Assembly: GCA_028287235.1 (NCBI GenBank)
Contig: JAQBQB010000018.1
Coordinates: forward strand, 124,001-188,000
From: Gemmatimonadota bacterium
Lineage (GTDB): Bacteria > Gemmatimonadota > Gemmatimonadetes > Gemmatimonadales > Gemmatimonadaceae
Length of the DNA stretch: 64,000 nt
Direction of reading: 5' to 3'
Position 1 is the first letter of the stretch, and the number at the start of each line of letters is the position of its first letter. The translations under genes and the position numbers were made by a program. Shown piece by piece: positions 1 through 64,000 of the stretch. The notes below the pieces were generated by a model. That model saw only the letters and a program-made list of their open reading frames with translations. It had not been told where the DNA came from and ran no database searches.

Positions 1-351
1 CACACCATGGATCGCGGCCCCGTACGACTCAACGTCGGCCTCCGCATGGAGAACACCGACGTGAATTTCAGCGGCAACGCCGCAACCACGCCGGCCGAGG
101 CCAACGGCAAGGCGACCGGCCCGCAGGTGGTGCGCCGGGTGACGGGCACGCAGAACTACACGGATTTGTTTCCGAGCGCGCAATTTCGTATCGCCGCGGA
201 CGAGAACAGCAACATTCGCTTTGCCGTGACGCGCGGAATCGCGCGCGCCAACTATTCGGATCTGGCGCCGCACGTCGCCGGCGAAGCGTGCTCGAGCTGC
301 GCGCTCCGATTCAACAACCTCAGCGTGGGCAACCCCGACCTCAAGCCGCAA
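1..351 (+). pseudogene. TonB-dependent receptor fragment, beta-barrel part
   Basis: The reading frame is open from the left edge of the window. Its translation contains the TonB-receptor barrel pattern YTDLFPSAQFRI, then ARANYSDLAPHV and VGNPDLKPQ, which in this outer-membrane receptor family lie about two thirds of the way along the barrel. The remaining barrel strands and the terminal aromatic residue are missing. Straight after the LKPQ motif the frame loses all similarity and runs into unrelated sequence, while a different frame becomes protein-like. I read this as a deletion or recombination scar and not as an intact gene. Whether the N-terminal plug domain exists left of the window cannot be seen. 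Confidence 0.7.
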
Positions 352-352
352 G

Positions 353-544
353 GCGAACGCCGAGGAGCGCGTGTCACTGGAGCACCTCGCGCGGCCGTCG
401 CCGGAACCCGGGGCGAATCCGTTTCACTACGTGATCGTGCACGTCGACGGCGACAAGATCAGCACCGAAGTGGTCGGCGTCGACTGGGGGAAGGGATTCG
501 AGCCGTATCGATCAAGCTCGGCGTCGTTGGACTCCAAGCCGTAG
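353..544 (+). pseudogene. 3' fragment of a second gene, possibly a metallophosphoesterase
   Basis: Starting at the point where the TonB-receptor frame breaks, the +2-shifted frame reads A-N-A-E-E-R and continues through HYVIVHVDGDKISTEVVGVD to a TAG stop at 542-544. This looks like the C-terminal beta-strand region of a calcineurin-like phosphoesterase (a pattern of the type HYVxVxVxGxxI), but the fragment is too short for a firm family call. There is no start codon or ribosome site of its own. It is best seen as the tail of a gene joined to the receptor fragment by deletion. Confidence 0.4.
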
Positions 545-553
545 GCAGAGCGA

Positions 554-1111
554 CTATGACGTGACGCTCGGGGCGATGACGGTTTCCTTCACCCCGAGCC
601 GTCCGCCGTCGTTATGGTAGCTCAGCACCGCCTCGCCATCGGCGCGCTCGGCGCACAGTTGGCCCACCGTCCCGAAGACAGTCTTGAGCTCGTTCTCGTT
701 GCACGTCGGCAGATACGCGCGCAACACGCGCGGGTCGTAGTAGCGGAACACGAGCCGCCGGCCGGCTTCGTCACGCACGCGGAGAAAGCGGCGAAAGTGC
801 ACGCGGAGCGTTTCCATCGGCTCCGTGGTGCGCACGAAGATTCCCCAGCTCTGCCCCCAGCCCAACGAGAGCAGCTCGCGCGTCCACGACTCGCGGCGGT
901 ACAGATGGACGAGATACGGCGCGCAGCGGTCGAGCACGGGCGCGATCGGTCCACGATACAAGCTCGTGTAGTCCAGTGCGCGCCGCTTGATCCACGGGTG
1001 GATGCGGGTGTCGCGCGCGCAATCGAGAATCACGTAGACGTCGAGCCCCGGAACGTCGGTCCAGAGCGCGGCGGCGATTCGGTCGACGCGCGGCGCGTCT
1101 AGCGTCGTCAC
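554..1111 (-). CDS. DUF4123 domain protein (T6SS effector chaperone/adaptor family)
   Basis: The translation VYVILDCARDTRIHPWIK, then YLVHLYRRESWTREL, then WGIFVRTTEPMETLRVHFRR and FRYYDPRVLRAYLPTC follows the DUF4123 pattern closely. DUF4123 proteins (Tap/Tec/VasW type) load effectors onto VgrG spikes of type VI secretion systems. The likely start is the GTG at 1109-1111, which overlaps the stop of the upstream gene in a GTGA arrangement, so the two are translationally coupled. Family genes usually sit between vgrG and an effector gene. Here the downstream side is a gene-fragment scar (1-544) and the upstream side is an att site, so the usual partners are absent. No VgrG, Hcp or sheath gene is visible in the window. 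Confidence 0.75.
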   Translation of the reverse strand: MTTLDAPRVDRIAAALWTDVPGLDVYVILDCARDTRIHPWIKRRALDYTSLYRGPIAPVLDRCAPYLVHLYRRESWTRELLSLGWGQSWGIFVRTTEPMETLRVHFRRFLRVRDEAGRRLVFRYYDPRVLRAYLPTCNENELKTVFGTVGQLCAERADGEAVLSYHNDGGRLGVKETVIAPSVTS

Positions 1112-1704
1112 GCCGCCTGGTCCTGGGGCCCATCGGCGGCGGCAGCCTCGCGCTGCTTCTTGCGCTTCTCGCACTCCTCGCAGAACGGTACGCCCGACTC
1201 GGCCGCCTGTTGCAGCACGGCGGCCTGCGCTTCCGCGTCGACTGCGGCGTCGTCGGCCTGAGCCGCTTCGGCGGCCGCGGCAGCGGCGACTGTCGCGGCA
1301 CTCGGTGGGGGAGCGGGCGCGGGCGCGGCGGTTGCCGTTGCGGCTGCACTCGTCGACGTCGCACCCGCGCTGCTGCTGTCGGAGCTCGCGCCGGCGCCGC
1401 CGCCGCTTCCGCCACCGCCGCGCATCCGGCGGCGCATGCCGATCACGATGCGGCCGCTCGCGACGTGGCGGGCGAGCGTGGTGAGCAGCTCGGTGTTCAT
1501 CATCCGCGCGACGTCGGTGCGCGGGTCAGTGTCCGTCAGGATCTTTCGAATCTGGGTGGTCGTCTGCGAATCGACGTCGAGCGACCGGAGGAAGTCGAGC
1601 GCGGCCTCGGGATCCCGAAACTGGAACGACGTGTCCGTATCCTGCTGTTTGTGGCTCGGCAGGAGGACGATGTCACCGAATCGGATCGGGAGGGGCGTCG
1701 GCAT
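1108..1704 (-). CDS. hypothetical protein, Ala-rich linker and C-terminal CxxC
   Basis: I do not recognise this protein. The N-terminal 90 residues look folded (IRFGDIVLLPSH, then FRDPEAALDFLRSLD). They are followed by a Gly/Ser/Ala/Pro-rich stretch of about 80 residues and a charged tail with FCEECEKRKKQ, a possible metal-binding CxxC. The gene precedes the DUF4123 gene and overlaps it by 4 nt, so the two form one unit and it may belong to the same secretion or effector module. The ATG at 1702-1704 was chosen because it precedes the conserved-looking PTPLPIRFG segment, but no clear ribosome site is present. Its upstream sequence reaches the att site at 1748, so its native promoter may have been displaced by the insertions. 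Confidence 0.5.
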   Translation of the reverse strand: MPTPLPIRFGDIVLLPSHKQQDTDTSFQFRDPEAALDFLRSLDVDSQTTTQIRKILTDTDPRTDVARMMNTELLTTLARHVASGRIVIGMRRRMRGGGGSGGGAGASSDSSSAGATSTSAAATATAAPAPAPPPSAATVAAAAAAEAAQADDAAVDAEAQAAVLQQAAESGVPFCEECEKRKKQREAAAADGPQDQAA

Positions 1705-1747
1705 GCCGGAATGAATGGTGAGGCGGACAATCGACGGCGGGAGACCG

Positions 1748-1803
1748 CCAACGGAGGGCGAGGGATTCGAACCCCCAAGTCCTTGCGGACGCCAGTTTTC
1801 AAG
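1748..1803 (-). repeat. att core copy 1 (outer left, tRNA-Ser 3' half)
   Basis: This 56-bp sequence is identical to 5847-5902 and 18394-18449. It covers the tRNA-Ser sequence from the anticodon loop to the 3' end plus four downstream bases. Its left flank is unlike the flanks of the other two copies and should represent the original chromosome downstream of the tRNA. It lacks the 5' half of a tRNA and is therefore an attachment-site remnant, not a gene. Confidence 0.9.
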
Positions 1804-1884
1804 TTCGTGATGTGCGTTTGCGTACTGTTGCGACGTGCTGCGTTCGCTTCTAGAGACGCCCTTAGCGCGCGTTGGCATTTCGAT

Positions 1885-2134
1885 CTAATGCTCCGCCAAT
1901 GCGCGCGTTTTGTCGGCCAATGGCCCAGCAGCGGCCCCGACCAGACTGAGCGTCGGTGGAGGCTCAACGAGGGAACGCAGGTGTTCGCGCGAAAGATGAG
2001 TATAGCCCATCGTCGTACGCAAGTCGGCGTGGCCCATGGCCTCTTTCACGAGCGCCGGGCTCTTTCCCTCTGCGAGCCACACTGTCACCCGACGATGACG
2101 GAGATCGTGCTGGCGCAGCTCCTTGGCGAGCTTA
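1885..2134 (-). pseudogene. tyrosine integrase, C-terminal fragment
   Basis: The fragment encodes LAKELRQHDLRHRRV, then VKEAMGHADLRTTMGYTHLS and SREHLRSLVEPP. This contains the box-II HxLR, the GH and the catalytic Tyr of phage-type integrases. It is close in sequence to the C-terminus of the element B integrase (HDLRHRRVTTWLAGG to YTHLSKEHLRSL). An IS5-family element is inserted immediately upstream of the conserved part, with a TTA duplication. Sequence beyond the IS (from 3013) does not encode the rest of an integrase in any frame, so the gene had already lost its N-terminal part, or lost it later. It ends about 80 bp from att copy 1, the usual position for an integrase. Confidence 0.85.
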
Positions 2135-3009
2135 GAGCGGGTCTCAAAACCTAGTGCGATTGTTGATAGGCGATAAGAGCGGAGGCGAGGTACACCAGCG
2201 CGAGGTAGTTCTGCGGCTTGAGCTCCCACCGAATTACGAGTCCTCGAAACCGATTGTGCCAGCTATTCGTGCGTTCCACCACCCAGCGTCGTGCCCGGCC
2301 GTGGACCCGCCCGATAAGCGAGGCCTCGCCTTTCTGCCGGATGTGGGGCGTGATGCGGCGGTCGCGGACGATCGCGTCGCAGTCGCGGAACGCGTACCCT
2401 TTGTCGAGGCAGCAGTGCCGCGGACGCCGGACGCCACGACCGGCCTTGAGCACCACGGCGTCGAGCGTCGCCGCGAGCGACCACTTGTCGTGCAGGTTCG
2501 CCGCGCTCAATACAATGCTCACTGGGACGCCGCGCCCATCGGTCAAGACATGGCGCTTCGTGCCGCGTTTCGCCCGGTCGGTTGGGTTCGGTCCCGTGAG
2601 GTCCCCCCTTTTGGCGCCTTCACGATCGCGGAGTCGAGGGCGCCCCACTGCCACTGAATGCCGCGGCGATGACCGTAGTAGTGGAGCATGCAGACGAAGA
2701 GCTTCTGAAACACGCCCTGACGTTCCCATTCTTGAAAGCGCCGATGACACGTCGGCCCCGAGCCGAACTCGCGCGGGAGCGCGCGCCACTGGCACCCGGT
2801 GCGGAGGCGATACACGATCCCGGTCATCACGGCGCGGTCATCGACGCGAGGTCGGCCGCCCTTCGGTTTGGGCGGTTCGGGCGGAAGGAGCAGCTTCAGC
2901 TTTTGCCAAAGCGGCTCCGGCAGAGTGCTGAATCGCTTGTCCATGCTCCGGCCCCGCAGCATACTGAGGGCCAGCGGATCAGAAAACTATGGAGTTTTGA
3001 GACCGGCTC
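2135..3009 (-). mobile_element. IS5-family insertion sequence (IS427-like), 875 bp
   Basis: The element is bounded by 16-bp inverted repeats, GAGCGGGTCTCAAAAC on the left and its complement with one mismatch (GAGCCGGTCTCAAAAC) on the right. It is flanked by a direct TTA duplication at 2132-2134 and 3010-3012. The size, the TNA-type target duplication and the two-frame transposase fit the IS427 group of the IS5 family. It sits inside the integrase remnant of element A. Termini, duplication and both frames look intact, so it may still be active. Confidence 0.9.
2151..2962 (-). CDS. IS5-family transposase, two frames joined by -1 frameshift
   Basis: The first frame (2962 down to about 2603) begins near MDKRFSTLPEPLWQKL and carries the first catalytic Asp in ALDSAIVKAPKGG. 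The second frame (to the stop at 2151-2153) carries KRHVLTDGRGVPVS, then CLDKGYAF with the second Asp and VVERTNSWHNRFRG with the catalytic Glu, completing a DDE triad. The frames meet at the slippery run AAAAGGGGGG (minus strand, 2612-2603), and the second frame is -1 relative to the first. This is the classic programmed frameshift of this IS group, not a disabling mutation. A downstream start at 2944 is also possible. Confidence 0.88.
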
Positions 3010-3012
3010 TTA

Positions 3013-3526
3013 GCTGAACGTCCGCTCATCTGGGTGCAGTGGCCGCCGATTCGACGTGGCCGTGCCTGCACGCGGCTCGAACAATTTCGGCGCGCCGCCC
3101 GTCGCGGTGCGCGCCGCTCGTCGCGGTGCGCGCCGCTCGTACGAGTGCGGTCGTCGCTCGTGCGACCTCTCATTCGACTGAGTCGGCTCACGATGCTCCA
3201 GTGCGGATCGCGCGACGTGCTTAGGCGTCGGACGACTTGATTCGGACCGCACGCGCATGAGCTGATAAAGATTGCGTCGAGGCTGAACGAGTGCATTCGT
3301 GTATTGAACCTCCGGCATGCTGAGCCGTCCAGCCGAGCACGCGGCGTCATCGTCCATCATGTTTCGCCGTCGTCCCGGCGGCCTGTTTGGACAACTTGGC
3401 GGCGACGTCGGACGGGTCCGAGCAAGGTGATCAGCTGTTTGGTGGTGCCGATTCGGCGGGCGGCGACGTCCTTGCGCTATTCCTCATTTCCGAGGACTAT
3501 CAGGCACCGCTGTCGGAGTAAGGCAT
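3013..3526. other. gene-poor stretch of element A
   Basis: I see no convincing gene here. The open frames on both strands are Arg/Ser-rich and look like GC-driven noise. A 19-bp unit is tandemly duplicated at 3100-3118 and 3119-3137. The region should contain the N-terminal part of the element A integrase if only the IS had interrupted it, but no integrase-like sequence is found, which indicates a separate deletion or replacement. Confidence 0.5.
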
Positions 3527-3904
3527 ATGAAGGGAAGCCCGTTGGCCGCGATCGGCGGCCTCTATCTAATCGTAAGTGCCGCGGCGATCGCCCTCTGGTG
3601 CGTGCGCGGCGCGAAACGCGGAGACCTTCGGCTCCAATCGCTGGCCGAGTCTCTGGGGTTGGCGAGCCTGCTGCTCGTGTGCTTCATTGACGTCGGCGTC
3701 GCATCGTGGCTGGTCTCGTTGCCGTTCGCGGGAGTCTACGGCCTGGCCGAGTGGGCCACTACGCAGGGACATTTTCCCGTGTCCGCATTGATCGCAGCGC
3801 CGTTCCTCGCGGTCGGAGTACTCGGCGCGATCACGAAGGCGCGCGCGCGGAAACCAGCACCGCGCGCCGTTGATCTATCGCAGAAATCGGCATGGCCCCG
3901 GTGA
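3527..3904 (+). CDS. small integral membrane protein, unknown
   Basis: This 125-residue protein shows three hydrophobic segments: residues about 5-25 (AAIGGLYLIVSAAAIALW), 45-72 (LGLASLLLVCFIDVGVASWL) and 90-110 (PVSALIAAPFLAVGVLGAI). A basic tail follows. I recognise no family. It is the only plus-strand gene of element A and stands alone between the IS-containing region and the toxin-antitoxin operon, which reads the other way. The ATG follows a weak purine stretch. It could be element cargo or a chromosomal stray. Confidence 0.5.
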   Translation: MKGSPLAAIGGLYLIVSAAAIALWCVRGAKRGDLRLQSLAESLGLASLLLVCFIDVGVASWLVSLPFAGVYGLAEWATTQGHFPVSALIAAPFLAVGVLGAITKARARKPAPRAVDLSQKSAWPR

Positions 3905-3948
3905 TACCAACGACCTCGCACGTCAACGATTCCGTGTGCGCGGTGCGG

Positions 3949-4146
3949 TCACTGATGGGTCGTCAGAATCTTGACGACACGCTCAATTTTTCCCTTCTTG
4001 AGATACGTTCGGTTCTTCTTCTGGTGGTAGAACATGGCGACCGTTTGGAGCAGCTCGTCCTTTCGAAGCGCGCGGTACGCCCAGACGTGAAACAGATTTC
4101 CGCGCTCGCGGTCTCGTAGACTCGTCACGACGTCAGGTGCGCGCAT
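3949..4146 (-). CDS. 65-aa hypothetical protein, third gene of the TA unit
   Basis: The gene starts 12 nt after the stop of the antitoxin gene on the same strand, so it is probably cotranscribed with the toxin and antitoxin. The product is small and basic (VWAYRALRKDELLQTVAMF, then YHQKKNRTYLKKGKIERVVK). No motif or family is recognised. It may be an accessory part of the module, or a truncated remnant of a longer protein. Confidence 0.45.
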   Translation of the reverse strand: MRAPDVVTSLRDRERGNLFHVWAYRALRKDELLQTVAMFYHQKKNRTYLKKGKIERVVKILTTHQ

Positions 4147-4158
4147 AGAACGATCGGT

Positions 4159-4596
4159 CTAACGGCGACCTGCATGCGCCGTCCGGCGCTCTGATATCCG
4201 GCGCTCGCCGACAGGTGCACTGCGTGCCGGCGCCAGCGTAGGCAACAGAGTCTGCAATATCACCTGTGGAAACTTTGCTGCTACCTCCAGGAGCCGAACG
4301 CTCGAACCCTCCGGCTTGCGTACCCCCTGCTCCCAGCTGCGAACTGTTCCGAGGCTCACGTTCAATGCATCCGAGAAAACGCGTTGCGAGACGCCCAACG
4401 TCTTCCGAATCTGAATGATCTCCTCTTCGCCGTAAATCGGCGCCTCAGTGGCTGTGGTGTCCCTCGCCGTCATTGGAAGAGAGTACGCTCGCGCAGGCTT
4501 CGCCTTGCCCTTGGCGATGTCAACTGCCTGCTCCATCGACTTGATCAGTCGGCTTTCAAAGGACCCTTTCGCTGCCGTCTTCTTGTTGTGCTGCAT
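4159..4596 (-). CDS. HTH antitoxin/regulator of a RelE/HigB-type TA pair
   Basis: The 145-residue protein has an extended N-terminus and a Cro/C1-type helix-turn-helix at about residues 70-115 (IRKTLGVSQRVFSDALNVS, then LGTVRSWEQGVRKPEG). The RSWEQGxRxP ending is typical of HigA-2/MqsA-like antitoxins that bind both the toxin and their own promoter. The preceding gene encodes a RelE/HigB-like toxin, and the toxin-first order fits higBA-type modules. The start at 4594-4596 (MQHNKK) was preferred over an upstream ATG at 4641 because it follows a GGGGTAG stretch and removes a non-conserved extension. The C-terminal tail is basic and disordered. Confidence 0.75.
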   Translation of the reverse strand: MQHNKKTAAKGSFESRLIKSMEQAVDIAKGKAKPARAYSLPMTARDTTATEAPIYGEEEIIQIRKTLGVSQRVFSDALNVSLGTVRSWEQGVRKPEGSSVRLLEVAAKFPQVILQTLLPTLAPARSAPVGERRISERRTAHAGRR

Positions 4597-4676
4597 TGTG
4601 CTACCCCGCACGATTAATGGGGTTGTGGAGCGGTGTCTCAACGGTCGGTCCGTGCCGCCGTAGGCTGAAGGTGACG

Positions 4677-5027
4677 CTACGCGCCACCCTCTGCGTCGAT
4701 CTGGGCTGCCAACGTGCGCAGGTACTTCTTTCCGGCTGAGCTGAGATCGTCGGATGCGCTCTTACTATACGCGAACAAGAGATATACCGTCAAGTTCTGT
4801 ACCACGTAGTAGTATATCACCCGTGCGCCCCCGCGCGATCCCTTTCCCTTGACCGGAAGGCGGACCTTCCTCAGGCCTCCCGAACCCGGAATCACATCTC
4901 CTGCGGTGGGGTCGGCGAGAAGAATCTCTTCCAGGTGCTGCACTTCGGCGTCCGTGATGGGGACGTCGGACGCTGAGTCAACAAAACTCTCGGTTTGGAT
5001 AAAGTGAAGAAGAGGGGTACGCGACAT
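4677..5027 (-). CDS. RelE/HigB-family toxin
   Basis: The 116-residue protein has the RelE/ParE-superfamily layout. An N-terminal helix region precedes TDAEVQHLEEILLADPTAGD, then the core GSGGLRKVRLPVKGKGSRGG, then ARVIYYYVVQNLTVYLLF and a C-terminal YSKSASDDLSSAGKKYLRTL. This is close to the HigB-2/RelE-like group of toxins with the GlyGlyxRKxR core and the aromatic YYY strand. Such proteins cleave mRNA at the ribosome. The antitoxin follows 80 nt downstream. A strong promoter sits directly against the start codon (see 5033-5061), implying a leaderless or nearly leaderless toxin message. Confidence 0.8.
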   Translation of the reverse strand: MSRTPLLHFIQTESFVDSASDVPITDAEVQHLEEILLADPTAGDVIPGSGGLRKVRLPVKGKGSRGGARVIYYYVVQNLTVYLLFAYSKSASDDLSSAGKKYLRTLAAQIDAEGGA

Positions 5028-5032
5028 GATTA

Positions 5033-5061
5033 AATGTACTACTGTGTGGTATGCTTGTCAA
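5033..5061 (-). promoter_or_regulatory. sigma-70-type promoter of the TA operon
   Basis: On the minus strand TTGACA (5061-5056) is followed after exactly 17 bp by TACATT (5038-5033). The toxin ATG begins at 5027, five bases after the -10 hexamer, so the expected transcription start falls on or next to the ATG. The region is AT-rich compared with its surroundings. Confidence 0.65.
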
Positions 5062-5069
5062 GCGTGTTC

Positions 5070-5705
5070 TCATGTCGGGCGAAGTCCCCTTGCGGCTTTC
5101 CATCGTTCTCGACTTGCTCGCGGATCGGAGCTGTGCATCTGCCGCTCGAGCTTCTCGAACGCTTCGAACACCTTTCGCTCATCGTCAGTCGCGGCCAACA
5201 CGAGCTCCTGTATGTCGACCCCGTCCCAGTCGTCGAGGGAAATGGGTTCGTCGCCGGAAATGGCGGTTGTGTCGGCGAGCATGTCGGGATCGATCGACGA
5301 TCGCGCTGACGCGGCCTCGTCGTCGGATTCTGATTCACACATGAGGAGGCTCGCCCATCGCCAAGCTTCCTTGTGCCACCACCGCACCCATTGCTCGCCG
5401 GCGAGCTGCTGGCTTGGAATGACCAGTCGTTTCCGTCCGAACCTGTCGGTCAGCCAGCGGCGGTGGAGACGGACGTACTGGGGCCGATTGATCTCGTGGC
5501 TGCGCACGATTTCGATGGCGTGCCAGATCACTCGTCGGCGGGCCGTTTCCAGAGACAGCCTCTCGCGCGATGCCCACGCCACCAACGCGGCGTGAACCGA
5601 ATGCGAACGTCTCCATTTGTCAGCGAGGCTCGCGACATCCGGATCAGATTCGGCGAGAGGTAGTGTGCCGATCGAGGTACAAACGCCACTGCCGCGGCGG
5701 CTCAC
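5070..5705 (-). CDS. hypothetical protein of element A
   Basis: This 211-residue protein is not recognised. It is rich in Arg and Trp in its N-terminal half (RRRVIWHAIEIVRSHEINR, then EQWVRWWHKEAWRW) and acidic in the middle (SESDDEAASARSSID, then DDWDGVDIQELVLAATDDE), ending in a helical basic tail. The GTG start at 5703-5705 follows a GAGGG with seven-base spacing. It is the first gene after att copy 2 on the minus strand and lies just upstream of the TA promoter. Codon pattern and a good ribosome site make it likely to be real. A DNA- or RNA-associated role is only a guess from composition. Confidence 0.55.
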   Translation of the reverse strand: MSRRGSGVCTSIGTLPLAESDPDVASLADKWRRSHSVHAALVAWASRERLSLETARRRVIWHAIEIVRSHEINRPQYVRLHRRWLTDRFGRKRLVIPSQQLAGEQWVRWWHKEAWRWASLLMCESESDDEAASARSSIDPDMLADTTAISGDEPISLDDWDGVDIQELVLAATDDERKVFEAFEKLERQMHSSDPRASRERWKAARGLRPT

Positions 5706-5846
5706 TGCTCGCCCTCAGGACGTGCAGTGGAACACCGAAGCCGGTGCGCGAGCTTGTGTGCCGAGACTCTGCTTTGACGTGCGCGGGTTGAATGGCCCGC
5801 TGAGTGGCCCAAACGAAAACGGCGCCCACCGCTGAGCGCCGTAAGT

Positions 5847-5902
5847 CCAACGGAGGGCGAGGGATTCGAACCCCCAAGTCCTTGCGGACGCCAGTTTTCA
5901 AG
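5847..5902 (-). repeat. att core copy 2, junction of elements A and B
   Basis: This is an exact 56-bp copy of the tRNA-Ser 3' half. Its left flank shares CGCCGTAAGT with copy 3 and its right flank starts TTC as in copy 1, so it is the hybrid site expected between two tandem integrants. It has no 5' tRNA half and should not give a functional tRNA. Confidence 0.9.
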
Positions 5903-5951
5903 TTCCGGGTTAGCCTTTTCGCCCGTTTCTAACATACTCTATTTCCCTGCT

Positions 5952-5978
5952 AAACCCCGACACCGAGCGTCGGGGTTT
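5952..5978. terminator. hairpin terminator next to att copy 2
   Basis: A 10-bp perfect stem (AAACCCCGAC / GTCGGGGTTT) with a 7-nt loop is followed on the plus strand by a run of five T. It lies 75 bp beyond the stop of the tape-measure gene (minus strand), so it probably acts in both directions and insulates element B from element A. Confidence 0.7.
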
Positions 5979-6053
5979 TTGCGTCTCTCTCGACGGTTTC
6001 CCTTGGGTTTGCGCCTGAATGTTCCCAGAACCTTCCCATCCGCGCTGCTCAGA

Positions 6054-9000
6054 TCATCTGTGGTTGTCTGCGGTGTAGCGCTGCCGACGCAATTCGGTCT
6101 CTTGGGACTTCACCGATTTATTCACGCTACCAATAGCATCAATGATCCCTGTGAAGCCCGTGCCCTGCTGTCGCACGATCGCTTTCTGTTCGCTCGAGTT
6201 ATCCTGCCGCAGTCCAGTGACCTCGGTCCGGAGTGCGCCAACCTCGGTCCGAAGGGCGCGAATCTCGGTGACCAAACCCTGATTTCCGCCCCCCGAGAGC
6301 ATCGACGATAGATCGTTGTTGCTCACAATGTGCGACGGACCGGTGACCTCGAGCTCAGGTCCGTGCTCGCCGACGACGCGCGCGCCGCCGGCGAAGTCTC
6401 CGCCGGACGCGAAGCCGGGAACGCCAAACTGCGTGGCGCCCGTGAGCGGATCGACATAGAACGACTGGGCGCCGGGTGGCACTAATGGTTGGATCGGTTG
6501 GTACGGCATGATCGGCGTCGGCGTCGGTGCACCGGGCTGGCCAGGATCGAAGTAGTTCGGCGGGAGCACCAGGTGAATGCCGTGAATCGCGTCGATCTGC
6601 CGCGCCACGCCGTTATCGTAGATCCCCTGGAGCCGGACGACCTCGCGAACCTGCGGCGAGTCGTACCCGTAGATCTTGGCGGTCTCGGTGAGTTGGCGCG
6701 CGTAGTAGTCGTCCTGCGCGGTCTTCTGGAGATCGAGCTGACGCACGGCGTCGAGCGTCGCGAGTTCCTGCGCGCTGGCCCCGTGATTGATGGCGTCGAT
6801 TTCCTGCTGCGTCACGCGCGTGAGATCGTTCTGGTTCCCGACCAGAATGTCGCGCTCGCCGGTGACGATCTCGCGACCGACGCCCGAGAGCGTGTCACGC
6901 AGGGTGTTGAACTGGTCGATGAGCGCCCCGTTCGGCGCCAGCGCCGCGTCGCGTGAGCGCTCGAGCTCTCCGATGACGGCGTCTTTCGTCAGTCGCGCGA
7001 GCGTGTTCGCGTCTTGCAGCTTCGCAAGCTCGTCCTGCATCAGCGCGATTTGCGCATTGAGCGCGTCGACCGTCTGCTGCTGGAGGGACGCCTGCTTGCT
7101 GTACTGCGATGCGAGCGTATCGGTCATCCCGCTCACCGTGTTGAAGATGTCGACATACGCCGACGTCGAGGCGTAGTCGCTCTTCGCGAGCTGGAGGTAG
7201 CTATTCGCCGCGCCGCCGAACTGGCCCGCGGCCGTCGCGTCGCCGCCCTGCGCTTTCGCGTAGAGCGCGTCGACCTGCGCCTTGGCCGCGTGGAGTTGGT
7301 CCAGTGGCGACAGCGGCGAGAGAGCGCCGGTCGTAAGGCCGTCGCGGAGCGTGTTGAGCGAGTTCGCCGCCTGCTGGAACGCCTGCAGCGTCGACTGCGC
7401 GATGGTCAGCGCCGACTGCGCGGTCTTGAGCTGAGCATTCAGCACGTCCGTCTGCGCTTTGATCTGCTGCTGCGCCTCGAGCTGGCCGCGCTGGAACAGT
7501 TGCACCAACCCAAGCAGTGCGAGCTCGTCGGGCTTGGCGCCGGCGGCGACCGCCGCGTTCGTCGCGACGCGCTGCTGCTCGGCGAGCGTCGCCTTCGCGG
7601 CGGCGTTGACCTGGCCGGTCAGCGTGAGGAATTGCGTCGCCAGCGACGCCATGGAGACGGTGTACCGCTCGGCCGCCGCTTTCGCCGCGTCGGACGCGGT
7701 CTTCTGGTCCTCCATCGCCTGCGTGAGCTTGAGCGCCGCGATCTGATCAGCAGTCCACCCAGCCTTGACGGCGGCATCGATCTCCTTCCGCTCCGCTTCC
7801 TGTCGAGCGAGCGCGTCGCCCTCGTCCTTGAGCCCAGCTGCGTACAACTGCCGCGTCTTAAGCGAGACGTCGACCTGGCGCGACGCCTCGGCCTGGGCAT
7901 CGGCAAGCGCTTTCGCTTCCGCCGTCTGCGCGGCGAGGATCGCGGTCACCTGATCCGAGTTCGCGCCGAACTGTTTCGTCGCGGCAGCCACCTCGTTTGT
8001 GTACTTGAGTTGCAGCGCGAGCGCATCCGCTTCACGAGTCAGCCCCTCAGCGCGGAGAATGCGCTCTTGCGCCGACTCGAGCGCGTCGGCACGAGCCTTC
8101 CGGTCGGCTTCGATCGCCTGCCGTTGAGCGAGGTTTTCATCGATCGTTGCTTGGGCGAGATCCTTCTCGCGCTGGACCTGCGCTTTGAGGCCCGGCTCGG
8201 CAGCGTCGATCGCATCCTTGAGCGCTTTGTACTGCGCAGTGATCTGCAACTGCGTGGCGTCTAGCGCCGTGCCGGTGCCGACGGAGGCGTTCGCCTGCGC
8301 CAGGTTGATGCGGACGGACTCTACGGCTTTTTGTAGGGCCTCGGCAGCCTTCCGGTGAGCGTCCGCGGCGCCCATCAATCCTCCGATGACACCAGTGAAT
8401 CCGCCAATGACTGCTCCCCACGGGCCCCCTAGTTCGAATCCAGCCGCTGCTCCGCCGACTGCGCCGCCCAGAATCCCCGTCGTTGTGCTGCCGGACTGCT
8501 GCCCGACGCTGAACCCGATCGATGCGCCGGCGAGTCCCGCCCCCATCAACTGGATTCGCTTGAGATACTCAGCGTATCGTTCGGAGTCGCTCGCATACTT
8601 CGCCGCCTCCCGCGCCGCGTGATCCTTGTCGGCCTGGGACCTCGCCGCCGCTTCAGCCTTGCGCGCTTCAGCTTGTTTCTTGGCCATCCCGTCGAGATCT
8701 GCGCTCAACTGCCGGAGCAGGTGAGCGGATCCAGCCTCCGCAGCCCTGAACATCGACGTCCACGACACCGAGCCGCCGCGCGTGGCTTGATCGAGGGCGT
8801 GCAATAGATCGCCGCCGAGAATCTTCGAGAGATTCGTGTACTGGTCCGCCTGGTCGCGGATTGCCTTCTCGTTGTCGGCGCCGGTCTTGGCAATCGCCTT
8901 CGTCTGATCGTTCAGCCATCTCATGGCGTCGGCGGTGTCCTTCATGGCGGTCGCCTGACGAATCGTCGTGGCGTTCTGACGTTCGTCCGCGTCGATCGCG

Positions 9001-10526
9001 GCGAGACGATCACTCAGCGCGACGCCTTCATAATCGTGCTGCGCGACGAGCCGCTGCGCCTGATGATCCAGGTGGTCGGCTAGGAGCTCGCGCGCCTCGC
9101 CCTCCGTGTGGAGGAGGGCGTTCTTCTCGGCAGATTTCGCGAGCTCGACGTTGTCGAGTTCGTTGACCTTCTGCATTGCGGCGATCTGCTTCGCGAGTCC
9201 GTCGAGAACCTTTTGCTGCTCGATGGTATCGATCGGGCCTACACTGACGCGCTCCACATGCGTTTTCGGGTTCATCGCCGCATCAAGTGACTCGGCTTGG
9301 GTGATGAGTGCCAAACGACGCACGTTGTCAGTCTGAGATTTGCCGAGCGCCTCGATCTCGGCGATGTCTCTCTTGTACAGCGCGATTGCGCGAGCGCGCT
9401 CGTCTTCTGTGGCGTGACCACTCTTGATCAGCGATGCCAGTTGATCGGCGTAGGCTTGATCCGACTCGGCCTTGGTCGCGTAGTCGATCTGCGACTTTCT
9501 CGCCTGCCACTGTTCGAGATCCGTTTGCGCCTGAAGGAGGTTTCTCTTTGCGCGCGCGACCTCATCTGCGTTGACCGGTCCGTCCTGCGAGTAGCCTCCG
9601 AGCGTGGCGTTGTAGCGCGATGATCCCGCAGATACCTTCGCCAGCGCATCTTGAGCAGCCGTGACTGCGGACCGTGCGGCACCGACCTGCAAATCGCCCA
9701 TCGCCATTTGCGCGGCGAACGTTTCGTCCTTCACTTTCTTCATCGCGGCGGCGACTCTCTCTGCGAACTTGTCAGCGTCACTCTCAAGCTGTTTCCACGC
9801 GAAGGACAACGCGGCCACGCCGGCGAGGACGCCGATCATCACGACCTGACCTACCCCGAATGCGCCAAGAAGCGACGCCCCGAGCCGATCGATCACCGGC
9901 AGCGTTCCCGTTGATCGGGCAACCAGGGAGAGAAGCCCTTGGCGCACGCGGCCCAGGCCCGCACCAGAGAGGTCGAATGACAACCCCGCAGCCGCATTCG
10001 ATGTGGCCATCTTCTCGTTCATCGCTATAGCTTCGATCTGCGCCAGCGTCATCGCCCGACTGGCATCGGTCACGCGCGATGTCGACCCGACCGACGTCGT
10101 TTGCGCTGCGACCAGTGCATCCTCCGCGGCCGTCAACTGCACGAGCTGGTCGGTTGCCAGGCCGAGCGAGGTCGCCTTCTCGCGGAGCCCGCGCGCCGAT
10201 GCGCTCAGCAAGTCGATGCCGGTGGCGCTCACGCCGTTCAGGTTCTGTGTGCTCTGCGAGAGCGTCGCAATCTGCTGCTCGAGCGCGCGGAGCGCCGCGC
10301 GCGATTGATCGTACTCGGCGCGCCCCTCCGCCTGCTGGCGTCCCATCTGCTCGTTGACGTCAATGAGCCGCTGCGTCGACGCTGCGTTGCGATCGATGCC
10401 AGTCGCGCTTTCCACGGCCGCGGTGCCGACAGCGCGAAGCCCCGCCGCGGACTCGTCGAGGGTTTGTTTCGCCCCCGGCGCTCCGATGAGGACGTCGAAT
10501 GATGCTTGGCTATCGCTCGTGGACAT
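6054..10526 (-). CDS. phage tail tape-measure protein
   Basis: This 1490-residue protein has the features of siphovirus tail length tape measures. There is a long Ala/Gln/Lys-rich helical body with coiled-coil pattern. Hydrophobic Gly/Ala-rich segments lie at about residues 210-245 (VGQVVMIGVLAGVAALSF) and 665-732 (GILGGAVGGAAAGFELGG). The C-terminal motif GGARVVGEHGPELEV, found near the end of many tape measures, is followed by a heptad-repeat tail (ALRTEVGALRTEV). A GAGGAG ribosome site precedes the ATG. In phages it sets tail length at roughly 0.15 nm per residue, so this one would fit a tail of about 200 nm. It is the largest gene of the element, and no other tail, head or packaging gene accompanies it. 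Confidence 0.85.
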   Translation of the reverse strand: MSTSDSQASFDVLIGAPGAKQTLDESAAGLRAVGTAAVESATGIDRNAASTQRLIDVNEQMGRQQAEGRAEYDQSRAALRALEQQIATLSQSTQNLNGVSATGIDLLSASARGLREKATSLGLATDQLVQLTAAEDALVAAQTTSVGSTSRVTDASRAMTLAQIEAIAMNEKMATSNAAAGLSFDLSGAGLGRVRQGLLSLVARSTGTLPVIDRLGASLLGAFGVGQVVMIGVLAGVAALSFAWKQLESDADKFAERVAAAMKKVKDETFAAQMAMGDLQVGAARSAVTAAQDALAKVSAGSSRYNATLGGYSQDGPVNADEVARAKRNLLQAQTDLEQWQARKSQIDYATKAESDQAYADQLASLIKSGHATEDERARAIALYKRDIAEIEALGKSQTDNVRRLALITQAESLDAAMNPKTHVERVSVGPIDTIEQQKVLDGLAKQIAAMQKVNELDNVELAKSAEKNALLHTEGEARELLADHLDHQAQRLVAQHDYEGVALSDRLAAIDADERQNATTIRQATAMKDTADAMRWLNDQTKAIAKTGADNEKAIRDQADQYTNLSKILGGDLLHALDQATRGGSVSWTSMFRAAEAGSAHLLRQLSADLDGMAKKQAEARKAEAAARSQADKDHAAREAAKYASDSERYAEYLKRIQLMGAGLAGASIGFSVGQQSGSTTTGILGGAVGGAAAGFELGGPWGAVIGGFTGVIGGLMGAADAHRKAAEALQKAVESVRINLAQANASVGTGTALDATQLQITAQYKALKDAIDAAEPGLKAQVQREKDLAQATIDENLAQRQAIEADRKARADALESAQERILRAEGLTREADALALQLKYTNEVAAATKQFGANSDQVTAILAAQTAEAKALADAQAEASRQVDVSLKTRQLYAAGLKDEGDALARQEAERKEIDAAVKAGWTADQIAALKLTQAMEDQKTASDAAKAAAERYTVSMASLATQFLTLTGQVNAAAKATLAEQQRVATNAAVAAGAKPDELALLGLVQLFQRGQLEAQQQIKAQTDVLNAQLKTAQSALTIAQSTLQAFQQAANSLNTLRDGLTTGALSPLSPLDQLHAAKAQVDALYAKAQGGDATAAGQFGGAANSYLQLAKSDYASTSAYVDIFNTVSGMTDTLASQYSKQASLQQQTVDALNAQIALMQDELAKLQDANTLARLTKDAVIGELERSRDAALAPNGALIDQFNTLRDTLSGVGREIVTGERDILVGNQNDLTRVTQQEIDAINHGASAQELATLDAVRQLDLQKTAQDDYYARQLTETAKIYGYDSPQVREVVRLQGIYDNGVARQIDAIHGIHLVLPPNYFDPGQPGAPTPTPIMPYQPIQPLVPPGAQSFYVDPLTGATQFGVPGFASGGDFAGGARVVGEHGPELEVTGPSHIVSNNDLSSMLSGGGNQGLVTEIRALRTEVGALRTEVTGLRQDNSSEQKAIVRQQGTGFTGIIDAIGSVNKSVKSQETELRRQRYTADNHR

Positions 10527-10759
10527 CCAGACTCCTCAACGCCTCACGGCGTGGTCGTGTGTAATCAGGTGCAGCTGGTGAGTGCGTCTTGCCGTACCTC
10601 CCCGAACGACTACTCCGGCAAGAGTGCACTCGGAAAACTATCGCTGGCGCGCGCGCTAGCTGTATTCTCGGCCAGTCTCCATGCTGGGTGATTTCCGAGT
10701 CGTTCCCGTGTCACAGAGAGAATCTTCTCGAATGCCCCCTCTCGAGATGTGATGACGTA

Positions 10760-11170
10760 CTAGCGGAGATACTTCTGGTTGAGCTTCGCGAGCTCGCGCT
10801 GGTACTCGGGCTCGAGCGCTTGCTGGCGCGTCATGCGCGCCTGGTCGCTCATGTTGTCGGCCAACTGGAGGATCTCGGCGGCCTGCCGATCGCGCGCGCT
10901 GCGCTCGTCGTCGAGCGACTTCGGCGTTGCGCCCTCGGGCAGCACGCGGAGCTTGGCCGTGGCAACGAGTTCTTGGTGCGCAGACAGCGATGCGCCGTCG
11001 GTGACGTGGATGTACGCGAGCGTGAAGCTCCCGTCCATCTGCTGGGCGTACTGCTGGTGCTTCTCCTTCGGCACGAACTGCAGGTTGGCCAACGTGAGGG
11101 GCAACGGCCCGTTCGCGTTCACCGGTTGCGCGCCTGGCAAGTCGCCGGCGTTGTCGTTTTTGTCAGCCAT
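10760..11170 (-). CDS. unknown element B protein, paralogue of the preceding gene
   Basis: This 136-residue protein starts at MADKNDNAGDLPG. Its middle part (LPLTLANLQFVP, then GSFTLAYIHVTDGASLSAHQ and AKLRVL) matches the product of the overlapping upstream gene at many positions. Its C-terminal half is a helical, Arg/Gln-rich extension (SDQARMTRQQALEPEYQREL) that the paralogue lacks. The gene overlaps the upstream one by 8 nt and lies 233 bp before the tape-measure gene. The position recalls the tail chaperone pair of siphoviruses, but no programmed frameshift site is seen, and the family is unknown to me. Confidence 0.6.
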   Translation of the reverse strand: MADKNDNAGDLPGAQPVNANGPLPLTLANLQFVPKEKHQQYAQQMDGSFTLAYIHVTDGASLSAHQELVATAKLRVLPEGATPKSLDDERSARDRQAAEILQLADNMSDQARMTRQQALEPEYQRELAKLNQKYLR

Positions 11171-11573
11171 CGAGAACCTCGAGAGTGTTGGCGGCGATCC
11201 GGCGCTGGTGCGCCGTGACCGATACGGTGTCGGATGCGAACACGTAGGCGAGGTTGAACTGACTGCCGACGTGTCGGTATTGCGGGTGGACGCTATCGGG
11301 CAGGCCATCGAGCGTCGTGACGTTCAGCGGAAGCGGTCGGTCAGTCCGGTTTCTCCCGGCCGCGGCGTCATCGGCACGAAGCGGTGCCACGGTGTGCTCG
11401 GCGGGATCGAAGTCGTCGTGATTAATCAGAACCGTCCCGCCTGTAACCTCGTCGTCAACGACTCGAACGGTGGCGAGACGAGTATGGTCTGGGTTCCACG
11501 ACACGGGCGGCCCCATGTAGTCCTGATCGTGCGGGTGCGGTGCGAAACGGGATGCAGCAGAGTCGTGATTCAT
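11163..11573 (-). CDS. unknown element B protein, first of a tandem paralogue pair
   Basis: This 136-residue protein has an N-terminal acidic and His-rich stretch and a C-terminal domain (LPLNVTTLDGLPDSVHPQY, then GSQFNLAYVFASDTVSVTAH, then AANTLEVLDG). That domain shares a conserved pattern with the next gene: Leu-Pro-Leu, a Phe-x-Leu-Ala-Tyr core, an Asp-x-x-Ser step, Ala-His-Gln and a terminal Leu-x-Val-Leu. The ATG at 11571-11573 follows TGAGG with seven-base spacing. Both paralogues are 136 residues long although their extra regions lie at opposite ends. Function is unknown. A tail-associated or DNA-associated role is only inferred from position. Confidence 0.6.
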   Translation of the reverse strand: MNHDSAASRFAPHPHDQDYMGPPVSWNPDHTRLATVRVVDDEVTGGTVLINHDDFDPAEHTVAPLRADDAAAGRNRTDRPLPLNVTTLDGLPDSVHPQYRHVGSQFNLAYVFASDTVSVTAHQRRIAANTLEVLDG

Positions 11574-11617
11574 CAAACGGCCTCAAAGGTGAGAGAACTG
11601 TGAACGTGGGCTAACTG

Positions 11618-11866
11618 TCAGACTTCGGTGTGTGCGCTCTCGCGGCGTTGCGACGGCGGCGCCGTTCGCGGCAGCCTCACCGGTCCGCCGTGGTGAGCCA
11701 CGATCTCGTAGCCGCGAGCACGCAGACGGGAGCGCGTGGCGCGCGCGTTCGGGTGCCAGTCGCCAGCGGGATGCGTAACGGCCGCGCGGCGGTTGCCGTA
11801 GTCGTGGACGGTCGCCGGCATGTCGAGGTCGTTGGGGTCGGTTGGCTCGGGCGGATACCAGGTCAT
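11618..11866 (-). CDS. 82-aa hypothetical protein, element B
   Basis: A small protein starts MTWYPPEPTDPNDLDMPATV and contains HPNARATRSRLRARGYEIV, which resembles a short DNA- or RNA-binding helical segment followed by a disordered basic tail. Its ATG overlaps the stop of the replication gene in an ATGA arrangement, so the two are translationally coupled. No family is recognised. A GC-rich overlapping frame exists on the same strand but lacks this coupling. Confidence 0.5.
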   Translation of the reverse strand: MTWYPPEPTDPNDLDMPATVHDYGNRRAAVTHPAGDWHPNARATRSRLRARGYEIVAHHGGPVRLPRTAPPSQRRESAHTEV

Positions 11867-12936
11867 GCGACGGCCTCCATTTTTCCAATCTGGATTGCGT
11901 TGGCTTCGAGGCGCGTGACGATCTCCCATTCGACCTTGTCGGCCGGGAGCGTGCCGATCCGGTCCCAAAGCTTGATCGTCTTCATGTCGTTGGCGAAGGT
12001 CGGCCAAGCAGTCGGATCGGTCGCGGCAGTATCGAGGCGCGCGAAGTAGTCGTCGTTGGCGCCGCCTGTTCGCCAGAGGTTGTACTTGTCGCAGAGCGCG
12101 CTGATGCGTTTCGCCAGTGCCATCATTTGCCCCTTGCCGCTGCTCGTCGCAGCTGCGCGTACAGTCGGCGCGTCGTAGGGCTCCGACCAGCGCTCGTCTG
12201 GACCGAAGAACGTCTTCGCCTGCATCACGAATTCGGTTTGCAGCTTGCCCGTTGATGCGCAGAAGCGAGCGTAGCGCTCGACGCCGGCGTGCATGTCCTC
12301 CGCGGTGACGCCTGCCGTCCGACGCGCCTGCCAGGCCTTGAACGCGGCGTGCTTGGGCTGGTTGCCAGCGCGAGGCGGGTAAATGGCCCACGTTGCAGCG
12401 AATGCGTCGGGGTACGCGTGCTTTTGCTGTTTTGTCGAACCGCCGTCAGCCGACCTCGCTGCTGGTGCGTCGTCAGACGTACCAAGAGTTGTTGCTTTTA
12501 ACTGAGTAAGAGACAGAGACAGAGTGTTGACGTTTGGTTGCCCCTGTGGTTGGTCAATGGTACCAACTGTGGTTGAACCACCCTTGGAACCACCGTTCAA
12601 CCTTGCTTGAGCACTGGCGACACCACCCTGACGCGACTTCTCGCGCCAGTCCGCTTGCTTGGCTCGCTCGGCATCGAGACGCGGGTTGTACTGTTTCCCG
12701 TCGCGCTCGACGAAGCAGCGGGAGACGCGCTTCCACGCCGCGCGGAACTTCGGTTGCGTCGTCCGAGTCCAGCGCGCGAGCTCCTCTTCGTCGAACACGA
12801 ACCCGACCTCGTTCCACTCGAGGCAGAGTAGCAGCACGTAGACGCCGACCTCTTCGGACGTCATGGTGCCGACCTTGCCGGAGCCGACGAATTCGTCTGG
12901 GTAGAACTGGAAGGCGGGAGATTTATTGGCGGTCAT
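11863..12936 (-). CDS. DUF1376-type phage replication protein
   Basis: The N-terminus FQFYPDEFVGSGKVGTMTSE, then EVGVYVLLLCLEWNEVGFVF and WKRVSRCF is the DUF1376 (YdaU-like) domain found in phage replication initiators and helicase loaders. A low-complexity linker with Gly/Ser/Thr/Gln follows (about residues 110-170). The C-terminal part FAATWAIYPPRAGNQPKHAA, then FKAWQARRTAGVTAEDMHAG resembles the C-terminal domain of lambda O/DnaT-like phage replication proteins. It is translationally coupled to genes on both sides (4-nt overlaps at 12933-12936 and 11863-11866). It probably recruits host replication machinery to the element's origin, which may lie in the gene's AT-richer linker segment near 12480-12560. 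Confidence 0.75.
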   Translation of the reverse strand: MTANKSPAFQFYPDEFVGSGKVGTMTSEEVGVYVLLLCLEWNEVGFVFDEEELARWTRTTQPKFRAAWKRVSRCFVERDGKQYNPRLDAERAKQADWREKSRQGGVASAQARLNGGSKGGSTTVGTIDQPQGQPNVNTLSLSLTQLKATTLGTSDDAPAARSADGGSTKQQKHAYPDAFAATWAIYPPRAGNQPKHAAFKAWQARRTAGVTAEDMHAGVERYARFCASTGKLQTEFVMQAKTFFGPDERWSEPYDAPTVRAAATSSGKGQMMALAKRISALCDKYNLWRTGGANDDYFARLDTAATDPTAWPTFANDMKTIKLWDRIGTLPADKVEWEIVTRLEANAIQIGKMEAVA

Positions 12937-13367
12937 CGCGCCTGGTCCCTGCGGGGCGACGACATCTGCCCGCGTTCGATGATCTCCTCATGCTCGGCGA
13001 TCCACGTTCGGATCTCGCTGGCGACGAACACCAGCTCCCCGTCGAGCTTGCGATACGGCAGGAGTGCTACGCCCGTCTTTGTCGACGTGTGGCGGTAGCA
13101 CCACGACAACGGCCGGCCGATCGCCTCCGCGAGCTCGCGCACTCCAAGCCGCGTCTCGGCGGGTGCGACCCATAGTCGTTCGCGCCACGTCGCCGGCGTC
13201 TCCGCGGCGATCGGTATGGCTGGGTCGGCGAGCGTCGGGGTGATCTCGACGAGCTGCGCGTGCAGCGCGGCAGCGTCGAGCTTCGTGCCCGGCAGGGCCG
13301 CGCCCAGCCACTCGATGAGCGCCGGAAGCGAGTTTGGAGTACTCGTCCTTCCCGAGTTGCTTCCCAT
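12933..13367 (-). CDS. MerR/excisionase-like HTH protein
   Basis: The 144-residue protein has a C-terminal half that looks like a winged-helix excisionase or plasmid-replication regulator (LGVRELAEAIGRPLSWCYRH, then ALLPYRKLDGELVFVASEIR, then TWIAEHEEI). In such domains the helix-turn-helix is followed by a wing containing the LPYRKxxGxxxF pattern, which is clearly present. The N-terminal half is Ala/Pro-rich and unassigned. It precedes the DUF1376 gene with a 4-nt overlap. A role in replication control or directionality of integration is inferred from the domain and position. Confidence 0.65.
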   Translation of the reverse strand: MGSNSGRTSTPNSLPALIEWLGAALPGTKLDAAALHAQLVEITPTLADPAIPIAAETPATWRERLWVAPAETRLGVRELAEAIGRPLSWCYRHTSTKTGVALLPYRKLDGELVFVASEIRTWIAEHEEIIERGQMSSPRRDQAR

Positions 13368-13369
13368 GC

Positions 13370-13495
13370 TTACGCGCTCGCGAACGCAAGTCGTTGCGAG
13401 CGCAGACGATTGCGCGGCCCAGCGCTGCGGTCTGTGTAACTGCTGCTCGACTGCGGCGGACCTACCCGACGCTGCAACAGCGTTGGTGAAGTCAT
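13370..13495 (-). CDS. possible 41-aa bridging ORF
   Basis: The ATG overlaps the stop of the upstream HTH gene (TGATG) and the TAA lies 2 nt before the next start codon, so it fills the gap exactly and would keep ribosomes moving through the operon. The product (MTSPTLLQRRVGPPQSSSS onward) is basic and shows no motif. It may be only a coupling ORF or not a real protein. Confidence 0.3.
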   Translation of the reverse strand: MTSPTLLQRRVGPPQSSSSYTDRSAGPRNRLRSQRLAFASA

Positions 13496-13737
13496 CACGC
13501 GCCGACCACCGCAGCGTGATGGTTGAGCTTCGATGGCGACTTGGTGAGCTCGCGCGCGCGCTTCAGGCGCTTCACCGACTCCTTGGTAACCCACCACCTG
13601 CCGCTGACTTCTTCACGAAAGCCGTCCAACACGCCTTTCTGCACGCGTCCGTAAATCCAAGTCGTATTTTCACCGAGCTCAATACCAGCCTGTGCGGCTG
13701 GCATGTAGTTCTCGGCAAGGTCTGCACGTATCGTCAC
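13495..13737 (-). CDS. small HTH DNA-binding protein
   Basis: The 80-residue product contains a helix-turn-helix of the excisionase/AlpA kind (MPAAQAGIELGENTTWIYGR, then VQKGVLDGFREEVSGRWWVT, then KESVKRLKRARELT). The WWVTKESV wing ending is typical of Xis-like proteins. The GTG at 13735-13737 follows AGGGAG with six-base spacing. A longer frame reaches 13935 but its extra N-terminal residues look random. The gene opens the replication operon of element B and lies 549 bp downstream of the integrase stop. Confidence 0.55.
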   Translation of the reverse strand: MTIRADLAENYMPAAQAGIELGENTTWIYGRVQKGVLDGFREEVSGRWWVTKESVKRLKRARELTKSPSKLNHHAAVVGA

Positions 13738-14285
13738 CGTCGGCTCCCTGGGTTGGAGAAACGTGTTCGTCTCTCTCTCAGGGTAGATGCTCGGCCAATT
13801 CGCGACAATGTGAATTGCTGCGATGGCGTCGTGTTTTGGTACGGAGTGGGACGGTGAGAGGGCTACGTCTACGCAAGTCGATGCGCGCGCTGTGTTTAGA
13901 TAACTGACATTGCTGCGCCGCTGCACTTGAGCCACTCCAACGGCGCTCTTAACCGGCTGGAACGCTGGTTTGGCAACCCAGCCCCGCTACAGCAATCATC
14001 CTCTGTGAGAGCAGAGGTAGGCCCTTGAGCGGCACTACTCGCGGCACGAGTCCGCGAAAACCCGCTCCCCTGCAGCACAAGTCGCGATTTCGAGCCTGGG
14101 TGCTCCGTTCTCGCCGGAAGGAGGCTGCATCAGAGAAGTCTAAAACGCACGGCCTCGATTTCGTCGGGGTCGTGTCGGGGTAGACGGGGACCGAATCAGG
14201 CGTCGCGTGAGGGCCTCCCCCCTATGAAACACGCTCTTTCAGCGTACCCCGACGTACTTCACTGTGTCGGGGTAGGCGGGCAGGT
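13738..14285. other. gene-free stretch of element B with structured sites
   Basis: There is no convincing gene between the integrase stop and the small HTH gene. The stretch holds three perfect short hairpins (13964-13982, 14000-14017, 14039-14057) and a cluster of GTCGGGGTA motifs (14174-14182, 14245-14253 inverted, 14266-14274, plus a one-mismatch copy at 14163-14171). Promoters for the minus-strand operon must also lie here. It may contain a small RNA, integrase accessory sites or a replication origin. Confidence 0.5.
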
Positions 14286-15461
14286 CTACGCTTGCTTCTC
14301 CGACGTCGGCGATGCGACGGCCGCGAGCGGCGCAACGAGCGAGCGCAGGTGTTCCTTCGACAGGTGCGTGTACCCCATCGTGGTGCGCAAGTCGGAGTGG
14401 CCCAGCGCCTCCTTCACGTGCACCGGGTTGGCGCCGCCGGCGAGCCACGTCGTCACCCGCCGATGGCGCAGGTCGTGACGGTGGAAGGCGTCAGGAATGC
14501 CCGCGGCAGCGGCGGCCGTGTCGAACGCCGAGCGCATCGACTTCACGCGCTGGCCAGCCTTGCAGCCCCGGCGATCGCGCTCGTGGTGGAACACCCACGG
14601 CGAATGCACGCCGTGATACGTGACGAGACGGACGCGCGCGGCGTGATCGCGAAGCGCCTGGTGCAGCCGCGGCGTCATCGGCACGAAGCGAGATTTCCCG
14701 CTCTTCGTCCGGTGCCCCTCCTCGCCGCTCCGGATCTCGAGGAACCCTTCAGCCAGATCGACGTCGGTCCAGCGCAGGTGTAGCACCTCGGAGAGGCACC
14801 GGCCGCCTGTCTCGCCGAGCGCGAGTGTGTAGAGCCAGAGTTGCGGGCTGTGTTCACACTTCGCTAGCAACGTCTCGTACTGCTCGTCGCTGAGCAGGAC
14901 CGGCGAGCGCGGGTCGGCCTTGGGCTGCTCGACGCGCGCGACCGGGTTGCCCTCACGGAGCTCAAGGCGATCGGCGAAGTCGAAGAGCCGATGCAGCACG
15001 GCCCGATCTTTCTGGAGCGTGCGGTTGGAGATCGGCGCGGTCGACGGCGTCTGATGCTTGCCGGCGCGGCGCTGCGTGCGACGCCACGACAGATAGCCCT
15101 TCACTTCCTTCGTGCCGATCCGATCCAGCGTCGGGTCGCCGAGCTCGCCGGCGACAAAGTATTCCTCGAGCATCGTGAACGAGTCACCGTAGGCGCGTCG
15201 CGTACCCGGGGCGAGGCCTGGGACCTCGTCGCGTCGGTAGAGCGCCAGCAGTTCCGAGAATCGCGTGTCGTGATCGACACCGCGGCGTGAGCGATCGCGT
15301 TGTTTCATGAGCTCGCGGTGCTTCTCTCTGGCGAACTTTTCCGCGGCTTTGCGATCGAACGTGTCGAGACGGTACGTGTAGCGCCTTCCGCCGCAGTACA
15401 GGATCAACCGCTGATGCGTCCCGCGGTTCTCGAATGTGCCTGGATGCTTCTTGGCCATCAC
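14286..15461 (-). CDS. tyrosine-family integrase
   Basis: The 391-residue protein has an N-terminal arm-binding segment (YCGGRRYTYRLDTFDRKAAE), a SAM-like core-binding domain (about 65-165) and the catalytic domain. The catalytic residues are visible: Arg221 in ETGGRCLSEVLHLRW, the HDLR motif at 329-332, His355 in EALGHSDLRTTMGYTHLS and the nucleophile Tyr364. It should recombine within the tRNA-Ser anticodon-loop att core. It overlaps the preceding gene (ATGA) and so is cotranscribed with it. It is placed unusually: 2.9 kb from att copy 3 and 8.4 kb from copy 2, whereas integrases normally abut an att site, as the truncated one in element A does. Confidence 0.92.
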   Translation of the reverse strand: MMAKKHPGTFENRGTHQRLILYCGGRRYTYRLDTFDRKAAEKFAREKHRELMKQRDRSRRGVDHDTRFSELLALYRRDEVPGLAPGTRRAYGDSFTMLEEYFVAGELGDPTLDRIGTKEVKGYLSWRRTQRRAGKHQTPSTAPISNRTLQKDRAVLHRLFDFADRLELREGNPVARVEQPKADPRSPVLLSDEQYETLLAKCEHSPQLWLYTLALGETGGRCLSEVLHLRWTDVDLAEGFLEIRSGEEGHRTKSGKSRFVPMTPRLHQALRDHAARVRLVTYHGVHSPWVFHHERDRRGCKAGQRVKSMRSAFDTAAAAAGIPDAFHRHDLRHRRVTTWLAGGANPVHVKEALGHSDLRTTMGYTHLSKEHLRSLVAPLAAVASPTSEKQA

Positions 15462-15775
15462 TCAACCTCAGATTTCACCAAAGATAGCGACGGCGGCACG
15501 GGCTTCGGGCCGCCGGGAATCATTTGGATAGACTCACGTAGAAGCCGGATGCCCTCAGCGGTCACAGCACACGCATCGTCAGCGTCCTTTCTGATCTGCC
15601 GAATCGCGGCGAACGCCGTGCGCTGCGCTTTTACGAGTTCGGCAATGCTCTCCATGGTGGTTACGGCGACAGCGGCGACGGAACGAACCTCCGCGCGGAG
15701 TTGCATGTGTGCCGCGACGAGCTCATTGAAGGTCGTCGGCACATCCTCGTCCTCGCGCTCGTCCTCGTCGCTCAC
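15458..15775 (-). CDS. 105-aa hypothetical protein upstream of integrase
   Basis: An acidic N-terminus is followed by a continuous amphipathic helix (FNELVAAHMQLRAEVRSVAA, then MESIAELVKAQRTAFAAIRQ), suggesting a small coiled-coil protein. The GTG start at 15773-15775 overlaps the stop of the SWIM gene, and its own stop overlaps the integrase start, so all three are coupled. No family is recognised. It could be an integration partner or a structural helper. Confidence 0.55.
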   Translation of the reverse strand: MSDEDEREDEDVPTTFNELVAAHMQLRAEVRSVAAVAVTTMESIAELVKAQRTAFAAIRQIRKDADDACAVTAEGIRLLRESIQMIPGGPKPVPPSLSLVKSEVE

Positions 15776-16086
15776 GCGGTCCGCTGCCGTCGTGCGCGCA
15801 TCGTCCGGATCTCGCGGTCCGCGTCGGCGAGCAGCCGGCCGAGTATCAACACCAGGTCGCCATCGCCGACGTGCAGCCGCGCCGCGAGCTCATGGAGACA
15901 CGGGCCGCCGCGGACCTGCGCATCGCGGCAACGGCACGACGCCGGCTCGTCGAGATCGACAAGGTAGTGCGGCTCGTGGCGACCCTCGACGAGGAAGCGG
16001 TTCGCGCCGACGCGCGTGACGACGCGTGCGGCAGCGCGACGCAAACGGTCGGGGTCGACGGTCGGGCAGGGTAGGGTATTCGGCAT
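15772..16086 (-). CDS. SWIM-like zinc finger protein
   Basis: The 104-residue protein contains VVTRVGANRFLVEGRHEPHY, then DEPASCRCRDAQVRGGPCLH, which gives a Cys-x-Cys followed by Cys-x-His, the SWIM zinc-finger signature. The short strand segment before it also fits SWIM domains. SWIM fingers bind DNA or protein and occur in transposases, MEKK1 and phage proteins. The ATG at 16084-16086 follows GAGGG with seven-base spacing. A longer frame to 16230 lacks support. It starts the three-gene coupled unit that ends with the integrase. Confidence 0.65.
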   Translation of the reverse strand: MPNTLPCPTVDPDRLRRAAARVVTRVGANRFLVEGRHEPHYLVDLDEPASCRCRDAQVRGGPCLHELAARLHVGDGDLVLILGRLLADADREIRTMRARRQRTA

Positions 16087-16112
16087 GCGGGTACCCTCGG
16101 ATACGGGTTCGG

Positions 16113-16496
16113 TTACGCGACCCTCAGTTGGCGGCGCACGCCTTTGCCGCTCCTGGCGAGCGCGCCAGCGTTCAGGAAAACCCATTCGAGCAGCATCAGA
16201 TCGCCCTTCTTGCTGTTGCAGGATCTGCACGCCGGGACAACGTTTTCCCTGGTGTGCGAGCCTCCGCGACTGATTGGAATGACGTGATCCATCCCAAGTT
16301 GATCCTTACCAATTCCGGTCGGGCGCCGATCGCAGTAGGCGCATCGGTATTCATACCGAGCGCAGGTCTCTAGCCACTCGTACATCGAGAAATTGCTTTC
16401 GCCGGCATCGCCTCCCAACAACGGAGCGTAGTGTCCTACTCGGCGCTCAGCATTCAGGCAGTCGCGTCGCGCAAACCGAGTGATCCTTAGCATCAT
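16113..16496 (-). CDS. HNH endonuclease
   Basis: The protein has the complete HNH layout. CAYCDRRP supplies the first zinc knuckle, LGMDHVIPISRGGSHTREN the catalytic His and structural Asn, and VPACRSCNSKKGD the second CxxC. Nothing but the nuclease domain is present, plus a short N-terminal tail. The start near 16496 (MMLRITRF) was chosen over a longer Arg-rich extension. In phage-like elements such nucleases help packaging or act as homing nucleases. No terminase is present here, so a homing or anti-competitor role is as likely. It lies between the repressor and the SWIM gene. Confidence 0.82.
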   Translation of the reverse strand: MMLRITRFARRDCLNAERRVGHYAPLLGGDAGESNFSMYEWLETCARYEYRCAYCDRRPTGIGKDQLGMDHVIPISRGGSHTRENVVPACRSCNSKKGDLMLLEWVFLNAGALARSGKGVRRQLRVA

Positions 16497-16525
16497 GGCA
16501 TAAGAATGCCGTATGTGTGCATCGC

Positions 16526-16771
16526 TCACGTCCGCCGCCGCTTCTTCGGCGGATCGATTACGTCGGGCTGATACTGCAATAGGTCGCCGACGTCGCAACC
16601 GAACGCACGGCAAAGCGCGTCCAGCACCTTTAGCGAAATGCGCACATCGGTATTTGGACGCTCGCTAACCAGCCGATAAACGGTCGGTTGCGGCAGGCCG
16701 GATTCTTGGGCGAGCCGATAGGCCGACCATTTCCGCTTCTCGAGAAGCTGCGCCAGTCGAAAGACGATCAC
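16526..16771 (-). CDS. XRE/YozG-like HTH repressor
   Basis: The translation IVFRLAQLLEKRKWSAYRLA, then QESGLPQPTVYRLVSE, then SLKVLDALCRAFGCDVGDLL is the compact Cro/C1-type domain of YozG-like regulators. The GTG at 16769-16771 was chosen because an AGGTG lies six bases upstream and the family starts at this point. An ATG at 16822 would add 17 non-conserved residues. The gene points away from the plus-strand operon at 17012, and palindromic operators lie between them, the layout of a lysogeny switch. It probably controls both directions. Confidence 0.8.
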   Translation of the reverse strand: MIVFRLAQLLEKRKWSAYRLAQESGLPQPTVYRLVSERPNTDVRISLKVLDALCRAFGCDVGDLLQYQPDVIDPPKKRRRT

Positions 16772-16807
16772 TCGGGCACCTGTTGGAGTACCCGAAGATG
16801 ATATGCG

Positions 16808-16879
16808 CGTGTGCACGGTCATGTAACTAATGTAAACGTGTGCACGCTATTGCGCTATACTAACGCATATGTTAGTATA
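16808..16879. promoter_or_regulatory. operator region of element B genetic switch
   Basis: Between the repressor and the divergent operon lie a near-perfect palindrome with 9-bp arms (TATACTAAC, six-base spacer, GTTAGTATA; 16856-16879) and two copies of CGTGTGCACG (16808-16817 and 16838-16847) spaced 30 bp apart. The region is markedly AT-richer than its surroundings. These are good candidates for repressor binding sites governing the divergent promoters. Confidence 0.6.
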
Positions 16880-17011
16880 CGGCTACAACAGAAACGGGAC
16901 CGCTCGGCGCATCCCCGCTAAGAGATGCCGAACGATCCCGCCCACGCACCCCGAGGGGCACGCACCTGCAGTATACAGGTCGCCGCGCCCCTCGACAACC
17001 GGAGAGGGATG

Positions 17012-17305
17012 ATGATGCTCACCGCCGATGGCGCCTACCTCCTGCAGGATCCGACCGAGTACGAAGCGCAGCTCGAGTATCGCCGCGAGCGCGAGCCGCG
17101 CGCGATCGTCGCCGAGCGTGAACGGGCGCGCAGCGCGTTCGTCCAGTCCGCCGAGCGCCACGGCGCGCCGGCGAGCGCCGAGCCAGCCACGCCCGCGGCG
17201 CGTACCAGCCGTATCGACGTCGCCGCGACGTTCGCGAAGCTGTTCGACGCCCATTACTGCGACGGCGACGCGACTTACCCATGGGGCATGCGGGGGGCAC
17301 TCTGA
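17012..17305 (+). CDS. hypothetical protein, first gene of divergent operon
   Basis: The small protein starts at one of three consecutive ATG codons (17009-17017). GGAGAGGG at 17001-17008 gives best spacing for the second or third. The sequence ADGAYLLQDPTEYEAQLEYR, then REREPRAIVAERERARSAFV is a charged helix, followed by a Pro/Ala linker and a conserved-looking end (TFAKLFDAHYCDGDAT). No family is recognised. It is the promoter-proximal gene opposite the repressor, so it is likely among the first genes expressed on induction. Confidence 0.5.
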   Translation: MMLTADGAYLLQDPTEYEAQLEYRREREPRAIVAERERARSAFVQSAERHGAPASAEPATPAARTSRIDVAATFAKLFDAHYCDGDATYPWGMRGAL

Positions 17306-17985
17306 TGGCCGCGCCGATGCATCTACCCGTCGATGGGATTCGGGATCTTGACGACGAAGCGCTGTTCGCGCTGTGGGCTCGCGAAGTCGGAGATACGCCA
17401 TGGGAGGACATGACGCCTCGCCAAAGCGAGATCCATATCGAGCGCAAGCGACGGCGAGCCAGCGCGCACTTCGCGGGAGGGGCATCACGGTCCGTCATCG
17501 TGCAATCGAACGTCCTGCCGGCTGAGCGAGCGTTCGCCGCACACATCCTCTCACGTGCGTGGGCGTACCTCGGATGGTCAGTCGACGACGTTTACAGCCA
17601 CTACCGAACAGTCTTGCCCAACGATCTACTGCTAACGCACGAACAGATTCTCGAGTGCGTCGACGGCCGGAGATTTCCAGAGGAACACATGATCGTCAGC
17701 GCCGAGCGGGCAATGCGGCACACGGCAGAAAAGATTTGCGGAAGGAAGATCGAACCCGACGAATCTTATCCGTTCGCGCGCCCGCGGCCGCCGCGGCATA
17801 TCAGTCGCTTGCTCGCCGGCTTGTCGCTTCTCCGGATGACGGCCACGGCGCGCAAAGCGTTCTGGGTTTTCCTGACCGATGGGAAGGATGATCTGTCGCT
17901 ATCCGGCGCTTGGGTGCCGCAACTCGCAGCGCTATTTCCGGAAGTCGATGTCAGCGTGAAGGGCGTCGCCGGGAGGATCCGCTGA
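17305..17985 (+). CDS. 226-aa hypothetical protein, element B
   Basis: The ATG overlaps the preceding stop (TGATG). The protein reads as a folded, mostly helical protein with aromatic residues (ALFALWAREVGDTPWEDMT, then HILSRAWAYLGWSVDDVYSH, then LLRMTATARKAFWVFLTDGK). I recognise no domain. It is the middle gene of a three-gene operon opposite the CI-like repressor, the place where phages and satellites keep early regulators, replication or anti-host genes. Its composition is like that of the neighbouring element genes. Confidence 0.5.
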   Translation: MAAPMHLPVDGIRDLDDEALFALWAREVGDTPWEDMTPRQSEIHIERKRRRASAHFAGGASRSVIVQSNVLPAERAFAAHILSRAWAYLGWSVDDVYSHYRTVLPNDLLLTHEQILECVDGRRFPEEHMIVSAERAMRHTAEKICGRKIEPDESYPFARPRPPRHISRLLAGLSLLRMTATARKAFWVFLTDGKDDLSLSGAWVPQLAALFPEVDVSVKGVAGRIR

Positions 17986-18278
17986 TGCCCCGCTCCGCAG
18001 ACGCGCCCGCCTTCGATGTCTTTACGACGAAGCACGCTGATGTCGTATTGGGTATGCGAATCGCCGCACGCGCGACCGTGTTCTCTGACAACCGCGACGG
18101 CGTCGAGGTCGACATCAGCGGTCGTGACTTCGCCCAGACGAGTGCCGGGCCGTCAAACGTTCAGTTCCAAGTACAGAACGCCGAGTCCATTCGCGATCTC
18201 GCGCGGACGCTGCTACGGCTCGCCGATACGGCAGAAGCGGCCGGCATCTTCCGTGACTTCACCGTGAGCACCCGCTGA
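17985..18278 (+). CDS. 97-aa hypothetical protein, element B
   Basis: The ATG again overlaps the preceding stop (TGATG). The product (FDVFTTKHADVVLGMRIAAR, then ATVFSDNRDGVEVDISGRDF, then SIRDLARTLLRLADTAEAAG) looks like a small alpha/beta protein with strands first and a helix at the end. No family is recognised. The gene ends 120 bp before the tRNA-Ser att copy, so it is the element's last gene on this side. The intervening 118 bp show nothing beyond the att flank. Confidence 0.5.
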   Translation: MPRSADAPAFDVFTTKHADVVLGMRIAARATVFSDNRDGVEVDISGRDFAQTSAGPSNVQFQVQNAESIRDLARTLLRLADTAEAAGIFRDFTVSTR

Positions 18279-18393
18279 TGATCGCCGGCGACACGGAGGA
18301 TCAGGGGGCAACGGTTGCCCTGGCCGATCGGCGAAGAAACCTTCCCCAAAGCTTCCCGAGGCTCTCCACGCGTAACCGTCGAACGCCGTAAGT

Positions 18394-18449
18394 CCAACGG
18401 AGGGCGAGGGATTCGAACCCCCAAGTCCTTGCGGACGCCAGTTTTCAAG
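18394..18449 (-). repeat. att core copy 3, inside the intact tRNA-Ser
   Basis: This is the third 56-bp identical copy. Here the core continues into the complete tRNA gene. The left flank CGCCGTAAGT is shared with copy 2 and therefore belongs to the element side. The core ends in the anticodon loop (CTTG), so crossover takes place in the anticodon region. Confidence 0.9.
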
Positions 18450-18480
18450 ACTGGTGCAATAGCCATTCTGCCAGCCCTCC
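18398..18480 (-). tRNA. tRNA-Ser (anticodon TGA)
   Basis: The minus strand folds as a class II tRNA. A 7-bp acceptor stem (GGAGGGC / GCCCTCC) is followed by a D arm and the anticodon arm CCAGT-CTTGAAA-ACTGG, with TGA at positions 34-36. A long variable arm (GTCC-GCAA-GGAC) is diagnostic of Ser, and the T arm contains TTCGAAT. The CCA end is not encoded. It decodes UCA/UCG codons. It is the integration target for elements A and B, and the incoming att copy restores the 3' half, so function is kept. Confidence 0.95.
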
Positions 18481-18522
18481 CACTTCCCTGAATCTAGACG
18501 TCACCATGACGCGCACAATGGA

Positions 18523-19449
18523 TCACGCCGGCGCCTGGCCGCGCTCCAACGCCGCGCGGTTCCACTCTGCGAGATCCGCCGCGGCGTCATAGGTGCTCGA
18601 CAGAAAGTCGAGCAGCGCCACGTCAGGATCGGGCGAGGTTCGCACCGCCTCGTACGGGAGAATCCATTCGTGCATCGTCGGCTCGTAGAACGCCGCTTCT
18701 GGACGCAGCAACGCGCGCGCGCAGCCCGGCGGCTCCGGGTACGCATATGCGTAAAACGCCGGCTGGGCCACCGCCGAGCCCACGCTCCCTGGCCACCACC
18801 CGGCGCTGATGCACTCGTGCGAGTAGCCCTCGACGGTGACGTAGTCGGGGCAGTTCGGTATGCCACCCGGATGTCGCGGGGCCGGGCGGCCCGAGAAGCG
18901 CGTGCACGCGATGTCGAACCCGCCCCACCAGAAGTGCGACGGACTGGACTTGCCCACGAAGCCCGCGCGAAACGTCTTGAGCACGCGGTCGGTGTGCACG
19001 AGGACACGCCAGCATCGCTGCGCGGCGTCGGGATCGTACGACGCATGCACGCGATCCTCGGTAAAGCGGAGCGTGTCCGTCATCTCCATGGGCACCGGCC
19101 AAATGTTCGGCGTGATGTCGAGCGACTCGAGCATCGCGACGTACTCGGCGTAGAAGTCGGCGACCGACTGCGGCGCGAGCGGCATCGTGCGCGTGTCGCC
19201 GTCGGTCGTGCGGGCGACGAGCAGGTGATCCACGAAATCGAATTCCACGTCGAGGGCCCGGCCCTCATAGGGCATGGGCGACGTGGCCAGACCGCGTGCC
19301 GTGACGTAGAGCGTCACGTTCCACCAGTGGTTCTGCATCGGTGCCAGTGCCAGCCGAGTCTTCCCGACCATCTGCATCCACCGGTGCAGCGTCGTCTGGG
19401 TGTCCTGCCACTCGTCGAGCGCCAGCGCGGGCCATGCTGTCGACGTCAT
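18523..19449 (-). CDS. DUF5996 family protein
   Basis: The 308-residue protein shows the DUF5996 pattern from its N-terminus (WPALALDEWQDTQTTLHRWM, then LAPMQNHWWNVTLYVTARGL, then VEFDFVDHLL) through SFWGG-like PSHFWWGGFDIACTRFSGR to the C-terminal YAYAYPEPPGCARA and LPYEAVR. The family has no established function and occurs widely in soil bacteria. There is no signal peptide. It lies just beyond the tRNA and shares an 85-bp divergent promoter region with the MFS gene. The start at MTSTAWP was chosen by the conserved N-terminus. Confidence 0.85.
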   Translation of the reverse strand: MTSTAWPALALDEWQDTQTTLHRWMQMVGKTRLALAPMQNHWWNVTLYVTARGLATSPMPYEGRALDVEFDFVDHLLVARTTDGDTRTMPLAPQSVADFYAEYVAMLESLDITPNIWPVPMEMTDTLRFTEDRVHASYDPDAAQRCWRVLVHTDRVLKTFRAGFVGKSSPSHFWWGGFDIACTRFSGRPAPRHPGGIPNCPDYVTVEGYSHECISAGWWPGSVGSAVAQPAFYAYAYPEPPGCARALLRPEAAFYEPTMHEWILPYEAVRTSPDPDVALLDFLSSTYDAAADLAEWNRAALERGQAPA

Positions 19450-19534
19450 GATCGTATCTCGTGGTAGAAGTTCTCTAGAAGTTCTCTCGTAAGCTGAACT
19501 ACCTTTCACGAATGAACCAGACCGGTTCGACCGC

Positions 19535-20950
19535 TTGACGTCCGGAGGCGACCGCCGCGCACGGTGGATTCTCGCCGGAACGATCGTCGGGTCGGGCGCC
19601 GTCTTCCTCGAGGGGACGGTGACGAACGTCGCCCTGCCGGCCATCGCGCGCGACCTGGGGCTGGGCATCGCCGGGCTGCAGTGGGTGATGAACGGGTACC
19701 TGCTCACGCTGAGCGCGCTCATGCTGCTGGGCGGCGCGATCGGCGATCGTTATTCGCGCCAACGCGTCTTTGCGGTCGGGCTCGTGGCGTTCGCCATCGC
19801 GTCGCTCGGATGTGCGCTGTCCCCCGGCATCGTCGTCCTCGTGGTCGCGCGCGTGGTGCAGGGGATCGCGGGCGCGCTGGTCGTGCCGAACAGCCTGGCA
19901 CTCCTGGAGACGACATTCGAGGGAGAGGCGCGCGGCGCGGCCATTGGCCAGTGGGCAGCCTGGTCGGGCGTGTCGACGGCGCTGGGCCCCTTGGTTGGCG
20001 GATGGCTCGTCGACGCGACATCGTGGCGATTCGTCTTCGTCGTCGTCGCGCCGATCGCATTGATCGCCGCGGCGATCGTGTCGCGTGCCGCAACCGGTCC
20101 CCGTCGCGATGGTGCACGCACGCGGTCGCCGATCGACTATCGGGGTGCCGCGCTCGCGACGCTCGGACTCGCCGGCGTCGTGGGCGGATTGACGGAAGGA
20201 CCGGACGTCGGCTTCACCAAGCCTATCGTCCTCGCTGCGCTGATCGCTGGTGCGGCACTGCTCGTCGCGTTCGTCGTCGTCGAGGGTCGTACCGCGAACG
20301 CGCTGCTCCCACTCGACGTGTTTCGGTCGCGCCTGTTCGTGGGCGTGAACGCGACGACGCTGCTCGTGTACGCCGCCCTCAGCGGACTGATCTTCCTGCT
20401 CATGCTCGAGCTCCAGTCCGCGCTCGGCTACAGTGCGCTCGCCGCGGGTGCGTCACTGCTGCCGGTCAACCTGTTGTTGCTCGGCATGTCGCCGCTCGCG
20501 GGGCGCGTCGCGCATCGCATCGGTCCACGCATTCCCATGGCGGGGGGCGCGTTGATCGTCGCCGCCGGAACACTACTCTTCGTGCGTGTTCGGCCGGGCG
20601 CGAGCTACGCGACGACGGTGTTGCCGGCCGCGATCGTGTTCGGCGTTGGTCTGGCCTGGTTCGTCGCACCGCTCACCTCCGTGGCCCTCGGCGCGCTCGG
20701 CGAAGAGCGCGCGGGGCTCGCGTCAGGCGTGAACAACGCGGTGGCACGCCTCGCCGGTCTCCTTGCGACGGCGGTGATTCCACTCGCCGCGGGACTCGGC
20801 GGGACGCACGACCTCCGCGGCGCGACGCTGTCCGCGGGCTTCGCACGGGCGATGATGATCTCGTCCGCGCTCTGCGTGTGCGGCGCCGTCGTTGCCGCGC
20901 TTACCGTGGGTCGGAGCGCTCGGACCGCGCGGAGCTCTCCGCGGGAATGA
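19535..20950 (+). CDS. DHA2-type MFS transporter (drug efflux family)
   Basis: The protein has about 471 residues and 14 hydrophobic segments, as in the EmrB/QacA DHA2 family. Motif A-like GGAIGDRYSRQRVF lies after TM2, and motif C-like WSGVSTALGPLVGGWLVD lies in TM5. The N-terminus contains FLEGTVTNVALPAIARDLG. The start appears to be a TTG (19535-19537), since no in-frame ATG lies nearby. A short ATG-started ORF of eight codons (from 19512) overlaps it out of frame and might modulate translation. The 3' end overlaps the convergent protease gene by 50 nt. The substrate is unknown. Confidence 0.85.
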   Translation: MTSGGDRRARWILAGTIVGSGAVFLEGTVTNVALPAIARDLGLGIAGLQWVMNGYLLTLSALMLLGGAIGDRYSRQRVFAVGLVAFAIASLGCALSPGIVVLVVARVVQGIAGALVVPNSLALLETTFEGEARGAAIGQWAAWSGVSTALGPLVGGWLVDATSWRFVFVVVAPIALIAAAIVSRAATGPRRDGARTRSPIDYRGAALATLGLAGVVGGLTEGPDVGFTKPIVLAALIAGAALLVAFVVVEGRTANALLPLDVFRSRLFVGVNATTLLVYAALSGLIFLLMLELQSALGYSALAAGASLLPVNLLLLGMSPLAGRVAHRIGPRIPMAGGALIVAAGTLLFVRVRPGASYATTVLPAAIVFGVGLAWFVAPLTSVALGALGEERAGLASGVNNAVARLAGLLATAVIPLAAGLGGTHDLRGATLSAGFARAMMISSALCVCGAVVAALTVGRSARTARSSPRE

Positions 20951-21968
20951 CCGGCAGCATGAGCTGCGTGCCGTTGCGGAGCACCGTGATCTTCTGCGCG
21001 CGATCGATGCGCTCGCGGGTCAGCAGACGCTGCAAGTCGTCGACACCACCGACGACTTCGCCCGCGAACTCCACGATGATGTCGCGCGGGCGCAGACCGG
21101 CGCCCTCGGCTGGGCTTCGTGGTGCGATCTCGGTGACGAGCACGGCACCGGCCGCGGCGAGATGGCTGAGCTGCACGCGGCGGCGCGAGAGTTGGATCGT
21201 CTGTCCGCTCACGCCGATCCAGCCGCGGCGCACGCGGCCGTCGCTAATGAGCTGCGGAATGACGAGATGCGCGGTGCTCACGGGAACGGCGAAGCAGATG
21301 CCCTGTGCGCCGGCGATGATAGCGGTATTGATGCCGACGACTTCACCGTAGGAATCGACGAGCGGCCCGCCCGAGTTGCCAGGATTGAGCGCGGCGTCCG
21401 TCTGGATCACCGCGTCGATCAGCCGGCCCGACTGCGAGCGCATCGTCCGGCCCAGCGCGCTGACGACGCCCGACGTCACCGTGGAGGCGAAGCCGAGTGG
21501 ATTGCCGATGGCGATCACCACTTGGCCGGCGCGGAGGCGGGTCGAGTCGCCCAGCGGCGCGGCGACGAGCGCGGGCGCGTTGACGCGAAGCACCGCGAGA
21601 TCGGTATCCGGATCGGTGCCGACGATCTCGGCGGCGTAGCTCGTGCCGTCGGCGAAGGTGGCGCGCACTTTCGTGGCGCGCTCCACGACGTGGCTGTTGG
21701 TGAGCAGGAAGCCATCGGGAGTGAAGACGAAGCCCGAGCCGCTGCCCGCGGGTTCCTGGCTGTCGGGCGTCGGCCGTCCGCGTCCGCGGCGCGGGCGCGC
21801 GGTCTGCGGCGCCCACACCTCGAGGTGCGCGACCGACGGTCCCACGCGCTCCACCGCGCCGACCACGGCGGTTGAATAGGCGTCGAGCAGACCGGCTTCG
21901 CGATCGGTCGAGTCGCGGCGCGCGAGCTCGGGTGCCACGCTCGCGCTGGACGTGAGTAGTTGCAACAT
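20901..21968 (-). CDS. HtrA/Deg-family serine protease with PDZ domain
   Basis: The 355-residue protein has a trypsin-like domain with the triad His93 (LLTNSHVV), Asp123 (DTDLAVLRV) and Ser199 (LNPGNSGGPL). One PDZ domain follows at about 260-350 (GWIGVSGQTIQLSRRRVQLS, then SPAEGAGLRPRDIIVEFAG). HtrA proteases degrade misfolded proteins, usually in the envelope. No signal peptide or membrane anchor is seen at the chosen start, which has a strong AGGAGGGG site immediately upstream, so this one may be cytoplasmic. The 3' end overlaps the MFS gene on the other strand. Confidence 0.9.
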   Translation of the reverse strand: MLQLLTSSASVAPELARRDSTDREAGLLDAYSTAVVGAVERVGPSVAHLEVWAPQTARPRRGRGRPTPDSQEPAGSGSGFVFTPDGFLLTNSHVVERATKVRATFADGTSYAAEIVGTDPDTDLAVLRVNAPALVAAPLGDSTRLRAGQVVIAIGNPLGFASTVTSGVVSALGRTMRSQSGRLIDAVIQTDAALNPGNSGGPLVDSYGEVVGINTAIIAGAQGICFAVPVSTAHLVIPQLISDGRVRRGWIGVSGQTIQLSRRRVQLSHLAAAGAVLVTEIAPRSPAEGAGLRPRDIIVEFAGEVVGGVDDLQRLLTRERIDRAQKITVLRNGTQLMLPVIPAESSARSERSDPR

Positions 21969-22087
21969 GATCCCCTCCTTCTGATGGCGTCCCACCAATG
22001 AAAGATGCCGCCGGTGGGAAGGGGGAGTGACTTGCATGATGCAAGTGACGGCAATAGCCTTCGACACCGATCCGATCCGGAGCCCGT

Positions 22088-22597
22088 ATGCAGCGCAAGA
22101 GCTTCAGCACGATGCAGTGCCCGATCGCCCGCAGCCTCGAGCGCGTCGGCGAATGGTGGAGCATTCTGATCCTGCGCGACGCGCTGCACGGCGAGACGCG
22201 CTTCGACCAGTTTCAGCAGCATCTCGGCATCGCGCCCAACATTTTGACGCGCCGGTTGAACGGGCTCGTCGACGCGGGATTGCTCGCGCGCAAGCGATAT
22301 AGCGTGCGTCCGCCGCGCTACGAATACGTGTTGACCGCCGCCGGCCGTGACTTCGAGCCGGTGGTGCTGGCGCTGTTCGCCTGGGGGAACAAACACTTCG
22401 CGCCCGAGGGAAAGAGTCTGCTGCTGATCAACGCCGAGACCGGTGCGCGTGCCGAGCCCGTGCTGGTGGATCGGCGGTCGGGGGAAATGATCGCGCGGCC
22501 GGCGTTCGTGTTCACGGCTGGTCCCGCCGCCGGACCGGGAATCCGTGAGCGCTACCCGGCAGTCGTGCGCAAGCGTGCGACGAGGCGCGCGTCATGA
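22088..22597 (+). CDS. HxlR-family transcriptional regulator
   Basis: The 169-residue protein begins with CPIARSLERVGEWWSILILR, the HxlR signature with the conserved N-terminal Cys11 used for thiol or redox sensing in YodB/HypR-type members. The winged helix continues through TRFDQFQQHLGIAPNILTRR and ends PPRYEYVLTAAG. The C-terminal extension of about 60 residues is longer than in typical members. The gene overlaps the next MFS gene by 4 nt, so it probably regulates this transporter and itself. Confidence 0.9.
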   Translation: MQRKSFSTMQCPIARSLERVGEWWSILILRDALHGETRFDQFQQHLGIAPNILTRRLNGLVDAGLLARKRYSVRPPRYEYVLTAAGRDFEPVVLALFAWGNKHFAPEGKSLLLINAETGARAEPVLVDRRSGEMIARPAFVFTAGPAAGPGIRERYPAVVRKRATRRAS

Positions 22598-23925
22598 CGA
22601 CTGCGCATGCCACGCCACCGGGCGTCGAGTCGTCGCGCCATTACGCGTGGGTGATCGTCGCCGTCACCTTTCTCGTGCTGCTCGTATCGGCCGGCGTGCG
22701 CGCGGTGCCCGCCGTGCTGATGCTTCCGCTCGAGCATGAATTCGGCTGGGTGCGGACCACGACGTCGTTCGCGCTGTCGGTCAACATCCTGCTCTACGGG
22801 TTGACGGGACCGTTCGCCGGCTCGCTGATGACGCGCTTCGGCGTGCGGCGCGTGGTGCTGTCGGCGTTGACGCTCCTCGCGTGCGGCGTGGCGCTCGCGC
22901 CGCTCATCACGCACACCTGGCAGCTGATTGCGCTCTGGGGGCTGGTGATCGGCGTCGGCACGGGCCTCGTTGCGGTAGTACTCGCGGCGACGGTAGTGAA
23001 CCGCTGGTTTGTCGCGCGGCGCGGCGTTGTGCTCGGCGTTCTCACGGCGGGCGCGTCGACCGGACAATTGATCTTTCTCCCGTTGCTGGCGCAGGCGAAC
23101 GCGAGATTCGGCTGGCGTGCGGCGGTGCTCGTCGCCGCGGGCGCGGTGGCGCTGCTCATTCCCATCGTCGCGTGGCTGCTGCGCGACGATCCGAGCGACA
23201 AGGGTCTCCGGCCATATGGTGCGGACGCCGCGTACGATCGGGCGCAGGCGTCGTCGGCCGGGCGCGAGGCGCCGATCGGCGCGATCGCCGCATTGCGCGC
23301 GTCGGCGGGCTCGCGGAATTTCTGGATCCTGTTCGTCACGTTCTTCATCTGCGGCGCGTCGACGAACGGCTTGATCGGCGCGCACCTGATTCCCGCGGCG
23401 CACGATCACGGAATTCCGGAGGTGCGCGCGGCGAGCCTGCTCGCGTTGATGGGCATCTGCGACCTCGTCGGCACGACGGCGGCCGGATGGATGTCGGATC
23501 GGTGGGACAGCCGCTATCTGCTCGCCGGCTATTACGGGCTCAGAGGGCTGTCGCTGTTGTTTCTTCCCACGGCGCTCGCGGGCGCTGAGCCGGCGTTGAT
23601 CACGTTCGCGATCTGGTATGGGCTCGACTGGATCGCCACGGTCCCGCCCACGCTCCGCTTGGCGAACGACGCGTTCGGCAAGAGGCGCGCGCCGATCGTC
23701 TTCGGATGGATCAGCGGCGGTCATCAGCTTGGCGCGGCGACGATCGCGCTGTCGGCCGGGGCGATTCGTGTCTACGGCGGCCGATACGACACCGCGTTTC
23801 TCGCGGCGGGTGCGCTGTGCATCGTCGCGGCGGCGCTGTCGTTGGCGTTCCGGTCGCCGCGCGGCGCAGGTGAGCCGGCGGTCGTCTCGCCGCCGTTGCA
23901 AACGCTCGAGGGCGTGGCGGGCTGA
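22594..23925 (+). CDS. MFS transporter coupled to HxlR regulator
   Basis: The 443-residue, 12-segment protein has MFS motifs. [13 protein letters not shown] lies after TM2, and [20 protein letters not shown] in TM4 is followed by [20 protein letters not shown], which is characteristic of the OFA/monocarboxylate-like group. A second half begins near [14 protein letters not shown]. An ATGA overlap with the HxlR gene indicates one transcript. Substrate is unknown. The redox-type regulator suggests efflux of an electrophile or quinone-like compound, which is only inference. Confidence 0.85.
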
Positions 23926-23951
23926 CAGAGGACGCAGCTCCAAACGTCACG

Positions 23952-23998
23952 TTGACATAGCCCAGGGGGGTATCGTACCTTATACCCCTGGTGGGTAT
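23952..23998 (+). promoter_or_regulatory. copA promoter with two CsoR-like operators
   Basis: TTGACA (23952-23957) and TACCTT (23976-23981) are spaced by 18 bp. Two 17-bp GC-rich dyads overlap or abut the promoter: ATAGCCCAGGGGGGTAT at 23957-23973 and ATACCCCTGGTGGGTAT at 23982-23998, centre to centre 25 bp. Both have the A/T-ends and G-tract arms of CsoR-type operators, and a CsoR gene lies at the end of the operon. Confidence 0.7.
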
Positions 23999-24016
23999 TC
24001 AACGACGGGGCGAGAG

Positions 24017-26311
<2,295 letters not shown>

Positions 26312-26321
26312 GGAAAGTATA

Positions 26322-26621
26322 ATGACAAAAAAGAAAGGGGCGGTCGCGGCCGAGCCCGGCGTCAAGGAGCGCAACCTCAATCGGCTGCGCCGTATCGAAG
26401 GACAGGTACGCGGGCTGCAGAAGATGGTGGAGGACGACCGCTACTGCGCGGACATCCTCACGCAGATCTCTTCGGTGCACGAGGCGATGCGCGCCGTGGG
26501 GCGCGAGCTGATGCGCAACCACCTCAAGCATTGCGCGTCGAACGCCATTCGGTCGAGCGAAGCGGAGGCCGAGGCGATGTATGACGAGCTCGTGGAGATG
26601 ATGTACCGCAACAGCCGCTGA
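26322..26621 (+). CDS. csoR: CsoR-type copper-sensing repressor
   Basis: The 99-residue all-helical protein (RNLNRLRRIEGQVRGLQKMV) belongs to the CsoR/RcnR/FrmR family. The Cu(I) ligands are visible with the right spacing: Cys42 (RYCADIL), His67 and Cys71 (NHLKHC). The Cys-His-Cys set distinguishes copper sensors from nickel or formaldehyde sensors. AGGAAAG precedes the ATG, 10 nt after copA. It should release the two dyads upstream of copA when Cu(I) binds. Confidence 0.93.
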   Translation: MTKKKGAVAAEPGVKERNLNRLRRIEGQVRGLQKMVEDDRYCADILTQISSVHEAMRAVGRELMRNHLKHCASNAIRSSEAEAEAMYDELVEMMYRNSR

Positions 26622-26657
26622 TCCGTTACGGTCCACAATGAATCCGACGCCGGCTAG

Positions 26658-27095
26658 CTAATACTGCTCCTCGGGCAGCACCGGCCGCACCAACACGTCG
26701 ATCGCCAGCCACACCACCTTCGAGAATGGCAGCAGCAACGGCAGAATCAGCAACATGCCGAGTGGCGCGCCGTAGGTGAGTGCGTCCCAAGGCACGTTCG
26801 GCCAGTTGGCTACCACGACGAGCAGGAGCGCCACGGCGAACAGGCCTTCGCCCATGAGCAGGCCGAAGAACATCGCGCCGGAGAAGTAGCTGTCATCCGT
26901 GCGCTCGAATCGGAAGCCGCATGCCGTACAGCGCTTCCGCACGCGGCCCCACGGCGTCAACACCCAGCCGCGGCCGCAGTGCGGGCAGCGTAGGCGAAAG
27001 GCGCGACCGAGCGACCGCAGCGCCTGGCGCGCGGTCGGCATCTGCAACGGAGTTTCGGCGTGGCGCGACTTCTGTTCGGAGCGAAGCGGGGGCAT
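26658..27095 (-). CDS. DUF983 family membrane protein
   Basis: The 145-residue protein has a zinc-ribbon segment (LRCPHCGRGWVLTPWGRVRK, then RCTACGFRFERTDDSYF), then two hydrophobic helices (AMFFGLLMGEGLFAVALLLV and PLGMLLILPLLLPFSKVVWL). This is the DUF983 layout, a family sometimes linked to cytochrome oxidase genes but of unknown role. A start at 27041 (MPTARQ) would be closer to family length. The ATG at 27093-27095 gives 18 extra residues. It runs in the same direction as the DUF4159 gene, 26 bp downstream of it. Confidence 0.85.
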   Translation of the reverse strand: MPPLRSEQKSRHAETPLQMPTARQALRSLGRAFRLRCPHCGRGWVLTPWGRVRKRCTACGFRFERTDDSYFSGAMFFGLLMGEGLFAVALLLVVVANWPNVPWDALTYGAPLGMLLILPLLLPFSKVVWLAIDVLVRPVLPEEQY

Positions 27096-27121
27096 CCGGA
27101 AAGCTAACGACCCGCCACTCT

Positions 27122-27901
27122 TCAGTGCGTGAGCGCGTAGAGGATGTAGTCCACACCGAGCTCGTACGCCTCGTTCGCCTCGCCGACCGGCCGGAAGCCC
27201 GTCGCGGAGAACTCCCAGTAGTTCGACACGTCGGTGTTGAAGTTCACGAGCACCATGATGCGCTTCGACGGATCGTTGTCGCGGTACAGCGCGCGAAAGA
27301 TCGGGCGGCCGGCGTCGTAATACTGTCGCACGATGTCGAACGAGTTGATGTCGAAGAACGAATGAAAGACGACGTGCTGCGGCGTGAGATCGGCGAAGCG
27401 TGCCCCGGGAAGCACGCGCCGGAAGTTCGCCTCGATGTTCGCCCAACCGAGGTTGCCGGGAAAGCGCCCGTCGCGCGAGTCGTCGAGAATGAGAAAGCCG
27501 CCCTTGAGCAAATACTTACGCAGCGCCGCGGCCTCCTTATCGGTGATCACCCAGTAGCCGGCTTCGGTCATGTACGACACCGGAAACCGGAACAGCTCGG
27601 GATCGTCGATCGCCAGCACGTTCGTGCCGTCGAGATGCGGGTGGAAGATGCTGACGCTCGAGATGATCTTGAGAAGATTGTTCTCGGCGTCGGGATAGCC
27701 GTGTGCCCACGCCGGCAGCCCGCGGTAGTAGTACCCGCCCGCGCCCACGGTGTACCGGAGGCGCGTGAAGGTGAAGCGTCCGTCGTACGGAATGTTGTGC
27801 ACGTCCGGGTCGGAGCGCAGCGCGGAGAAGCCGCGCTGCGCGACGATGCCCGCGTAGAGCACCAGGACAGCGACGAGACCGGACCATCGGCGCGCGACCA
27901 T
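27122..27901 (-). CDS. DUF4159 domain protein
   Basis: The 259-residue protein has an N-terminal signal or anchor helix (GLVAVLVLYAGIVAQ) and the DUF4159 core. That core reads GRFTFTRLRYTVGAGGYYYR, then VLAIDDPELFRFPVSYMTEA, then LRKYLLKGGFLILDD, with a later VFHSFFDI. The domain looks like a glutamine amidotransferase-like fold exposed outside the membrane. In Gemmatimonadota and related phyla it is often found with MoxR/DUF58 membrane stress genes, which are not present here. Its cellular role is unknown. Confidence 0.85.
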   Translation of the reverse strand: MVARRWSGLVAVLVLYAGIVAQRGFSALRSDPDVHNIPYDGRFTFTRLRYTVGAGGYYYRGLPAWAHGYPDAENNLLKIISSVSIFHPHLDGTNVLAIDDPELFRFPVSYMTEAGYWVITDKEAAALRKYLLKGGFLILDDSRDGRFPGNLGWANIEANFRRVLPGARFADLTPQHVVFHSFFDINSFDIVRQYYDAGRPIFRALYRDNDPSKRIMVLVNFNTDVSNYWEFSATGFRPVGEANEAYELGVDYILYALTH

Positions 27902-28005
27902 CTTGCTAGCTAGAGTCCGAGCCCGGACGCGACAAGCTGCGCCGCGGTCGGCCGCCGCCTATTTGTGCGTTCTTTGCGCCGTCGCGCGCATCCTCGTACG
28001 CGCGC

Positions 28006-29487
28006 TCAGTGCTCTTCGGCGCGCCCGAACAGGAGCTCGATGAACGGCTGATCCTCGCGGCGCGCGAGCACGAAGACGTGATCGCCGGACTCGAGGCGCA
28101 TGTCGCCGCGCGGCGCCACGAGCTCGCCGGCGCGCTCGATCACGCTCACGGCGGTACCCTCGGGGAAGGGAATGTCGCGCACCTCGACGCCCGTGACGGC
28201 AAGGTTCGGCTCGATGTAGTACGACCGCAGCTCGACGCCGCGCGTGCTGCCCGTGTCGATCTCGATCGTGTTCTCCGGCTTTGGCGGCGCCAAGGACTCG
28301 AGCTTCAACGCCCGCGTGAGCCAGGGCACGATCGCGCCCGGCAAGAGCGCACCGACCACGGCGATGAAGAACACGATGTCGAACAGCTGCCGCGCTCCGT
28401 CGACGCCGGCCATCACCGGAATGGTCGCGAGCACGATCGGCACGGCGCCGCGCAGCCCGACGAGCCCGATGTACAGGATCTCGCGCGGCGGATAGCGGAA
28501 CGGTGCCAGACAGAGCGCGACGACCACCGGCCGCGCGACGAGCGCGATCGTCAGCGCCAGCCCGAGCCCGACCGGTGCCACCGTCGCAACGCGCGACGGA
28601 AAGACCAGCAGGCCCAGCATGAGGAACATTCCGACCTGCGCGAGCCATCCCATCGCGTCGTGCACGCGGCGGAGATTCGAGCCATGCGCCAGCGGCTCGC
28701 GGCCCAACGCGAGCCCGCCGAGATATGCGCCGAGAAAACCGCTGCCGTGCAGCAGCGTCGGCACGCCGAACGCGAGCAGCGCGAGGCCGAGCGTGAACAC
28801 CGGATAGAGTCCGCTCGCCGGGAGCTTGAGACGACGGATGGCGAGTCGTCCCGCCGCGCCAATCGCGAATCCGACCACGCCGCCGATCACCATCTCGGTG
28901 CCGACGTCCTGGAGCAGACCGAGCAGCGAGATCGCGCCGGGCGCGAGCGCATTGGCCGTCAGCGCCGTGGTGAGGATGACGGCCATGGGGTCGTTGAACC
29001 CCGATTCCACCTCGAGCGTGAGGCCGAGGCGCCGCTTGAGCTGCGTGCCGGTGGCGGACAACACGGAGAACACGGCGGCGGCGTCGGTCGACGACACGAT
29101 GCCGCCGACGAGCAGCGCGAACGGCCAGTCGAGGCCGAGGAAGTGCGCGGCGACTGCCGTGAGCGCGGCGGTGCCGGCGACGCCGACGGTCGCAAGCACG
29201 ATCGCCGGCGCGGCGACGAGTCGTACGCCGGCCGCCGGTGTGCGCAGCCCGCCGTCGAACAGAATGAGGACGAGCGCTGCCGTGCCGAGGCGGTAGGTGA
29301 GGTGGTAGTCGTCGAAGCCGATGTGGCCGATGCCTTCGGATCCGGCGACGATGCCGATGAGCAGGAACAGCAGCGCGAGCGGTACCCCGAGCCGCGCGGA
29401 TGCACGACTCGAGGCAACGCCCGCAGCGAGGAGCGCTCCGGTCGCGACCAGGACGATCGCGGTGGCGTGCGGCTCCACGACGTTCAT
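28006..29487 (-). CDS. cvrA: CvrA/NhaP2-type K+(Na+)/H+ antiporter
   Basis: The 493-residue protein has a CPA1 Na+/H+ exchanger domain. LLFLLIGIVAGSEGIGHIGF and LVLILFDGGLRT come first, then VGGIVSSTDAAAVFSVLSAT and ESGFNDPMAVILTT, which contains the functional Asp pair (NDP). A C-terminal cytoplasmic TrkA-C domain follows (RSYYIEPNLAVTGVEVRDIP, then LESGDHVFVLARREDQ). That architecture matches CvrA/NhaP2, which exchanges K+ or Na+ for H+ for volume and pH control. TrkA-C likely senses a nucleotide or ions. It is monocistronic, and the 29488-29521 gap is short. Confidence 0.9.
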   Translation of the reverse strand: MNVVEPHATAIVLVATGALLAAGVASSRASARLGVPLALLFLLIGIVAGSEGIGHIGFDDYHLTYRLGTAALVLILFDGGLRTPAAGVRLVAAPAIVLATVGVAGTAALTAVAAHFLGLDWPFALLVGGIVSSTDAAAVFSVLSATGTQLKRRLGLTLEVESGFNDPMAVILTTALTANALAPGAISLLGLLQDVGTEMVIGGVVGFAIGAAGRLAIRRLKLPASGLYPVFTLGLALLAFGVPTLLHGSGFLGAYLGGLALGREPLAHGSNLRRVHDAMGWLAQVGMFLMLGLLVFPSRVATVAPVGLGLALTIALVARPVVVALCLAPFRYPPREILYIGLVGLRGAVPIVLATIPVMAGVDGARQLFDIVFFIAVVGALLPGAIVPWLTRALKLESLAPPKPENTIEIDTGSTRGVELRSYYIEPNLAVTGVEVRDIPFPEGTAVSVIERAGELVAPRGDMRLESGDHVFVLARREDQPFIELLFGRAEEH

Positions 29488-29521
29488 GTGATGTTCACGC
29501 GATGCTCACGCGGTTCATCGA

Positions 29522-29731
29522 TCAGCTCGACTGTGTCTCGTGCCGGTAGAGCATGACGCACCCGGCGAAGAACAGCACGACGGAGGCGATGAAGAACACT
29601 AATCGGATCGCCTCCGGAAGCGCGAAGGCCACCAGCGCCGGAACGATCGAAGCGAGCATGGTGACGAACCAGGGTTGGATGCGCGCTGGATCGCCGGGTT
29701 GGGCGGAGCGGCGGAGATCAGGACTGGACAT
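29522..29731 (-). CDS. small two-helix membrane protein
   Basis: The 69-residue protein has two hydrophobic segments, FVTMLASIVPALVAFALP and AIRLVFFIASVVLFFAGCVM, and a short cytoplasmic tail RHETQSS. The ATG at 29729-29731 follows GGGGG with seven-base spacing. Family unknown. It lies 34 bp upstream of the antiporter gene on the same strand, so it may be a small partner of the antiporter. Confidence 0.6.
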   Translation of the reverse strand: MSSPDLRRSAQPGDPARIQPWFVTMLASIVPALVAFALPEAIRLVFFIASVVLFFAGCVMLYRHETQSS

Positions 29732-29819
29732 GAGCAAGCCCCCGATATGAAATCGGTAATGAGTGAATTAGTATGATTGAGTAGGCCGCTCCCGAATCGG
29801 GGCGACGGACGCGCTGAGC

Positions 29820-30194
29820 CTAGCGGCCGGCCGGCGGAGCGGTGGCGCGATAGCCGCAGACGAGCGCCGCGGCGCACCCTCGGGCGTTCGGCGCGATGCT
29901 GGCGGCGGTAGAGACGCGGGCCGGCGCGCGCCAGGCGTTGTGGCCGGCGCCGCCGAGCGACTGATGCCGCGGCGGCGTCCAGCGGCCGTCCGCGGTGGTC
30001 GTGCGGTCGCGGCCGATCTCGACGACGTGCGCCGGCGGTGGCGTGACCGCGGCGACGACGGCCGCCGCGCGCTCGATGCGCGAGGCCGTAGGCGCCGCCA
30101 CCGACTGGTGAACGGCGGACAACGCGAACAGGCCGGCGAGGCCGGCCGCGGCCCGTAGCCGCAGGTGTACGCGCAGCCCGAACCGCCGGATCAC
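29820..30194 (-). CDS. small secreted protein coupled to DUF2723 gene
   Basis: The 124-residue protein has a signal peptide (RLRAAAGLAGLFALSAVHQS then VA-APTA) and a Pro/Ala/Arg-rich, probably disordered mature part. The GTG start overlaps the stop of the DUF2723 gene (GTGA), so translation is coupled. I recognise no family. The two Cys residues near the end might form a disulfide. Confidence 0.5.
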   Translation of the reverse strand: MIRRFGLRVHLRLRAAAGLAGLFALSAVHQSVAAPTASRIERAAAVVAAVTPPPAHVVEIGRDRTTTADGRWTPPRHQSLGGAGHNAWRAPARVSTAASIAPNARGCAAALVCGYRATAPPAGR

Positions 30195-32539
30195 GGCGCT
30201 TTTGGCTTCGACTTCGGCGGCGGCGCGGACTTCGTGGCCGGTGGAACGGCAGGCGCGGCCGCGGGCAGCTCCGCGGCTCGCGCGGTGTCGCCCGCGATCG
30301 GCTGCTGGAACTGCGCCTCGGCTCCGCGGACGAGATCCTCGAGCCGCACGGTGGTCGCGATCTTCTTCGCCGTGTTGAACACGTCGGCGGCCTTCTTCGC
30401 GTCGCCCCGCAGCTTGAACGCTTCGGCGAGCTCCATGCCCGTCGCGACATACAGGTAGGGAATGCCCACCGACGGCCGGTCGATCCAGTCGCCGGTGTTG
30501 ATCACCGACTGCGGTCCCTTGAAGACGTGCGACCAGAGCGAGTCGCTGCGCGGCAGGTCGAGCCAGCCGTCTCCCTGGATGTACATCGTGTCCTTCGACG
30601 TCGTCGGTGTGGCCGGCGGCGTGAACAGCTTCGAGGCGAGACCTTGCGTCAGCACGTCGTCGCCCAGACCGAGCGACCGCGCGTAGCCGCCTGACGTGCG
30701 GGCGAAATAGATCGGGCGCGCCGGCCAGCCGTCCTGGATCATGCGCAGCACGAACAGATCGGCGCGCTGGAGCACGCCGTGATCGAGATTCTTCGGGTCG
30801 ATCGTGGCGCGCAGGTTGCCGGCGCTGAACGCCATCGGGCTGTTCAGCGGGTAGTACGCCGGCACCGAGTCGGCGTCGGCCATCGTCATGTGAATCGGCG
30901 ACGCGGTCGGCTTGGTCCACTGCTGGTTGCGGTAGATCGACGGTCCCTTCGCCGCGTCATACTCATAGACCGGGCGACGAATGATCTGTCGCACGTACCA
31001 GTCGGTGTTGAGCAGCGACGTGTTGGCCACGACCACGTCGCGGCGAATGCCTTCCACTTCCTGTGCGTACCAGAGCGGGAAGGTGTCGTTGTCGCCCACG
31101 GTGACCAGCACGCCGTACGGCTCGACGGAGTTCAAGAGATCGGCCGCGAAATCGGCCGTGTCGCGATGGCCGGCGCGTGACGCCCAATGCCAATTCGCGA
31201 ACAGCGGCACGATGGCGAGCAGTAGCACGGGCGACGCGTAGCGCCAACCGGCCTCGCGCGGAACGGTGACCGTCTCCTTGCCGATCTTTTCCGTCTTCGT
31301 TCCGAACAACGACGCGAGCGACTCCCACACGAACATCAAGCCGAGCGCCGCCCACACGCCCCAGGCCGAGAAGCTCCAGAGGAAGAAGTAGTCTCGATCG
31401 CGCACTTCGTGCGGTGCTTGAGACCCCGGATCCTGCGACGCGCCAAGCTTGAAGTTCAGGTAGTAGATGAGCAGCAGCGTCATCGTGAACATCAGCGAGC
31501 CGAAGTACCAGAAACTTCGTCGGTCGCGCTGGTAGTGCACCCATCCCCCGAACAGGCCGAGCACGAGGAACGAGGCCGCGAGCAACGCTTGGGCGAACGG
31601 ATGGTCGCCGTGCGCGTCGCGCACCCACTGCCACTTGAAGTACAGCCACCACAACCCGAGCTGCTCGCCGAGCGTCGCCTGGCGGTCGCTCAGGTCCGGT
31701 TTGCCGTACTGGCCGCGGTTGAAGTTGTAGCTGAACGCGTCGGCCGTGCCCTTCGAGAACGTGCACGACAGCTCGAGCTTGGTGCGGCAGGCCGTGGGCT
31801 CGCCCTCGTTGATCGCCGGGAAATACGCGGCGCGAATAGGCTGCGTGGCGAACGGCGTGAGGCCCACGAGCAACATCGCGACGCAGGCGAGCAACAGCTT
31901 CCAGCGGAAGATCGTGCGTGGACGCACGATGAGCACGGCGAGTCCCACCGCCGGCGCGGCGAGCATGCCCGCCATGTGGTTGGAGTAGCCCAGCCCGAGG
32001 ATGTACGCCACGAGGACCAGGATGCGGTCGGCGCGGCGTCCGTCGGGCTCGTCGGACCACCGGATCATCAACCAGGAGATGATCGCGATGCCGACGAGCG
32101 ACACCGTGTACACCTTCTCGTTCACGACCGATTGATTCCACACGGTGAACGCCGTGGCACCGATCAGCGCCGCGATGGCGCCGCCGAGGATGCGCTGCCA
32201 GCGGCGCGGGAACCAGCTCACCAGCACGCGCTCGGTGATCAGGAACCACATGCCCGCCGACGCCGCGCTGCAGATGGCCGCGAGAATGTTGATGCGCACG
32301 GCCACCGAGCTCGCGATCGGCAGCAGCGAGAAGACGCGGCCAATGATGACGAACAGCGGGTTGCCCGGCGGGTGCGGGAGGCCCAGGGTGTAGGCCGCGG
32401 CGATGTATTCGCTCGTGTCCCACATCGCCGTGGACGGCGAGAGCGTGACGAGATAGAGGACGAGAGCCACGAGCGATACGCCGAGTGCCGCCAGGTACGA
32501 CGGCCGGTAATCGAGCTCTGTGGTCGTAGAGGTCGCCAT
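30191..32539 (-). CDS. DUF2723 (GT117-like) membrane protein
   Basis: The 782-residue protein has an N-terminal polytopic DUF2723 domain. Its signature ALVLYLVTLSPSTAMWDTSE is followed by YIAAAYTLGLPHPPGNPLFV, with the HPPGxP motif and the Asp-Ser/Thr-Glu of GT-C glycosyltransferases. About 10 membrane segments follow, then a soluble C-terminal domain (YEYDAAKGPSIYRNQQWT) and a disordered, Pro/Lys-rich tail. GT-C members use lipid-linked sugar donors, and DUF2723 proteins are known from protein O-glycosylation in Bacteroidota-type bacteria. The start at MATSTTTELDYR is preferred to an upstream ATG at 32566. Confidence 0.85.
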   Translation of the reverse strand: MATSTTTELDYRPSYLAALGVSLVALVLYLVTLSPSTAMWDTSEYIAAAYTLGLPHPPGNPLFVIIGRVFSLLPIASSVAVRINILAAICSAASAGMWFLITERVLVSWFPRRWQRILGGAIAALIGATAFTVWNQSVVNEKVYTVSLVGIAIISWLMIRWSDEPDGRRADRILVLVAYILGLGYSNHMAGMLAAPAVGLAVLIVRPRTIFRWKLLLACVAMLLVGLTPFATQPIRAAYFPAINEGEPTACRTKLELSCTFSKGTADAFSYNFNRGQYGKPDLSDRQATLGEQLGLWWLYFKWQWVRDAHGDHPFAQALLAASFLVLGLFGGWVHYQRDRRSFWYFGSLMFTMTLLLIYYLNFKLGASQDPGSQAPHEVRDRDYFFLWSFSAWGVWAALGLMFVWESLASLFGTKTEKIGKETVTVPREAGWRYASPVLLLAIVPLFANWHWASRAGHRDTADFAADLLNSVEPYGVLVTVGDNDTFPLWYAQEVEGIRRDVVVANTSLLNTDWYVRQIIRRPVYEYDAAKGPSIYRNQQWTKPTASPIHMTMADADSVPAYYPLNSPMAFSAGNLRATIDPKNLDHGVLQRADLFVLRMIQDGWPARPIYFARTSGGYARSLGLGDDVLTQGLASKLFTPPATPTTSKDTMYIQGDGWLDLPRSDSLWSHVFKGPQSVINTGDWIDRPSVGIPYLYVATGMELAEAFKLRGDAKKAADVFNTAKKIATTVRLEDLVRGAEAQFQQPIAGDTARAAELPAAAPAVPPATKSAPPPKSKPKAP

Positions 32540-32568
32540 TGCGATCCGAGAGGTGTGCGACAGCAAGC

Positions 32569-32590
32569 GCCCCGCTCGATCAAGCGGGGC
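32569..32590 (-). terminator. hairpin between purH and the DUF2723 gene
   Basis: An 8-bp perfect stem (GCCCCGCT / AGCGGGGC) with a 6-nt loop lies 76 bp beyond the purH stop. There is no clear T run, so it may be a weak or Rho-assisted terminator or a stability hairpin. Confidence 0.4.
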
Positions 32591-32665
32591 GGAGGAACGC
32601 TGAAAGATGATGAATCAGAAGGAGTTGTGCTACTGGCAAGCCGTTCGTGGCCCTGAGCGGCCGAA

Positions 32666-34198
32666 CTAGTGCCTGAACTGGCGCTTTCCGGTAAACACCA
32701 TCGCCATCCCCCGCTCGTCGGCCGCGGCGATCACCTCGCCGTCGCGAACCGAGCCCCCGGGTTGGACAATTGCGGCTACCCCGGCGTCGGCGGCTTGATC
32801 CACGCCGTCGCGGAAGGGGAAGTAGGCGTCGGAGCCCAAGACCGACCCCTGGGTTTCGTGGCCGGCAAGCCCCGCCTTGTGGACGGCCATGAAGGCGGCG
32901 TCCACCCGGGACATCTGGCCGGCGCCGATGCCGATCGTCGCACCGTCGCGCACGAGCACGATGGCGTTCGACTTGACCGACGCCACTGCACGCCAGGCGA
33001 AGAGCATGTCCTTGTACTCCTCGGCGGTGGGCTGGCGCTTGGTCACCACCTTCCAGCCACTCTCGTCGATGATCGACGGCGCGCGCTCCTGCACCAGCAC
33101 GCCGCCGCGCACCCGCTTGTAATCGAGGCTGTTCGGACCCCACGTCGCGTGACCCTCGAGAACGCGGAGGTTCTTCTTGCGGCCGAGAATCTCCACCGCG
33201 CCGGCGCTGAACTCCGGCGCGACGACACATTCGACGAACAGGCTCGACACGGCGTCCGCCGTCGCGTCGTCCACCGGCACGGTGAAGGCGATGACCGAGC
33301 CAAACGCCGACACCGGATCGCAGGCCAGGGCGTTCTTATAGGCCTCGATCGCCGTTGCGCCCGTGGCCAAACCGCACGGCGTCGTGTGCTTCACGATCGC
33401 GCACGCGGTTTCGTTCGTGAACGGATCCACGGCGAGCAGCGCGCCCTCGAGGTCGAGCAGATTGTTGAAGGAGAGCTCTTTGCCGCCGCGCTGCTTGAGC
33501 CCCGCGAGGCCCGCGCCCGGACGCTCGGCGTAGAATGCCGCGGCCTGGCCGGGGTTCTCGCCGTAGCGCAGCGACTGCGCGCGCTCGAACGCGACGACAA
33601 TCGTCTCCGGGAACTTGTCATTGCGCTGCTGCGCGAACCACGACGCGATGGCCGCGTCGTACGACGCGGTGTGCGCGAACACCTTTCCGGCCAACAGCGC
33701 GCGAAGGTCGTGGTCGTCGTCGCCGGCGTGCAGCGCGGCCGACACGCGCGCGTAGTCGTTGGGATCGACCACTACCCACACCGACGCGAAGTTCTTCGCG
33801 GCCGAGCGCAGCATGCTCGGGCCGCCGATGTCGATGTTCTCGATCGCGTCTTCCGGCGTGACGTTCTTCCGCGACACGGTCTCGCGGAAGGGATAGAGAT
33901 TCACCGCCACCAAGTCGATGGGCGTGATGCCGTGTTCCGCGAGCGCGGCCATGTGTTCGGGCACGTCGCGGCGCGCGAGCAGCGCGCCGTGCACGGCCGG
34001 GTGCAGTGTCTTGACGCGGCCGTCCATCATCTCCGGGAATCCGGTGATCTCGCTGACGTCGGTCGTCCGCAGGCCGGCCTCGCGCAACACGCGCGCGGTG
34101 CCGCCGGTGGAGACGAGCTCCCATCCCATCTCGACCAAGCCGCGGGCGAAGTCGACGAGGCCGGTTTTGTCGGAAACGGAGAGTAGTGCGCGGGGCAT
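32666..34198 (-). CDS. purH: bifunctional AICAR transformylase/IMP cyclohydrolase
   Basis: The 510-residue enzyme catalyses the last two steps of IMP synthesis. The N-terminal cyclohydrolase domain begins [20 protein letters not shown] and contains [14 protein letters not shown] and [20 protein letters not shown]. The C-terminal formyltransferase has the Lys-His pair in [36 protein letters not shown] and the terminal [14 protein letters not shown]. Full length. The purN gene lies 2.2 kb upstream, separated by the M42 peptidase gene. Confidence 0.97.
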
Positions 34199-34234
34199 GA
34201 GCGAGAAGGGAAGCGGGAAGACGGACGGGGGAAA

Positions 34235-36430
34235 CTACGGACGAGCGCGGGCCGGCGGTGTCGGGAGACTTGGCGCCTTGGCGAGGGCAGTGACGATGCG
34301 CGTCAACGAGCGGAGGTCGCGGAGGTCCATGATCTCGGCCGGCGAATGGCTGTAGCGCAACGGCCAGGCGAGCGCGACGTCGATGGCGCCGTACCGCGCC
34401 AGCTCCGAGCCGTCGTTGCCGCCGTTCGTGGTGCCCACCTGCAGCGGAATGCCCGCGGTGCGCGCGATGCGCACGACGCGGTCGATCTCGTCGGGCGACG
34501 CGACGCTCGAGTTGTCGAGCGCGCGGACCACGGCGCCCTGGCCGATCGGCGCGTAGCCGAAGCGCCGGCTCTCGAGCGGCGAGTCCGACGACACGAAGGT
34601 ATCGACGGCGTGCACGCGCCGCACCGACGGGCCGAGCCGCGCCGCGAGCGCCTTCGCGCCAACGAGGCCGCCTTCTTCCTGCACCGACCAGACGAAGATC
34701 ACCTTGTGGTCGAGCTTCGCCGGATCGATGTCGTCGAGCGCGAGCAGGAGCGACGTGACGCCGGCTCGGTCGTCGATCGAGCGGCCGGTGATGCGTACGT
34801 CGCCTAAACGCGCCGAGCATTTGAAGCTCGTGAGCGGCGATCCCACGCGTACGCCGTCGCGCGCGAGCTCGGCGGGGTTGAGGCCGAACCATGCGGTGAC
34901 GGTGCCCGGCTCGCGCTGCGCGGCGCTGTCGCGCGGAATGAACACGCCGCGCATGGGTCCTTCGCGCGACGCGCTGCATCCGAGCCGTCCGTCGCGCGCC
35001 GGAATCTTGTCGTCGTCGCGATGCAGCAGCGCGGGCTGGCCCTCCCAGAGGAAGGGGAAGAACGTTCCGCGCGGCTGGAGCGAGACGGTTCCATCCGAGC
35101 CGATGCGCGTCACCTGAAAGGAGAGCTCGTCCATGTGCGCGATGAACACGCTCGTGTCGCGGTCGGGGCCCATGGCCAGCACGAGATTTCCGATCGAGTC
35201 GACCTGCGCCGAATCGCGCGCCCAGGCGGGAAGCAGCGGCTGAATCACGTCGCGCATCGGCTGCTCGTGCCCGCTCGGCGCGTAGACGTCGACCAGCTTG
35301 CCGATCATGTCGGCGTAGCGCGAGAGCGAGTCGCGCACGACGAGCGGCGGCGCGGCGGCCCATCCGTGTGCGACGGCCTGCGCGGGCGGCGTCGCGCCAG
35401 TGAGACCGGCGGCCCGGCCGACGGCGCGGTGCAGCTTCTCGACGTCGTCCTCGAGCAGGGATTCCGTGAGCGTGCCCGGGTAGCGCGAGGCGATGCCGAT
35501 CGCCGAAATCACTCCGACGTCGAGACCGCTCATTGCGGGCCAGGGTGCGCGAACGGAACGGGTGGACGGCGCGCGGCCGGCGACGTCCTGATCTACGATG
35601 TAGAGAGAGTCGACACGTCCCAACCGCAGCAACGCGGACGTCAGGCCCGCCCAGTTGAACGACTTCTGCGTGGAGATGATAAAGTCCGTCTCGCCCTCAG
35701 AGCGTTTGTCGGTCGATGCAGCCGCGGCAGCGACGGCGGCGCAACCCGCGCGGTTACCCGCCGCGGGACCGGCGACGTAATCACCGTACGTCCACTCGGG
35801 CCATTCGCGCACGACGGGGTCGAGCACGTCCACGCCCATGCGCTCCGCCTCGGCGCGCGAGCGTGCCCCGATGTCGATCCACATGTTCTCGATCGACGTC
35901 GGCGCGTCGTCGGCGGCGCGCTTGCGCCACAGGTGGTTGCTGCGCACCGCGAACACGCCGGGAATGTGCTTCGTCCGCAGCACGCTGCCGCGATCGATCG
36001 CCACGACGATCACGCGCTGCCCTTCGTGGTACTGGTCCCAGAGCGCCGGATGGCGCTGGTTGCCGGCCATGTGCACGCGGAGGTAGCCGTCGTCGGTGAT
36101 CTGGCTGACGACGTAGCCGCTCTCGTCGATTGCGCACGCCACGACGCGCCGCGGACTGCCGTCGCCCACTTTTTTGATCAGGTTCCCCATGCGATCCACA
36201 GTGAACCCGGGCACTGCGCTCTGGATTCGCTGCGTCGCGATGCGCTCGGCGCCGGGCGAAGCCTCGAGCGAGATCCATGTCGCCACGGCGCGTGCGTATG
36301 GGCCGACGGCGCTCGTGTCCTGCGCGCCGGCGAGCGCGGGGATCGCCGGCACCGCCAGCAGCAGCAACGCCGCGCGGATCTCAGCAGCCCAGCGCGAGCT
36401 CGATGTTCTCGGCAAGTCGAGAATCCTCAT
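34235..36430 (-). CDS. secreted tandem M42-type peptidase, first domain degenerate
   Basis: The 731-residue protein starts with a signal peptide (AALLLLAVPAIPALAGA). It has two consecutive M42/M20-like units, about 40-330 and 370-715. The second has the full metal and catalytic set: His in FIAHMDEL, bridging Asp in IDDRAGVTSL, the Glu pair in QEEGGLVGAKAL, Asp in HAVDTFV and His in RYSHSPAE. In the first unit the equivalents are lost (CAIDESGY, GNRAGCAA, no EEGG), so it is a pseudo-enzyme half that may hold substrate or a partner. The start lies inside purN (50-nt overlap), but the signal peptide supports it. Confidence 0.8.
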   Translation of the reverse strand: MRILDLPRTSSSRWAAEIRAALLLLAVPAIPALAGAQDTSAVGPYARAVATWISLEASPGAERIATQRIQSAVPGFTVDRMGNLIKKVGDGSPRRVVACAIDESGYVVSQITDDGYLRVHMAGNQRHPALWDQYHEGQRVIVVAIDRGSVLRTKHIPGVFAVRSNHLWRKRAADDAPTSIENMWIDIGARSRAEAERMGVDVLDPVVREWPEWTYGDYVAGPAAGNRAGCAAVAAAAASTDKRSEGETDFIISTQKSFNWAGLTSALLRLGRVDSLYIVDQDVAGRAPSTRSVRAPWPAMSGLDVGVISAIGIASRYPGTLTESLLEDDVEKLHRAVGRAAGLTGATPPAQAVAHGWAAAPPLVVRDSLSRYADMIGKLVDVYAPSGHEQPMRDVIQPLLPAWARDSAQVDSIGNLVLAMGPDRDTSVFIAHMDELSFQVTRIGSDGTVSLQPRGTFFPFLWEGQPALLHRDDDKIPARDGRLGCSASREGPMRGVFIPRDSAAQREPGTVTAWFGLNPAELARDGVRVGSPLTSFKCSARLGDVRITGRSIDDRAGVTSLLLALDDIDPAKLDHKVIFVWSVQEEGGLVGAKALAARLGPSVRRVHAVDTFVSSDSPLESRRFGYAPIGQGAVVRALDNSSVASPDEIDRVVRIARTAGIPLQVGTTNGGNDGSELARYGAIDVALAWPLRYSHSPAEIMDLRDLRSLTRIVTALAKAPSLPTPPARARP

Positions 36431-37085
36431 GCGGAAGAAGTGTGAACGACGGCCGCGTGTCGACGAGCATCTCGCTGCCGGCCGTGGCGGAGTTGGAAAG
36501 CGTCATGCGCCCGCCCGCCACGGCGTCGACGACGCGCGGGTACACGAGATGCTCCACGCGCAGCACGCGGGCGGCAAGCGTACCGGCGTCGTCGGACGGA
36601 AAGACGGGCACCGGCCACTGGGCGATGATCCGCCCGCGGTCGTAGACCTCGTCTACGAAGTGCGCCGTCACACCGCTCACGCGCGCACCCGACTCGATCA
36701 CCGCGCGATGGACGCGCTGGCCGTACATGCCCGGCCCGCCAAACGCGGGGAGCAGCGCGGGATGGATGTTGATCACACGCCCCGCGTACTTGCGAATGAC
36801 GTCCGGCGGAACGAGGCGCAGATAGCCGGCGAGCACGACGAGGTCGATCGCATGCGTCTCGAGGGCATCGGCGAGCGGCGTGCGGTCGGGCGCCTTGTCG
36901 GTGGCGAGGACGACGGTGGGAACGTGGCGCCGCGCGGCGCGATCGAGCGCGCCGGCATTCATGCGGTCGCTCGCGACGAGGGCCACGTCGCCGCAGCGGA
37001 CGTCGCCGAGCCGCTCGAGATGCTCCAGAATGGACTGGAGGTTCGAGCCGCCTCCCGACGCGAGTATTGCGATGCGCGATCTCAT
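36381..37085 (-). CDS. purN: phosphoribosylglycinamide formyltransferase
   Basis: The 234-residue enzyme formylates GAR using 10-formyl-THF in purine synthesis. It has the N-terminal GAR-binding loop RIAILASGGGSNLQSILEHL, the catalytic Asn-His-Asp set (VINIHPALLPAFGG and VTAHFVDEVYDRGRII) and the folate loop. It is slightly longer than E. coli PurN. The start MRSRIAIL was chosen over an upstream ATG at 37130. The 3' end overlaps the M42 peptidase gene by 50 nt in another frame. Confidence 0.95.
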   Translation of the reverse strand: MRSRIAILASGGGSNLQSILEHLERLGDVRCGDVALVASDRMNAGALDRAARRHVPTVVLATDKAPDRTPLADALETHAIDLVVLAGYLRLVPPDVIRKYAGRVINIHPALLPAFGGPGMYGQRVHRAVIESGARVSGVTAHFVDEVYDRGRIIAQWPVPVFPSDDAGTLAARVLRVEHLVYPRVVDAVAGGRMTLSNSATAGSEMLVDTRPSFTLLPHEDSRLAENIELALGC

Positions 37086-37098
37086 CGCGCGGATTGTA

Positions 37099-37668
37099 TT
37101 ACGAATGGCCTGGTGCGGGAAGCACGGCAAAGAATTTATCTATCGCTTCGCCAAGCGAGCGGGCGATCGGCACAGAATTCGTGTGGGCGCGCTCGAGATC
37201 GGCGGCGGGCGTCGACTCCACGTCGAGCATGATGCCGAGCCCGCCGAGCACGCTCGCCGGCTCCACGTCGCGCCACCGGTCGCCCACGAAGACGGACTGC
37301 GTCGGATCCAGATCGTGCTCGGCGATCGCCTGCCGGTAGAGCGCGGTGCCCGGTTTGCGGCAGTCGCACGGTCCCGTGAAGTCCGGATGGTGCGGGCACA
37401 TGTACGTCGCCTCGACGTGCGCGCCCTCGGCGGCGAGGAGGTCGTTCAATCGGTCGCGCACCGTCTCGTAGTCTGCTTCGGTCAACCACCCGCGGGCGAT
37501 GCCCGACTGATTGGTGATCACGATGACGGGAACGCCGCGATCGTTCAGCCGGCGGATCGCGTCGGCCGCTCCGGGCAGAAGCTCGACGTCGTTCGGATTG
37601 CGAACGTAGCTGGCGTCGCGCATGATCGTTCCGTCGCGATCGAGAAAGGCGGCGGGGCGTTTGCTCAT
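37099..37668 (-). CDS. gmhB: D-glycero-D-manno-heptose 1,7-bisphosphate 7-phosphatase
   Basis: The 189-residue HAD phosphatase has the nucleophile motif FLDRDGTIMRD, then VIVITNQSGIARG, the zinc-binding loop CPHHPDFTGPCDCRKPG and VFVGDRWRDVEPA. This pattern is that of GmhB, which acts in ADP-heptose synthesis for LPS core, or of the paralogous HisB-like HAD IIIA group. It overlaps the selA gene by 4 nt and lies 13 bp before purN, so it is part of the same transcript. Confidence 0.9.
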   Translation of the reverse strand: MSKRPAAFLDRDGTIMRDASYVRNPNDVELLPGAADAIRRLNDRGVPVIVITNQSGIARGWLTEADYETVRDRLNDLLAAEGAHVEATYMCPHHPDFTGPCDCRKPGTALYRQAIAEHDLDPTQSVFVGDRWRDVEPASVLGGLGIMLDVESTPAADLERAHTNSVPIARSLGEAIDKFFAVLPAPGHS

Positions 37669-39023
37669 GCGAGGGCTCCTCTGAGGGCGGCGACCACCGC
37701 GGTGTCTTCCCGCGGAAAGATCGCACGGAGGTCGACGACGACGCGGCCGTCAGCCACGCGGGCAATCAGCGGTGGGTCGCCCGCCCGCAACTTGCTTTCA
37801 ATGGCTCCGGCGTCACCGGCGATCGCGAGCGCCACAGATGGAATGCGCGCGGTGGGAAACGCGCCGCCGCCCACGCTGGCTTCGCTGTCGACTACAGCGA
37901 CGCGAGACGATCCGAGGGAGGCCTGGATCCTCTCGGCGCGCGTGCGCAGGTCGGTTGCGTCGCACGTCAATTGCGCGAGCGCCGGTATCTCGCGCAGCGC
38001 GCGCGGCGGATCGCGGTAGAGCGCGAGCGTGGCTTCCAGTGCGGCGAGCGTCAGCTTGTCGACGCGGTAGGAGCGCGTGAGCGGGTTCGTGCGAATGCGG
38101 TCGAGCGTAGCGCGCGAGCCGAGGATGATTCCAGCCTGTGGTCCACCGAGCAGCTTGTCGCCGCTCATCGTGACCACGCCGTTCTTGCCGGCGGCGGTCA
38201 CGGCCTCGCGGGCCGTCGGCTCGCCGGACAGGCCGAATGCTTCGAGGGCGAGCAGCAGTCCGCTCCCCAGGTCGTGGAGGAAGGGAATGCCGCGCTCCAG
38301 CGCGAGCGTTCCGAGATCGGCGGCCGACGCCTCGGCGACGAAGCCCGACACCGCGAAGTTGCTGCGGTGCACCTTCGCGACGATTCCGGTGTCGGCGTCG
38401 ATGGCACGCCGGTAGTCCTCGACGTTGGTGCGATTGGTGGTGCCGACTTCGACGAGCCGCGCACCGCTCTTTCCCATGATCTCGGGAATGCGAAAGCTGC
38501 CGCCGATCTCGACCAGCTCGCCGCGCGACACGATCGCTCCGCGTTGGTCGGCGAGCGTGTTCAGCACGAGCACGAGCGCCGCCGCGCAATTGTTGACGAC
38601 AAGTGCGTCTTCGGCGCCGGTAAGCTCGCGCAGCAGCGCGGCGCAATGCGTGTAGCGCGATCCGCGCGCGCCCTGCTCCACGTCGTATTCGAGATTCGTG
38701 AATCCCGCCGCGACGCGCGCCACGGCGTCGATCGCCGCTTGCGGCAGGGGAGCGCGGCCGAGATTGGTGTGGAGGACGACGCCGGTGCCGTTGATCACCG
38801 GCCGCAGCGACGGCTGCGACAACCGGTCGAGTGCGGATGCGACCGCCGCGCTCCACGCCTCTCCGCCGCTGGGCGCCGTCGAGGGCGCCGACCGAGCCGC
38901 GTCGATCGTAAGCCGAATCGCATCGACGACGAGCGTTCGCGGAGCACGGTCGCAGAGCGCACGAACGCCGTCGGTCTCGAGCAGCGAGCTCACGCTCGGC
39001 AGCGCACGGCGTTCGTCGCTCAT
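37665..39023 (-). CDS. selA: L-seryl-tRNA(Sec) selenium transferase
   Basis: The 452-residue PLP enzyme converts seryl-tRNA(Sec) to selenocysteinyl-tRNA. NGTGVVLHTNLGRAPLP is the family's N-terminal signature. The PLP lysine is in MSGDKLLGGPQAGII, and GELVEIGGSFRIPEIMGKSG, VGTTNRT and the C-terminal domain are complete. It implies that the organism makes selenoproteins. No selB, selC or selD is visible in this window. It overlaps gmhB by 4 nt, though the pathways are unrelated. Confidence 0.95.
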   Translation of the reverse strand: MSDERRALPSVSSLLETDGVRALCDRAPRTLVVDAIRLTIDAARSAPSTAPSGGEAWSAAVASALDRLSQPSLRPVINGTGVVLHTNLGRAPLPQAAIDAVARVAAGFTNLEYDVEQGARGSRYTHCAALLRELTGAEDALVVNNCAAALVLVLNTLADQRGAIVSRGELVEIGGSFRIPEIMGKSGARLVEVGTTNRTNVEDYRRAIDADTGIVAKVHRSNFAVSGFVAEASAADLGTLALERGIPFLHDLGSGLLLALEAFGLSGEPTAREAVTAAGKNGVVTMSGDKLLGGPQAGIILGSRATLDRIRTNPLTRSYRVDKLTLAALEATLALYRDPPRALREIPALAQLTCDATDLRTRAERIQASLGSSRVAVVDSEASVGGGAFPTARIPSVALAIAGDAGAIESKLRAGDPPLIARVADGRVVVDLRAIFPREDTAVVAALRGALA

Positions 39024-39038
39024 TGCCGAATCATCGGT

Positions 39039-40286
39039 TCAGCCGGGCGGACGCCGCGGAGGCGCGGGCGGACGGCGGGTCGTATCGGCCGGCGTCCGCT
39101 TGGTCGTATCGCGCGGCACCGGCTTCGGCACCTCGAGCACTCGCCTCACGTCGCGCGAGTTGCCGACGAGATTGCGCATGCCCTTGAACGTGATGATGTA
39201 GCGCGATCCCACCACCAGCGGATTCGTCGGCGCGAGCGTGACGACGATCGCGCGCTCCGGCGGAGGAGCCTTCGGCTTCGGTGGAGGCGGGGGCGGGCGC
39301 TGCCCGGTCGGTGTGGGAGTCGCGGGCACCGCGGGCGCTGCCGCGGGCGGACGGGCACGCGTCGTGTCGGCGCGGCGAAGCGAGTCCTGCGTCTGCGCGT
39401 CGCGCCGGCGGTCGTATGCGTTCGCCCACTGCACGCTCGTCACCTCGAGCGCCGTGGAGTCGGGCCGCTGCACGCGCACCAGCGCCGGCTGCAACGGCAG
39501 CGCCGGATCGAGCGGCTTGTCGAACCGCGCCCGGAAGGTCACGCTGTCGATGATCGAGACGTCGTCGACGTTGGGAGGAACGGAGTCGCGCTCGACGGCG
39601 TCGAGCTCCACCGACGGGCTCGCGGTGGCAAAGGTCACCGTCGTGGTGTCCCACTTCTCGTTGCGGTCGACGATGCGGTTGGCGTTCTGATCGATCAGCG
39701 CGCGCACCGTGTACGTGCCTGCCGGCAGCGGGCCCACGTCGAACATGCCCGCCGTGTCCGTCGCCGTCACGTAGACGATGTTGGTGTCGGGACGCGAGAT
39801 CGCCTCCACGTACGCACCGATTGCCGGCCGCTCCGCGGCCCAGTCGAACACCCGCCCAATGATCTTGAACGGCGGAAACGTGGGACCGGTGGAGAACACG
39901 ATCGTGCGCGTGTCTTTCCGCACGTTGTTGCGAAGATCCATCAACCCGGGAAGCATCGTGATCCGGTACGCCGTGTTCGGCCGAAAGCCCTTCCGCGGCC
40001 GCACGTCCACGCGCGTGCGATGCCACGACACCACGGGCGCGCCGTCGCGCGGCGAAATTAGAAAGATCTGATCGAGCGCCGCCCCCGCGCCGGCAGGCCG
40101 ATCGCTCACGACTTCGTCGAACTTGAACTCGACGGACTTGATGTTGACGTTCGTCTGGCCCGAGTCGACGGTGATCTCCACGATCTCCGGCGGCGTGTGA
40201 CGCTCCGCGCCGCCCGGCGGCGCGCCGGACGACGCGCACGCGGCGACGGCGGCGAACGCCGCGGCGATGCCGATCAGGCGCCGCAC
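39039..40286 (-). CDS. Ig-like (Big_5) domain lipoprotein
   Basis: The 415-residue protein starts at the GTG 40284-40286, within the last codons of valS. It has a lipobox (AAFAAVAACASSG). The domain after it, PPEIVEITVDSGQTNVNIKS, then VEFKFDEVV and GFRPNTAYRITMLPGLMDL, is a bacterial Ig-like (Big_5) fold, followed by a carboxypeptidase-regulatory-like beta-sandwich (GRVFDWAAERPAIGAYVEAI, then GMFDVGPLPAGTYTVRALID). A Pro-rich linker and a second Ig-like half follow. It is probably an outer-membrane surface lipoprotein. Function is unknown. Confidence 0.75.
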   Translation of the reverse strand: MRRLIGIAAAFAAVAACASSGAPPGGAERHTPPEIVEITVDSGQTNVNIKSVEFKFDEVVSDRPAGAGAALDQIFLISPRDGAPVVSWHRTRVDVRPRKGFRPNTAYRITMLPGLMDLRNNVRKDTRTIVFSTGPTFPPFKIIGRVFDWAAERPAIGAYVEAISRPDTNIVYVTATDTAGMFDVGPLPAGTYTVRALIDQNANRIVDRNEKWDTTTVTFATASPSVELDAVERDSVPPNVDDVSIIDSVTFRARFDKPLDPALPLQPALVRVQRPDSTALEVTSVQWANAYDRRRDAQTQDSLRRADTTRARPPAAAPAVPATPTPTGQRPPPPPPKPKAPPPERAIVVTLAPTNPLVVGSRYIITFKGMRNLVGNSRDVRRVLEVPKPVPRDTTKRTPADTTRRPPAPPRRPPG

Positions 40287-43069
40287 AACGACCGCACCTT
40301 GTCGACGAGTTGTTCGCGCTTCGTCTTCATCTCCTGAAGAATGGCCCGGTCGTTCGCCACCACCTGCTCGGGGGCGCGCTCGACGTACTTGGCGTTGTTG
40401 AGCCGGCCCTCGCGCGAGAGAATCTGCTTCTCGAGCTCGGCCACCTCGCCGCGTAGTCGCGCGCACTCCTTCTCCACGTCGATCAGACCCGCGAGCGGCA
40501 CGATGACCTCCGTTCCGCCGCCGATCACGGCGTGGGCCGCCGCACCCTCCGGCACGTCGTCGACGATCCGCGTCTCGGAGCGCGTGAGCCGGCCGATGGT
40601 CGCCAGCTCCTGCTCGAGGAGCGTGCGCAGCTCGCCGCCGTCCGCGCCGGAGGGACGAACGAGCACTTCGATCATCTTGCCCGGCGCCACGGCGTTGTCG
40701 CCGCGAATCTGTCGCACGGCGAGCACCACCTCGCGCACCTGCTCGAACTCCTGCGCGGCACGCGACTGTTTCGCGCCCCGCGCCGCGGGCCACGAGGCGC
40801 GCACGAGGAACTCGCCGGCCGCGCGGCCGGGCAGCCGCTGCCAGAGCGATTCCGTGACGAACGGCACCACCGGATGAAGCATCCGCAGCGCCTGGTCGAA
40901 GGCGTGCACGAGCACGGCACGCGCGGCCTCGCGGTCGGCGCCCGGCGTCTCGAGACGGGACTTGAGAGATTCCAAATACCAGTCTGCTAGTTCATTCCAA
41001 ACGAAGTGTCGCGCGGCCTCGGCGTACTCGTTCAGCTTGAGTCCCGCGTAGCGCTCTGACTCGCGCCAGACCAGCCCGTCGGGCGAGTCGTGCGGCGTCG
41101 TGGGCCAGAGCGGTCCGAGCGCGCGGTCGCATTCGGCGATCGCGGCGTCGAGCCGGGACAGAATCCACTCGTCGGCACGTGTGAGCGCGCCGCGGTCGAC
41201 GGCGGCCAGCGGCTGTACCGGATCGCTGCCCACGCGATCGAGCAGGAAGCGGCCGATGTTCCAGAGCTTCGTTCCGAAGTTGCGCCCCGCCGCGAACGAC
41301 TTGTCGAGATCCTCGGGATCGAGCACCACGTCGGCGCCCATACCCATGCCGGCGATCAGCGTCCAGCGCAGCGCGTCGGCGCCGTAGAGCTTCGTCACGT
41401 CGAGCGGATCGATCCCGTTGCCGAGCGACTTCGACATCTTGCGATGCTGCGTGTCGCGCGCGGTGCCGTGCAGGTACACCGTATGGTAGGGCGCGCGCCC
41501 GGTGAACTCGTAGCCGAGCATGATCATGCGGGCCACCCAGAAGAAGAGGATCTCCGGGGCGGTGACCAGCGTATCGGTCGGATAGAACGCGGCGAGATCG
41601 GCCGACTGCTCATCCGGCCAGCCGAGCGTGGAGAGCGGCCAGAGCCCCGACGAGAACCAGGTGTCGAGCACGTCCTCATCCTGCCGCACCGGGCAACCGC
41701 AATGCGGACACTCCCTGACGTCGTCGCGGCTCACGATGATGTCCTGCGGCGGATCGCACTCGTCGCAATACCACACGGGCACGCGGTGGCCCCACCACAG
41801 CTGCCGCGAGATGTTCCAGTCGCGGATGTTGGTGAGCCAGTTCACGTACACCGCTTCCCAGCGCTCGGGCAGGATGCGAATCGCGCCGTCGCGCACGGCC
41901 TGCAGCGCGGGGCGGGCCAGCGGTTCCATCTTCACGAACCACTGGTCCGACAGGCGCGGCTCCACCACGGTGTCGCACCGGTAGCAGTGCCGCACCGCGT
42001 GCTGGTGGGTCTCGATCTTTTTCAGCTCGCCGCTCGTGCGGAGTATCTCCACGATGCGCTCCCGCGCCTCGAAGCGGTCCATGCCGTTCAACTCCGCCGG
42101 CACGCGGCCGTCGGCGTCGGCGATCTCGCCGAGCTTGCCCGTCTCGTCGATCACGACGGGCATGGGCAGCGAATGCCGGCGGCCGACCTCGAAGTCGTTC
42201 GCGTCGTGCGCGGGCGTGATCTTCACCACGCCGGTGCCGAACGTCGGGTCGGCATAGGCGTCGGCGATCACCGGAATGGAGCGGTTCACGATCGGCAGCC
42301 GCACCGAGTGTCCGATCAGGTCGCGGTACCGCTCGTCGTCGGGATTCACGGCGAGTGCCACGTCGCCGAGCATCGTCTCGGGACGCGTCGTCGCGATCAC
42401 GAGCTCGCGGCCGGGCTGGCCTTCGACGGGATACCCGATGTGATACAGCTTCCCCGTCTCGTCGTTGAACTCCGCCTCTTCGTCGCTCAGCGACGTGAGA
42501 CAGCGCGGGCACCAGTGGATCACCCGATGTCCGCGATAGATCAACCCGCGTTCGTACAGCCGCACGAACGCCTCGCGCACGGCGACGGACAGCTCCGGCG
42601 ACAGCGTGTACGCCGTGCGCGACCAGTCGGCCGACGCGCCGATGGCGCGCAGCTGCTCGAGGATGGTGCCACCCGTCCGCGCCACGAATTCCTCGGTGCG
42701 CTGCACGAATGCCGCGCGTCCCAGGTCGAAGCGCGTTTTGCCTTCCGCGGCCACCAGCTTCTCGACGACGTTCTGCGTCGCGATGCCTGCGTGATCGGTG
42801 CCGGGCACCCACAGCGCCTCGGCCCCGCGCATGCGCGCCCAGCGGACGATCACGTCCTGAATCGTGTTGTTCAGGCCATGGCCCACGTGGAGGATCGCCG
42901 TGACATTCGGCGGCGGCATCACGATGGTGTACGGCTGCCGCTCGCCGCCGACACGCGACGAGTGCTCGGCGTGTGCGTCGAAGCAACCGGCGTCGAGCCA
43001 AGCCCGGTAGATCTCGGGCTCGGTCGCGGCGAAATCGTAGCGGTCGGGGAGGGGTGGGGGAGAGGTCAT
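40274..43069 (-). CDS. valS: valyl-tRNA synthetase
   Basis: The 931-residue class I synthetase has the HIGH-type motif PPPNVTAILHVGHGLNN and the KMSKS loop RKMSKSLGNGIDPLDVT. It also has editing-domain sequences (GTDHAGIATQNVVEK, then DVALAVNPDDERYRDLIGHS), a zinc-like knuckle (CDECDPPQD, then CPHCGC) and a C-terminal coiled coil (VEKECARLRGEVAELEKQIL). It charges tRNA-Val. The start MTSPPPLPDRYDFA was chosen. The 43070-43203 leader has no T-box sequence. Confidence 0.97.
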   Translation of the reverse strand: MTSPPPLPDRYDFAATEPEIYRAWLDAGCFDAHAEHSSRVGGERQPYTIVMPPPNVTAILHVGHGLNNTIQDVIVRWARMRGAEALWVPGTDHAGIATQNVVEKLVAAEGKTRFDLGRAAFVQRTEEFVARTGGTILEQLRAIGASADWSRTAYTLSPELSVAVREAFVRLYERGLIYRGHRVIHWCPRCLTSLSDEEAEFNDETGKLYHIGYPVEGQPGRELVIATTRPETMLGDVALAVNPDDERYRDLIGHSVRLPIVNRSIPVIADAYADPTFGTGVVKITPAHDANDFEVGRRHSLPMPVVIDETGKLGEIADADGRVPAELNGMDRFEARERIVEILRTSGELKKIETHQHAVRHCYRCDTVVEPRLSDQWFVKMEPLARPALQAVRDGAIRILPERWEAVYVNWLTNIRDWNISRQLWWGHRVPVWYCDECDPPQDIIVSRDDVRECPHCGCPVRQDEDVLDTWFSSGLWPLSTLGWPDEQSADLAAFYPTDTLVTAPEILFFWVARMIMLGYEFTGRAPYHTVYLHGTARDTQHRKMSKSLGNGIDPLDVTKLYGADALRWTLIAGMGMGADVVLDPEDLDKSFAAGRNFGTKLWNIGRFLLDRVGSDPVQPLAAVDRGALTRADEWILSRLDAAIAECDRALGPLWPTTPHDSPDGLVWRESERYAGLKLNEYAEAARHFVWNELADWYLESLKSRLETPGADREAARAVLVHAFDQALRMLHPVVPFVTESLWQRLPGRAAGEFLVRASWPAARGAKQSRAAQEFEQVREVVLAVRQIRGDNAVAPGKMIEVLVRPSGADGGELRTLLEQELATIGRLTRSETRIVDDVPEGAAAHAVIGGGTEVIVPLAGLIDVEKECARLRGEVAELEKQILSREGRLNNAKYVERAPEQVVANDRAILQEMKTKREQLVDKVRSLCGA

Positions 43070-43203
43070 TGGTGAAGTAAAGATATCGAATCGAGGAAGA
43101 GTAAGAGTGGAGCTCGGAACACCGGCAGCTTGCAGGCTGCGCAAGGTTCTTCCCTTTGTCTCGGAACGGTCGGTCGAGCAGATTTCCCCACCGACAAAAG
43201 AAA

Positions 43204-43227
43204 ACGGGCCGCATCGCTGCGGCCCGT
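43204..43227 (-). terminator. intrinsic terminator of the BON protein gene
   Basis: A 9-bp stem (ACGGGCCGC / GCGGCCCGT) with a six-base loop lies 26 bp after the BON-gene stop. On the minus strand it is followed by TTTTCTTTTG. It separates the BON gene from valS. Confidence 0.8.
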
Positions 43228-43252
43228 CGGATTCATCCACGCTGGAAACGTC

Positions 43253-44077
43253 CTAGCGTGAAGCTCCCCCGGCGTCCGCGTCGAGCGGGTTGGCTACATG
43301 GTCGGCTTTCGGTACGCCCGACGGCGACACGGGCGAGCCGCCGGCGCGATCGCCGCGGACCGACTTCTTCGCGCGCGACCGGCGCTCGGCGGCGATGCCG
43401 TCGATGTCGTCGGCCGCGTTGGCGATTGCGTCGTCGGTCTGGAGCCACCGCTCCTCGAGCGGAACCTTGGGGTCGGCGTGGCGATCGGGTTCGCTCGACG
43501 TACCCTGGCGGCGGCGCCCCGTTCCCACGCCCTGACCTTCCCAATGCGCTTCGGTCGAGGCGGCGTCGCCGTCGGCGAACTTGCGGGCCGCTTCGGTGAA
43601 TCGTTCTTCCTCGTCGCCGATGGCGATACGGTTCACGACGGTATCCACGCCCGGCACGCCGCGCGCGATGGTGACCGCGTGGTGCGACTCGTCCTCGTCT
43701 TCCACCCAGCCCGCGAGCTCGATCATGCCTTCGCCGATGGAGCCGATGTCGATGGCGCGCTCGGAGAGAATCGGATCGTTGCGGAACGCCTCGAGGACGT
43801 GTTCCTCCAGACCGGCGTCCTGATCGTCGGACTCGAACTCGTCCTCCTCGACGTCCTCGAACTCGTCGACGTCGGCGGCGCCGGCGTACGGACTGCGCGA
43901 CGTTGCGTCGGCGGCACCCGCGCCGCGCCGGCGAAGCTTCGACGTGAGTCCGCTGAAGCCACCCACGCGCTGGGCCACGATCATGCCGACGGCAAATCCG
44001 GCCACCGCGCCGGCGAGCACGCCGAGGATGGTTCCGGTAGAAGAGGACTCTTCGTCACGATAGCGGAACGGTGACAT
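43253..44077 (-). CDS. BON domain protein with N-terminal membrane anchor
   Basis: The 274-residue protein has a transmembrane segment near the start (TILGVLAGAVAGFAVGMIV), then an acidic stretch. The BON domain is at about 85-165 (EEHVLEAFRNDPILSERAID, then GMIELAGWVEDEDESHHAVT, then VPGVDTVVNRIAI), followed by a hydrophilic disordered tail. BON domains bind phospholipid or envelope components in stress proteins such as OsmY. The gene is divergent from thrS and has its own terminator. Confidence 0.85.
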   Translation of the reverse strand: MSPFRYRDEESSSTGTILGVLAGAVAGFAVGMIVAQRVGGFSGLTSKLRRRGAGAADATSRSPYAGAADVDEFEDVEEDEFESDDQDAGLEEHVLEAFRNDPILSERAIDIGSIGEGMIELAGWVEDEDESHHAVTIARGVPGVDTVVNRIAIGDEEERFTEAARKFADGDAASTEAHWEGQGVGTGRRRQGTSSEPDRHADPKVPLEERWLQTDDAIANAADDIDGIAAERRSRAKKSVRGDRAGGSPVSPSGVPKADHVANPLDADAGGASR

Positions 44078-44207
44078 GGAGTGTGCGACCTGTGGCGGAG
44101 GTTATTGCAAAATGATAAGTTACGCGGACGCACCGCGCGAGTACCGTTGACGTACCGAGCTCAGTCGCGTGCAAGACGCAGGCCACCCACCAGGCCACCC
44201 CCAGAGC

Positions 44208-46166
44208 ATGATCGATAGCACACAAGCCGCTGCGCTCACGCTGACGCTGCCCGATGGATCGCAGCGCACCGTCGCACCGGGAACGATGCCGTCCGAAGTC
44301 GTCAAGTCCATCGGCGAACGTCTGCTCATGGCGGCCGTCGCGGTCGAGGTCAACGGCGCCATCCAGGACCTGGTCACGCCGCTCCGGACAAGCGGAACGT
44401 TTCGCGTGCTCACCGAGCGCGATGCAACGTCGCTCGACGTGCTGCGCCACTCCGCCGCGCACATTCTCGCGACCGCCGTGCGACGCCTGCGGCCCGACGC
44501 CAAGATCGGGTTCGGCCCGTCGATCGACGAAGGCTTCTACTACGACTTCGAGGTGGCCGAGCCGTTCACGCCCGACGATCTCGCCGCGTTCGAGAGCGAG
44601 ATGCGGAAAGTCGTCGCCGAGAAATATCCATTCGTGCGCGAGGAAGTGAGCCGCGCCCAGGCGCAACTGCGCTTCACCGACGACCCGCTCAAGCTCGAGC
44701 GCCTCTCGGAACTCGGCGAAGACGAGATCATCTCGACGTACACCGACGGCCCGTTCATCGATCTATGCCGCGGCCCGCACGTGCCCGACACGTCGCGCCT
44801 CAAGCACTTCAAGCTGACGCACACGGCGGGTGCTTATTGGCGCGGCGACTCGAAGCGCCAGATGCTCCAACGCATCTACGGCACGGCCTTCTTCAAGAAG
44901 GACGAGCTGGACGCACACCTGCTGCGCATCGAGGAGGCGCGCAAGCGCGACCACCGCGTGCTCGGGCGTCAGCTCGACCTGTTCATGATGCACCAGTTCT
45001 CGCCGGGCGCCGTCTTCTGGACGGAGCGCGGCACGGTCGTGTACAACGCCCTCAACGACTTCATTCGCGAGCGCCAGCGCGACGACTTCCACGAGATCAA
45101 GACGCCGCTCCTCTACAACAAGGCGCTGTGGGAGATCTCGGGGCATTGGGGCAAGTACAAGGAGAACATGTTCCTCGTGCTCGACAACGAGACGGGAGAG
45201 CACGACTTCTCGCTCAAGCCGATGAATTGTCCGTCGCACTACCTGCTCTACCAATCGAAGAAGCACTCCTATCGCGAGCTGCCGCTGCGTTACGTCACGT
45301 TCGACGTGCTGCATCGCAACGAGCTCACGGGTGCGCTGTCGGGTCTCACGCGCGTACGGCAGTTCCAGCAAGACGACTGTCATGTCTTCCTGCGCGAGGA
45401 CCAGATCACGGATGAAGTCCACTTCCTCCTCAAGTTCATCCTCTCGTACTACGAGACGTTCGGCCTCACGGCGAAGCTCAAGTTCGCCACGCGGCCGGAG
45501 GTGCGGATCGGCAGCGACGAGATGTGGGATCGTGCCGAGTCGTCGTTGAAGACCGCGCTCGAGGCGACGGGGATGGAGTATGAGCTCAAGGAAGGCGACG
45601 GCGCGTTCTACGGACCCAAGATCGATTTCGACGTGCTGGATTCGATCGGACGGCCCTGGCAGTTGGGAACGATCCAGCTCGACTACAGCAATCCCGAGCG
45701 CTTCGATCTTACCTACGTGGGCGAGGACAACAGCGCGCACCGCCCGGTGATCATCCACCGCGCGGTGAGCGGCTCGCTCGAGCGGTTCATTGCGATTCTC
45801 ATCGAACATTTCGCCGGTGCGTTCCCCGTGTGGCTCGCGCCCGAGCAGGTGCGCGTGCTGCCGATCACCGACGAGTACAACGGCTACGCCGAGCAGGTGA
45901 CGAAGCAGTTGCACGACGCGGGCATCCGCGTGCATCTCGATGCGCGGTCGGAGACGCTCAAGTATCGCGTCGCCGAAGGGGCGCGCATGAAGGTGCCGTA
46001 CATGGTCGTCGTCGGAAAGCGCGAGGCGGAGCAGGGGACCGTGTCCGTCAACGTGCGCGGAGCGGGAAAGGAGCAGAAGGCCAATTCGCTGCCGCTCGAC
46101 GAGTTCGTGTCGCGCGTGGTGAAGGAAGACAAGTCGCGCACGTTGACGCTCGAGGCGCACGGGTAG
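44208..46166 (+). CDS. thrS: threonyl-tRNA synthetase
   Basis: The 652-residue class II synthetase is complete. There is a TGS domain (ALTLTLPDGSQRTVAPGTMP), then the editing SAD domain with HSAAHILATAVRRL and the zinc-like GPFIDLCRGPHVPDT. The catalytic core has MNCPSHYLLYQ and the motif 2 region FDVLHRNELTGALSGLTRVR, and the anticodon-binding domain follows (QVRVLPITDEYNGYAEQVTK). It charges tRNA-Thr. Its promoter must lie in the 130-bp gap to the divergent BON gene. No leader hairpin resembling the thrS operator is evident. Confidence 0.97.
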   Translation: MIDSTQAAALTLTLPDGSQRTVAPGTMPSEVVKSIGERLLMAAVAVEVNGAIQDLVTPLRTSGTFRVLTERDATSLDVLRHSAAHILATAVRRLRPDAKIGFGPSIDEGFYYDFEVAEPFTPDDLAAFESEMRKVVAEKYPFVREEVSRAQAQLRFTDDPLKLERLSELGEDEIISTYTDGPFIDLCRGPHVPDTSRLKHFKLTHTAGAYWRGDSKRQMLQRIYGTAFFKKDELDAHLLRIEEARKRDHRVLGRQLDLFMMHQFSPGAVFWTERGTVVYNALNDFIRERQRDDFHEIKTPLLYNKALWEISGHWGKYKENMFLVLDNETGEHDFSLKPMNCPSHYLLYQSKKHSYRELPLRYVTFDVLHRNELTGALSGLTRVRQFQQDDCHVFLREDQITDEVHFLLKFILSYYETFGLTAKLKFATRPEVRIGSDEMWDRAESSLKTALEATGMEYELKEGDGAFYGPKIDFDVLDSIGRPWQLGTIQLDYSNPERFDLTYVGEDNSAHRPVIIHRAVSGSLERFIAILIEHFAGAFPVWLAPEQVRVLPITDEYNGYAEQVTKQLHDAGIRVHLDARSETLKYRVAEGARMKVPYMVVVGKREAEQGTVSVNVRGAGKEQKANSLPLDEFVSRVVKEDKSRTLTLEAHG

Positions 46167-46217
46167 CGAGGTTGTCGTCCCGACGACTGAAGCGCACGGA
46201 GAGCGGCGGCTGAATCG

Positions 46218-48869
46218 TCAATCCGCGCGAATGGCGCGAATCGGATCCACTCCGAGCGCGCGCCGCGTGGGCACGACGCACGCCGCCAAGGCCGCGAGGA
46301 TCAGCACCACCGCTCCGGTCGTGAACGACAGTGCATCCACCGGCGCCACGCCGTACAGGAGCTTCACGATCAGGCGCGTACCGAGATAGGCGCCGCCGAG
46401 TCCGAGGGCCGCACCAATGCATGCGAGGATGACGCCGCGTGCGACGACCATGCGCGCGACCGCGCCGCGCGGTGCGCCTAAGGCCACGCGGATCCCGATC
46501 TCTCGCGTACGCTGCGCCACCGAGTAGGCCATCACGCCGTACAACCCGACCGCGGCAAGCACCAGCGCGAGCAGTGTGAACACCGTGAGCAACAACATGC
46601 TGAAGCGCGGGCCGGCGATCGAGTTCGCCACGATTTGTTCCGTGCTCTCGATCGTGGGCGCCGTCATCTGCGGGTCGATCGAACGGATGAGCGCGCGCAC
46701 CGGCGTCACGACGTCGGCGGTGCCTTGGGTACGAATCATGACCGACGTGCCGTACTGCGAATCGCCCGACGGCTGATACAGCATCGGCGCCTGCGGCGCG
46801 GAGCCTGGGCCACCGGTGGCAGCGTCCGCGGCAACGCCGACGATCGTCTTCCACGTGCCGTTGCCCTGGTAGGCCACGCGCACTCGGTGGCCGAGCGCGC
46901 CGCCGCTCGGCCAGTGCGAGCGCGCGTAGCCGGCGTTGATCACGACCTGGTTGGCCGCGTCGCTCGTGTCGGTGAAAGTGGTGCCCTCCACCAGACGGAT
47001 ACCCATCATCGTGAAGTATCCGGGCGCCACGCCGTTGCCGTCGATGTACGACGTCTCAGTCGACGCCGGCGACGGCGCTTCACCCTCGACCTCGAACTTG
47101 CCGATGGCGAAGCTCCGCGATCCCGGCGTGACCTCGGCAACGGCGAGGTCACGGATACCGGGAACGACGCGGAGCCGCGACGTGAGCTCGTGGCGGAACG
47201 CGGCGCGCGCGGCCGGCGTGGCGTACCGGCTCTTCGGCAGAGTCACGCTGACCGCGTACACGCCGCTTGGATTGAACCCGAGATCGGTGTCCTGGAGATT
47301 GACGACGCTGCGCACGAGCAACGTTGCGCCGACGATCAACGTGGCCGACAGCGCCATCTCGCTCACCACGAGCAGCGAGCGCAGTCGGTCGCTCCGCCGC
47401 GAGTGCGAGGTCGCAAGCGAGCCCGCTTTGAGCGACTCGTGTGTCGAGTGACGCGCCGACTGCACCGCGCCGATCACGCCGAACGCCACGCCGCTGGCGA
47501 TCGCCAGCGCGACACTGACGAACAGCGTTGTATGGTCCAACCGCGCGGCGACCAGCTCGACGAGACTCGGCGGCCGCAGCGCGACGAGCGCCTCGAGGCC
47601 GATCCAACCGAGGAAGACGCCGAGCGCCGCACCGGTGAGCGCGAGTACGAGACTCTCGGTGAGGAGTTGACGAAAGAGCCGCGCACGTCCCGCACCGAGC
47701 GCGGCGCGAATCGCGAGCTCGCGATGTCGTGAGGCGGTGCGCGACAGCATCAGATGCGCGACGTTCGCGCAAGCCACGAGCAACACCAGCGCGACCGCCG
47801 CGGTGAGCATCAGCAGCGCTTCGCGGAAGTCCACCAGGTCGGCCGGAGTCGAGATGCGTGCGACGAACGGCAGCTTGCCGGGCGGATACGCACCCGAGCG
47901 CCCGGACAACGCATCGAGATCGTGTCTTGCGGCGCCGATAGTCGCGCCGGCGCGCAGTCGTCCGACGACGCGCAGCCCCAGTCGCTTGTTGCTCAGATCG
48001 AGCGGCAGCCAGGCGTCGGTCGCGGTGCGACCGCGCGATGGTGTGCGCAGCGCGGCGGGGAGCACGCCGATCACGGTATAGACCGAGTCGTCGATCGTGA
48101 TCGTGCGTCCGAGGACCGCTTGGTCGCCGCCGTATCGAGACTGCCAGAGCGACTCGGACAACAACGCGACGCGCGCGTGACTCGCCATCTCGGCCGGCGA
48201 GAACAGCCGGCCGAGGATTGGGCGCTCGCCGGCGAACGACACGAAGCTTGGCAGTATCCACGTCGCCGAGATCTGCGCGGGATCGCCGTTCGTGCGCAGC
48301 GCCGCGGTGGAGGACCGGTAGGGCTCGAGCGTCTCGAACGTGTGGTTGCCGTCGCGCCACGCATTCACGATCGGCGGCGCCGGCGTGATCGAGACGTGCA
48401 TGCCGGTGTTGTTGCCCGCACTTGGCTCCTGCTCCACGATCACGACGCGGTCGGGCGCGGGGTAGGGAACGGCGTGCAGCAGCAGGCTGCTGACGACGCT
48501 GAACACGGCGGTGGTGGCGCCGATGCCCAACGCGAGCGTGAGCACCGTGATTGCCGCCCAACCTTTCTGCCGGCCGAGGGTGCGGAGCGCAAAGGAGAGG
48601 TCCTGCCGCACGTCGCCGAAGAATTCGGTACGCTGCATCTGCTGCTCGCGGTGGCGCGCGGCGTCGAGAAGCCGCGCTCGGGATTCGTTGAGAGGACCGA
48701 ACCGGCGCACGGCCTCGCGATAGGCCTCGTCGGGCGCTGCGCCCTGCGCCGCCAACTGCTCGGCGCGGAGGGCGAGGTGGAGCTTGATCTCGTCTTCGAC
48801 GTCGCGCTCCCAGCGGTCGCGCCGGCGCACCGCGAGGCGAAAGAGGCGCGGGATGCCGGAGCGGATCAT
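46218..48869 (-). CDS. ADOP-family ABC transporter permease (duplicated MacB-like)
   Basis: The 883-residue protein has the N-terminal ADOP extension (RRDRWERDVEDEIKLHLALR, then YREAVRRFGPLNESRA). Two FtsX/MacB permease units follow, each with a large periplasmic MacB-PCD domain. The first has ITVLTLALGIGATTAVFSVV, the second RSLLVVSEMALSATLIVGAT, and the protein ends ACVVPTRRALGVDPIRAIRA. No ATPase gene is adjacent, as is normal for this family in Acidobacteriota and Gemmatimonadota, where PadR regulators accompany them. It likely functions in export or mechanotransmission. It overlaps the PadR gene by 4 nt. Confidence 0.9.
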   Translation of the reverse strand: MIRSGIPRLFRLAVRRRDRWERDVEDEIKLHLALRAEQLAAQGAAPDEAYREAVRRFGPLNESRARLLDAARHREQQMQRTEFFGDVRQDLSFALRTLGRQKGWAAITVLTLALGIGATTAVFSVVSSLLLHAVPYPAPDRVVIVEQEPSAGNNTGMHVSITPAPPIVNAWRDGNHTFETLEPYRSSTAALRTNGDPAQISATWILPSFVSFAGERPILGRLFSPAEMASHARVALLSESLWQSRYGGDQAVLGRTITIDDSVYTVIGVLPAALRTPSRGRTATDAWLPLDLSNKRLGLRVVGRLRAGATIGAARHDLDALSGRSGAYPPGKLPFVARISTPADLVDFREALLMLTAAVALVLLVACANVAHLMLSRTASRHRELAIRAALGAGRARLFRQLLTESLVLALTGAALGVFLGWIGLEALVALRPPSLVELVAARLDHTTLFVSVALAIASGVAFGVIGAVQSARHSTHESLKAGSLATSHSRRSDRLRSLLVVSEMALSATLIVGATLLVRSVVNLQDTDLGFNPSGVYAVSVTLPKSRYATPAARAAFRHELTSRLRVVPGIRDLAVAEVTPGSRSFAIGKFEVEGEAPSPASTETSYIDGNGVAPGYFTMMGIRLVEGTTFTDTSDAANQVVINAGYARSHWPSGGALGHRVRVAYQGNGTWKTIVGVAADAATGGPGSAPQAPMLYQPSGDSQYGTSVMIRTQGTADVVTPVRALIRSIDPQMTAPTIESTEQIVANSIAGPRFSMLLLTVFTLLALVLAAVGLYGVMAYSVAQRTREIGIRVALGAPRGAVARMVVARGVILACIGAALGLGGAYLGTRLIVKLLYGVAPVDALSFTTGAVVLILAALAACVVPTRRALGVDPIRAIRAD

Positions 48870-49237
48870 GTAGTCGCGCGCGCGGACGCGCCGTCCTTGG
48901 CCGCGGTGAGGATCGACGACACGGTATCGGCGTAGCGCATCCAGTTCTTCGTCTCGGAGCGCAGGTACGCGCGTCCCGCCACGGTGAGCTTGTAGTAGCG
49001 GGCTCGCCGGTTGTTCTCGGTGATGCCCCATTCCGCCTCGAGATGTCCGCGCTCTTCGAGCCGGTAGACGGCCTGGTAGAGCGCGGAGTCCTCGAGCTCG
49101 AGCGATCCATTCGCCGCGCGCTCGAGCCAGGTGACGATCTCGAAACCGTGCATCGGCGTCCAGGACAGCGCGCGGAGGACGAGGAGATCGAGGGTGCCTT
49201 TGAGAACGGGGAGGCGCGACATTAGAAGTCGATTCAT
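48866..49237 (-). CDS. PadR-family transcriptional regulator
   Basis: The 123-residue winged-helix protein has the family pattern KGTLDLLVLRALSWTPMHGF, then SLELEDSALYQAVYRLEERG and RRARYYKLTVAGRAYL. Its stop overlaps the start of the ADOP permease gene, the typical regulator-transporter pair. A start at 49222 (MSRLPVLKG) would fit family length better. No ribosome site supports either ATG, so translation may be leaderless. Confidence 0.9.
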   Translation of the reverse strand: MNRLLMSRLPVLKGTLDLLVLRALSWTPMHGFEIVTWLERAANGSLELEDSALYQAVYRLEERGHLEAEWGITENNRRARYYKLTVAGRAYLRSETKNWMRYADTVSSILTAAKDGASARATT

Positions 49238-49345
49238 TGGAGACGTTCTATGGAGACTCTGTAAGGAACAGTGTTCGTCGGACGGCGCGATCTGTCAAGA
49301 GCCTTCTTCCGGGAGGCCATTAGGTCGGGACGATCGCCGGGGGCT

Positions 49346-49580
49346 CGCGGATGACGCGGAAACTGCCGCGGATCAAAACGGATCACTCCATGCGCAGCGA
49401 GAGTTCCATGCGCAACGAGCCCGGACGACATGTTCTTTGGAACAGACGCTCGGGACGCTTCGATCGGCTTCCTGAGCGGCTATTCCCGAGAAACGTGTTC
49501 GTCCGGGCTCGTTGGGAGACGGCTCGTCGCGCCACTCGGAGCGATCCGGCAGTTTCCGCGGCTGTTTCCCGTGATCCGCG
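49346..49580. repeat. nested imperfect inverted repeat in intergenic DNA
   Basis: The gene-free interval 49238-49720 contains a roughly 230-bp symmetrical structure. Outer arms are GCGGAAACTGCC (49356-49367) and its complement (49548-49559). Middle arms are AACGAGCCCGGACGA (49414-49428) and its complement (49499-49513). Inner arms are CTCGGGA (49449-49455) and TCCCGAG (49484-49490). The segments between arms have diverged in length and sequence. It may be a relic of a MITE, an old inverted duplication or a structured RNA. No coding potential is seen. Confidence 0.6.
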
Positions 49581-49720
49581 AACAAAATGACGGAACCGTC
49601 CCGATGGAGCGGCCCGCTCGCGCCAAAGAGCAACGCCTCCCACCGTCACGCGGGCGCCCTTAGCTTTCTACCGGCGGCGACCTGCGCCGCGTCAATCATC
49701 GACTCGGAGTGAGAGCCACA

Positions 49721-50929
49721 ATGACGGATACTTCGCGGCAGCCCGTAATCGTATCGGCCGTCCGCACTCCCATCGGCCGCTTCCTCGGCGGTCTCGCGTC
49801 GCTGAGCGCGCCGGAGCTCGGCGCGATCGCGATCCGCGCGGCCGTCGAGCGCGCCGGACTCGACGCCGCGGCCATCGAAGAAGTGATCATGGGCAACGTG
49901 ATCCAGGGCGGCGTCGGCCAGGCCCCCGCCCGCCAGGCCGCCCTCAAGGCCGGCATTCCCGCCTCGGTCTCGGCGCTCACGATCAACAAGGTCTGCGGCT
50001 CCGGCCTCAAGGCCGTGATGCTCGCCGCGCAGGCGATCAAGGCCGGCGACCGCCAGGTGATCGTCGCCGGCGGCCAGGAGTCGATGTCGAACGCCCCGTA
50101 CTACAACTATGGAATGCGCGGCGGCGTGAAACTTGGCGATCAGACGCTCGTCGACGGCATGATCAAGGACGGACTCTGGTGCTCGTCGTGCGACGTCCAC
50201 ATGGGCGGCCACGCCGAGTACACCGCGAAGAAGGCCGGCGTCACGCGCCAGCAGCAGGACGAGTTCGCGGCCAAGTCGCACCAGAAGGCGATCGCCGCGA
50301 TGGAAGCGGGGAAGTTCAAGAGCGAGATCGTCCCCGTCGTCATCCCGGGCAAAAAGGGACCGACGACGATCGACACCGACGAAAGCCCGCGCAAGGACAC
50401 GACCGCCGAGTCGCTGAGCAAGCTTCGCCCCGCGTTTCCGTCGAAGGATGGCAAGAACGACGACCTCACCGTCACCGCCGCCAACGCCTCCAGCTTGAAC
50501 GACGGCGCGTCGGCGCTCGTCGTGACGTCGGAGGAATACGCGCGCGCACACGGCCTCACGATCCTCGCCCGCATCGACGCGTACGCGACGGGCGCGACCG
50601 AGCCACAGGACCTGTTCTTCGCGCCCATCCAGGCGGTGAACAACCTGATGAAGAAGCAGGGCACGACCATCGGCGACTACGACCTCATCGAAGCGAACGA
50701 AGCGTTCGCCGCGCAAGCGATCGCCGATGGACGGGGCCTCAGCTGGAACTGGGACAACGTCAACGTGAACGGCGGCGCAATTGCGCTCGGTCACCCGATC
50801 GGCGCGAGCGGCGCGCGCGTGCTCACCACGCTTCTCTACGCCATGAAAGACCGCAACGCGAAGCGCGGTCTCGCCACCCTCTGCCTCGGCGGCGGCGATG
50901 CCGTGGCGCTCGGCGTCTCACGGGTATGA
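49721..50929 (+). CDS. acetyl-CoA C-acetyltransferase (thiolase)
   Basis: The 402-residue thiolase has the nucleophilic Cys in LTINKVCGSGLKAVMLAAQA, the conserved AGGQESMSNAP, the catalytic His in GGAIALGHPIGASGARV and the final CLGGGDAVAL loop with the second Cys. The last motif is slightly unusual (GGGDA in place of GGGMG). It condenses or cleaves acetoacetyl-CoA. The ATG at 49721 was chosen over a GTG at 49709. It heads a run of plus-strand genes that includes 3-hydroxybutyryl-CoA and acyl-CoA dehydrogenases, and its stop overlaps bioY by 4 nt. Confidence 0.95.
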   Translation: MTDTSRQPVIVSAVRTPIGRFLGGLASLSAPELGAIAIRAAVERAGLDAAAIEEVIMGNVIQGGVGQAPARQAALKAGIPASVSALTINKVCGSGLKAVMLAAQAIKAGDRQVIVAGGQESMSNAPYYNYGMRGGVKLGDQTLVDGMIKDGLWCSSCDVHMGGHAEYTAKKAGVTRQQQDEFAAKSHQKAIAAMEAGKFKSEIVPVVIPGKKGPTTIDTDESPRKDTTAESLSKLRPAFPSKDGKNDDLTVTAANASSLNDGASALVVTSEEYARAHGLTILARIDAYATGATEPQDLFFAPIQAVNNLMKKQGTTIGDYDLIEANEAFAAQAIADGRGLSWNWDNVNVNGGAIALGHPIGASGARVLTTLLYAMKDRNAKRGLATLCLGGGDAVALGVSRV

Positions 50930-51486
50930 CCATGACGACTCTCACCGCCAACGATTCGCGCAGCGCTTCCCGCCTCACGCTCGTCGGAGTCGTCGGGTTT
51001 GCGGCGGCCGTTGCCGCGGCATCGCAGGTCGCGATTCCGCTGCCGTTCACGCCGGTGCCGCTCACGCTGCAGCCCATGCTCGTGATTCTCGCCGGCATGT
51101 GGCTCGGGCCGCTCGCCGGCGCATCGAGCATGGCGCTCTATCTCGCCGCCGGCGCGGCGGGGCTGCCGGTGTTCACGCCGATCGGCGCGCCGGGTATCGC
51201 GCGCTTCTTCGGGCCCACGGGCGGATACCTGCTCGCGTATCCGGCCGCCGCGTACGTCGCCGGCGTGCTCGCGCGGCGCGCGACGTCGCTCTCGGCGCGC
51301 TGGCTCGCCGGCGTGGCCGGCATCGCGGTCATCTATCTCGGCGGTATCGCCCAGCTGTCGGTGCTCAACCTGAGCGTCGTGCGCGCCGTGCAGCTCGGCG
51401 TCACGCCGTTTGCGGCGCTCGACGTCGTCAAGGCGTTCGTCGCGGCGGCGATCAGCGGCACTCGGGCGACGCGGCGCACGCGTTGA
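50926..51486 (+). CDS. bioY: BioY biotin ECF transporter S component
   Basis: The 186-residue membrane protein has six hydrophobic segments with BioY motifs: VAIPLPFTPVPLTLQPMLV, AGMWLGPLAGASSMALYLAA, GAAGLPVFTPIGAPGIARFF and GPTGGYLLAYPAAAYVAGVL. It binds biotin and works with a shared EcfAAT module or alone. The start overlaps the thiolase stop (ATGA). Biotin feeds acyl-CoA carboxylases, which fits the acyl-CoA gene context. Confidence 0.93.
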   Translation: MTMTTLTANDSRSASRLTLVGVVGFAAAVAAASQVAIPLPFTPVPLTLQPMLVILAGMWLGPLAGASSMALYLAAGAAGLPVFTPIGAPGIARFFGPTGGYLLAYPAAAYVAGVLARRATSLSARWLAGVAGIAVIYLGGIAQLSVLNLSVVRAVQLGVTPFAALDVVKAFVAAAISGTRATRRTR

Positions 51487-52364
51487 GCTGGCGCAGGCTG
51501 TTCTACTCCGACTCCGGGGCGCTGCGCGCGCCCTGGCGTCTCCTCATCTTCGCCGTCGCGACGATTTGCGGACTGGTCGTCGCCCAAGGCATCGCCGGCC
51601 CGATCATCGCGCAGCTCTTCGAGCTCGTCGGCATTCGCGGCGTCAGCAACGAGTGGCTGGTCGAGACGCTCGGCGTGTTCATCGGGACCGTGGTCGCGCT
51701 GCGCTACATCGACAAGCGCCCGTGGCGCGACGTTTGGCTCGATCGAAGCGCGGCGCGTCCGCAACTGCTCGCATTCGGTTTCGCGGTTGGCGCGCTCGCG
51801 ATCGGAGTGCCGATCGCGCTGCTCATCGGCGTGCACTGGCTGCGGCAGGACACCGGGGCGGCAGGCTCGTGGTGGGGCGCGGCGTTTCGCGTCACGCTCA
51901 CCCTGTTGCCCGCGGCGCTGTTCGAGGAGTTGATGACGCGCGGTTACGCGCTGTCGGTGCTTCGCGAGTGGCTCGGGTGGAAGTGGGCGATCGTCATCAC
52001 GAGCGTTGGCTTCGGTCTGTTGCACCTGGCCAACAACGGCGCGACGGCCGAGTCCGTAGCGCTGGTGACGCTCGCCGGATTCTTCCTCGCCGGCGTGCTG
52101 TACTCCACGCGCAGCCTGTACGCCGCGTGGATGGCTCATTTCGCCTGGAACTGGACGATGGCCGTGCTGTTTCACAGCGCGGTGAGCGGCTACCCGATGG
52201 AATCGCCTCGCTACCGTTATGTTGATGCGGGGCCGGATTGGGCTACCGGCGGCGACTGGGGTCCGGAGGGCGGCATTCCAGCCGGCCTCGGCATGGTGGG
52301 TGGGATGGTCTTTCTTTTCGCGCGCGGACGGCGGCGCGCTTCGGACGCCACTGAAAGGAGATAA
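51483..52364 (+). CDS. CPBP-family intramembrane metalloprotease
   Basis: The 293-residue protein has several membrane helices and the CPBP (CAAX protease and bacteriocin-processing) motifs. FEELMTRGYALSVLR gives the EExxxR motif, and FGLLHLANN and HFAWNWTMAVLFH the His and HxxxN motifs. A C-terminal hydrophilic part ends with another hydrophobic stretch. The TTG start overlaps the bioY stop (TTGA). Targets are unknown. Confidence 0.85.
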   Translation: MSWRRLFYSDSGALRAPWRLLIFAVATICGLVVAQGIAGPIIAQLFELVGIRGVSNEWLVETLGVFIGTVVALRYIDKRPWRDVWLDRSAARPQLLAFGFAVGALAIGVPIALLIGVHWLRQDTGAAGSWWGAAFRVTLTLLPAALFEELMTRGYALSVLREWLGWKWAIVITSVGFGLLHLANNGATAESVALVTLAGFFLAGVLYSTRSLYAAWMAHFAWNWTMAVLFHSAVSGYPMESPRYRYVDAGPDWATGGDWGPEGGIPAGLGMVGGMVFLFARGRRRASDATERR

Positions 52365-52367
52365 CTA

Positions 52368-53213
52368 ATGGCCGAACGTGTGGCCGTGATCGGCGCTGGT
52401 CAGATGGGCAATGGAATCGCGCACGTGTTCGCGCAGAACGGCTTCGACGTCACCATGATCGACGTATCCGCCGCCGCCCTCGGGCACGGCGTGGGCACGA
52501 TCGCCGGCAACCTCGATCGCCAGATCAAGAAGGGCACGCTGCAGCCCGCCGACAAGGACGCGATCCTCGGCCGCGTGGCGACGGAGCAATCGCTCTCCGC
52601 GGTGAAGGATGCCGCGCTCGTCATTGAAGCGGCGACAGAGAATCGCGACCTCAAGTTCAAGATCTTCGCCGATCTCGACGACGCCGCGAATCCCGACGCG
52701 ATTCTCGCGACGAACACGAGCTCGATCTCGATCACCGAGATCGCGGCGCGCACGAAGCGCCCCGACAAGGTCATCGGGATGCACTTCATGAACCCCGTGC
52801 CGGTGATGCAGCTCGTGGAAGTCATCCGCGGCCTCGCGACGTCGGACGCCACGACGCAGCGCGTGCTCGCGCTGAGCAAGGCGGTGGGGAAGACGGCGGT
52901 CGAAGTGCAGGACTATCCGGGGTTCGTCGCCAACCGGATCCTCATGCCGATGATCAACGAGGCCGTGTACTGTCTCATGGAAGGCGTCGGCACCGCCGAG
53001 TCGATCGATACGGTGATGAAGCTCGGCATGAATCACCCTATGGGTCCGCTGGCGTTGGCCGACTTGATCGGCTTGGACACCTGCCTGGCGATTCTCGACG
53101 TGCTGCACGACGGGCTCGGCGACCCGAAGTACCGGGCGTGCCCGCTGTTGAGAAAATACGTGGCGGCGGGGTGGTTGGGGCGGAAGACGAAGCGGGGGTT
53201 CTTTGCGTACTAG
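52368..53213 (+). CDS. 3-hydroxybutyryl-CoA dehydrogenase
   Basis: The 281-residue enzyme has the NAD-binding VAVIGAGQMGNGIAHVFAQN, the signature MHFMNPVPVMQLVEVIRGLA and the C-terminal domain with NHPMGPLALADLIGLDTCLA and the GFFAY end. It interconverts acetoacetyl-CoA and 3-hydroxybutyryl-CoA next to thiolase. The start lies 3 nt after the CPBP stop, with AAAGGAG upstream. Confidence 0.95.
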   Translation: MAERVAVIGAGQMGNGIAHVFAQNGFDVTMIDVSAAALGHGVGTIAGNLDRQIKKGTLQPADKDAILGRVATEQSLSAVKDAALVIEAATENRDLKFKIFADLDDAANPDAILATNTSSISITEIAARTKRPDKVIGMHFMNPVPVMQLVEVIRGLATSDATTQRVLALSKAVGKTAVEVQDYPGFVANRILMPMINEAVYCLMEGVGTAESIDTVMKLGMNHPMGPLALADLIGLDTCLAILDVLHDGLGDPKYRACPLLRKYVAAGWLGRKTKRGFFAY

Positions 53214-53270
53214 TGACGCGACCGCTGCGACCGGCGGCACCGCCGCCGCGCACACAGCGCGCAGCGCCCC

Positions 53271-54443
53271 ATGACCTGGGCTCTCACCCCCCTCACCGAC
53301 CTCCAGCGCGAGATCCAAGCCGTCGCGAAAGACTTCGCGGCGCACGAGATCACGCCCTTCACCGCACAGTGGGACCGCGACGCCGTCTTCGAGCCGTCGC
53401 TGGTCAAGAAGCTCGGCGACCTCGGCTTCCTCGGCATGCTCATCCCCGAGGAGTACGACGGCATGGCGCTCGACACGCTGACCTACATGGTCGCGCTCGA
53501 GGAGATCGCGATGGCCGACGCGTCGGTGGCCGTCATGCTCAGCGTGCACAACTCGCTGCCCACGCAGATGATTCTCAAGTGGGGATCAGAAAAGCAGAAA
53601 GAGCGTTTCCTAAAGCCCATGGCGCGCGGCGAGCTGCTCGGCGCGTTCGCGCTCTCCGAGCCCGAGGCCGGCTCCGACGCCGCCTCGTTGCGCACCCAGG
53701 CGGTGCGCGACGGCGACGACTGGATCTTGAACGGCACCAAGGCGTGGGTCTCGAGCGGCACCAAGGGCGAAGTCATCATCGCCATGGCCCGCACCGACAC
53801 GCCCGACGACCGCAAGGGCGCGCGGGGCATCAGCGCGTTCATCATCACGCCGGACCTCCCGGGGTTCGGCGTGGGTAAGAAAGAAGACAAGATGGGCCTG
53901 CGCGCGTCGCCCACGGTGCAGCTCCACTTCTCCGACATGCGCGTGCCCGGCGATCGCCTGCTCGGCAAGGTCGGCAGCGGGTTCATCTACGCCATGCAAT
54001 CGCTCGACAACGGGCGGCTCGGCATCGCGGCGCAGTCGATCGGAATTGCCGAGGCGGCGCTGCGCCACTCGGTGGCGTACGCGGCCGAGCGCAAGCAGTT
54101 CGGCCACCCGATCAAGGAATTTCAAGCGATCCAGTTCAAGCTCGCCGACATGGCGACGAAAGTCTCCGCGTCGCGCGCGCTGCTCCACATGTCGGCGGTC
54201 GCGAAGGATCGCGGCGAACACATGACCCAGTTCAGCGCCATGGCCAAGCTGCTCGCCAGCGAGACGGCGATGTGGGTCACGACGCAGGCGATCCAGATCT
54301 TCGGCGGATATGGCTACGTGAAAGACTATCCGGTGGAGCGCCTGTTCCGCGACGCAAAGGTGACGGAAATCTACGAGGGAACCTCGGAGATTCAGAGAAT
54401 CGTCATCGCTCGCGAGCTGTATTCGAAACAAAAGCTCTTCTAG
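53271..54443 (+). CDS. acyl-CoA dehydrogenase
   Basis: The 390-residue flavoenzyme has the family sequence throughout: [47 protein letters not shown]-like [20 protein letters not shown] and the end [20 protein letters not shown] with the catalytic Glu in [17 protein letters not shown]. It most resembles short-chain or branched-chain acyl-CoA dehydrogenases. The 57-bp gap to the previous gene suggests cotranscription with the dehydrogenase and thiolase genes. Confidence 0.95.
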
Positions 54444-54475
54444 ACCCTACACCCTCGACCCTAGACTCTGCTCCA

Positions 54476-55546
54476 ATGAAACTCTTCGACACGATCGCCG
54501 ACATGGGCCACGAGCAGCTCGTGCTCTGCCAGGACTCGGCGTCCGGCTATCGCGGCATCATCGCCGTGCATAGCACCGTGCTCGGCCCGGCGTTGGGCGG
54601 CACGCGCTTCTGGAATTACGCCAGCGACGAGGAAGCCATCGTCGACGCGCTGCGGCTCGCGCGCGGCATGACCTACAAGAACGCCGTGGCCGGGCTGAAC
54701 CTCGGCGGCGGCAAGTCGGTCATCATCGGCGACAACAAGACGCTCGATCGCGAGATGATCTTCCGCGCACACGGCCGGTTCGTCGAGAGTCTCGGCGGCC
54801 GCTACATCACGGCGGAAGACGTCGGCACGAGCACGGCGGACATGGACTACGTCCACATGGAGACCGACTACGTGAGCGGGCTCGCGGGGCGCTCGGGCGA
54901 CCCGTCGCCCGTCACGGCGCACGGCGTGTTCCGCGCGATTCAGGCGTCGGCCAAGGAGCGCTGGGGGTCGGACGATCTGAACAACAAGGTCATCGCCATT
55001 CAGGGATGTGGCCACGTCGGCTACTACCTCGCCAAGGAGCTGCACGAGGCGGGCGCGAAGCTGATCGTGACGGATATCGACGCCGAGCGGGTGAAGCGCG
55101 TCGTCAACGAGTTCGGCGCGCGTCCTGTTGGAACCGACGAGATCTACGGCGTGCAGGCCGACATCTTCGCGCCCTGCGCGCTCGGCGCGATCATCAACGA
55201 CAAAACGATTCCGCAGCTCAAGGTGGAGATCGTGGCCGGCGCGGCGAACAACGTGCTCCTCGAGGAGCGTCACGGCGACGAGCTCGAGAAGCGGAACATC
55301 ATGTACGCACCCGACTACGTAGCGAATGCCGGCGGCGTGATCAACGTCTACGGCGAGCTCGCCGGCTGGACCTCGGCACGCTCCTTCCGCAAGGCCGACG
55401 AGATCTACGACACCATCCTCAAGGTGTTCGCGATCGCGAAGTCGGAGAAAATTCCGACGTACCTCGCGGCGGACCGTCTGGCGGAGCAGCGCATTCACGC
55501 GGTGGGCTCGATGGTACGCACCTGGCCGCAGTGGCCGAATAAGTGA
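54476..55546 (+). CDS. leucine/valine-type amino acid dehydrogenase
   Basis: The 356-residue Glu/Leu/Phe/Val dehydrogenase has the substrate segment [20 protein letters not shown]. The catalytic Lys is in [21 protein letters not shown] Rossmann domain follows with [20 protein letters not shown] and VTDID. It deaminates branched-chain amino acids to oxoacids using NAD, feeding the acyl-CoA genes beside it. The short upstream spacer holds near-repeats of ACCCTNNA (54443-54468). Confidence 0.93.
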
Positions 55547-55560
55547 CCGCGCGCGAGCGC

Positions 55561-55750
55561 GCGGTCATCGCGCGCGGTCATCGTGCGCGGTCATCGTGCG
55601 CGGTCATCGTGTGCGGTCATCGTGTGCGGTCATCCTGAGCGCAGCGAAGGATCTCTGTCCTCGCGAAGGGATCCTTCGCTTCGCTCAGGATGACAAGGGC
55701 GCTCAGGATGACACGGTTGCTCAAGATGACAACGTTGCGCAGGATGACAT
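55561..55750. repeat. 13-bp tandem repeats plus inverted-repeat element
   Basis: Six tandem 13-bp units of the type GCGGTCATCGTGC run from 55561 to 55638. The last unit merges with the left arm (55629-55653) of a 25-bp inverted repeat with one mismatch; its right arm is at 55670-55694 and the loop is 16 nt. Three more CAGGATGAC-like units follow up to about 55748, which are the complement of the GTCATC units. The core (CCTGAGCGCAGCGAAGGATC) resembles a dispersed repeat seen in many high-GC soil bacteria. It sits between the dehydrogenase and rpiB. Confidence 0.75.
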
Positions 55751-55765
55751 TCAATTATTTGTGAC

Positions 55766-56212
55766 GTGACCGAAACGATCCTCATCGCCTCCGACCATGC
55801 CGGCTTCGCGCTCAAGGAAAAGCTCGAGCAAGCACTCGGCACGCTCGGCTTCGACGTTCAGGACCTCGGCACGAACAGCGCCGACTCCACGGACTACGCC
55901 GACTACGCGCACCCGTTGGCGCAGAAGGTGTCGGACGGCGAGGCGAAGCGTGGCATCCTGCTCTGCGGGACGGGGCTTGGCATGAGCTACACCGCGAACC
56001 GCTATCCGCACGTGCGCGCCGCGGTGGCGTGGAATCCGGAAGTCGCCAAGCTCGCGCGCGAGCACAACGACGCGAACGTGCTCGTGTTGCCGGCGCGCTT
56101 CGTGTCGGACGCCGAAGGAGTGGAGATTCTGAAGACCTGGCTCGACACGCCATTCGAGGGCGGCCGTCACGCCCGCCGTGTCGAAAAGATCGAACGGGAC
56201 GAACAACCATGA
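55766..56212 (+). CDS. rpiB: ribose-5-phosphate isomerase B
   Basis: The 148-residue RpiB/LacA-family enzyme has [20 protein letters not shown] at the start, then [20 protein letters not shown], the active-site loop [20 protein letters not shown] and [10 protein letters not shown]. It interconverts ribose-5-phosphate and ribulose-5-phosphate. The start is GTG at 55766. The stop overlaps the glyA start (ATGA), the common rpiB-glyA pairing. Confidence 0.93.
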
Positions 56213-57477
56213 CCGATTGGACGAAGCACGCCCTCTGCTCGCCCGGCCAAGCGCTGCGCGAGAGCGATCCGGACATCGCGTTGCTGATCGACGAAGAGAT
56301 CACGCGGCAGAAGGACGGACTCGAGCTCATCGCGAGCGAGAATTTCGTGTCGCCCGCCGTGCTCGAGGCCATGGGCTCGCCCCTCACGAACAAGTACGCC
56401 GAAGGCTTGCCGGGCAAGCGCTACTACGGCGGCTGCGAGGTCGTGGACAAGGTGGAGCAGTTGGCCATCGACCGCGCCAAGCAGCTGTTCGGCGCCGAGC
56501 ACGCGAACGTACAACCGCATTCCGGCGCGCAGGCGAACTACGCGGCGATGACCACGTTCCTCAAGCCGGGCGACACGTTCCTCGGCATGGATCTGTCGAA
56601 CGGCGGACATCTGACGCACGGCTCGCCGGTCAACTTCTCTGGTATCCTGTTCAAGGCCGTGTCGTACGGCGTCACCGACGAAGGGTTGATCGACTACGAC
56701 GACATGCGCGCCAAGGCTCGGCAGCACAAGCCCAAGCTCGTGCTCGCGGGCTACAGCGCGTACTCGCGCGTCGTGGACTTCGCGGCGTTCGCCGACGTCG
56801 CGCGCGAGATCGGCGCGATCTTCATGGTGGACATGGCGCACTTCGCCGGACTGGTCGCGGGAGGCGCGTATCCGTCGCCCGTACCGCACGCCGACGTCGT
56901 GACGACGACGACCCACAAGACGCTGCGCGGCCCGCGCGGCGGCATGATCCTCTGCAAAGCCGAGCACGCAAAGGGCATCGACAAGTCGGTCTTTCCGGGC
57001 AGCCAGGGCGGGCCGCTGGAGCACGTCATCGCCGCCAAGGCGGTGTGCTTCAAGGAAGCGCTCGCCCCGTCGTTTAAAGTATACTCACAGAAGGTCGTCG
57101 ACAACGCGCGGGCGCTCGCCGCGGCGCTCGCGTCGCGCGGCTTCCAGATCGTATCGGGCGGCACGGACAATCACCTCATGCTCGTCGATCTCCGCAACCG
57201 CGGACTCACGGGCAAGGTCGCACAGCTCTCGCTCGACGAGGCGGCGATCACGGTGAACAAGAACACCGTGCCCAAGGAAACGCAGTCGCCCTTCGTGACG
57301 AGCGGCATCCGCATCGGCACGTCCGCCGTGACGACGCGCGGCATGGCCGAGGCCGAGATGGGTCAGATCGCGGAGCTGATCGACCGCGTGCTGCAGGCGC
57401 CGGACGATGCGGGCGTCAAAGCCGCGGTTCGCGAGGAAGTACGCGCGCTGACCCGGCGTTTTCCATTGTATCAGTAG
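56209..57477 (+). CDS. glyA: serine hydroxymethyltransferase
   Basis: The 422-residue PLP enzyme has [40 protein letters not shown] and the PLP lysine in [20 protein letters not shown]. It has the C-terminal folate-binding part with [16 protein letters not shown]. It makes glycine and 5,10-methylene-THF, the one-carbon source for purine synthesis. The 3' end overlaps the convergent PspC gene by 62 nt. Confidence 0.97.
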
Positions 57478-57955
57478 GCGTCGGCGCGTCGGCGACGCGC
57501 ATCTTCGCCCAGGCCATGAGGTAGGCGACGATTCCGGGAATCACGAACGTCAGCGCGGTCAGCGCCGTGTAACCCACCCGCACGATCTTCGGGCGGAGTC
57601 CGAGCCAGCTCGCGACTCCGCCAAGCACTCCGGCCACGACTTGGTCGTTTGGTGAACGCAGCAACGGCCGCGGTGGCCCGGCCGGACCGCGCGCACGCGT
57701 GATCGCCCAGAGGGTTAGGTACGGAACGAGCGCGGGCAGACAGCCGAGCGGGATCGTGAGAAATCCGACGAATCCCCACAGGATGCGGACCGGCCGCGTC
57801 TCCCACCCGAACTTCTCGGCGAGTCCGCCGATGACGCCGAGCACCACCCGGTTCGACCGCGAGCGCCAAAGGCGCGGCGCCGGAACGTCCGCGTCATGCT
57901 CGATCATCGCGGCGCCCGGCGCGCGGGCCGTTGGAAGCGGTGTCGAAGGGGTCAT
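57416..57955 (-). CDS. protein with two tandem PspC domains
   Basis: The 179-residue protein has two PspC modules in series. The first is [20 protein letters not shown], then [14 protein letters not shown]. The second is [20 protein letters not shown], then [20 protein letters not shown]. Each has the amphipathic helix and transmembrane segment seen once in PspC, the phage-shock membrane-stress regulator. The start overlaps the DinB gene stop (ATGA). The 3' end is convergent with and overlaps glyA. Confidence 0.85.
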
Positions 57956-58458
57956 GGATTGGCTCGGGCGATGCGCGTCGTCACCGACAGCTGACCCACA
58001 TGACGCATCGAGTGTTCCGCGCCGTGCACGAGGCATCCGATGACGGTCGACGGAAGCTTCGCGCGTCCCACCGCGCGGAAATCGCCGAGCGTCGACTCGT
58101 CGACCGTTCGCAGCTCCGCGACCGCCGCATCGATCCGCGCGCGTAACAGCTCGAGCACTCGGGGCGCGTCGGACGCCAGGAGAGGCTCGCCCTCCGCCCG
58201 CAGCGATTCGAACTGTCCCTCCGACAGCGCATCGCCACGCGCGTAGGTGAAGAGGCGATCGACGACGCCCGTGATGTGGCGCACGTGAAATGCCGCCGCC
58301 GCCACGCCCGCCGGACGCGCGTTCCATTGGGCTTCCGTCAATCCGTCGACCAGCTCACCCACGCTCTCCTTCACCTGCAGGAGAATGTGCGCGACCGGCT
58401 GCAGCAATGCCGGCACGCCATCGATCGGACCGCGCTGCCACCACTCGGTATTCGCCAT
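57952..58458 (-). CDS. DinB-like four-helix protein
   Basis: The 168-residue protein has the DinB/YfiT fold pattern. LLQPVAHILLQVKESVGELV is followed by the metal ligand His in AAFHVRHITGVVDRLFTYAR, and further His residues lie in LVHGAEHSMRHVGQLS. Such proteins are metal-dependent thiol S-transferases or of unknown function. It is translationally coupled to the PspC gene downstream. Confidence 0.85.
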   Translation of the reverse strand: MANTEWWQRGPIDGVPALLQPVAHILLQVKESVGELVDGLTEAQWNARPAGVAAAAFHVRHITGVVDRLFTYARGDALSEGQFESLRAEGEPLLASDAPRVLELLRARIDAAVAELRTVDESTLGDFRAVGRAKLPSTVIGCLVHGAEHSMRHVGQLSVTTRIARANP

Positions 58459-58559
58459 CCTACACGTTCGCTCGTGCCGGCCGGTTCGGGTAGAGCCGTT
58501 CCCGGCGAACCAAACTGGACAACTGCAGGTGGAGCGTCATCGTGCTCGGATGCGATTGA

Positions 58560-59894
58560 TCAGGGCTTGCCCGCGCCGCGTCCGGCCGGCATCAGCTCCC
58601 GAAGCGCCAGCACCTCCGCGAGCATCGCCGACTTGATCGTCGGCTCCCGGTCGGGCGCGAACTGCGACGAATGCAGCGACGGAAGCGTAGCGCCTGACTT
58701 CATCGCCGCGTCGTACTTGGCCTGCTCCACCGCCCCAACGCGCAGCATCAGCGTGGGAATCCCGGCGAGCTGAAACTCGGCGAAGTCTTCGCTGGCCATC
58801 TCGGGCGGCGTGTCCTTGGCGCGCGCCGGTCCGAGCTCGCGGACCAACACGGCCGCGACGCGGCGCGTCAATGCCGAGTCGTTCACCAGCGCCTGCGTCG
58901 GTGGGCCGCGCTCGATCAAGGGCTCGCGCGGCGCGGCCGCCGCGGCGGCTTCCGCCTTGGCGATGCGATCGATTGCGCTCAGTAGATGTTGCCGCACCGG
59001 ATCGGTAAACGAGCGCACGGTGAGCTGGAGCAGCACTTCGTCGGGGATGATGTTGTTCTTGGTGCCGCCGTGAATCGAGCCCACGGTGATGACGGCCGGA
59101 TCGAACGGAGAGATCTCGCGCGATACGATGGTCTGCAGCGCGAGCACCGTCCGCGCGGCGATGACGATGGGGTCGACCGTGGCGTCGGGTCGCGCGCCAT
59201 GTCCACCGCGTCCGAAGATCCGGATGGTGACCGCGTCGGCGTTGGTGAGAATCGGGCCGGCATGATACCCCACCACGCCCGCGGGCAAGCGCGAGTCGTC
59301 GTGCACCGCGAGCGCGAAGTCGGGGCGGGGGAAGCGCGTGAGCAGTCCGTCCGCGATCATCGCCTTCGCGCCGGACACCACCTCTTCCGCCGGTTGGCCG
59401 ATGAGCACGAGCGTGCCGCGCCACTGGCCGCGAGCTCCGGCCATGATGCGCGCCGTTCCCATCCACGCCGCCATGTGGACGTCGTGACCGCAGGCGTGCA
59501 TCACGCCGACCTCCAAGCCGGCGTCGTCCTTGACGCGGACGGTGCTGGCGAACGGCAGGCCGGTGTTCTCCGTGACCGGCAGCGCATCGAGCTCGGTCCG
59601 CAGCATCACCGTGGGACCGACGCCATTTTTCAGGACGCCGACGATGCCGGTGCGGCCGACGCCCGTCGTCACGTCGTAACCGAGCTGCCGGAGCTCGGTG
59701 GCGAGTTTGGCGGCCGTCGCCGTCTCGTGGAACGACAGCTCGGGATGGCGGTGCAGGTCGATATAGAGCGACTCGGCGCGTGGATACGCGGCCTGGACTT
59801 CGGCGGAGGCGTCGGCGCTGCGCCGCGCGGCGGCGGTAACGGCGAGCAGCAAGCCCAGCGCGCACACGGCGCCGGGAAGAGCCTTGCGATTCAT
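58560..59894 (-). CDS. secreted M20-family amidohydrolase
   Basis: The 444-residue protein begins with a signal peptide (ALPGAVCALGLLLAVTAAA). It has the M20D amidohydrolase pattern: IDLHRHPELSFHE, VMLRTELDALPVTENTGLPF, the metal-binding HACGHDVHMAAW, GQPAEEVVSGAKAM and the dimerisation domain through GRGGHGARPDATVDPI. It ends with ASEDFAEFQLAGIPTLMLRV. Typical substrates are N-acyl or indole-conjugated amino acids. The native substrate is unknown. It is a single gene. Confidence 0.92.
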   Translation of the reverse strand: MNRKALPGAVCALGLLLAVTAAARRSADASAEVQAAYPRAESLYIDLHRHPELSFHETATAAKLATELRQLGYDVTTGVGRTGIVGVLKNGVGPTVMLRTELDALPVTENTGLPFASTVRVKDDAGLEVGVMHACGHDVHMAAWMGTARIMAGARGQWRGTLVLIGQPAEEVVSGAKAMIADGLLTRFPRPDFALAVHDDSRLPAGVVGYHAGPILTNADAVTIRIFGRGGHGARPDATVDPIVIAARTVLALQTIVSREISPFDPAVITVGSIHGGTKNNIIPDEVLLQLTVRSFTDPVRQHLLSAIDRIAKAEAAAAAAPREPLIERGPPTQALVNDSALTRRVAAVLVRELGPARAKDTPPEMASEDFAEFQLAGIPTLMLRVGAVEQAKYDAAMKSGATLPSLHSSQFAPDREPTIKSAMLAEVLALRELMPAGRGAGKP

Positions 59895-59983
59895 GTATGA
59901 GCCTCGTTGTGGGAACGCGTGAAACGTGTCTGACAAATGGACCGAGGTGCACGCACAACGCAAGGCCTTGGCGCGGCCGTCGA

Positions 59984-61072
59984 TTACGCCGCAACAGGTT
60001 CCATCGAGGGATAGTCGATGTAGCCGTGCTCGCCCGGCGTGTAGAAGGTCGTCTGGTCCGGTTCGTTCAGCTGCGCGCCATTCCGAATGCGCTCCGGCAG
60101 GTCGGGGTTCGCGATGAACAGCCGGCCAAAGCCGACGAGATCGGCCCGATGCCGCTCGAGCGCGCGCTCGGCGCTCGCGGGCGAGTAGCCGCCGGTGCTG
60201 ATCAGCGTCCGCCGAAAGATCGGCCGCAGCAGCTCGGTGGCGCAGACGCTTCGCTCGTCCGGTCCGCTCGACCCGACCGGTGCTTCCACCACGTGCAGGT
60301 ACACGATGTCCTCCATCTCGTCGAGCAGCCGCGCCGCGTGGCGGAACGTCTCGACGGGATCGTCGTCATGGATGCCGTTCATTCCACCGCCCGGCGACAG
60401 TCGCACACCGACTCGTCCCGCGCCCCACACGCCGAGCACCGCGGTGGCGACGTCGACGAGAAAGCGCGTGCGATTCTCCACTGAACCGCCGTACTCGTCG
60501 GTGCGATGGTTGGAGCCGGTCTGGAGGAACTGGTCGATCAGGTAGCCGTTGGCGGCGTGGATCTCCACGCCGTCGAACTTCGCGGCCAGCGCGATCGAAG
60601 CGGCGTGGCGAAACTGCTCGACCACCATGATGATTTCGTCGCGCGAGAGCGCGTGGGGCGTCTCGTAGGGCTTCATGCCTTCGGGCGTGTACGCTTTGCC
60701 CGTTGGGGCAATTGCCGACGGTGCCACCGGCCGCTGCCCATGGTAGTACGAATGCGAGATACGTCCCACGTGCCAGAGCTGCGCGAAGATGCGGCCACCC
60801 GCCGCGTGCACCGCGTCGGTTACGCGGCGCCAGCCGTCGCGCTGCTGCGGTGAGTAGATCCCGGGCGTGTCCTGGTACCCCTGACCGAGCGCCGCGACCT
60901 GCGTTCCTTCCGACACGATCAGCCCGGCCGAGGCGCGCTGCGCGTAATACGTGGCCATCATGTCGTTGGGCACGCCGCTGGGCGCCCGGTTGCGGGTCAG
61001 CGGCGCCATGACGAGACGGTTTGGCAGCTCGAGCGGACCCAGGCGATATGATTCGAGCAGTAACATGTGCAC
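59984..61072 (-). CDS. old yellow enzyme family alkene reductase
   Basis: The 362-residue FMN enzyme has LGPLELPNRLVMAPLTRNRA, the conserved FAQLWHVGRISH, HAANGYLIDQFLQTGSNHRT with the His-Asn substrate pair, and GFGRLFIANPDLPERI. This NemA/YqjM-type sequence fits reduction of activated alkenes or nitro compounds. Start is ATG 61072 or, more likely, the second ATG at 61066. A leader of about 100 bp with repeated CATCACGCCNGTTG units (61129-61180) lies upstream on the plus-strand view. Confidence 0.93.
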   Translation of the reverse strand: MHMLLLESYRLGPLELPNRLVMAPLTRNRAPSGVPNDMMATYYAQRASAGLIVSEGTQVAALGQGYQDTPGIYSPQQRDGWRRVTDAVHAAGGRIFAQLWHVGRISHSYYHGQRPVAPSAIAPTGKAYTPEGMKPYETPHALSRDEIIMVVEQFRHAASIALAAKFDGVEIHAANGYLIDQFLQTGSNHRTDEYGGSVENRTRFLVDVATAVLGVWGAGRVGVRLSPGGGMNGIHDDDPVETFRHAARLLDEMEDIVYLHVVEAPVGSSGPDERSVCATELLRPIFRRTLISTGGYSPASAERALERHRADLVGFGRLFIANPDLPERIRNGAQLNEPDQTTFYTPGEHGYIDYPSMEPVAA

Positions 61073-61171
61073 ATCCTCTCAGGCGACCGGAGGGGGTCCG
61101 GCATTTCCTACGCCATGAGCAGTCTCAGATCACGCCGGTTGCATCACGCCGGTTGCATCACGCCTGTTGCA

Positions 61172-62134
61172 TCACGCCGTCTGCGCCTCCGGCATCACGG
61201 CCGGCAACCTGTGCAGCACCGACGCCACGCACGCCTCCGCCAGATCCCGCGTGGTATAGCACGCCAGATCGAGATCCGTGCGCCGCCACTGCCAATCTTC
61301 CGGACTCGTCGCGTGCGGCTGCAGCACGTGCTCGAACGCCGGCATCGCGTTGCGCGGATCGGCAGGCGCATGTTGCTCGCCGAGTTGACCGCTCCACTCG
61401 ATGACGAGCAACTGTCCGTCGGCGATCGAGTTCGAGCGGCCGCGGATCCAGGAGAAGCTCAATCCCACCGGCCCAATCTGCACCGTGTAGCGGTCCGGCG
61501 TGCGGCGCGCCGCGGCGGTGAGGCCCGTCGGCAACGTGCCCGGCGTCTCGCACAGCTTGAGCACGTTGGCAGAGAGGGAATCGAGCTCGCGGTTGATGAG
61601 CGTCAGCGCACGCTGCGACGTGAGGAACTGAATGCGCGCCTTCGCGCGGTTCTCTTCCTCGGCCGCGTGCGCGGCGTGGCTCGCGTCGGTCACGCGCTTC
61701 GGCGATCCGCCCGCGGCCTCCACGGCGCTCACGATCGCGTCGATCACCGCCGCGCCGGTCGGTGCGCCCGTCGCCTTGACCGGCACACCCTTGAGCCACG
61801 CCGGCACCGGCGACGTGTCGAGTGGCACGATGAGCACGTCCTTGTGCTTCACCTTGCCGATGCGTGCCTTGAGTGCCGTCGCATCCACTTCGGTGGACGA
61901 CGTGATGCCCCAGAGTCGCTGGTACAGCACCACGACGACGCGCGCTTCCTTCTCGAAGCTCTTCCGGACGGCGGTCGCCGCGGCGGCGGTGTGGCCGGAC
62001 CCGCGGTCGGTCGACCGGGGTACCACGAAGACTGGTTTCGACAGCCGGTGCTCGAGGCGTCGCTTCAGCTCTCCGACCGCAAGCGCGTCAAAGTCGGCGG
62101 CGGTAATCGCTACGTCGTACTTGAAGGCGCTCAT
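61172..62134 (-). CDS. solitary protein with TIR-like N-terminal half
   Basis: The 320-residue protein begins FKYDVAITAADFDALAVGEL, then KRRLEHRLSKPVFVV and KEARVVVVLYQRLWGITSST, followed by the key EVDAT and VLIVPLDTSPVPAWL. Strand order, the loss of charge in strands and the Trp-x-x-Thr-x-x-x-Glu step resemble TIR/SEFIR domains, in which that Glu is the NADase or signalling residue. The C-terminal half (residues about 170-320) has a conserved-looking core (QIGPVGLSFSWIRGRSNSIA, then LLVIEWSGQ) that I do not recognise and may be a sensor. No signal peptide or neighbour of the same strand. The TIR assignment is tentative. Confidence 0.5.
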   Translation of the reverse strand: MSAFKYDVAITAADFDALAVGELKRRLEHRLSKPVFVVPRSTDRGSGHTAAAATAVRKSFEKEARVVVVLYQRLWGITSSTEVDATALKARIGKVKHKDVLIVPLDTSPVPAWLKGVPVKATGAPTGAAVIDAIVSAVEAAGGSPKRVTDASHAAHAAEEENRAKARIQFLTSQRALTLINRELDSLSANVLKLCETPGTLPTGLTAAARRTPDRYTVQIGPVGLSFSWIRGRSNSIADGQLLVIEWSGQLGEQHAPADPRNAMPAFEHVLQPHATSPEDWQWRRTDLDLACYTTRDLAEACVASVLHRLPAVMPEAQTA

Positions 62135-62356
62135 ATTCCGGGTCGGGATCGGGGTGAAACGGTCTCGGCGCCAATTAATGTAGCCAAGGGACCGGCCCGG
62201 CGCCTCTCCCCGCCGGAAGTAGAAAGGCCCCTCCGGGGGGAGTTGTGGACATGGCGCACAGCCATCATTTTCTTGACGTCGGCGGGACGCAGGGTGGTCC
62301 CGCCGTTGAGCTTAGCGGGCTTCACCAGGCTTCAACGGGCTTCAGCGAGGGCGGGA

Positions 62357-62743
62357 GTGGCGGAACTGGCATTTCGCGATGGGATCATGGACCGAATCCG
62401 GCTGGTCGAGCCGCGATTCGACGAGCGCGCGTACCTGTTCGTGCTCGCCGCCCTCGAGTATTGCCAGCAACATCTCGACGAACGCCGCCACATCAATGGA
62501 CGCGAGCTCGCCCTGGCATGCCGCGACCTCGCCCTCGACCGGTTCGGCGTCATGGCCCGCCTGGTCCTCGAGCACTGGGGCGTCCGCACCAGCGCCGACA
62601 TCGGCCACGTGGTCTTCACCCTCGTCGATCTGGGTTTGCTCATGAGCCAGCCCACCGACACCCGCGACGAGTTCGCCGACGTCTTCGACTTCGACCAGGC
62701 GTTCGAGCGCGAGTACCCGTGGTGTGGTGCGATGACCGTTTGA
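62357..62743 (+). CDS. Minf_1886 family protein
   Basis: The 128-residue protein follows the Minf_1886 pattern: VAELAFRDGIMDRIRLVEPR, FDERAYLFVLAALEYCQQHL, HINGRELALACRDLALDRFG and TSADIGHVVFTLVDLGLLMS. The end is DEFADVFDFDQAFEREYPW. The GTG at 62357-62359 is preferred because family members start with this segment. An ATG at 62387 would drop ten residues. Function is unknown. The family is typical of Verrucomicrobiota and Gemmatimonadota. Confidence 0.85.
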   Translation: MAELAFRDGIMDRIRLVEPRFDERAYLFVLAALEYCQQHLDERRHINGRELALACRDLALDRFGVMARLVLEHWGVRTSADIGHVVFTLVDLGLLMSQPTDTRDEFADVFDFDQAFEREYPWCGAMTV

Positions 62744-62839
62744 TGGTCTGTTGATGGTTTCGTTTGGTTCGTCGAGTTGCCTTGCAGGCGCGGCACCGAG
62801 GTCGCGCTGGGGTGGGAGGGCTGTCAGGGAGGTGGATGC

Positions 62840-63037
62840 ATGGAGAAATCGACGGAGCTGCCGGACTGCCGGAAGTGTCAAACTGGAACGCTGCTGCCGT
62901 TGAGCGACTATGGCCGCGACGGCGCGCCGATCACCTACAAGGCGTGGGCGTGCAGCAATCCCGATTGCGGTTTCAACATCCGCATCGACAACGGTGAGTT
63001 GAGCTACGGACGCACCGTCGGGACCTCGCAGAAGTAG
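62840..63037 (+). CDS. 65-aa zinc-ribbon protein
   Basis: The small protein has two Cys pairs, CRKCQTG and CSNPDCGF, as in rubredoxin-like or zinc-ribbon folds, and little else. A strong GGGAGGTGG precedes the ATG. The spacing to the Minf_1886 gene (96 bp) is modest, so it may share a transcript. No specific function is assigned. Confidence 0.7.
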   Translation: MEKSTELPDCRKCQTGTLLPLSDYGRDGAPITYKAWACSNPDCGFNIRIDNGELSYGRTVGTSQK

Positions 63038-63063
63038 TCACTGAGAACTCCCCCCCCGACAAC

Positions 63064-64000
63064 ATGCGCACTCTCGTCCGCGTCGTGTCCAGCTCGGAGT
63101 CGGCGGCGCGCGACGCGTCGGCGATCGCGGCGGGCATTCCGTCGCGCGTGTTGATGCAGCGCGCCGGCGCCGCCGCGGCCTCGGAGATCGCGCTCCGGTA
63201 TCGCGACCGCATCGGCGGCGAAGTGCTCATCCTCGCCGGTCCCGGCAACAACGGCGGCGACGCGTGGGTCGTGGCGCGGGCGTTGGAGACGGCCGGCGCG
63301 CACGTGCGTGTCATCGAACCGGTCCCGTCGAAAACGCCCGACGCACAGGCCGAGCGCGAGCTCGCGCTCCAACAGATCTCCGACCGGCGCGTGGAGTCGG
63401 CGCGCGCCGGCGATTCGCTCTACCGCGGCGAAGCGTTGATCATCGACGGCCTGCTCGGAACGGGCGCGACCGGTGCGCCGCGCGGCGAGCTCGGACGCGT
63501 GATCGAGCAGCTCGCCGCGCTCTCGACGCGCGACGCGGCCATCGTCGCCCTCGACGTGCCGAGCGGGCTCGATGCCACCACGGGAATCGCGGAAGGCGCC
63601 GTCACCGCGGCGGACCTCACGCTCACCTTCGGCACGGTGAAGCGCGGCCATCTCGTGAATCGCGAAGTGTGCGGCGCCATCGCGGTGCTCGACATCGGAC
63701 TCGGCTCGCACGCGTCGCTTGGTGACGGCGCGCCGAAGCTCGTCGACGAGCAATGGGTCGCGTCGCAAGTGCCGCTGATTCCGGCGAGCGCGCACAAGGG
63801 TGTGCGCAAGAAGTTGGCGATCGTGGGCGGCGCGCAGGGAATGGTCGGCGCCACGATCCTCGCGGCGCGCGCCGCGATACGCAGCGGCATTGGGATGGTG
63901 AAGCTCATCGTGGACGAGGACAGCTTGCGCGCCGTGCAGGAGAGCGAGCCGTACGCGCTCGCCGCGCGCTGGCCGCAGGACGACGCGGCCGCGGCGCGCG
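63064..64000 (+). CDS. nnr: bifunctional NAD(P)H-hydrate epimerase/dehydratase, 5' part
   Basis: The gene runs off the right edge. The N-terminal YjeF_N epimerase domain is complete: ILAGPGNNGGDAWVVARALE, the catalytic Asp in LIIDGLLGTGATGAPRGELG, VALDVPSGLDATTG and LTFGTVKRGHL. It is followed by the start of the C-terminal kinase-like dehydratase domain (HKGVRKKLAIVGGAQGMVGA). The enzyme repairs hydrated NADH and NADPH. Start ATG at 63064, 26 bp after the zinc-ribbon gene. Confidence 0.93.
   Translation, partial: MRTLVRVVSSSESAARDASAIAAGIPSRVLMQRAGAAAASEIALRYRDRIGGEVLILAGPGNNGGDAWVVARALETAGAHVRVIEPVPSKTPDAQAERELALQQISDRRVESARAGDSLYRGEALIIDGLLGTGATGAPRGELGRVIEQLAALSTRDAAIVALDVPSGLDATTGIAEGAVTAADLTLTFGTVKRGHLVNREVCGAIAVLDIGLGSHASLGDGAPKLVDEQWVASQVPLIPASAHKGVRKKLAIVGGAQGMVGATILAARAAIRSGIGMVKLIVDEDSLRAVQESEPYALAARWPQDDAAAAR

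Follow-up and report, generated by a model that had tools for sequence, protein, structure and literature searches.

A probable phage satellite of a Gemmatimonadota bacterium with a tape-measure protein as its only recognisable virion gene

Why would an integrated element carry a tape-measure protein (TMP) of its own and no other recognisable part of a virion? The question is raised by element B, which occupies positions 5847-18449 (12.6 kb) of a 64,000-nt stretch of Gemmatimonadota DNA, referred to here as the window. The source genome measures 5.7 Mb, and its relatives are Gemmatimonadaceae, including Gemmatirosa kalamazoonensis and a Gemmatimonadaceae MAG. Element B is integrated at tRNA-Ser(UGA) and is bounded by exact att sites, as an earlier sequence-only reading had claimed: a 56-nt core is found at 5847-5902 and again at 18394-18449. 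A third copy, at 1748-1803, borders element A, a small tandem neighbour with an integrase fragment that is interrupted by a transposase-like gene. The genes of element B, called with a simple ORF scorer, and its other features are as follows.

5847-5902, att, distal end: exact core, common to elements B and A
6054-10526, minus strand, predicted TMP, 1490 aa: homology to TMPs; final gene before att
10760-11179, minus strand, 139-aa protein: small family with members in three elements, the other two being those of G073 (E = 3e-8) and G075 (7e-8)
11163-11576, minus strand, 137-aa protein, paralogous to the 139-aa one: weak N-terminal similarity to a small post-capsid gene of the G073 phage (E = 2e-4)
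11618-11866, minus strand, 82-aa hypothetical protein: no family match
11863-12936, minus strand, replication protein: DUF1376 N-terminus, primosomal/DnaD-like; phrog_9327 (2e-30)
12933-13367, minus strand, 144-aa protein: conserved among elements that carry an integrase of the element B clade
13495-13935, minus strand, 146-aa protein, possibly DNA-binding: no family match
14286-15461, minus strand, tyrosine integrase, 391 aa: PF00589 (4e-23), phrog_1 (2e-56)
15458-15775, minus strand, 105-aa hypothetical protein: start/stop overlaps with both neighbours
15772-16230, minus strand, SWIM zinc-finger protein: PF04434 (1e-5)
16113-16613, minus strand, HNH endonuclease: PF01844 (1.6e-13), phrog_8660 (2e-21)
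16526-16822, minus strand, Cro/C1-type HTH repressor: PF13443 (1e-17)
16925-18278, plus strand, divergent operon of three hypothetical ORFs (126, 225 and 97 aa): no family match
18394-18449, att, tRNA side: exact 56-nt core, 96% over 75 nt against 5828-5902; in the 3' half of the tRNA
18398-18480, minus strand, tRNA-Ser(UGA), integration target: ARAGORN

On the minus strand, the genes follow one another in the order repressor, HNH, SWIM, 105-aa, integrase, 146-aa, 144-aa, replication, three small genes and the 1490-aa ORF, while the three hypotheticals beyond the repressor run the opposite way. The integrase, repressor, replication gene and nuclease of the earlier reading were all recovered by family matches (PF00589, PF13443, DUF1376/phrog_9327 and PF01844, respectively). 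The genes are intact and overlapping, with one full-length structural gene and no disrupted frames or remnants of several structural genes. Profile searches of the element B proteins against Pfam and PHROGs, which that reading had suggested, found no head, capsid, portal, terminase, tail-tube or tip gene, and the TMP, assigned by homology, remains the only recognisable virion gene. There was likewise no AlpA match, no packaging gene and no recognised capsid-size (sid, cpm, ccm) or packaging-redirection gene, and a search for defence families in element B returned generic HNH matches only. The replication protein has a homologue in the G010 element described below (E = 9e-24). Homologues of the 144-aa protein co-occur with a related integrase in four elements (L122, L124, L125 and L127; 1e-28 to 1e-18), and in L125 a SWIM homologue (2e-8) adjoins it. 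The 139- and 137-aa genes, which precede the TMP gene, matched no chaperone family; an AlphaFold model of the 139-aa family was poor (pLDDT 59), with one confident long helix only, and indicated no function. A G008 match to the 139-aa gene (E = 0.008) was dropped because it sits among host genes. Between the 1490-aa ORF and att lies a GC-rich hairpin, the fold of which is unexceptional (z = -1.4 against shuffles, whole stretch).

The 1490-aa ORF has an intact frame with a strong coding signature (GC2 0.47, GC3 0.79), and no Pfam or PHROG tape-measure model matched it. It is homologous to TMPs that lie in complete tail operons, in G034 (L015; E = 4e-41) and G004 (L016; 5e-24). Further relatives lie in phage or prophage tail operons of Gemmatirosa (4e-22, as for the Gemmatirosa satellite TMP), G178 (3e-19) and G227 (4e-14). 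Pairwise identity to the nearest relatives is ~30% over 800-1000 residues, and most of these relatives also align in a glycine-rich hydrophobic segment around residues 660-735. On the basis of this homology to tail-operon TMPs of the same bacterial family, together with a C-terminal motif, we accept the ORF as a TMP. Searches of viral contigs, phages and plasmids found no relative of the window TMP, and a viral-contig scan gave no match to the G010 TMP. Two further matches to the window TMP were set aside as phage evidence, one (G045) because the stretch has host-like genes and the other (G132) because it was short and weak.

The sequence-only reading had asked for elements of the same type, without head genes, in relatives. 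Comparisons spanned up to ~300 related genomes, many of them draft, and several prophages were read in part only. Within this set, three further att-bounded elements of 13-15 kb (Gemmatirosa, G010 and G073) contain a TMP gene and lack a capsid, portal or large terminase gene. The element of Gemmatirosa kalamazoonensis (G020) is 14,997 bp long and encodes an integrase, an AlpA-like protein (HTH_17), a DUF5906 primase, a repressor and a 1024-aa TMP, along with products of small genes; neither head genes nor other tail genes were recognised in it. It occurs on a 20,952-bp contig that repeats after 14,997 bp, and in a chromosomal copy that is 99.98-100% identical, the two ends of which have 19 nt in common at the greA 3' end. 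The contig thus holds a joined (recombined) att, as expected of an excised circle, although a tandem array would look alike. The G010 element is 14.2 kb long, lies at tRNA-Asn with an exact 45-nt repeat at either end, and contains genes for an integrase, an AlpA-like HTH_17 protein, a replication protein, a DnaB-like helicase, a gpZ-like minor tail protein (phrog_1924, 1e-13), a 116-aa protein, a 901-aa TMP (phrog_4704, 8e-6) and TerS (phrog_57, 2e-22). The G073 element lies at tRNA-Gly between 46-nt repeats (96%), measures 12.9 kb, and encodes an integrase, a D5/DUF5906 primase, AlpA-like proteins (by sequence resemblance) and a 1335-aa TMP (TMP_3, PF20155, 7e-56), along with small genes without a convincing structural-family match.

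Two other elements were found to have a different virion-related gene. At the same tRNA-Ser(UGA) as element B, an 11.6-kb sister element in G178 (L124) has an integrase of the same clade (50% identical) and a 144-aa homologue, but TerL is the only virion-related gene seen. At tmRNA, the 14.2-kb G075 element, between 21-nt repeats, has an integrase, a gene of the 139-aa family, a TerL spread over two ORFs (PF03237, 7e-10) and a protein of 825 aa, without a TMP; the 825-aa protein resembles the one that follows the TMP in G178 (6.5e-125). Head-less TMP elements were found in relatives of other genera and at other att sites; the sister at the tRNA-Ser site has TerL instead. The G010 element was reached through the replication gene, G073 through the 139-aa gene, and G075 and G178 through replication, 139-aa or integrase genes. 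Since none of these was found with a TMP query, the frequency of TMP genes among them is not an artefact of the search, albeit in a small sample.

The elements have genes in common in several combinations. The element B repressor is related to that of Gemmatirosa (8e-9), the Gemmatirosa repressor to that of G010 (2e-10), and those of B and G010 weakly to each other (0.004). Gemmatirosa and G010 also have in common an integrase (2e-66) and AlpA (9e-18), while the 139-aa family is common to the element B, G073 and G075 elements. The element B TMP is related to the Gemmatirosa element TMP; that of G010 is of a different type. The full prophages read had no match to any satellite integrase or to the 139-aa protein, and the stretches read of full phages contained neither the element B integrase nor its repressor, even where a related replication gene or TMP was present. 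Modular satellites account for such sharing better than separate phage decays do. The AlpA-like genes of the G073 element match the start of a G227 phage contig (5e-13), and its primase is similar to a primase of the Gemmatirosa prophage (1e-73).

A prophage with a similar TMP had also been sought in the host by the earlier reading. None was found in the genome of the window, which has no second TMP homologue; neither this genome nor G010 has a portal or terminase of the tested families (DUF4055 portal, Terminase_6N, Terminase_3). Helpers for these two elements would thus come from outside. Two of the related elements, however, share a genome with a prophage of the kind sought. A siphoprophage that looks complete lies on plasmid 1 of Gemmatirosa (NZ_CP007129.1, 1,106,233 bp). 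It encodes a DUF4055 portal (7e-41), a tail-tube-like protein, a TMP of 1021 aa, a tip protein of 1593 aa and a terminase assigned by position. The TMP of the Gemmatirosa element is 73% identical to that of this prophage over 1016 aa (dN/dS 0.41), while outside the TMP the two have essentially one HTH gene in common (81% over 196 nt), beside the small terminase of the prophage. The prophage co-resident with the G073 element has a Terminase_3 gene (3e-35), a portal and a 1280-aa TMP, the latter 48% identical to that of the element with a dN/dS of 0.43, a rough value since synonymous sites are near saturation; here, too, little DNA is in common outside the TMP. Both pairs show a pattern of purifying selection. 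A phage TMP from another genome, G227, is slightly closer to the G073 element TMP (56%), so that the donor was not necessarily the resident prophage.

Within each pair, the TMPs are of nearly equal length, 1024 and 1021 aa for satellite and putative helper in Gemmatirosa and 1335 and 1280 aa in G073. The earlier reading had envisaged a satellite with its own tail-length ruler. Because the lengths match in both co-resident pairs, a changed tail length is not a likely purpose, and we rejected a tail-length switch. The divergence is regional, lying in the N-terminal third of the protein in the Gemmatirosa pair and in the middle and C-terminal part in the G073 pair. The other half of the proposal fared better: both the recurrence of the elements and the co-resident prophages speak for a satellite.

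Element B is thus probably a phage satellite that puts its own TMP into helper-derived particles, with packaging and transfer predicted from its gene content and relatives. It has its own integrase and att sites, an incomplete set of virion genes, and its own replication module and repressor. During growth of a tailed, probably siphovirus-type helper, element B would excise, replicate and be packaged in helper proteins. The satellite TMP would replace that of the helper in the tail core, yielding satellite particles with chimeric tails. Among the phage proteins, it is the TMP that comes into contact with the inner membrane on injection; TMPs are the point at which the SNIPE defence acts, and the route of entry shifts when the TMP is changed (PMC13190303). 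Since the protein is itself ejected and assists the passage of DNA through the inner membrane, exchanging it may mainly alter the entry of satellite DNA into the next cell, or else allow escape from exclusion or defence directed at the TMP, rather than change tail length. We infer that such a change of injection or escape from exclusion is the favoured purpose.

The alternative that deletion has reduced a prophage to element B, in which a TMP gene happens to have been kept, we consider unlikely. It draws on a complete prophage in G034, where relatives of the TMP (E = 4e-41) and of the replication gene (1e-31) are arranged and oriented as in element B, on the weak similarity of the 137-aa gene to a small post-capsid phage gene (E = 2e-4), and on the split integrase of the neighbouring element A. 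Yet at least three other genera have elements of the same condensed layout with different TMPs, att sites and replication modules, the integrase clade and the 144-aa gene are found together at several sites with no full structural module in the stretches read, and the TMP frame of element B is intact over 1490 codons. Nor do the Gemmatirosa and G073 elements, with little DNA in common with their prophages outside the TMP, look like deletion derivatives of those prophages. The same genes joined to a full structural module, which the earlier reading would have taken as the mark of a simple remnant, did not appear in close relatives in the stretches read. Descent of element B from a G034-like phage by deletion is conceivable and would be compatible with a present satellite function, for which the recurrence argues. 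The repeated occurrence of head-less TMP elements in other genera, in two cases within a genome that also has a complete prophage with a similar TMP, is what favours a satellite over a lone remnant.

It is also improbable that the satellite TMP serves as a weapon against the helper, made early or in excess to poison or titrate helper tail assembly and so protect the population. Defences of satellites and prophages are well known to act on tail assembly (Rta, PMC12987554; Tai, PMC11364771), and the satellite TMPs are similar enough to that of the putative helper to compete with it. However, the TMPs of 1024 and 1335 codons, with purifying selection acting along their whole extent (dN/dS 0.41-0.43), resemble complete, functional tape measures rather than dominant-negative fragments, and the TMP of the PLE satellites enters virions and is needed for transduction (PMC12987554). 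Very improbable, finally, is that the 1490-aa protein is no longer a TMP and has another role for host or element, such as a membrane pore or large scaffold: the missing Pfam or PHROG TMP match, the ~30% identity to known TMPs and the lack of a visible helper in the genome would allow it, but TMPs from genuine tail operons are homologous to it over 800-1000 residues, and equivalent elements have clear TMPs.

Beyond element B as a probable satellite, we suggest more tentatively that Gemmatimonadota may host a broad group of satellites, each with one or a few exchangeable virion-morphogenesis genes that come from temperate phages and are kept diverged, and in which a TMP swap would mainly reroute DNA entry or evade TMP-directed exclusion in the recipient. 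The sorts of gene seen are a TMP in four elements, a large terminase at the same tRNA site, and a terminase with a tail-hub-like protein in another. If element B and its relatives are satellites, the habit of carrying an own TMP extends to another phylum, to unrelated elements and to temperate candidate helpers in the same cell. The TMP pairs are close enough for the differing segments to be mapped, which opens the benefit to the satellite to segment-swap analysis. Equal lengths argue against a length switch, and the regional divergence points to specific contacts or injection functions.

How do these elements compare with known satellites? Element B resembles PICIs/SaPIs and P4-like satellites, compared by gene content, as a small integrative element with an integrase, a divergent repressor switch and a replication gene; the G010 element adds an AlpA-like gene and TerS. 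It differs in belonging to another phylum and in having no capsid-size or known packaging-redirection gene. PICIs and SaPIs are recognised by an AlpA/Stl-type switch together with a gene for packaging hijack (TerS, cpm, ppi); element B has a repressor and neither an AlpA match nor such a gene, while its relatives yielded TerS in the G010 element and AlpA-like HTH_17 proteins in those of G010 and Gemmatirosa. Capsid-forming PICIs (cf-PICIs) carry capsid genes, whereas none of the elements here does. The likeness is to those with a predicted tmp (Extended Data Fig. 10, PMC12987554). AH14b, a helper-dependent 16.8-kb element of Pseudomonas, similarly has one tail-related gene resembling that of its co-resident helper, but this is tail assembly protein I rather than a TMP, and the observed helper particles are tailless (PMC4936722).

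The closest parallel is the PLE satellites, for which chimeric tails with an own TMP were shown in March 2026; the same work also pointed out putative tmp genes elsewhere among satellites (PMC12987554). The mode, which the sequence-only reading had supposed to be new, thus has a precedent. All PLE variants encode a TMP and a tail assembly chaperone (TAC), PLE11 virions contain the PLE TMP without that of the phage, and deletion of the PLE tmp cuts transduction by 96-99.9%; the benefit to the satellite and the spread of the habit were left open (PMC12987554). Like PLE, the elements described here are integrative, have their own replication and integration genes, and encode a TMP without the rest of the tail, in a version that differs from that of the helper. 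PLE, however, has the chaperone and, in PLE11, a baseplate hub, its virulent helper ICP1 has a contractile tail, and identity between the PLE11 and ICP1 TMPs is ~20%. Here, in contrast, three elements have no recognised tail gene other than the TMP, temperate phages are the putative helpers, and two of the satellite TMPs are 73% and 48% identical to that of the co-resident prophage. The principle is thus known from PLE, and the elements of Gemmatimonadota probably represent a new, unrelated lineage in another phylum.

Besides the tape-measure gene, a helix-turn-helix (HTH) gene is the sole clear DNA common to the 14,997-bp Gemmatirosa element and the prophage on plasmid 1 of that genome, the two copies matching at 81% over 196 nt:

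L017 10550-10915, HTH gene of the Gemmatirosa element
L022 36907-37197, HTH gene of the Gemmatirosa prophage

The prophage copy adjoins the small terminase gene, and the shared gene could be a common late regulator or could hold a packaging signal. In the same plasmid-1 contig (G020:C3), the DUF4055 portal gene of the prophage is present in two copies with equal scores, separated by 53,058 bp, which suggests a prophage duplication or an assembly feature.

Element B lies in tandem with element A (window 1748-5846), with which it has an att site in common. Element A looks decayed, and has the following features:

about 1885-2229, C-terminal integrase fragment (E 3e-24 against the element B integrase)
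2151-2795, transposase-like ORF adjoining the integrase fragment
4159-4641, HTH antitoxin gene
4677-5027, RelE toxin

Immediately upstream of the element B tape-measure gene are two small paralogues of 139 and 137 aa (10760-11576), whose family has members in three elements from three genera.

One of these, a satellite-like element of genome G075 at a tmRNA site (L064 786-14958), has a large terminase subunit (TerL) that occupies two ORFs, together with a tail-hub-like protein of 825 aa; no tape-measure gene was found in it. In the G178 element at tRNA-Ser(UGA) (L124 6446-18036), whose integrase falls within the element B clade, the terminase large subunit is the only virion-related gene seen.

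What the first reader, a model, noticed from the sequence alone, without database searches (positions are those of the whole stretch)
17012..18278. Divergent three-gene operon of unknown proteins controlled by the element switch
Three genes linked by TGATG overlaps face the repressor and lie next to the tRNA. Phages and satellites often keep induction, anti-defence or helper-interference genes there, and none of the three proteins matches a family I recognise.
Basis: inference. Interest (0 to 1): 0.5.

Follow-up and report, generated by a model that had tools for sequence, protein, structure and literature searches.

The report
Unknown operon behind small-RNA switch
A mobile DNA element carries three unknown genes behind a control region that seems to hold a repressor gene and a small structured RNA; the same control region was found in two other species of the family, and in one of them it faces three different unknown genes.

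Summary
The operon is real. A (17009-17305), B (17305-17985) and C (17985-18278) are joined by two TGATG overlaps, have coding-type codon use, run divergently from an HTH_26 regulator and end 119 nt from tRNA-Ser. They sit in a 12.5 kb element between 66-nt repeats of the tRNA-Ser 3' half. A, B and C have no significant match in Pfam, PHROGs, NCBIfam, PADLOC or PDB sequences, and no credible relative in 394 other genomes of the phylum. Models of B and C were unusable (pLDDT about 40); A was not modelled.

The unexpected part is the gap between regulator and operon. It holds a ~80-nt structured element on the regulator's strand: promoter-like site, two hairpins, terminator-like end. The same element precedes an HTH_26 gene in two other species. 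In one it also faces three unrelated small genes, a few kb from a terminase-like gene; in the other the divergent frame does not look coding.

Best reading: ABC is exchangeable effector cargo of a phage-satellite-like element, held off by the repressor and probably by an antisense or leader RNA, and acting on helper phage or host when switched on. Anatomy is shown, regulation inferred, function untested.

The parts
17009..17305 (+). gene A, 98 aa (start 17009, 17012 or 17015)
17305..17985 (+). gene B, 226 aa; TGATG overlaps with A and with C
   Evidence: model unusable, pLDDT 39.8
17985..18278 (+). gene C, 97 aa
   Evidence: model unusable, pLDDT 42.9
16526..16771 (-). HTH_26 (PF13443) regulator, 81 aa from GTG 16771 (98 aa if ATG 16822 is used)
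16970..16998 (-). promoter-like site TTGTCG-N17-TATACT; its outer edge lies 10 nt from ATG 17009
   Evidence: the only match to TTGTC[CG]-N17-[TG]ATNNT on either strand of the window
16884..16963 (-). candidate small RNA or terminated leader, ~80 nt, two hairpins, end GGUCCCGUUUCUGUUG; ends of the RNA are predicted
16856..16879 (.). palindrome TATACTAAC-N6-GTTAGTATA, possible operator; contains -10-like TATACT on both strands
   Evidence: an arm of 9 or more with loop up to 12 in 60 of 5000 shuffles of the region; 0 further copies in the window
16808..16817 (.). CGTGTGCACG, first copy, possible operator
   Evidence: 2 in the window, 0.61 expected; 11 of 100 shuffles have 2 or more
16837..16846 (.). 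CGTGTGCACG, second copy, 29 nt on
18384..18449 (.). att repeat at the tRNA end, 66 nt identical to 5837-5902
5837..5902 (.). att repeat at the far end of the element
18398..18480 (-). tRNA-Ser(TGA), integration site
14286..15461 (-). tyrosine integrase of the element
   Evidence: PF00589 4.4e-23; phrog_1 2.3e-56
6054..10526 (-). tape measure protein, 1490 aa
   Evidence: phrog_19487 9.9e-10 on its C-terminal third; 30% identical over 451 aligned columns to the TMP-position protein of a phage contig in the genus; whole-protein scan gave no TMP hit
11863..12936 (-). DnaD/primosomal-type replication protein
   Evidence: phrog_9327 1.8e-30; PF07120

Best explanation
A 12.5 kb phage-satellite-like element integrated in tRNA-Ser carries ABC as exchangeable effector cargo next to its attachment site. 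ABC is kept silent by the adjacent HTH_26 repressor, whose operators would be the palindromes at 16856-16879 and perhaps 16808-16846. It is also restrained by the ~80-nt RNA made from the opposite strand: this RNA either pairs with the ABC leader or, as a terminated leader, tunes the repressor. When repression is lost (helper infection or entry into a new cell), ABC is transcribed as one translationally coupled message, and its small soluble products act on the helper phage or on host defence. Shown: the genes, their coupling, the att repeats, the recurrence of the intergenic element. Inferred: operator binding, transcription of the RNA, antisense action. Guessed from context: the targets of A, B and C.
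For: att repeats of 66 nt around the element; integrase, DnaD-type protein and tape measure protein, and no terminase, portal or capsid match among the ten proteins scanned. Intergenic element: 86% identity over 72 nt in G025 and covariance match E 6.3e-5 in G398, each upstream of an HTH_26 gene on the same strand. TTGTC[CG] with a 17-nt spacer to a -10-like hexamer in 3 of 3, the only such site in this window. Hairpin 2: four inner pairs differ on both sides between window and G398 and still pair. The fold is better on the regulator's strand in 3 of 3, z -4.5, -4.8 and -1.4. In G398 the element faces three small genes with positive codon scores, unrelated to A, B and C, about 3 kb from a terminase-large-like gene. 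Accessory status: of 13 distinct loci with a related integrase, 8 share the small HTH-like gene at 12933-13367 and 0 share A, B or C at E 0.01. Literature: PICIs carry immune systems at either end (PMC11364771, passages); satellites carry anti-phage hotspots (PMC9122126, passages).
Against: No expression data, no homologue, no usable model. In G025 the divergent ORF has a negative codon score (-0.096) and my gene caller did not call it, so clear divergent cargo is seen at only 2 of 3 sites. The G025 fold is weak (25 of 300 shuffles as low). No good + strand promoter was found (best TATACT at 16856 with a 3-of-6 -35). The HTH_26 relatives with the most similar sequence are ordinary chromosomal genes without the element. 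No prophage with a Terminase_6N gene was found in this genome.
Confidence: 0.4

Rival explanations
1. ABC is the early induction operon of the element itself: B or C activates excision or replication genes, and the repressor-RNA pair is its lysis-lysogeny-type switch.
For: It is the only gene set found on the + strand of the element, opposite the repressor. A three-helix stretch of the B model (70-124) resembles HTH DNA-binding domains, including two phage small terminases at Z 5.1-5.4, but on a pLDDT 40 model.
Against: No HTH family hit in B even at E 10. Integrase, replication and tail genes lie downstream of the repressor on its own strand. The genes at the matching place in G398 are unrelated, which is odd for core functions.
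Confidence: 0.27
2. ABC is a toxin-antitoxin or abortive-infection module silenced by the HTH_26 protein as antitoxin or regulator.
For: Small coupled genes next to an HTH gene; C has a sub-threshold Imm32 hit (E 0.12); a RelE-like/HTH pair does exist in the neighbouring remnant (4159-5027).
Against: No PADLOC, Pfam or NCBIfam match for A, B or C.
Confidence: 0.15
3. The structured element is only a promoter plus intrinsic terminator that spread with these elements; it has no regulatory link with ABC.
For: Its 3' part looks like a terminator (GGUCCCGUUUCUNUUG); only three copies are known; the G025 copy has no convincing divergent gene.
Against: Structure is kept with changed letters between window and G398, it recurs with an HTH_26 gene in 3 of 3, and the -35 lies 10-17 nt from the divergent start in 3 of 3.
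Confidence: 0.18

Closest known systems
Phage satellites with their own tape measure protein (PLE of Vibrio cholerae; some cf-PICIs)
   Same: Small integrated element with integrase, replication gene and a tape measure protein but no head genes found; small proteins of unknown family (PLE11 Rta is an 80 aa protein that blocks helper tail assembly). Source: PMC12987554, sections 6 and 8 read in full, other passages seen.
   Different: No homology of A, B or C to Rta was tested; no helper known; unrelated host; no baseplate-hub or chaperone gene recognised; Rta is expressed before infection, whereas ABC appears repressed.
PICI and P4-like satellite cargo regions with immune genes
   Same: Accessory genes at an end of the element, not shared with relatives (PMC11364771 and PMC9122126, passages only).
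   Different: No known immune family in ABC; satellite membership of this element is itself unproven.
Phage antisense or leader RNAs: P1/P7 C4, P4 CI RNA, lambda OOP (recalled, not read here)
   Same: About 80 nt, hairpins, own promoter, terminator-like end, placed between immunity genes.
   Different: No Rfam match to any of 4227 families at E 1 on that RNA; pairing target unproven; different flanking genes.
HTH_26 Cro/C1-type regulators (PF13443)
   Same: Firm Pfam match (9.6e-18).
   Different: Small, single-domain, without the C-terminal part of classical phage CI; nearest relatives in the family are chromosomal.

Membership tests
Phage satellite (PICI/P4/PLE sense) | integrated between att repeats with an integrase | tested here: met
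   66-nt repeats 5837-5902 and 18384-18449; integrase 14286-15461
Phage satellite (PICI/P4/PLE sense) | own replication gene but no complete set of structural genes | tested here: met
   DnaD-type protein; tape measure protein only among structural matches; several small ORFs of the element have no match
Phage satellite (PICI/P4/PLE sense) | mobilised by a helper phage | not testable with these tools
   needs induction; Terminase_6N search of the own genome found 0 of 1
Degraded prophage | broken remnants of head and packaging genes | tested here: inconclusive
   none seen in 5837-18449; tape measure, integrase and DnaD frames are open, but a clean deletion cannot be excluded
Known anti-phage defence system | match to a defence family profile | tested here: not met
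   A, B and C: 0 families in PADLOC at E 10
C4-type antisense RNA (Rfam) | covariance-model match | tested here: not met
   Rfam 15 scans of the window stretch and of L194, L195 gave no such hit at E 1
Cis-antisense RNA | transcript complementary to the target mRNA | not testable with these tools
   geometry allows it if the ABC promoter lies at 16856; a later start inside the RNA gene would leave little overlap
HTH_26 regulator | PF13443 above its cut-off | tested here: met
   64.6 bits against 22; L072 and L197 genes 47.9 and 48.6 bits

The most novel reading that the evidence does not exclude
A new kind of mobile-element control cassette: an HTH_26 repressor and an ~80-nt structured RNA, encoded upstream of it on its strand, jointly lock a divergent slot into which unrelated three-gene effector operons are exchanged. 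In this element the slot holds ABC, which would disable the helper's own tail assembly or the host's defence while the element supplies its own tape measure protein.
Probability: 0.2. Interest if true: 0.8.

Novelty: new variant of a known kind. Interest (0 to 1): 0.5.

Why it matters
If the RNA is real, it is an undescribed small RNA in a phage-type switch, and its conserved sequence is a handle for finding exchangeable effector operons by position rather than by homology. A, B and C would be three new effector candidates from a phylum whose phage satellites I did not find in print (one full-text search pairing 'phage satellite' with 'Gemmatimonad' found 0 papers). The element would also extend tape-measure-carrying satellites beyond the groups shown in PMC12987554.

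Tried and rejected
B relative in G226 (L002, E 9.4e-4): rejected, because it lies antisense to a 603-aa ORF whose sequence reads as an NAD synthetase (named by eye, not by a search).

Fold search with the B model: top Z 5.5, mixed helical and HTH folds, model pLDDT 39.8; not used as evidence of function. The C model was not searched.

ORF0 (47 codons) and the 37-codon ORF after C: rejected on codon score.

Leisingera plasmid hit to the RNA region (E 0.09): inside a helix-turn-helix coding gene, taken as chance.

Pattern GCGTGGGCGGGATCG in viral contigs (capped at 120 stretches): of these, 100 were searched with model R1 (best E 0.46) and the other 20 with R2 (best L174, 20.2 bits, E 0.013, not followed). 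Pattern GGTCCCGTTTCTNTTG: 22 contigs, 0 of 22 matched R2 at E 1. G027 match (27 bits, E 0.01): no HTH gene called in the 3 kb around it; not counted.

L047 weak match to R1 (E 0.0099): antisense to the start of a called DnaB-like gene; not found by R2; not counted.

Empty-site comparison: genes left of the element were not found next to tRNA-Ser in the relatives fetched, so the empty site was not shown.

A, B and C against L197's divergent genes: no match by BLASTP or hhalign. A was not modelled; A and C were not searched in plasmids or genome contigs; nothing was searched in metagenome contigs.

Full report
Observation. The three genes exist as described: A 17009-17305, B 17305-17985, C 17985-18278, joined by TGATG at 17303-17307 and 17983-17987. 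With a codon model trained on 17 long ORFs of the window, A, B and C score +0.285, +0.062 and +0.169 per codon, and six competing ORFs over them score -0.07 to -0.39. B is the weakest, and inside A one antisense stretch scores as high as A; the HNH gene, certainly real, scores negative, so the measure is imperfect. The regulator is PF13443 (9.6e-18) and probably starts at 16771, leaving a 237-nt gap to A.

Setting. Direct repeats of the tRNA-Ser(TGA) 3' half stand at 1748-1803, 5837-5902 and 18384-18449. The element that holds ABC spans the last two, 12,547 nt start to start. It encodes an integrase, a DnaD-type protein, a SWIM and an HNH protein, the HTH_26 regulator and a 1490-aa tape measure protein; among the genes called in the element only ABC and one weak 46-codon call (10551-10691) are on the + strand. 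No head or terminase gene was matched among the proteins scanned. An older remnant with an integrase fragment next to a transposase-like ORF lies at 1748-5902. Ten integrase relatives from a scan of genome contigs all carry Gemmatimonadota, Gemmatimonadetes, Gemmatimonadaceae or Gemmatimonadales titles, which places the host; the phylum name is inferred from that.

Homology of A, B and C. No family in Pfam at E 10 except two sub-threshold hits for C, none in NCBIfam or PADLOC; PHROGs only E 0.21 for A and 0.52 for B. PDB sequences: B none, C best E 0.92, A best E 0.69. tblastn in phages: none for A, B or C; in plasmids B only, none. Viral contigs: none for A, B or C. Genome contigs: B only, none. 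Whole genomes of the phylum: A 1 of 395 and C 1 of 395, the own genome; B 2 of 395, the second being spurious. These profile-free searches reach close relatives best. Thirteen distinct loci carry an integrase related at E 1e-20 or better (three other loci have weaker hits; five duplicates merged by equal contig length); 8 of 13 share the gene at 12933-13367 and 0 of 13 share A, B or C at E 0.01. Several loci are cut by contig ends, so absence is partial.

The intergenic element. A search with the 237-nt gap in 99 genomes of the family found one other genome, G025, 86% identical over 72 nt, just upstream of an HTH_26 gene. A covariance model of the two, run over 47 relatives of G025, matched 3 of 47 at E 0.1: G025 itself, G398 (E 6.3e-5) and a weak G027 hit that I set aside. 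In G398 it again precedes an HTH_26 gene. All three show TTGTC[CG], 17 nt, then TATACT, GATATT or TATCTT, then two hairpins and GGTCCCGTTTCTNTTG. The promoter-like site is unique in the window. Predicted RNAs are 76-81 nt. Shuffle tests on the regulator's strand: z -4.46 (0 of 300 as low), -1.39 (25 of 300) and -4.82 (0 of 300) for window, G025 and G398; the other strand is -2.48, 0.27 and -0.22. In hairpin 2, aligned by hand, four inner pairs change on both sides between window and G398 and remain pairs; G025 agrees with the window in two of these and lacks the other two. Rfam has no counterpart. The element was absent from the other held relatives searched: 30 loci with R1 and 30 with R2, sets largely the same.

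Divergent side. In G398 three genes of 100, 141 and 101 aa, all with positive codon scores, run away from the element; unlike ABC they are spaced by 20 and 108 nt, not overlapped. They are unrelated to A, B and C and have no Pfam or PHROG match; a terminase-large-like gene (phrog_2, 3.9e-22) lies about 2.7 kb beyond the last of them. In G025 the only divergent frame has a negative score, so exchange of cargo rests on two sites. The promoter-like -35 of the RNA lies 10, 12 and 17 nt from the divergent start. Any promoter for the divergent genes must therefore overlap the RNA gene or lie beyond it, giving antisense overlap or promoter competition. The candidate for ABC is TATACT in the unique palindrome 16856-16879, but its -35 is poor and the scan found no + strand promoter.

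Mechanism. I commit to repressed, exchangeable effector cargo (0.4), because position, rarity, unrelatedness at the matching site and small soluble products (no hydrophobic segment) fit it, with the early-induction operon as the main rival (0.27). The tape measure protein gives a pointed version: PLE satellites make chimeric tails with their own TMP, and PLE11 adds an 80-aa protein that blocks the helper's TMP (PMC12987554, sections 6 and 8 read). A phage contig in the same genus (G312) has terminase, portal and major head proteins and a TMP-position protein 30% identical to this one, so a helper of that kind is conceivable. Nothing ties A, B or C to tails; that step is a guess.

Novelty. The operon proteins are orphans in what was searched. 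The switch has known analogues in kind; the RNA is not in Rfam. I searched the paper library six times and read no paper on such an RNA; that is not proof of absence.

Noticed in passing
6054-10526: Lone 1490-aa tape measure protein in an element without recognised head genes; 30% identical over part of its length to the TMP-position protein of a full phage contig in the same genus (L068). L047 and L021 also pair an integrase with a tape-measure-like protein.
   Followed up: partly
10760-11170 and 11163-11516: Two overlapping small genes upstream of the tape measure gene whose products are 39% identical over 56 aa; possible tail chaperone pair, untested.
   Followed up: no
1748-5902: Second, older element in tandem in the same tRNA-Ser: integrase fragment next to a transposase-like ORF, RelE-like toxin and HTH gene at 4159-5027.
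   Followed up: partly
L043:9757-17000: Small element at tRNA-Ser(TGA) with integrase, AAA protein, terminase small subunit (PF03592 2.5e-20) and terminase-large-like protein; looks like a related satellite.
   Followed up: partly
L197:7369-7890: Peptidase M41-like gene directly after the HTH_26 gene of the G398 module; L021 has a gene with a similar-looking HEAGH motif (by eye).
   Followed up: no
18344-18361: Terminator-like hairpin on the minus strand just past the tRNA 3' end, inside the element (2 sites found against 1.7 expected in shuffles).
   Followed up: no
L174:1643-1741: Weak match of the 3-locus RNA model in a viral contig (20.2 bits, E 0.013).
   Followed up: no
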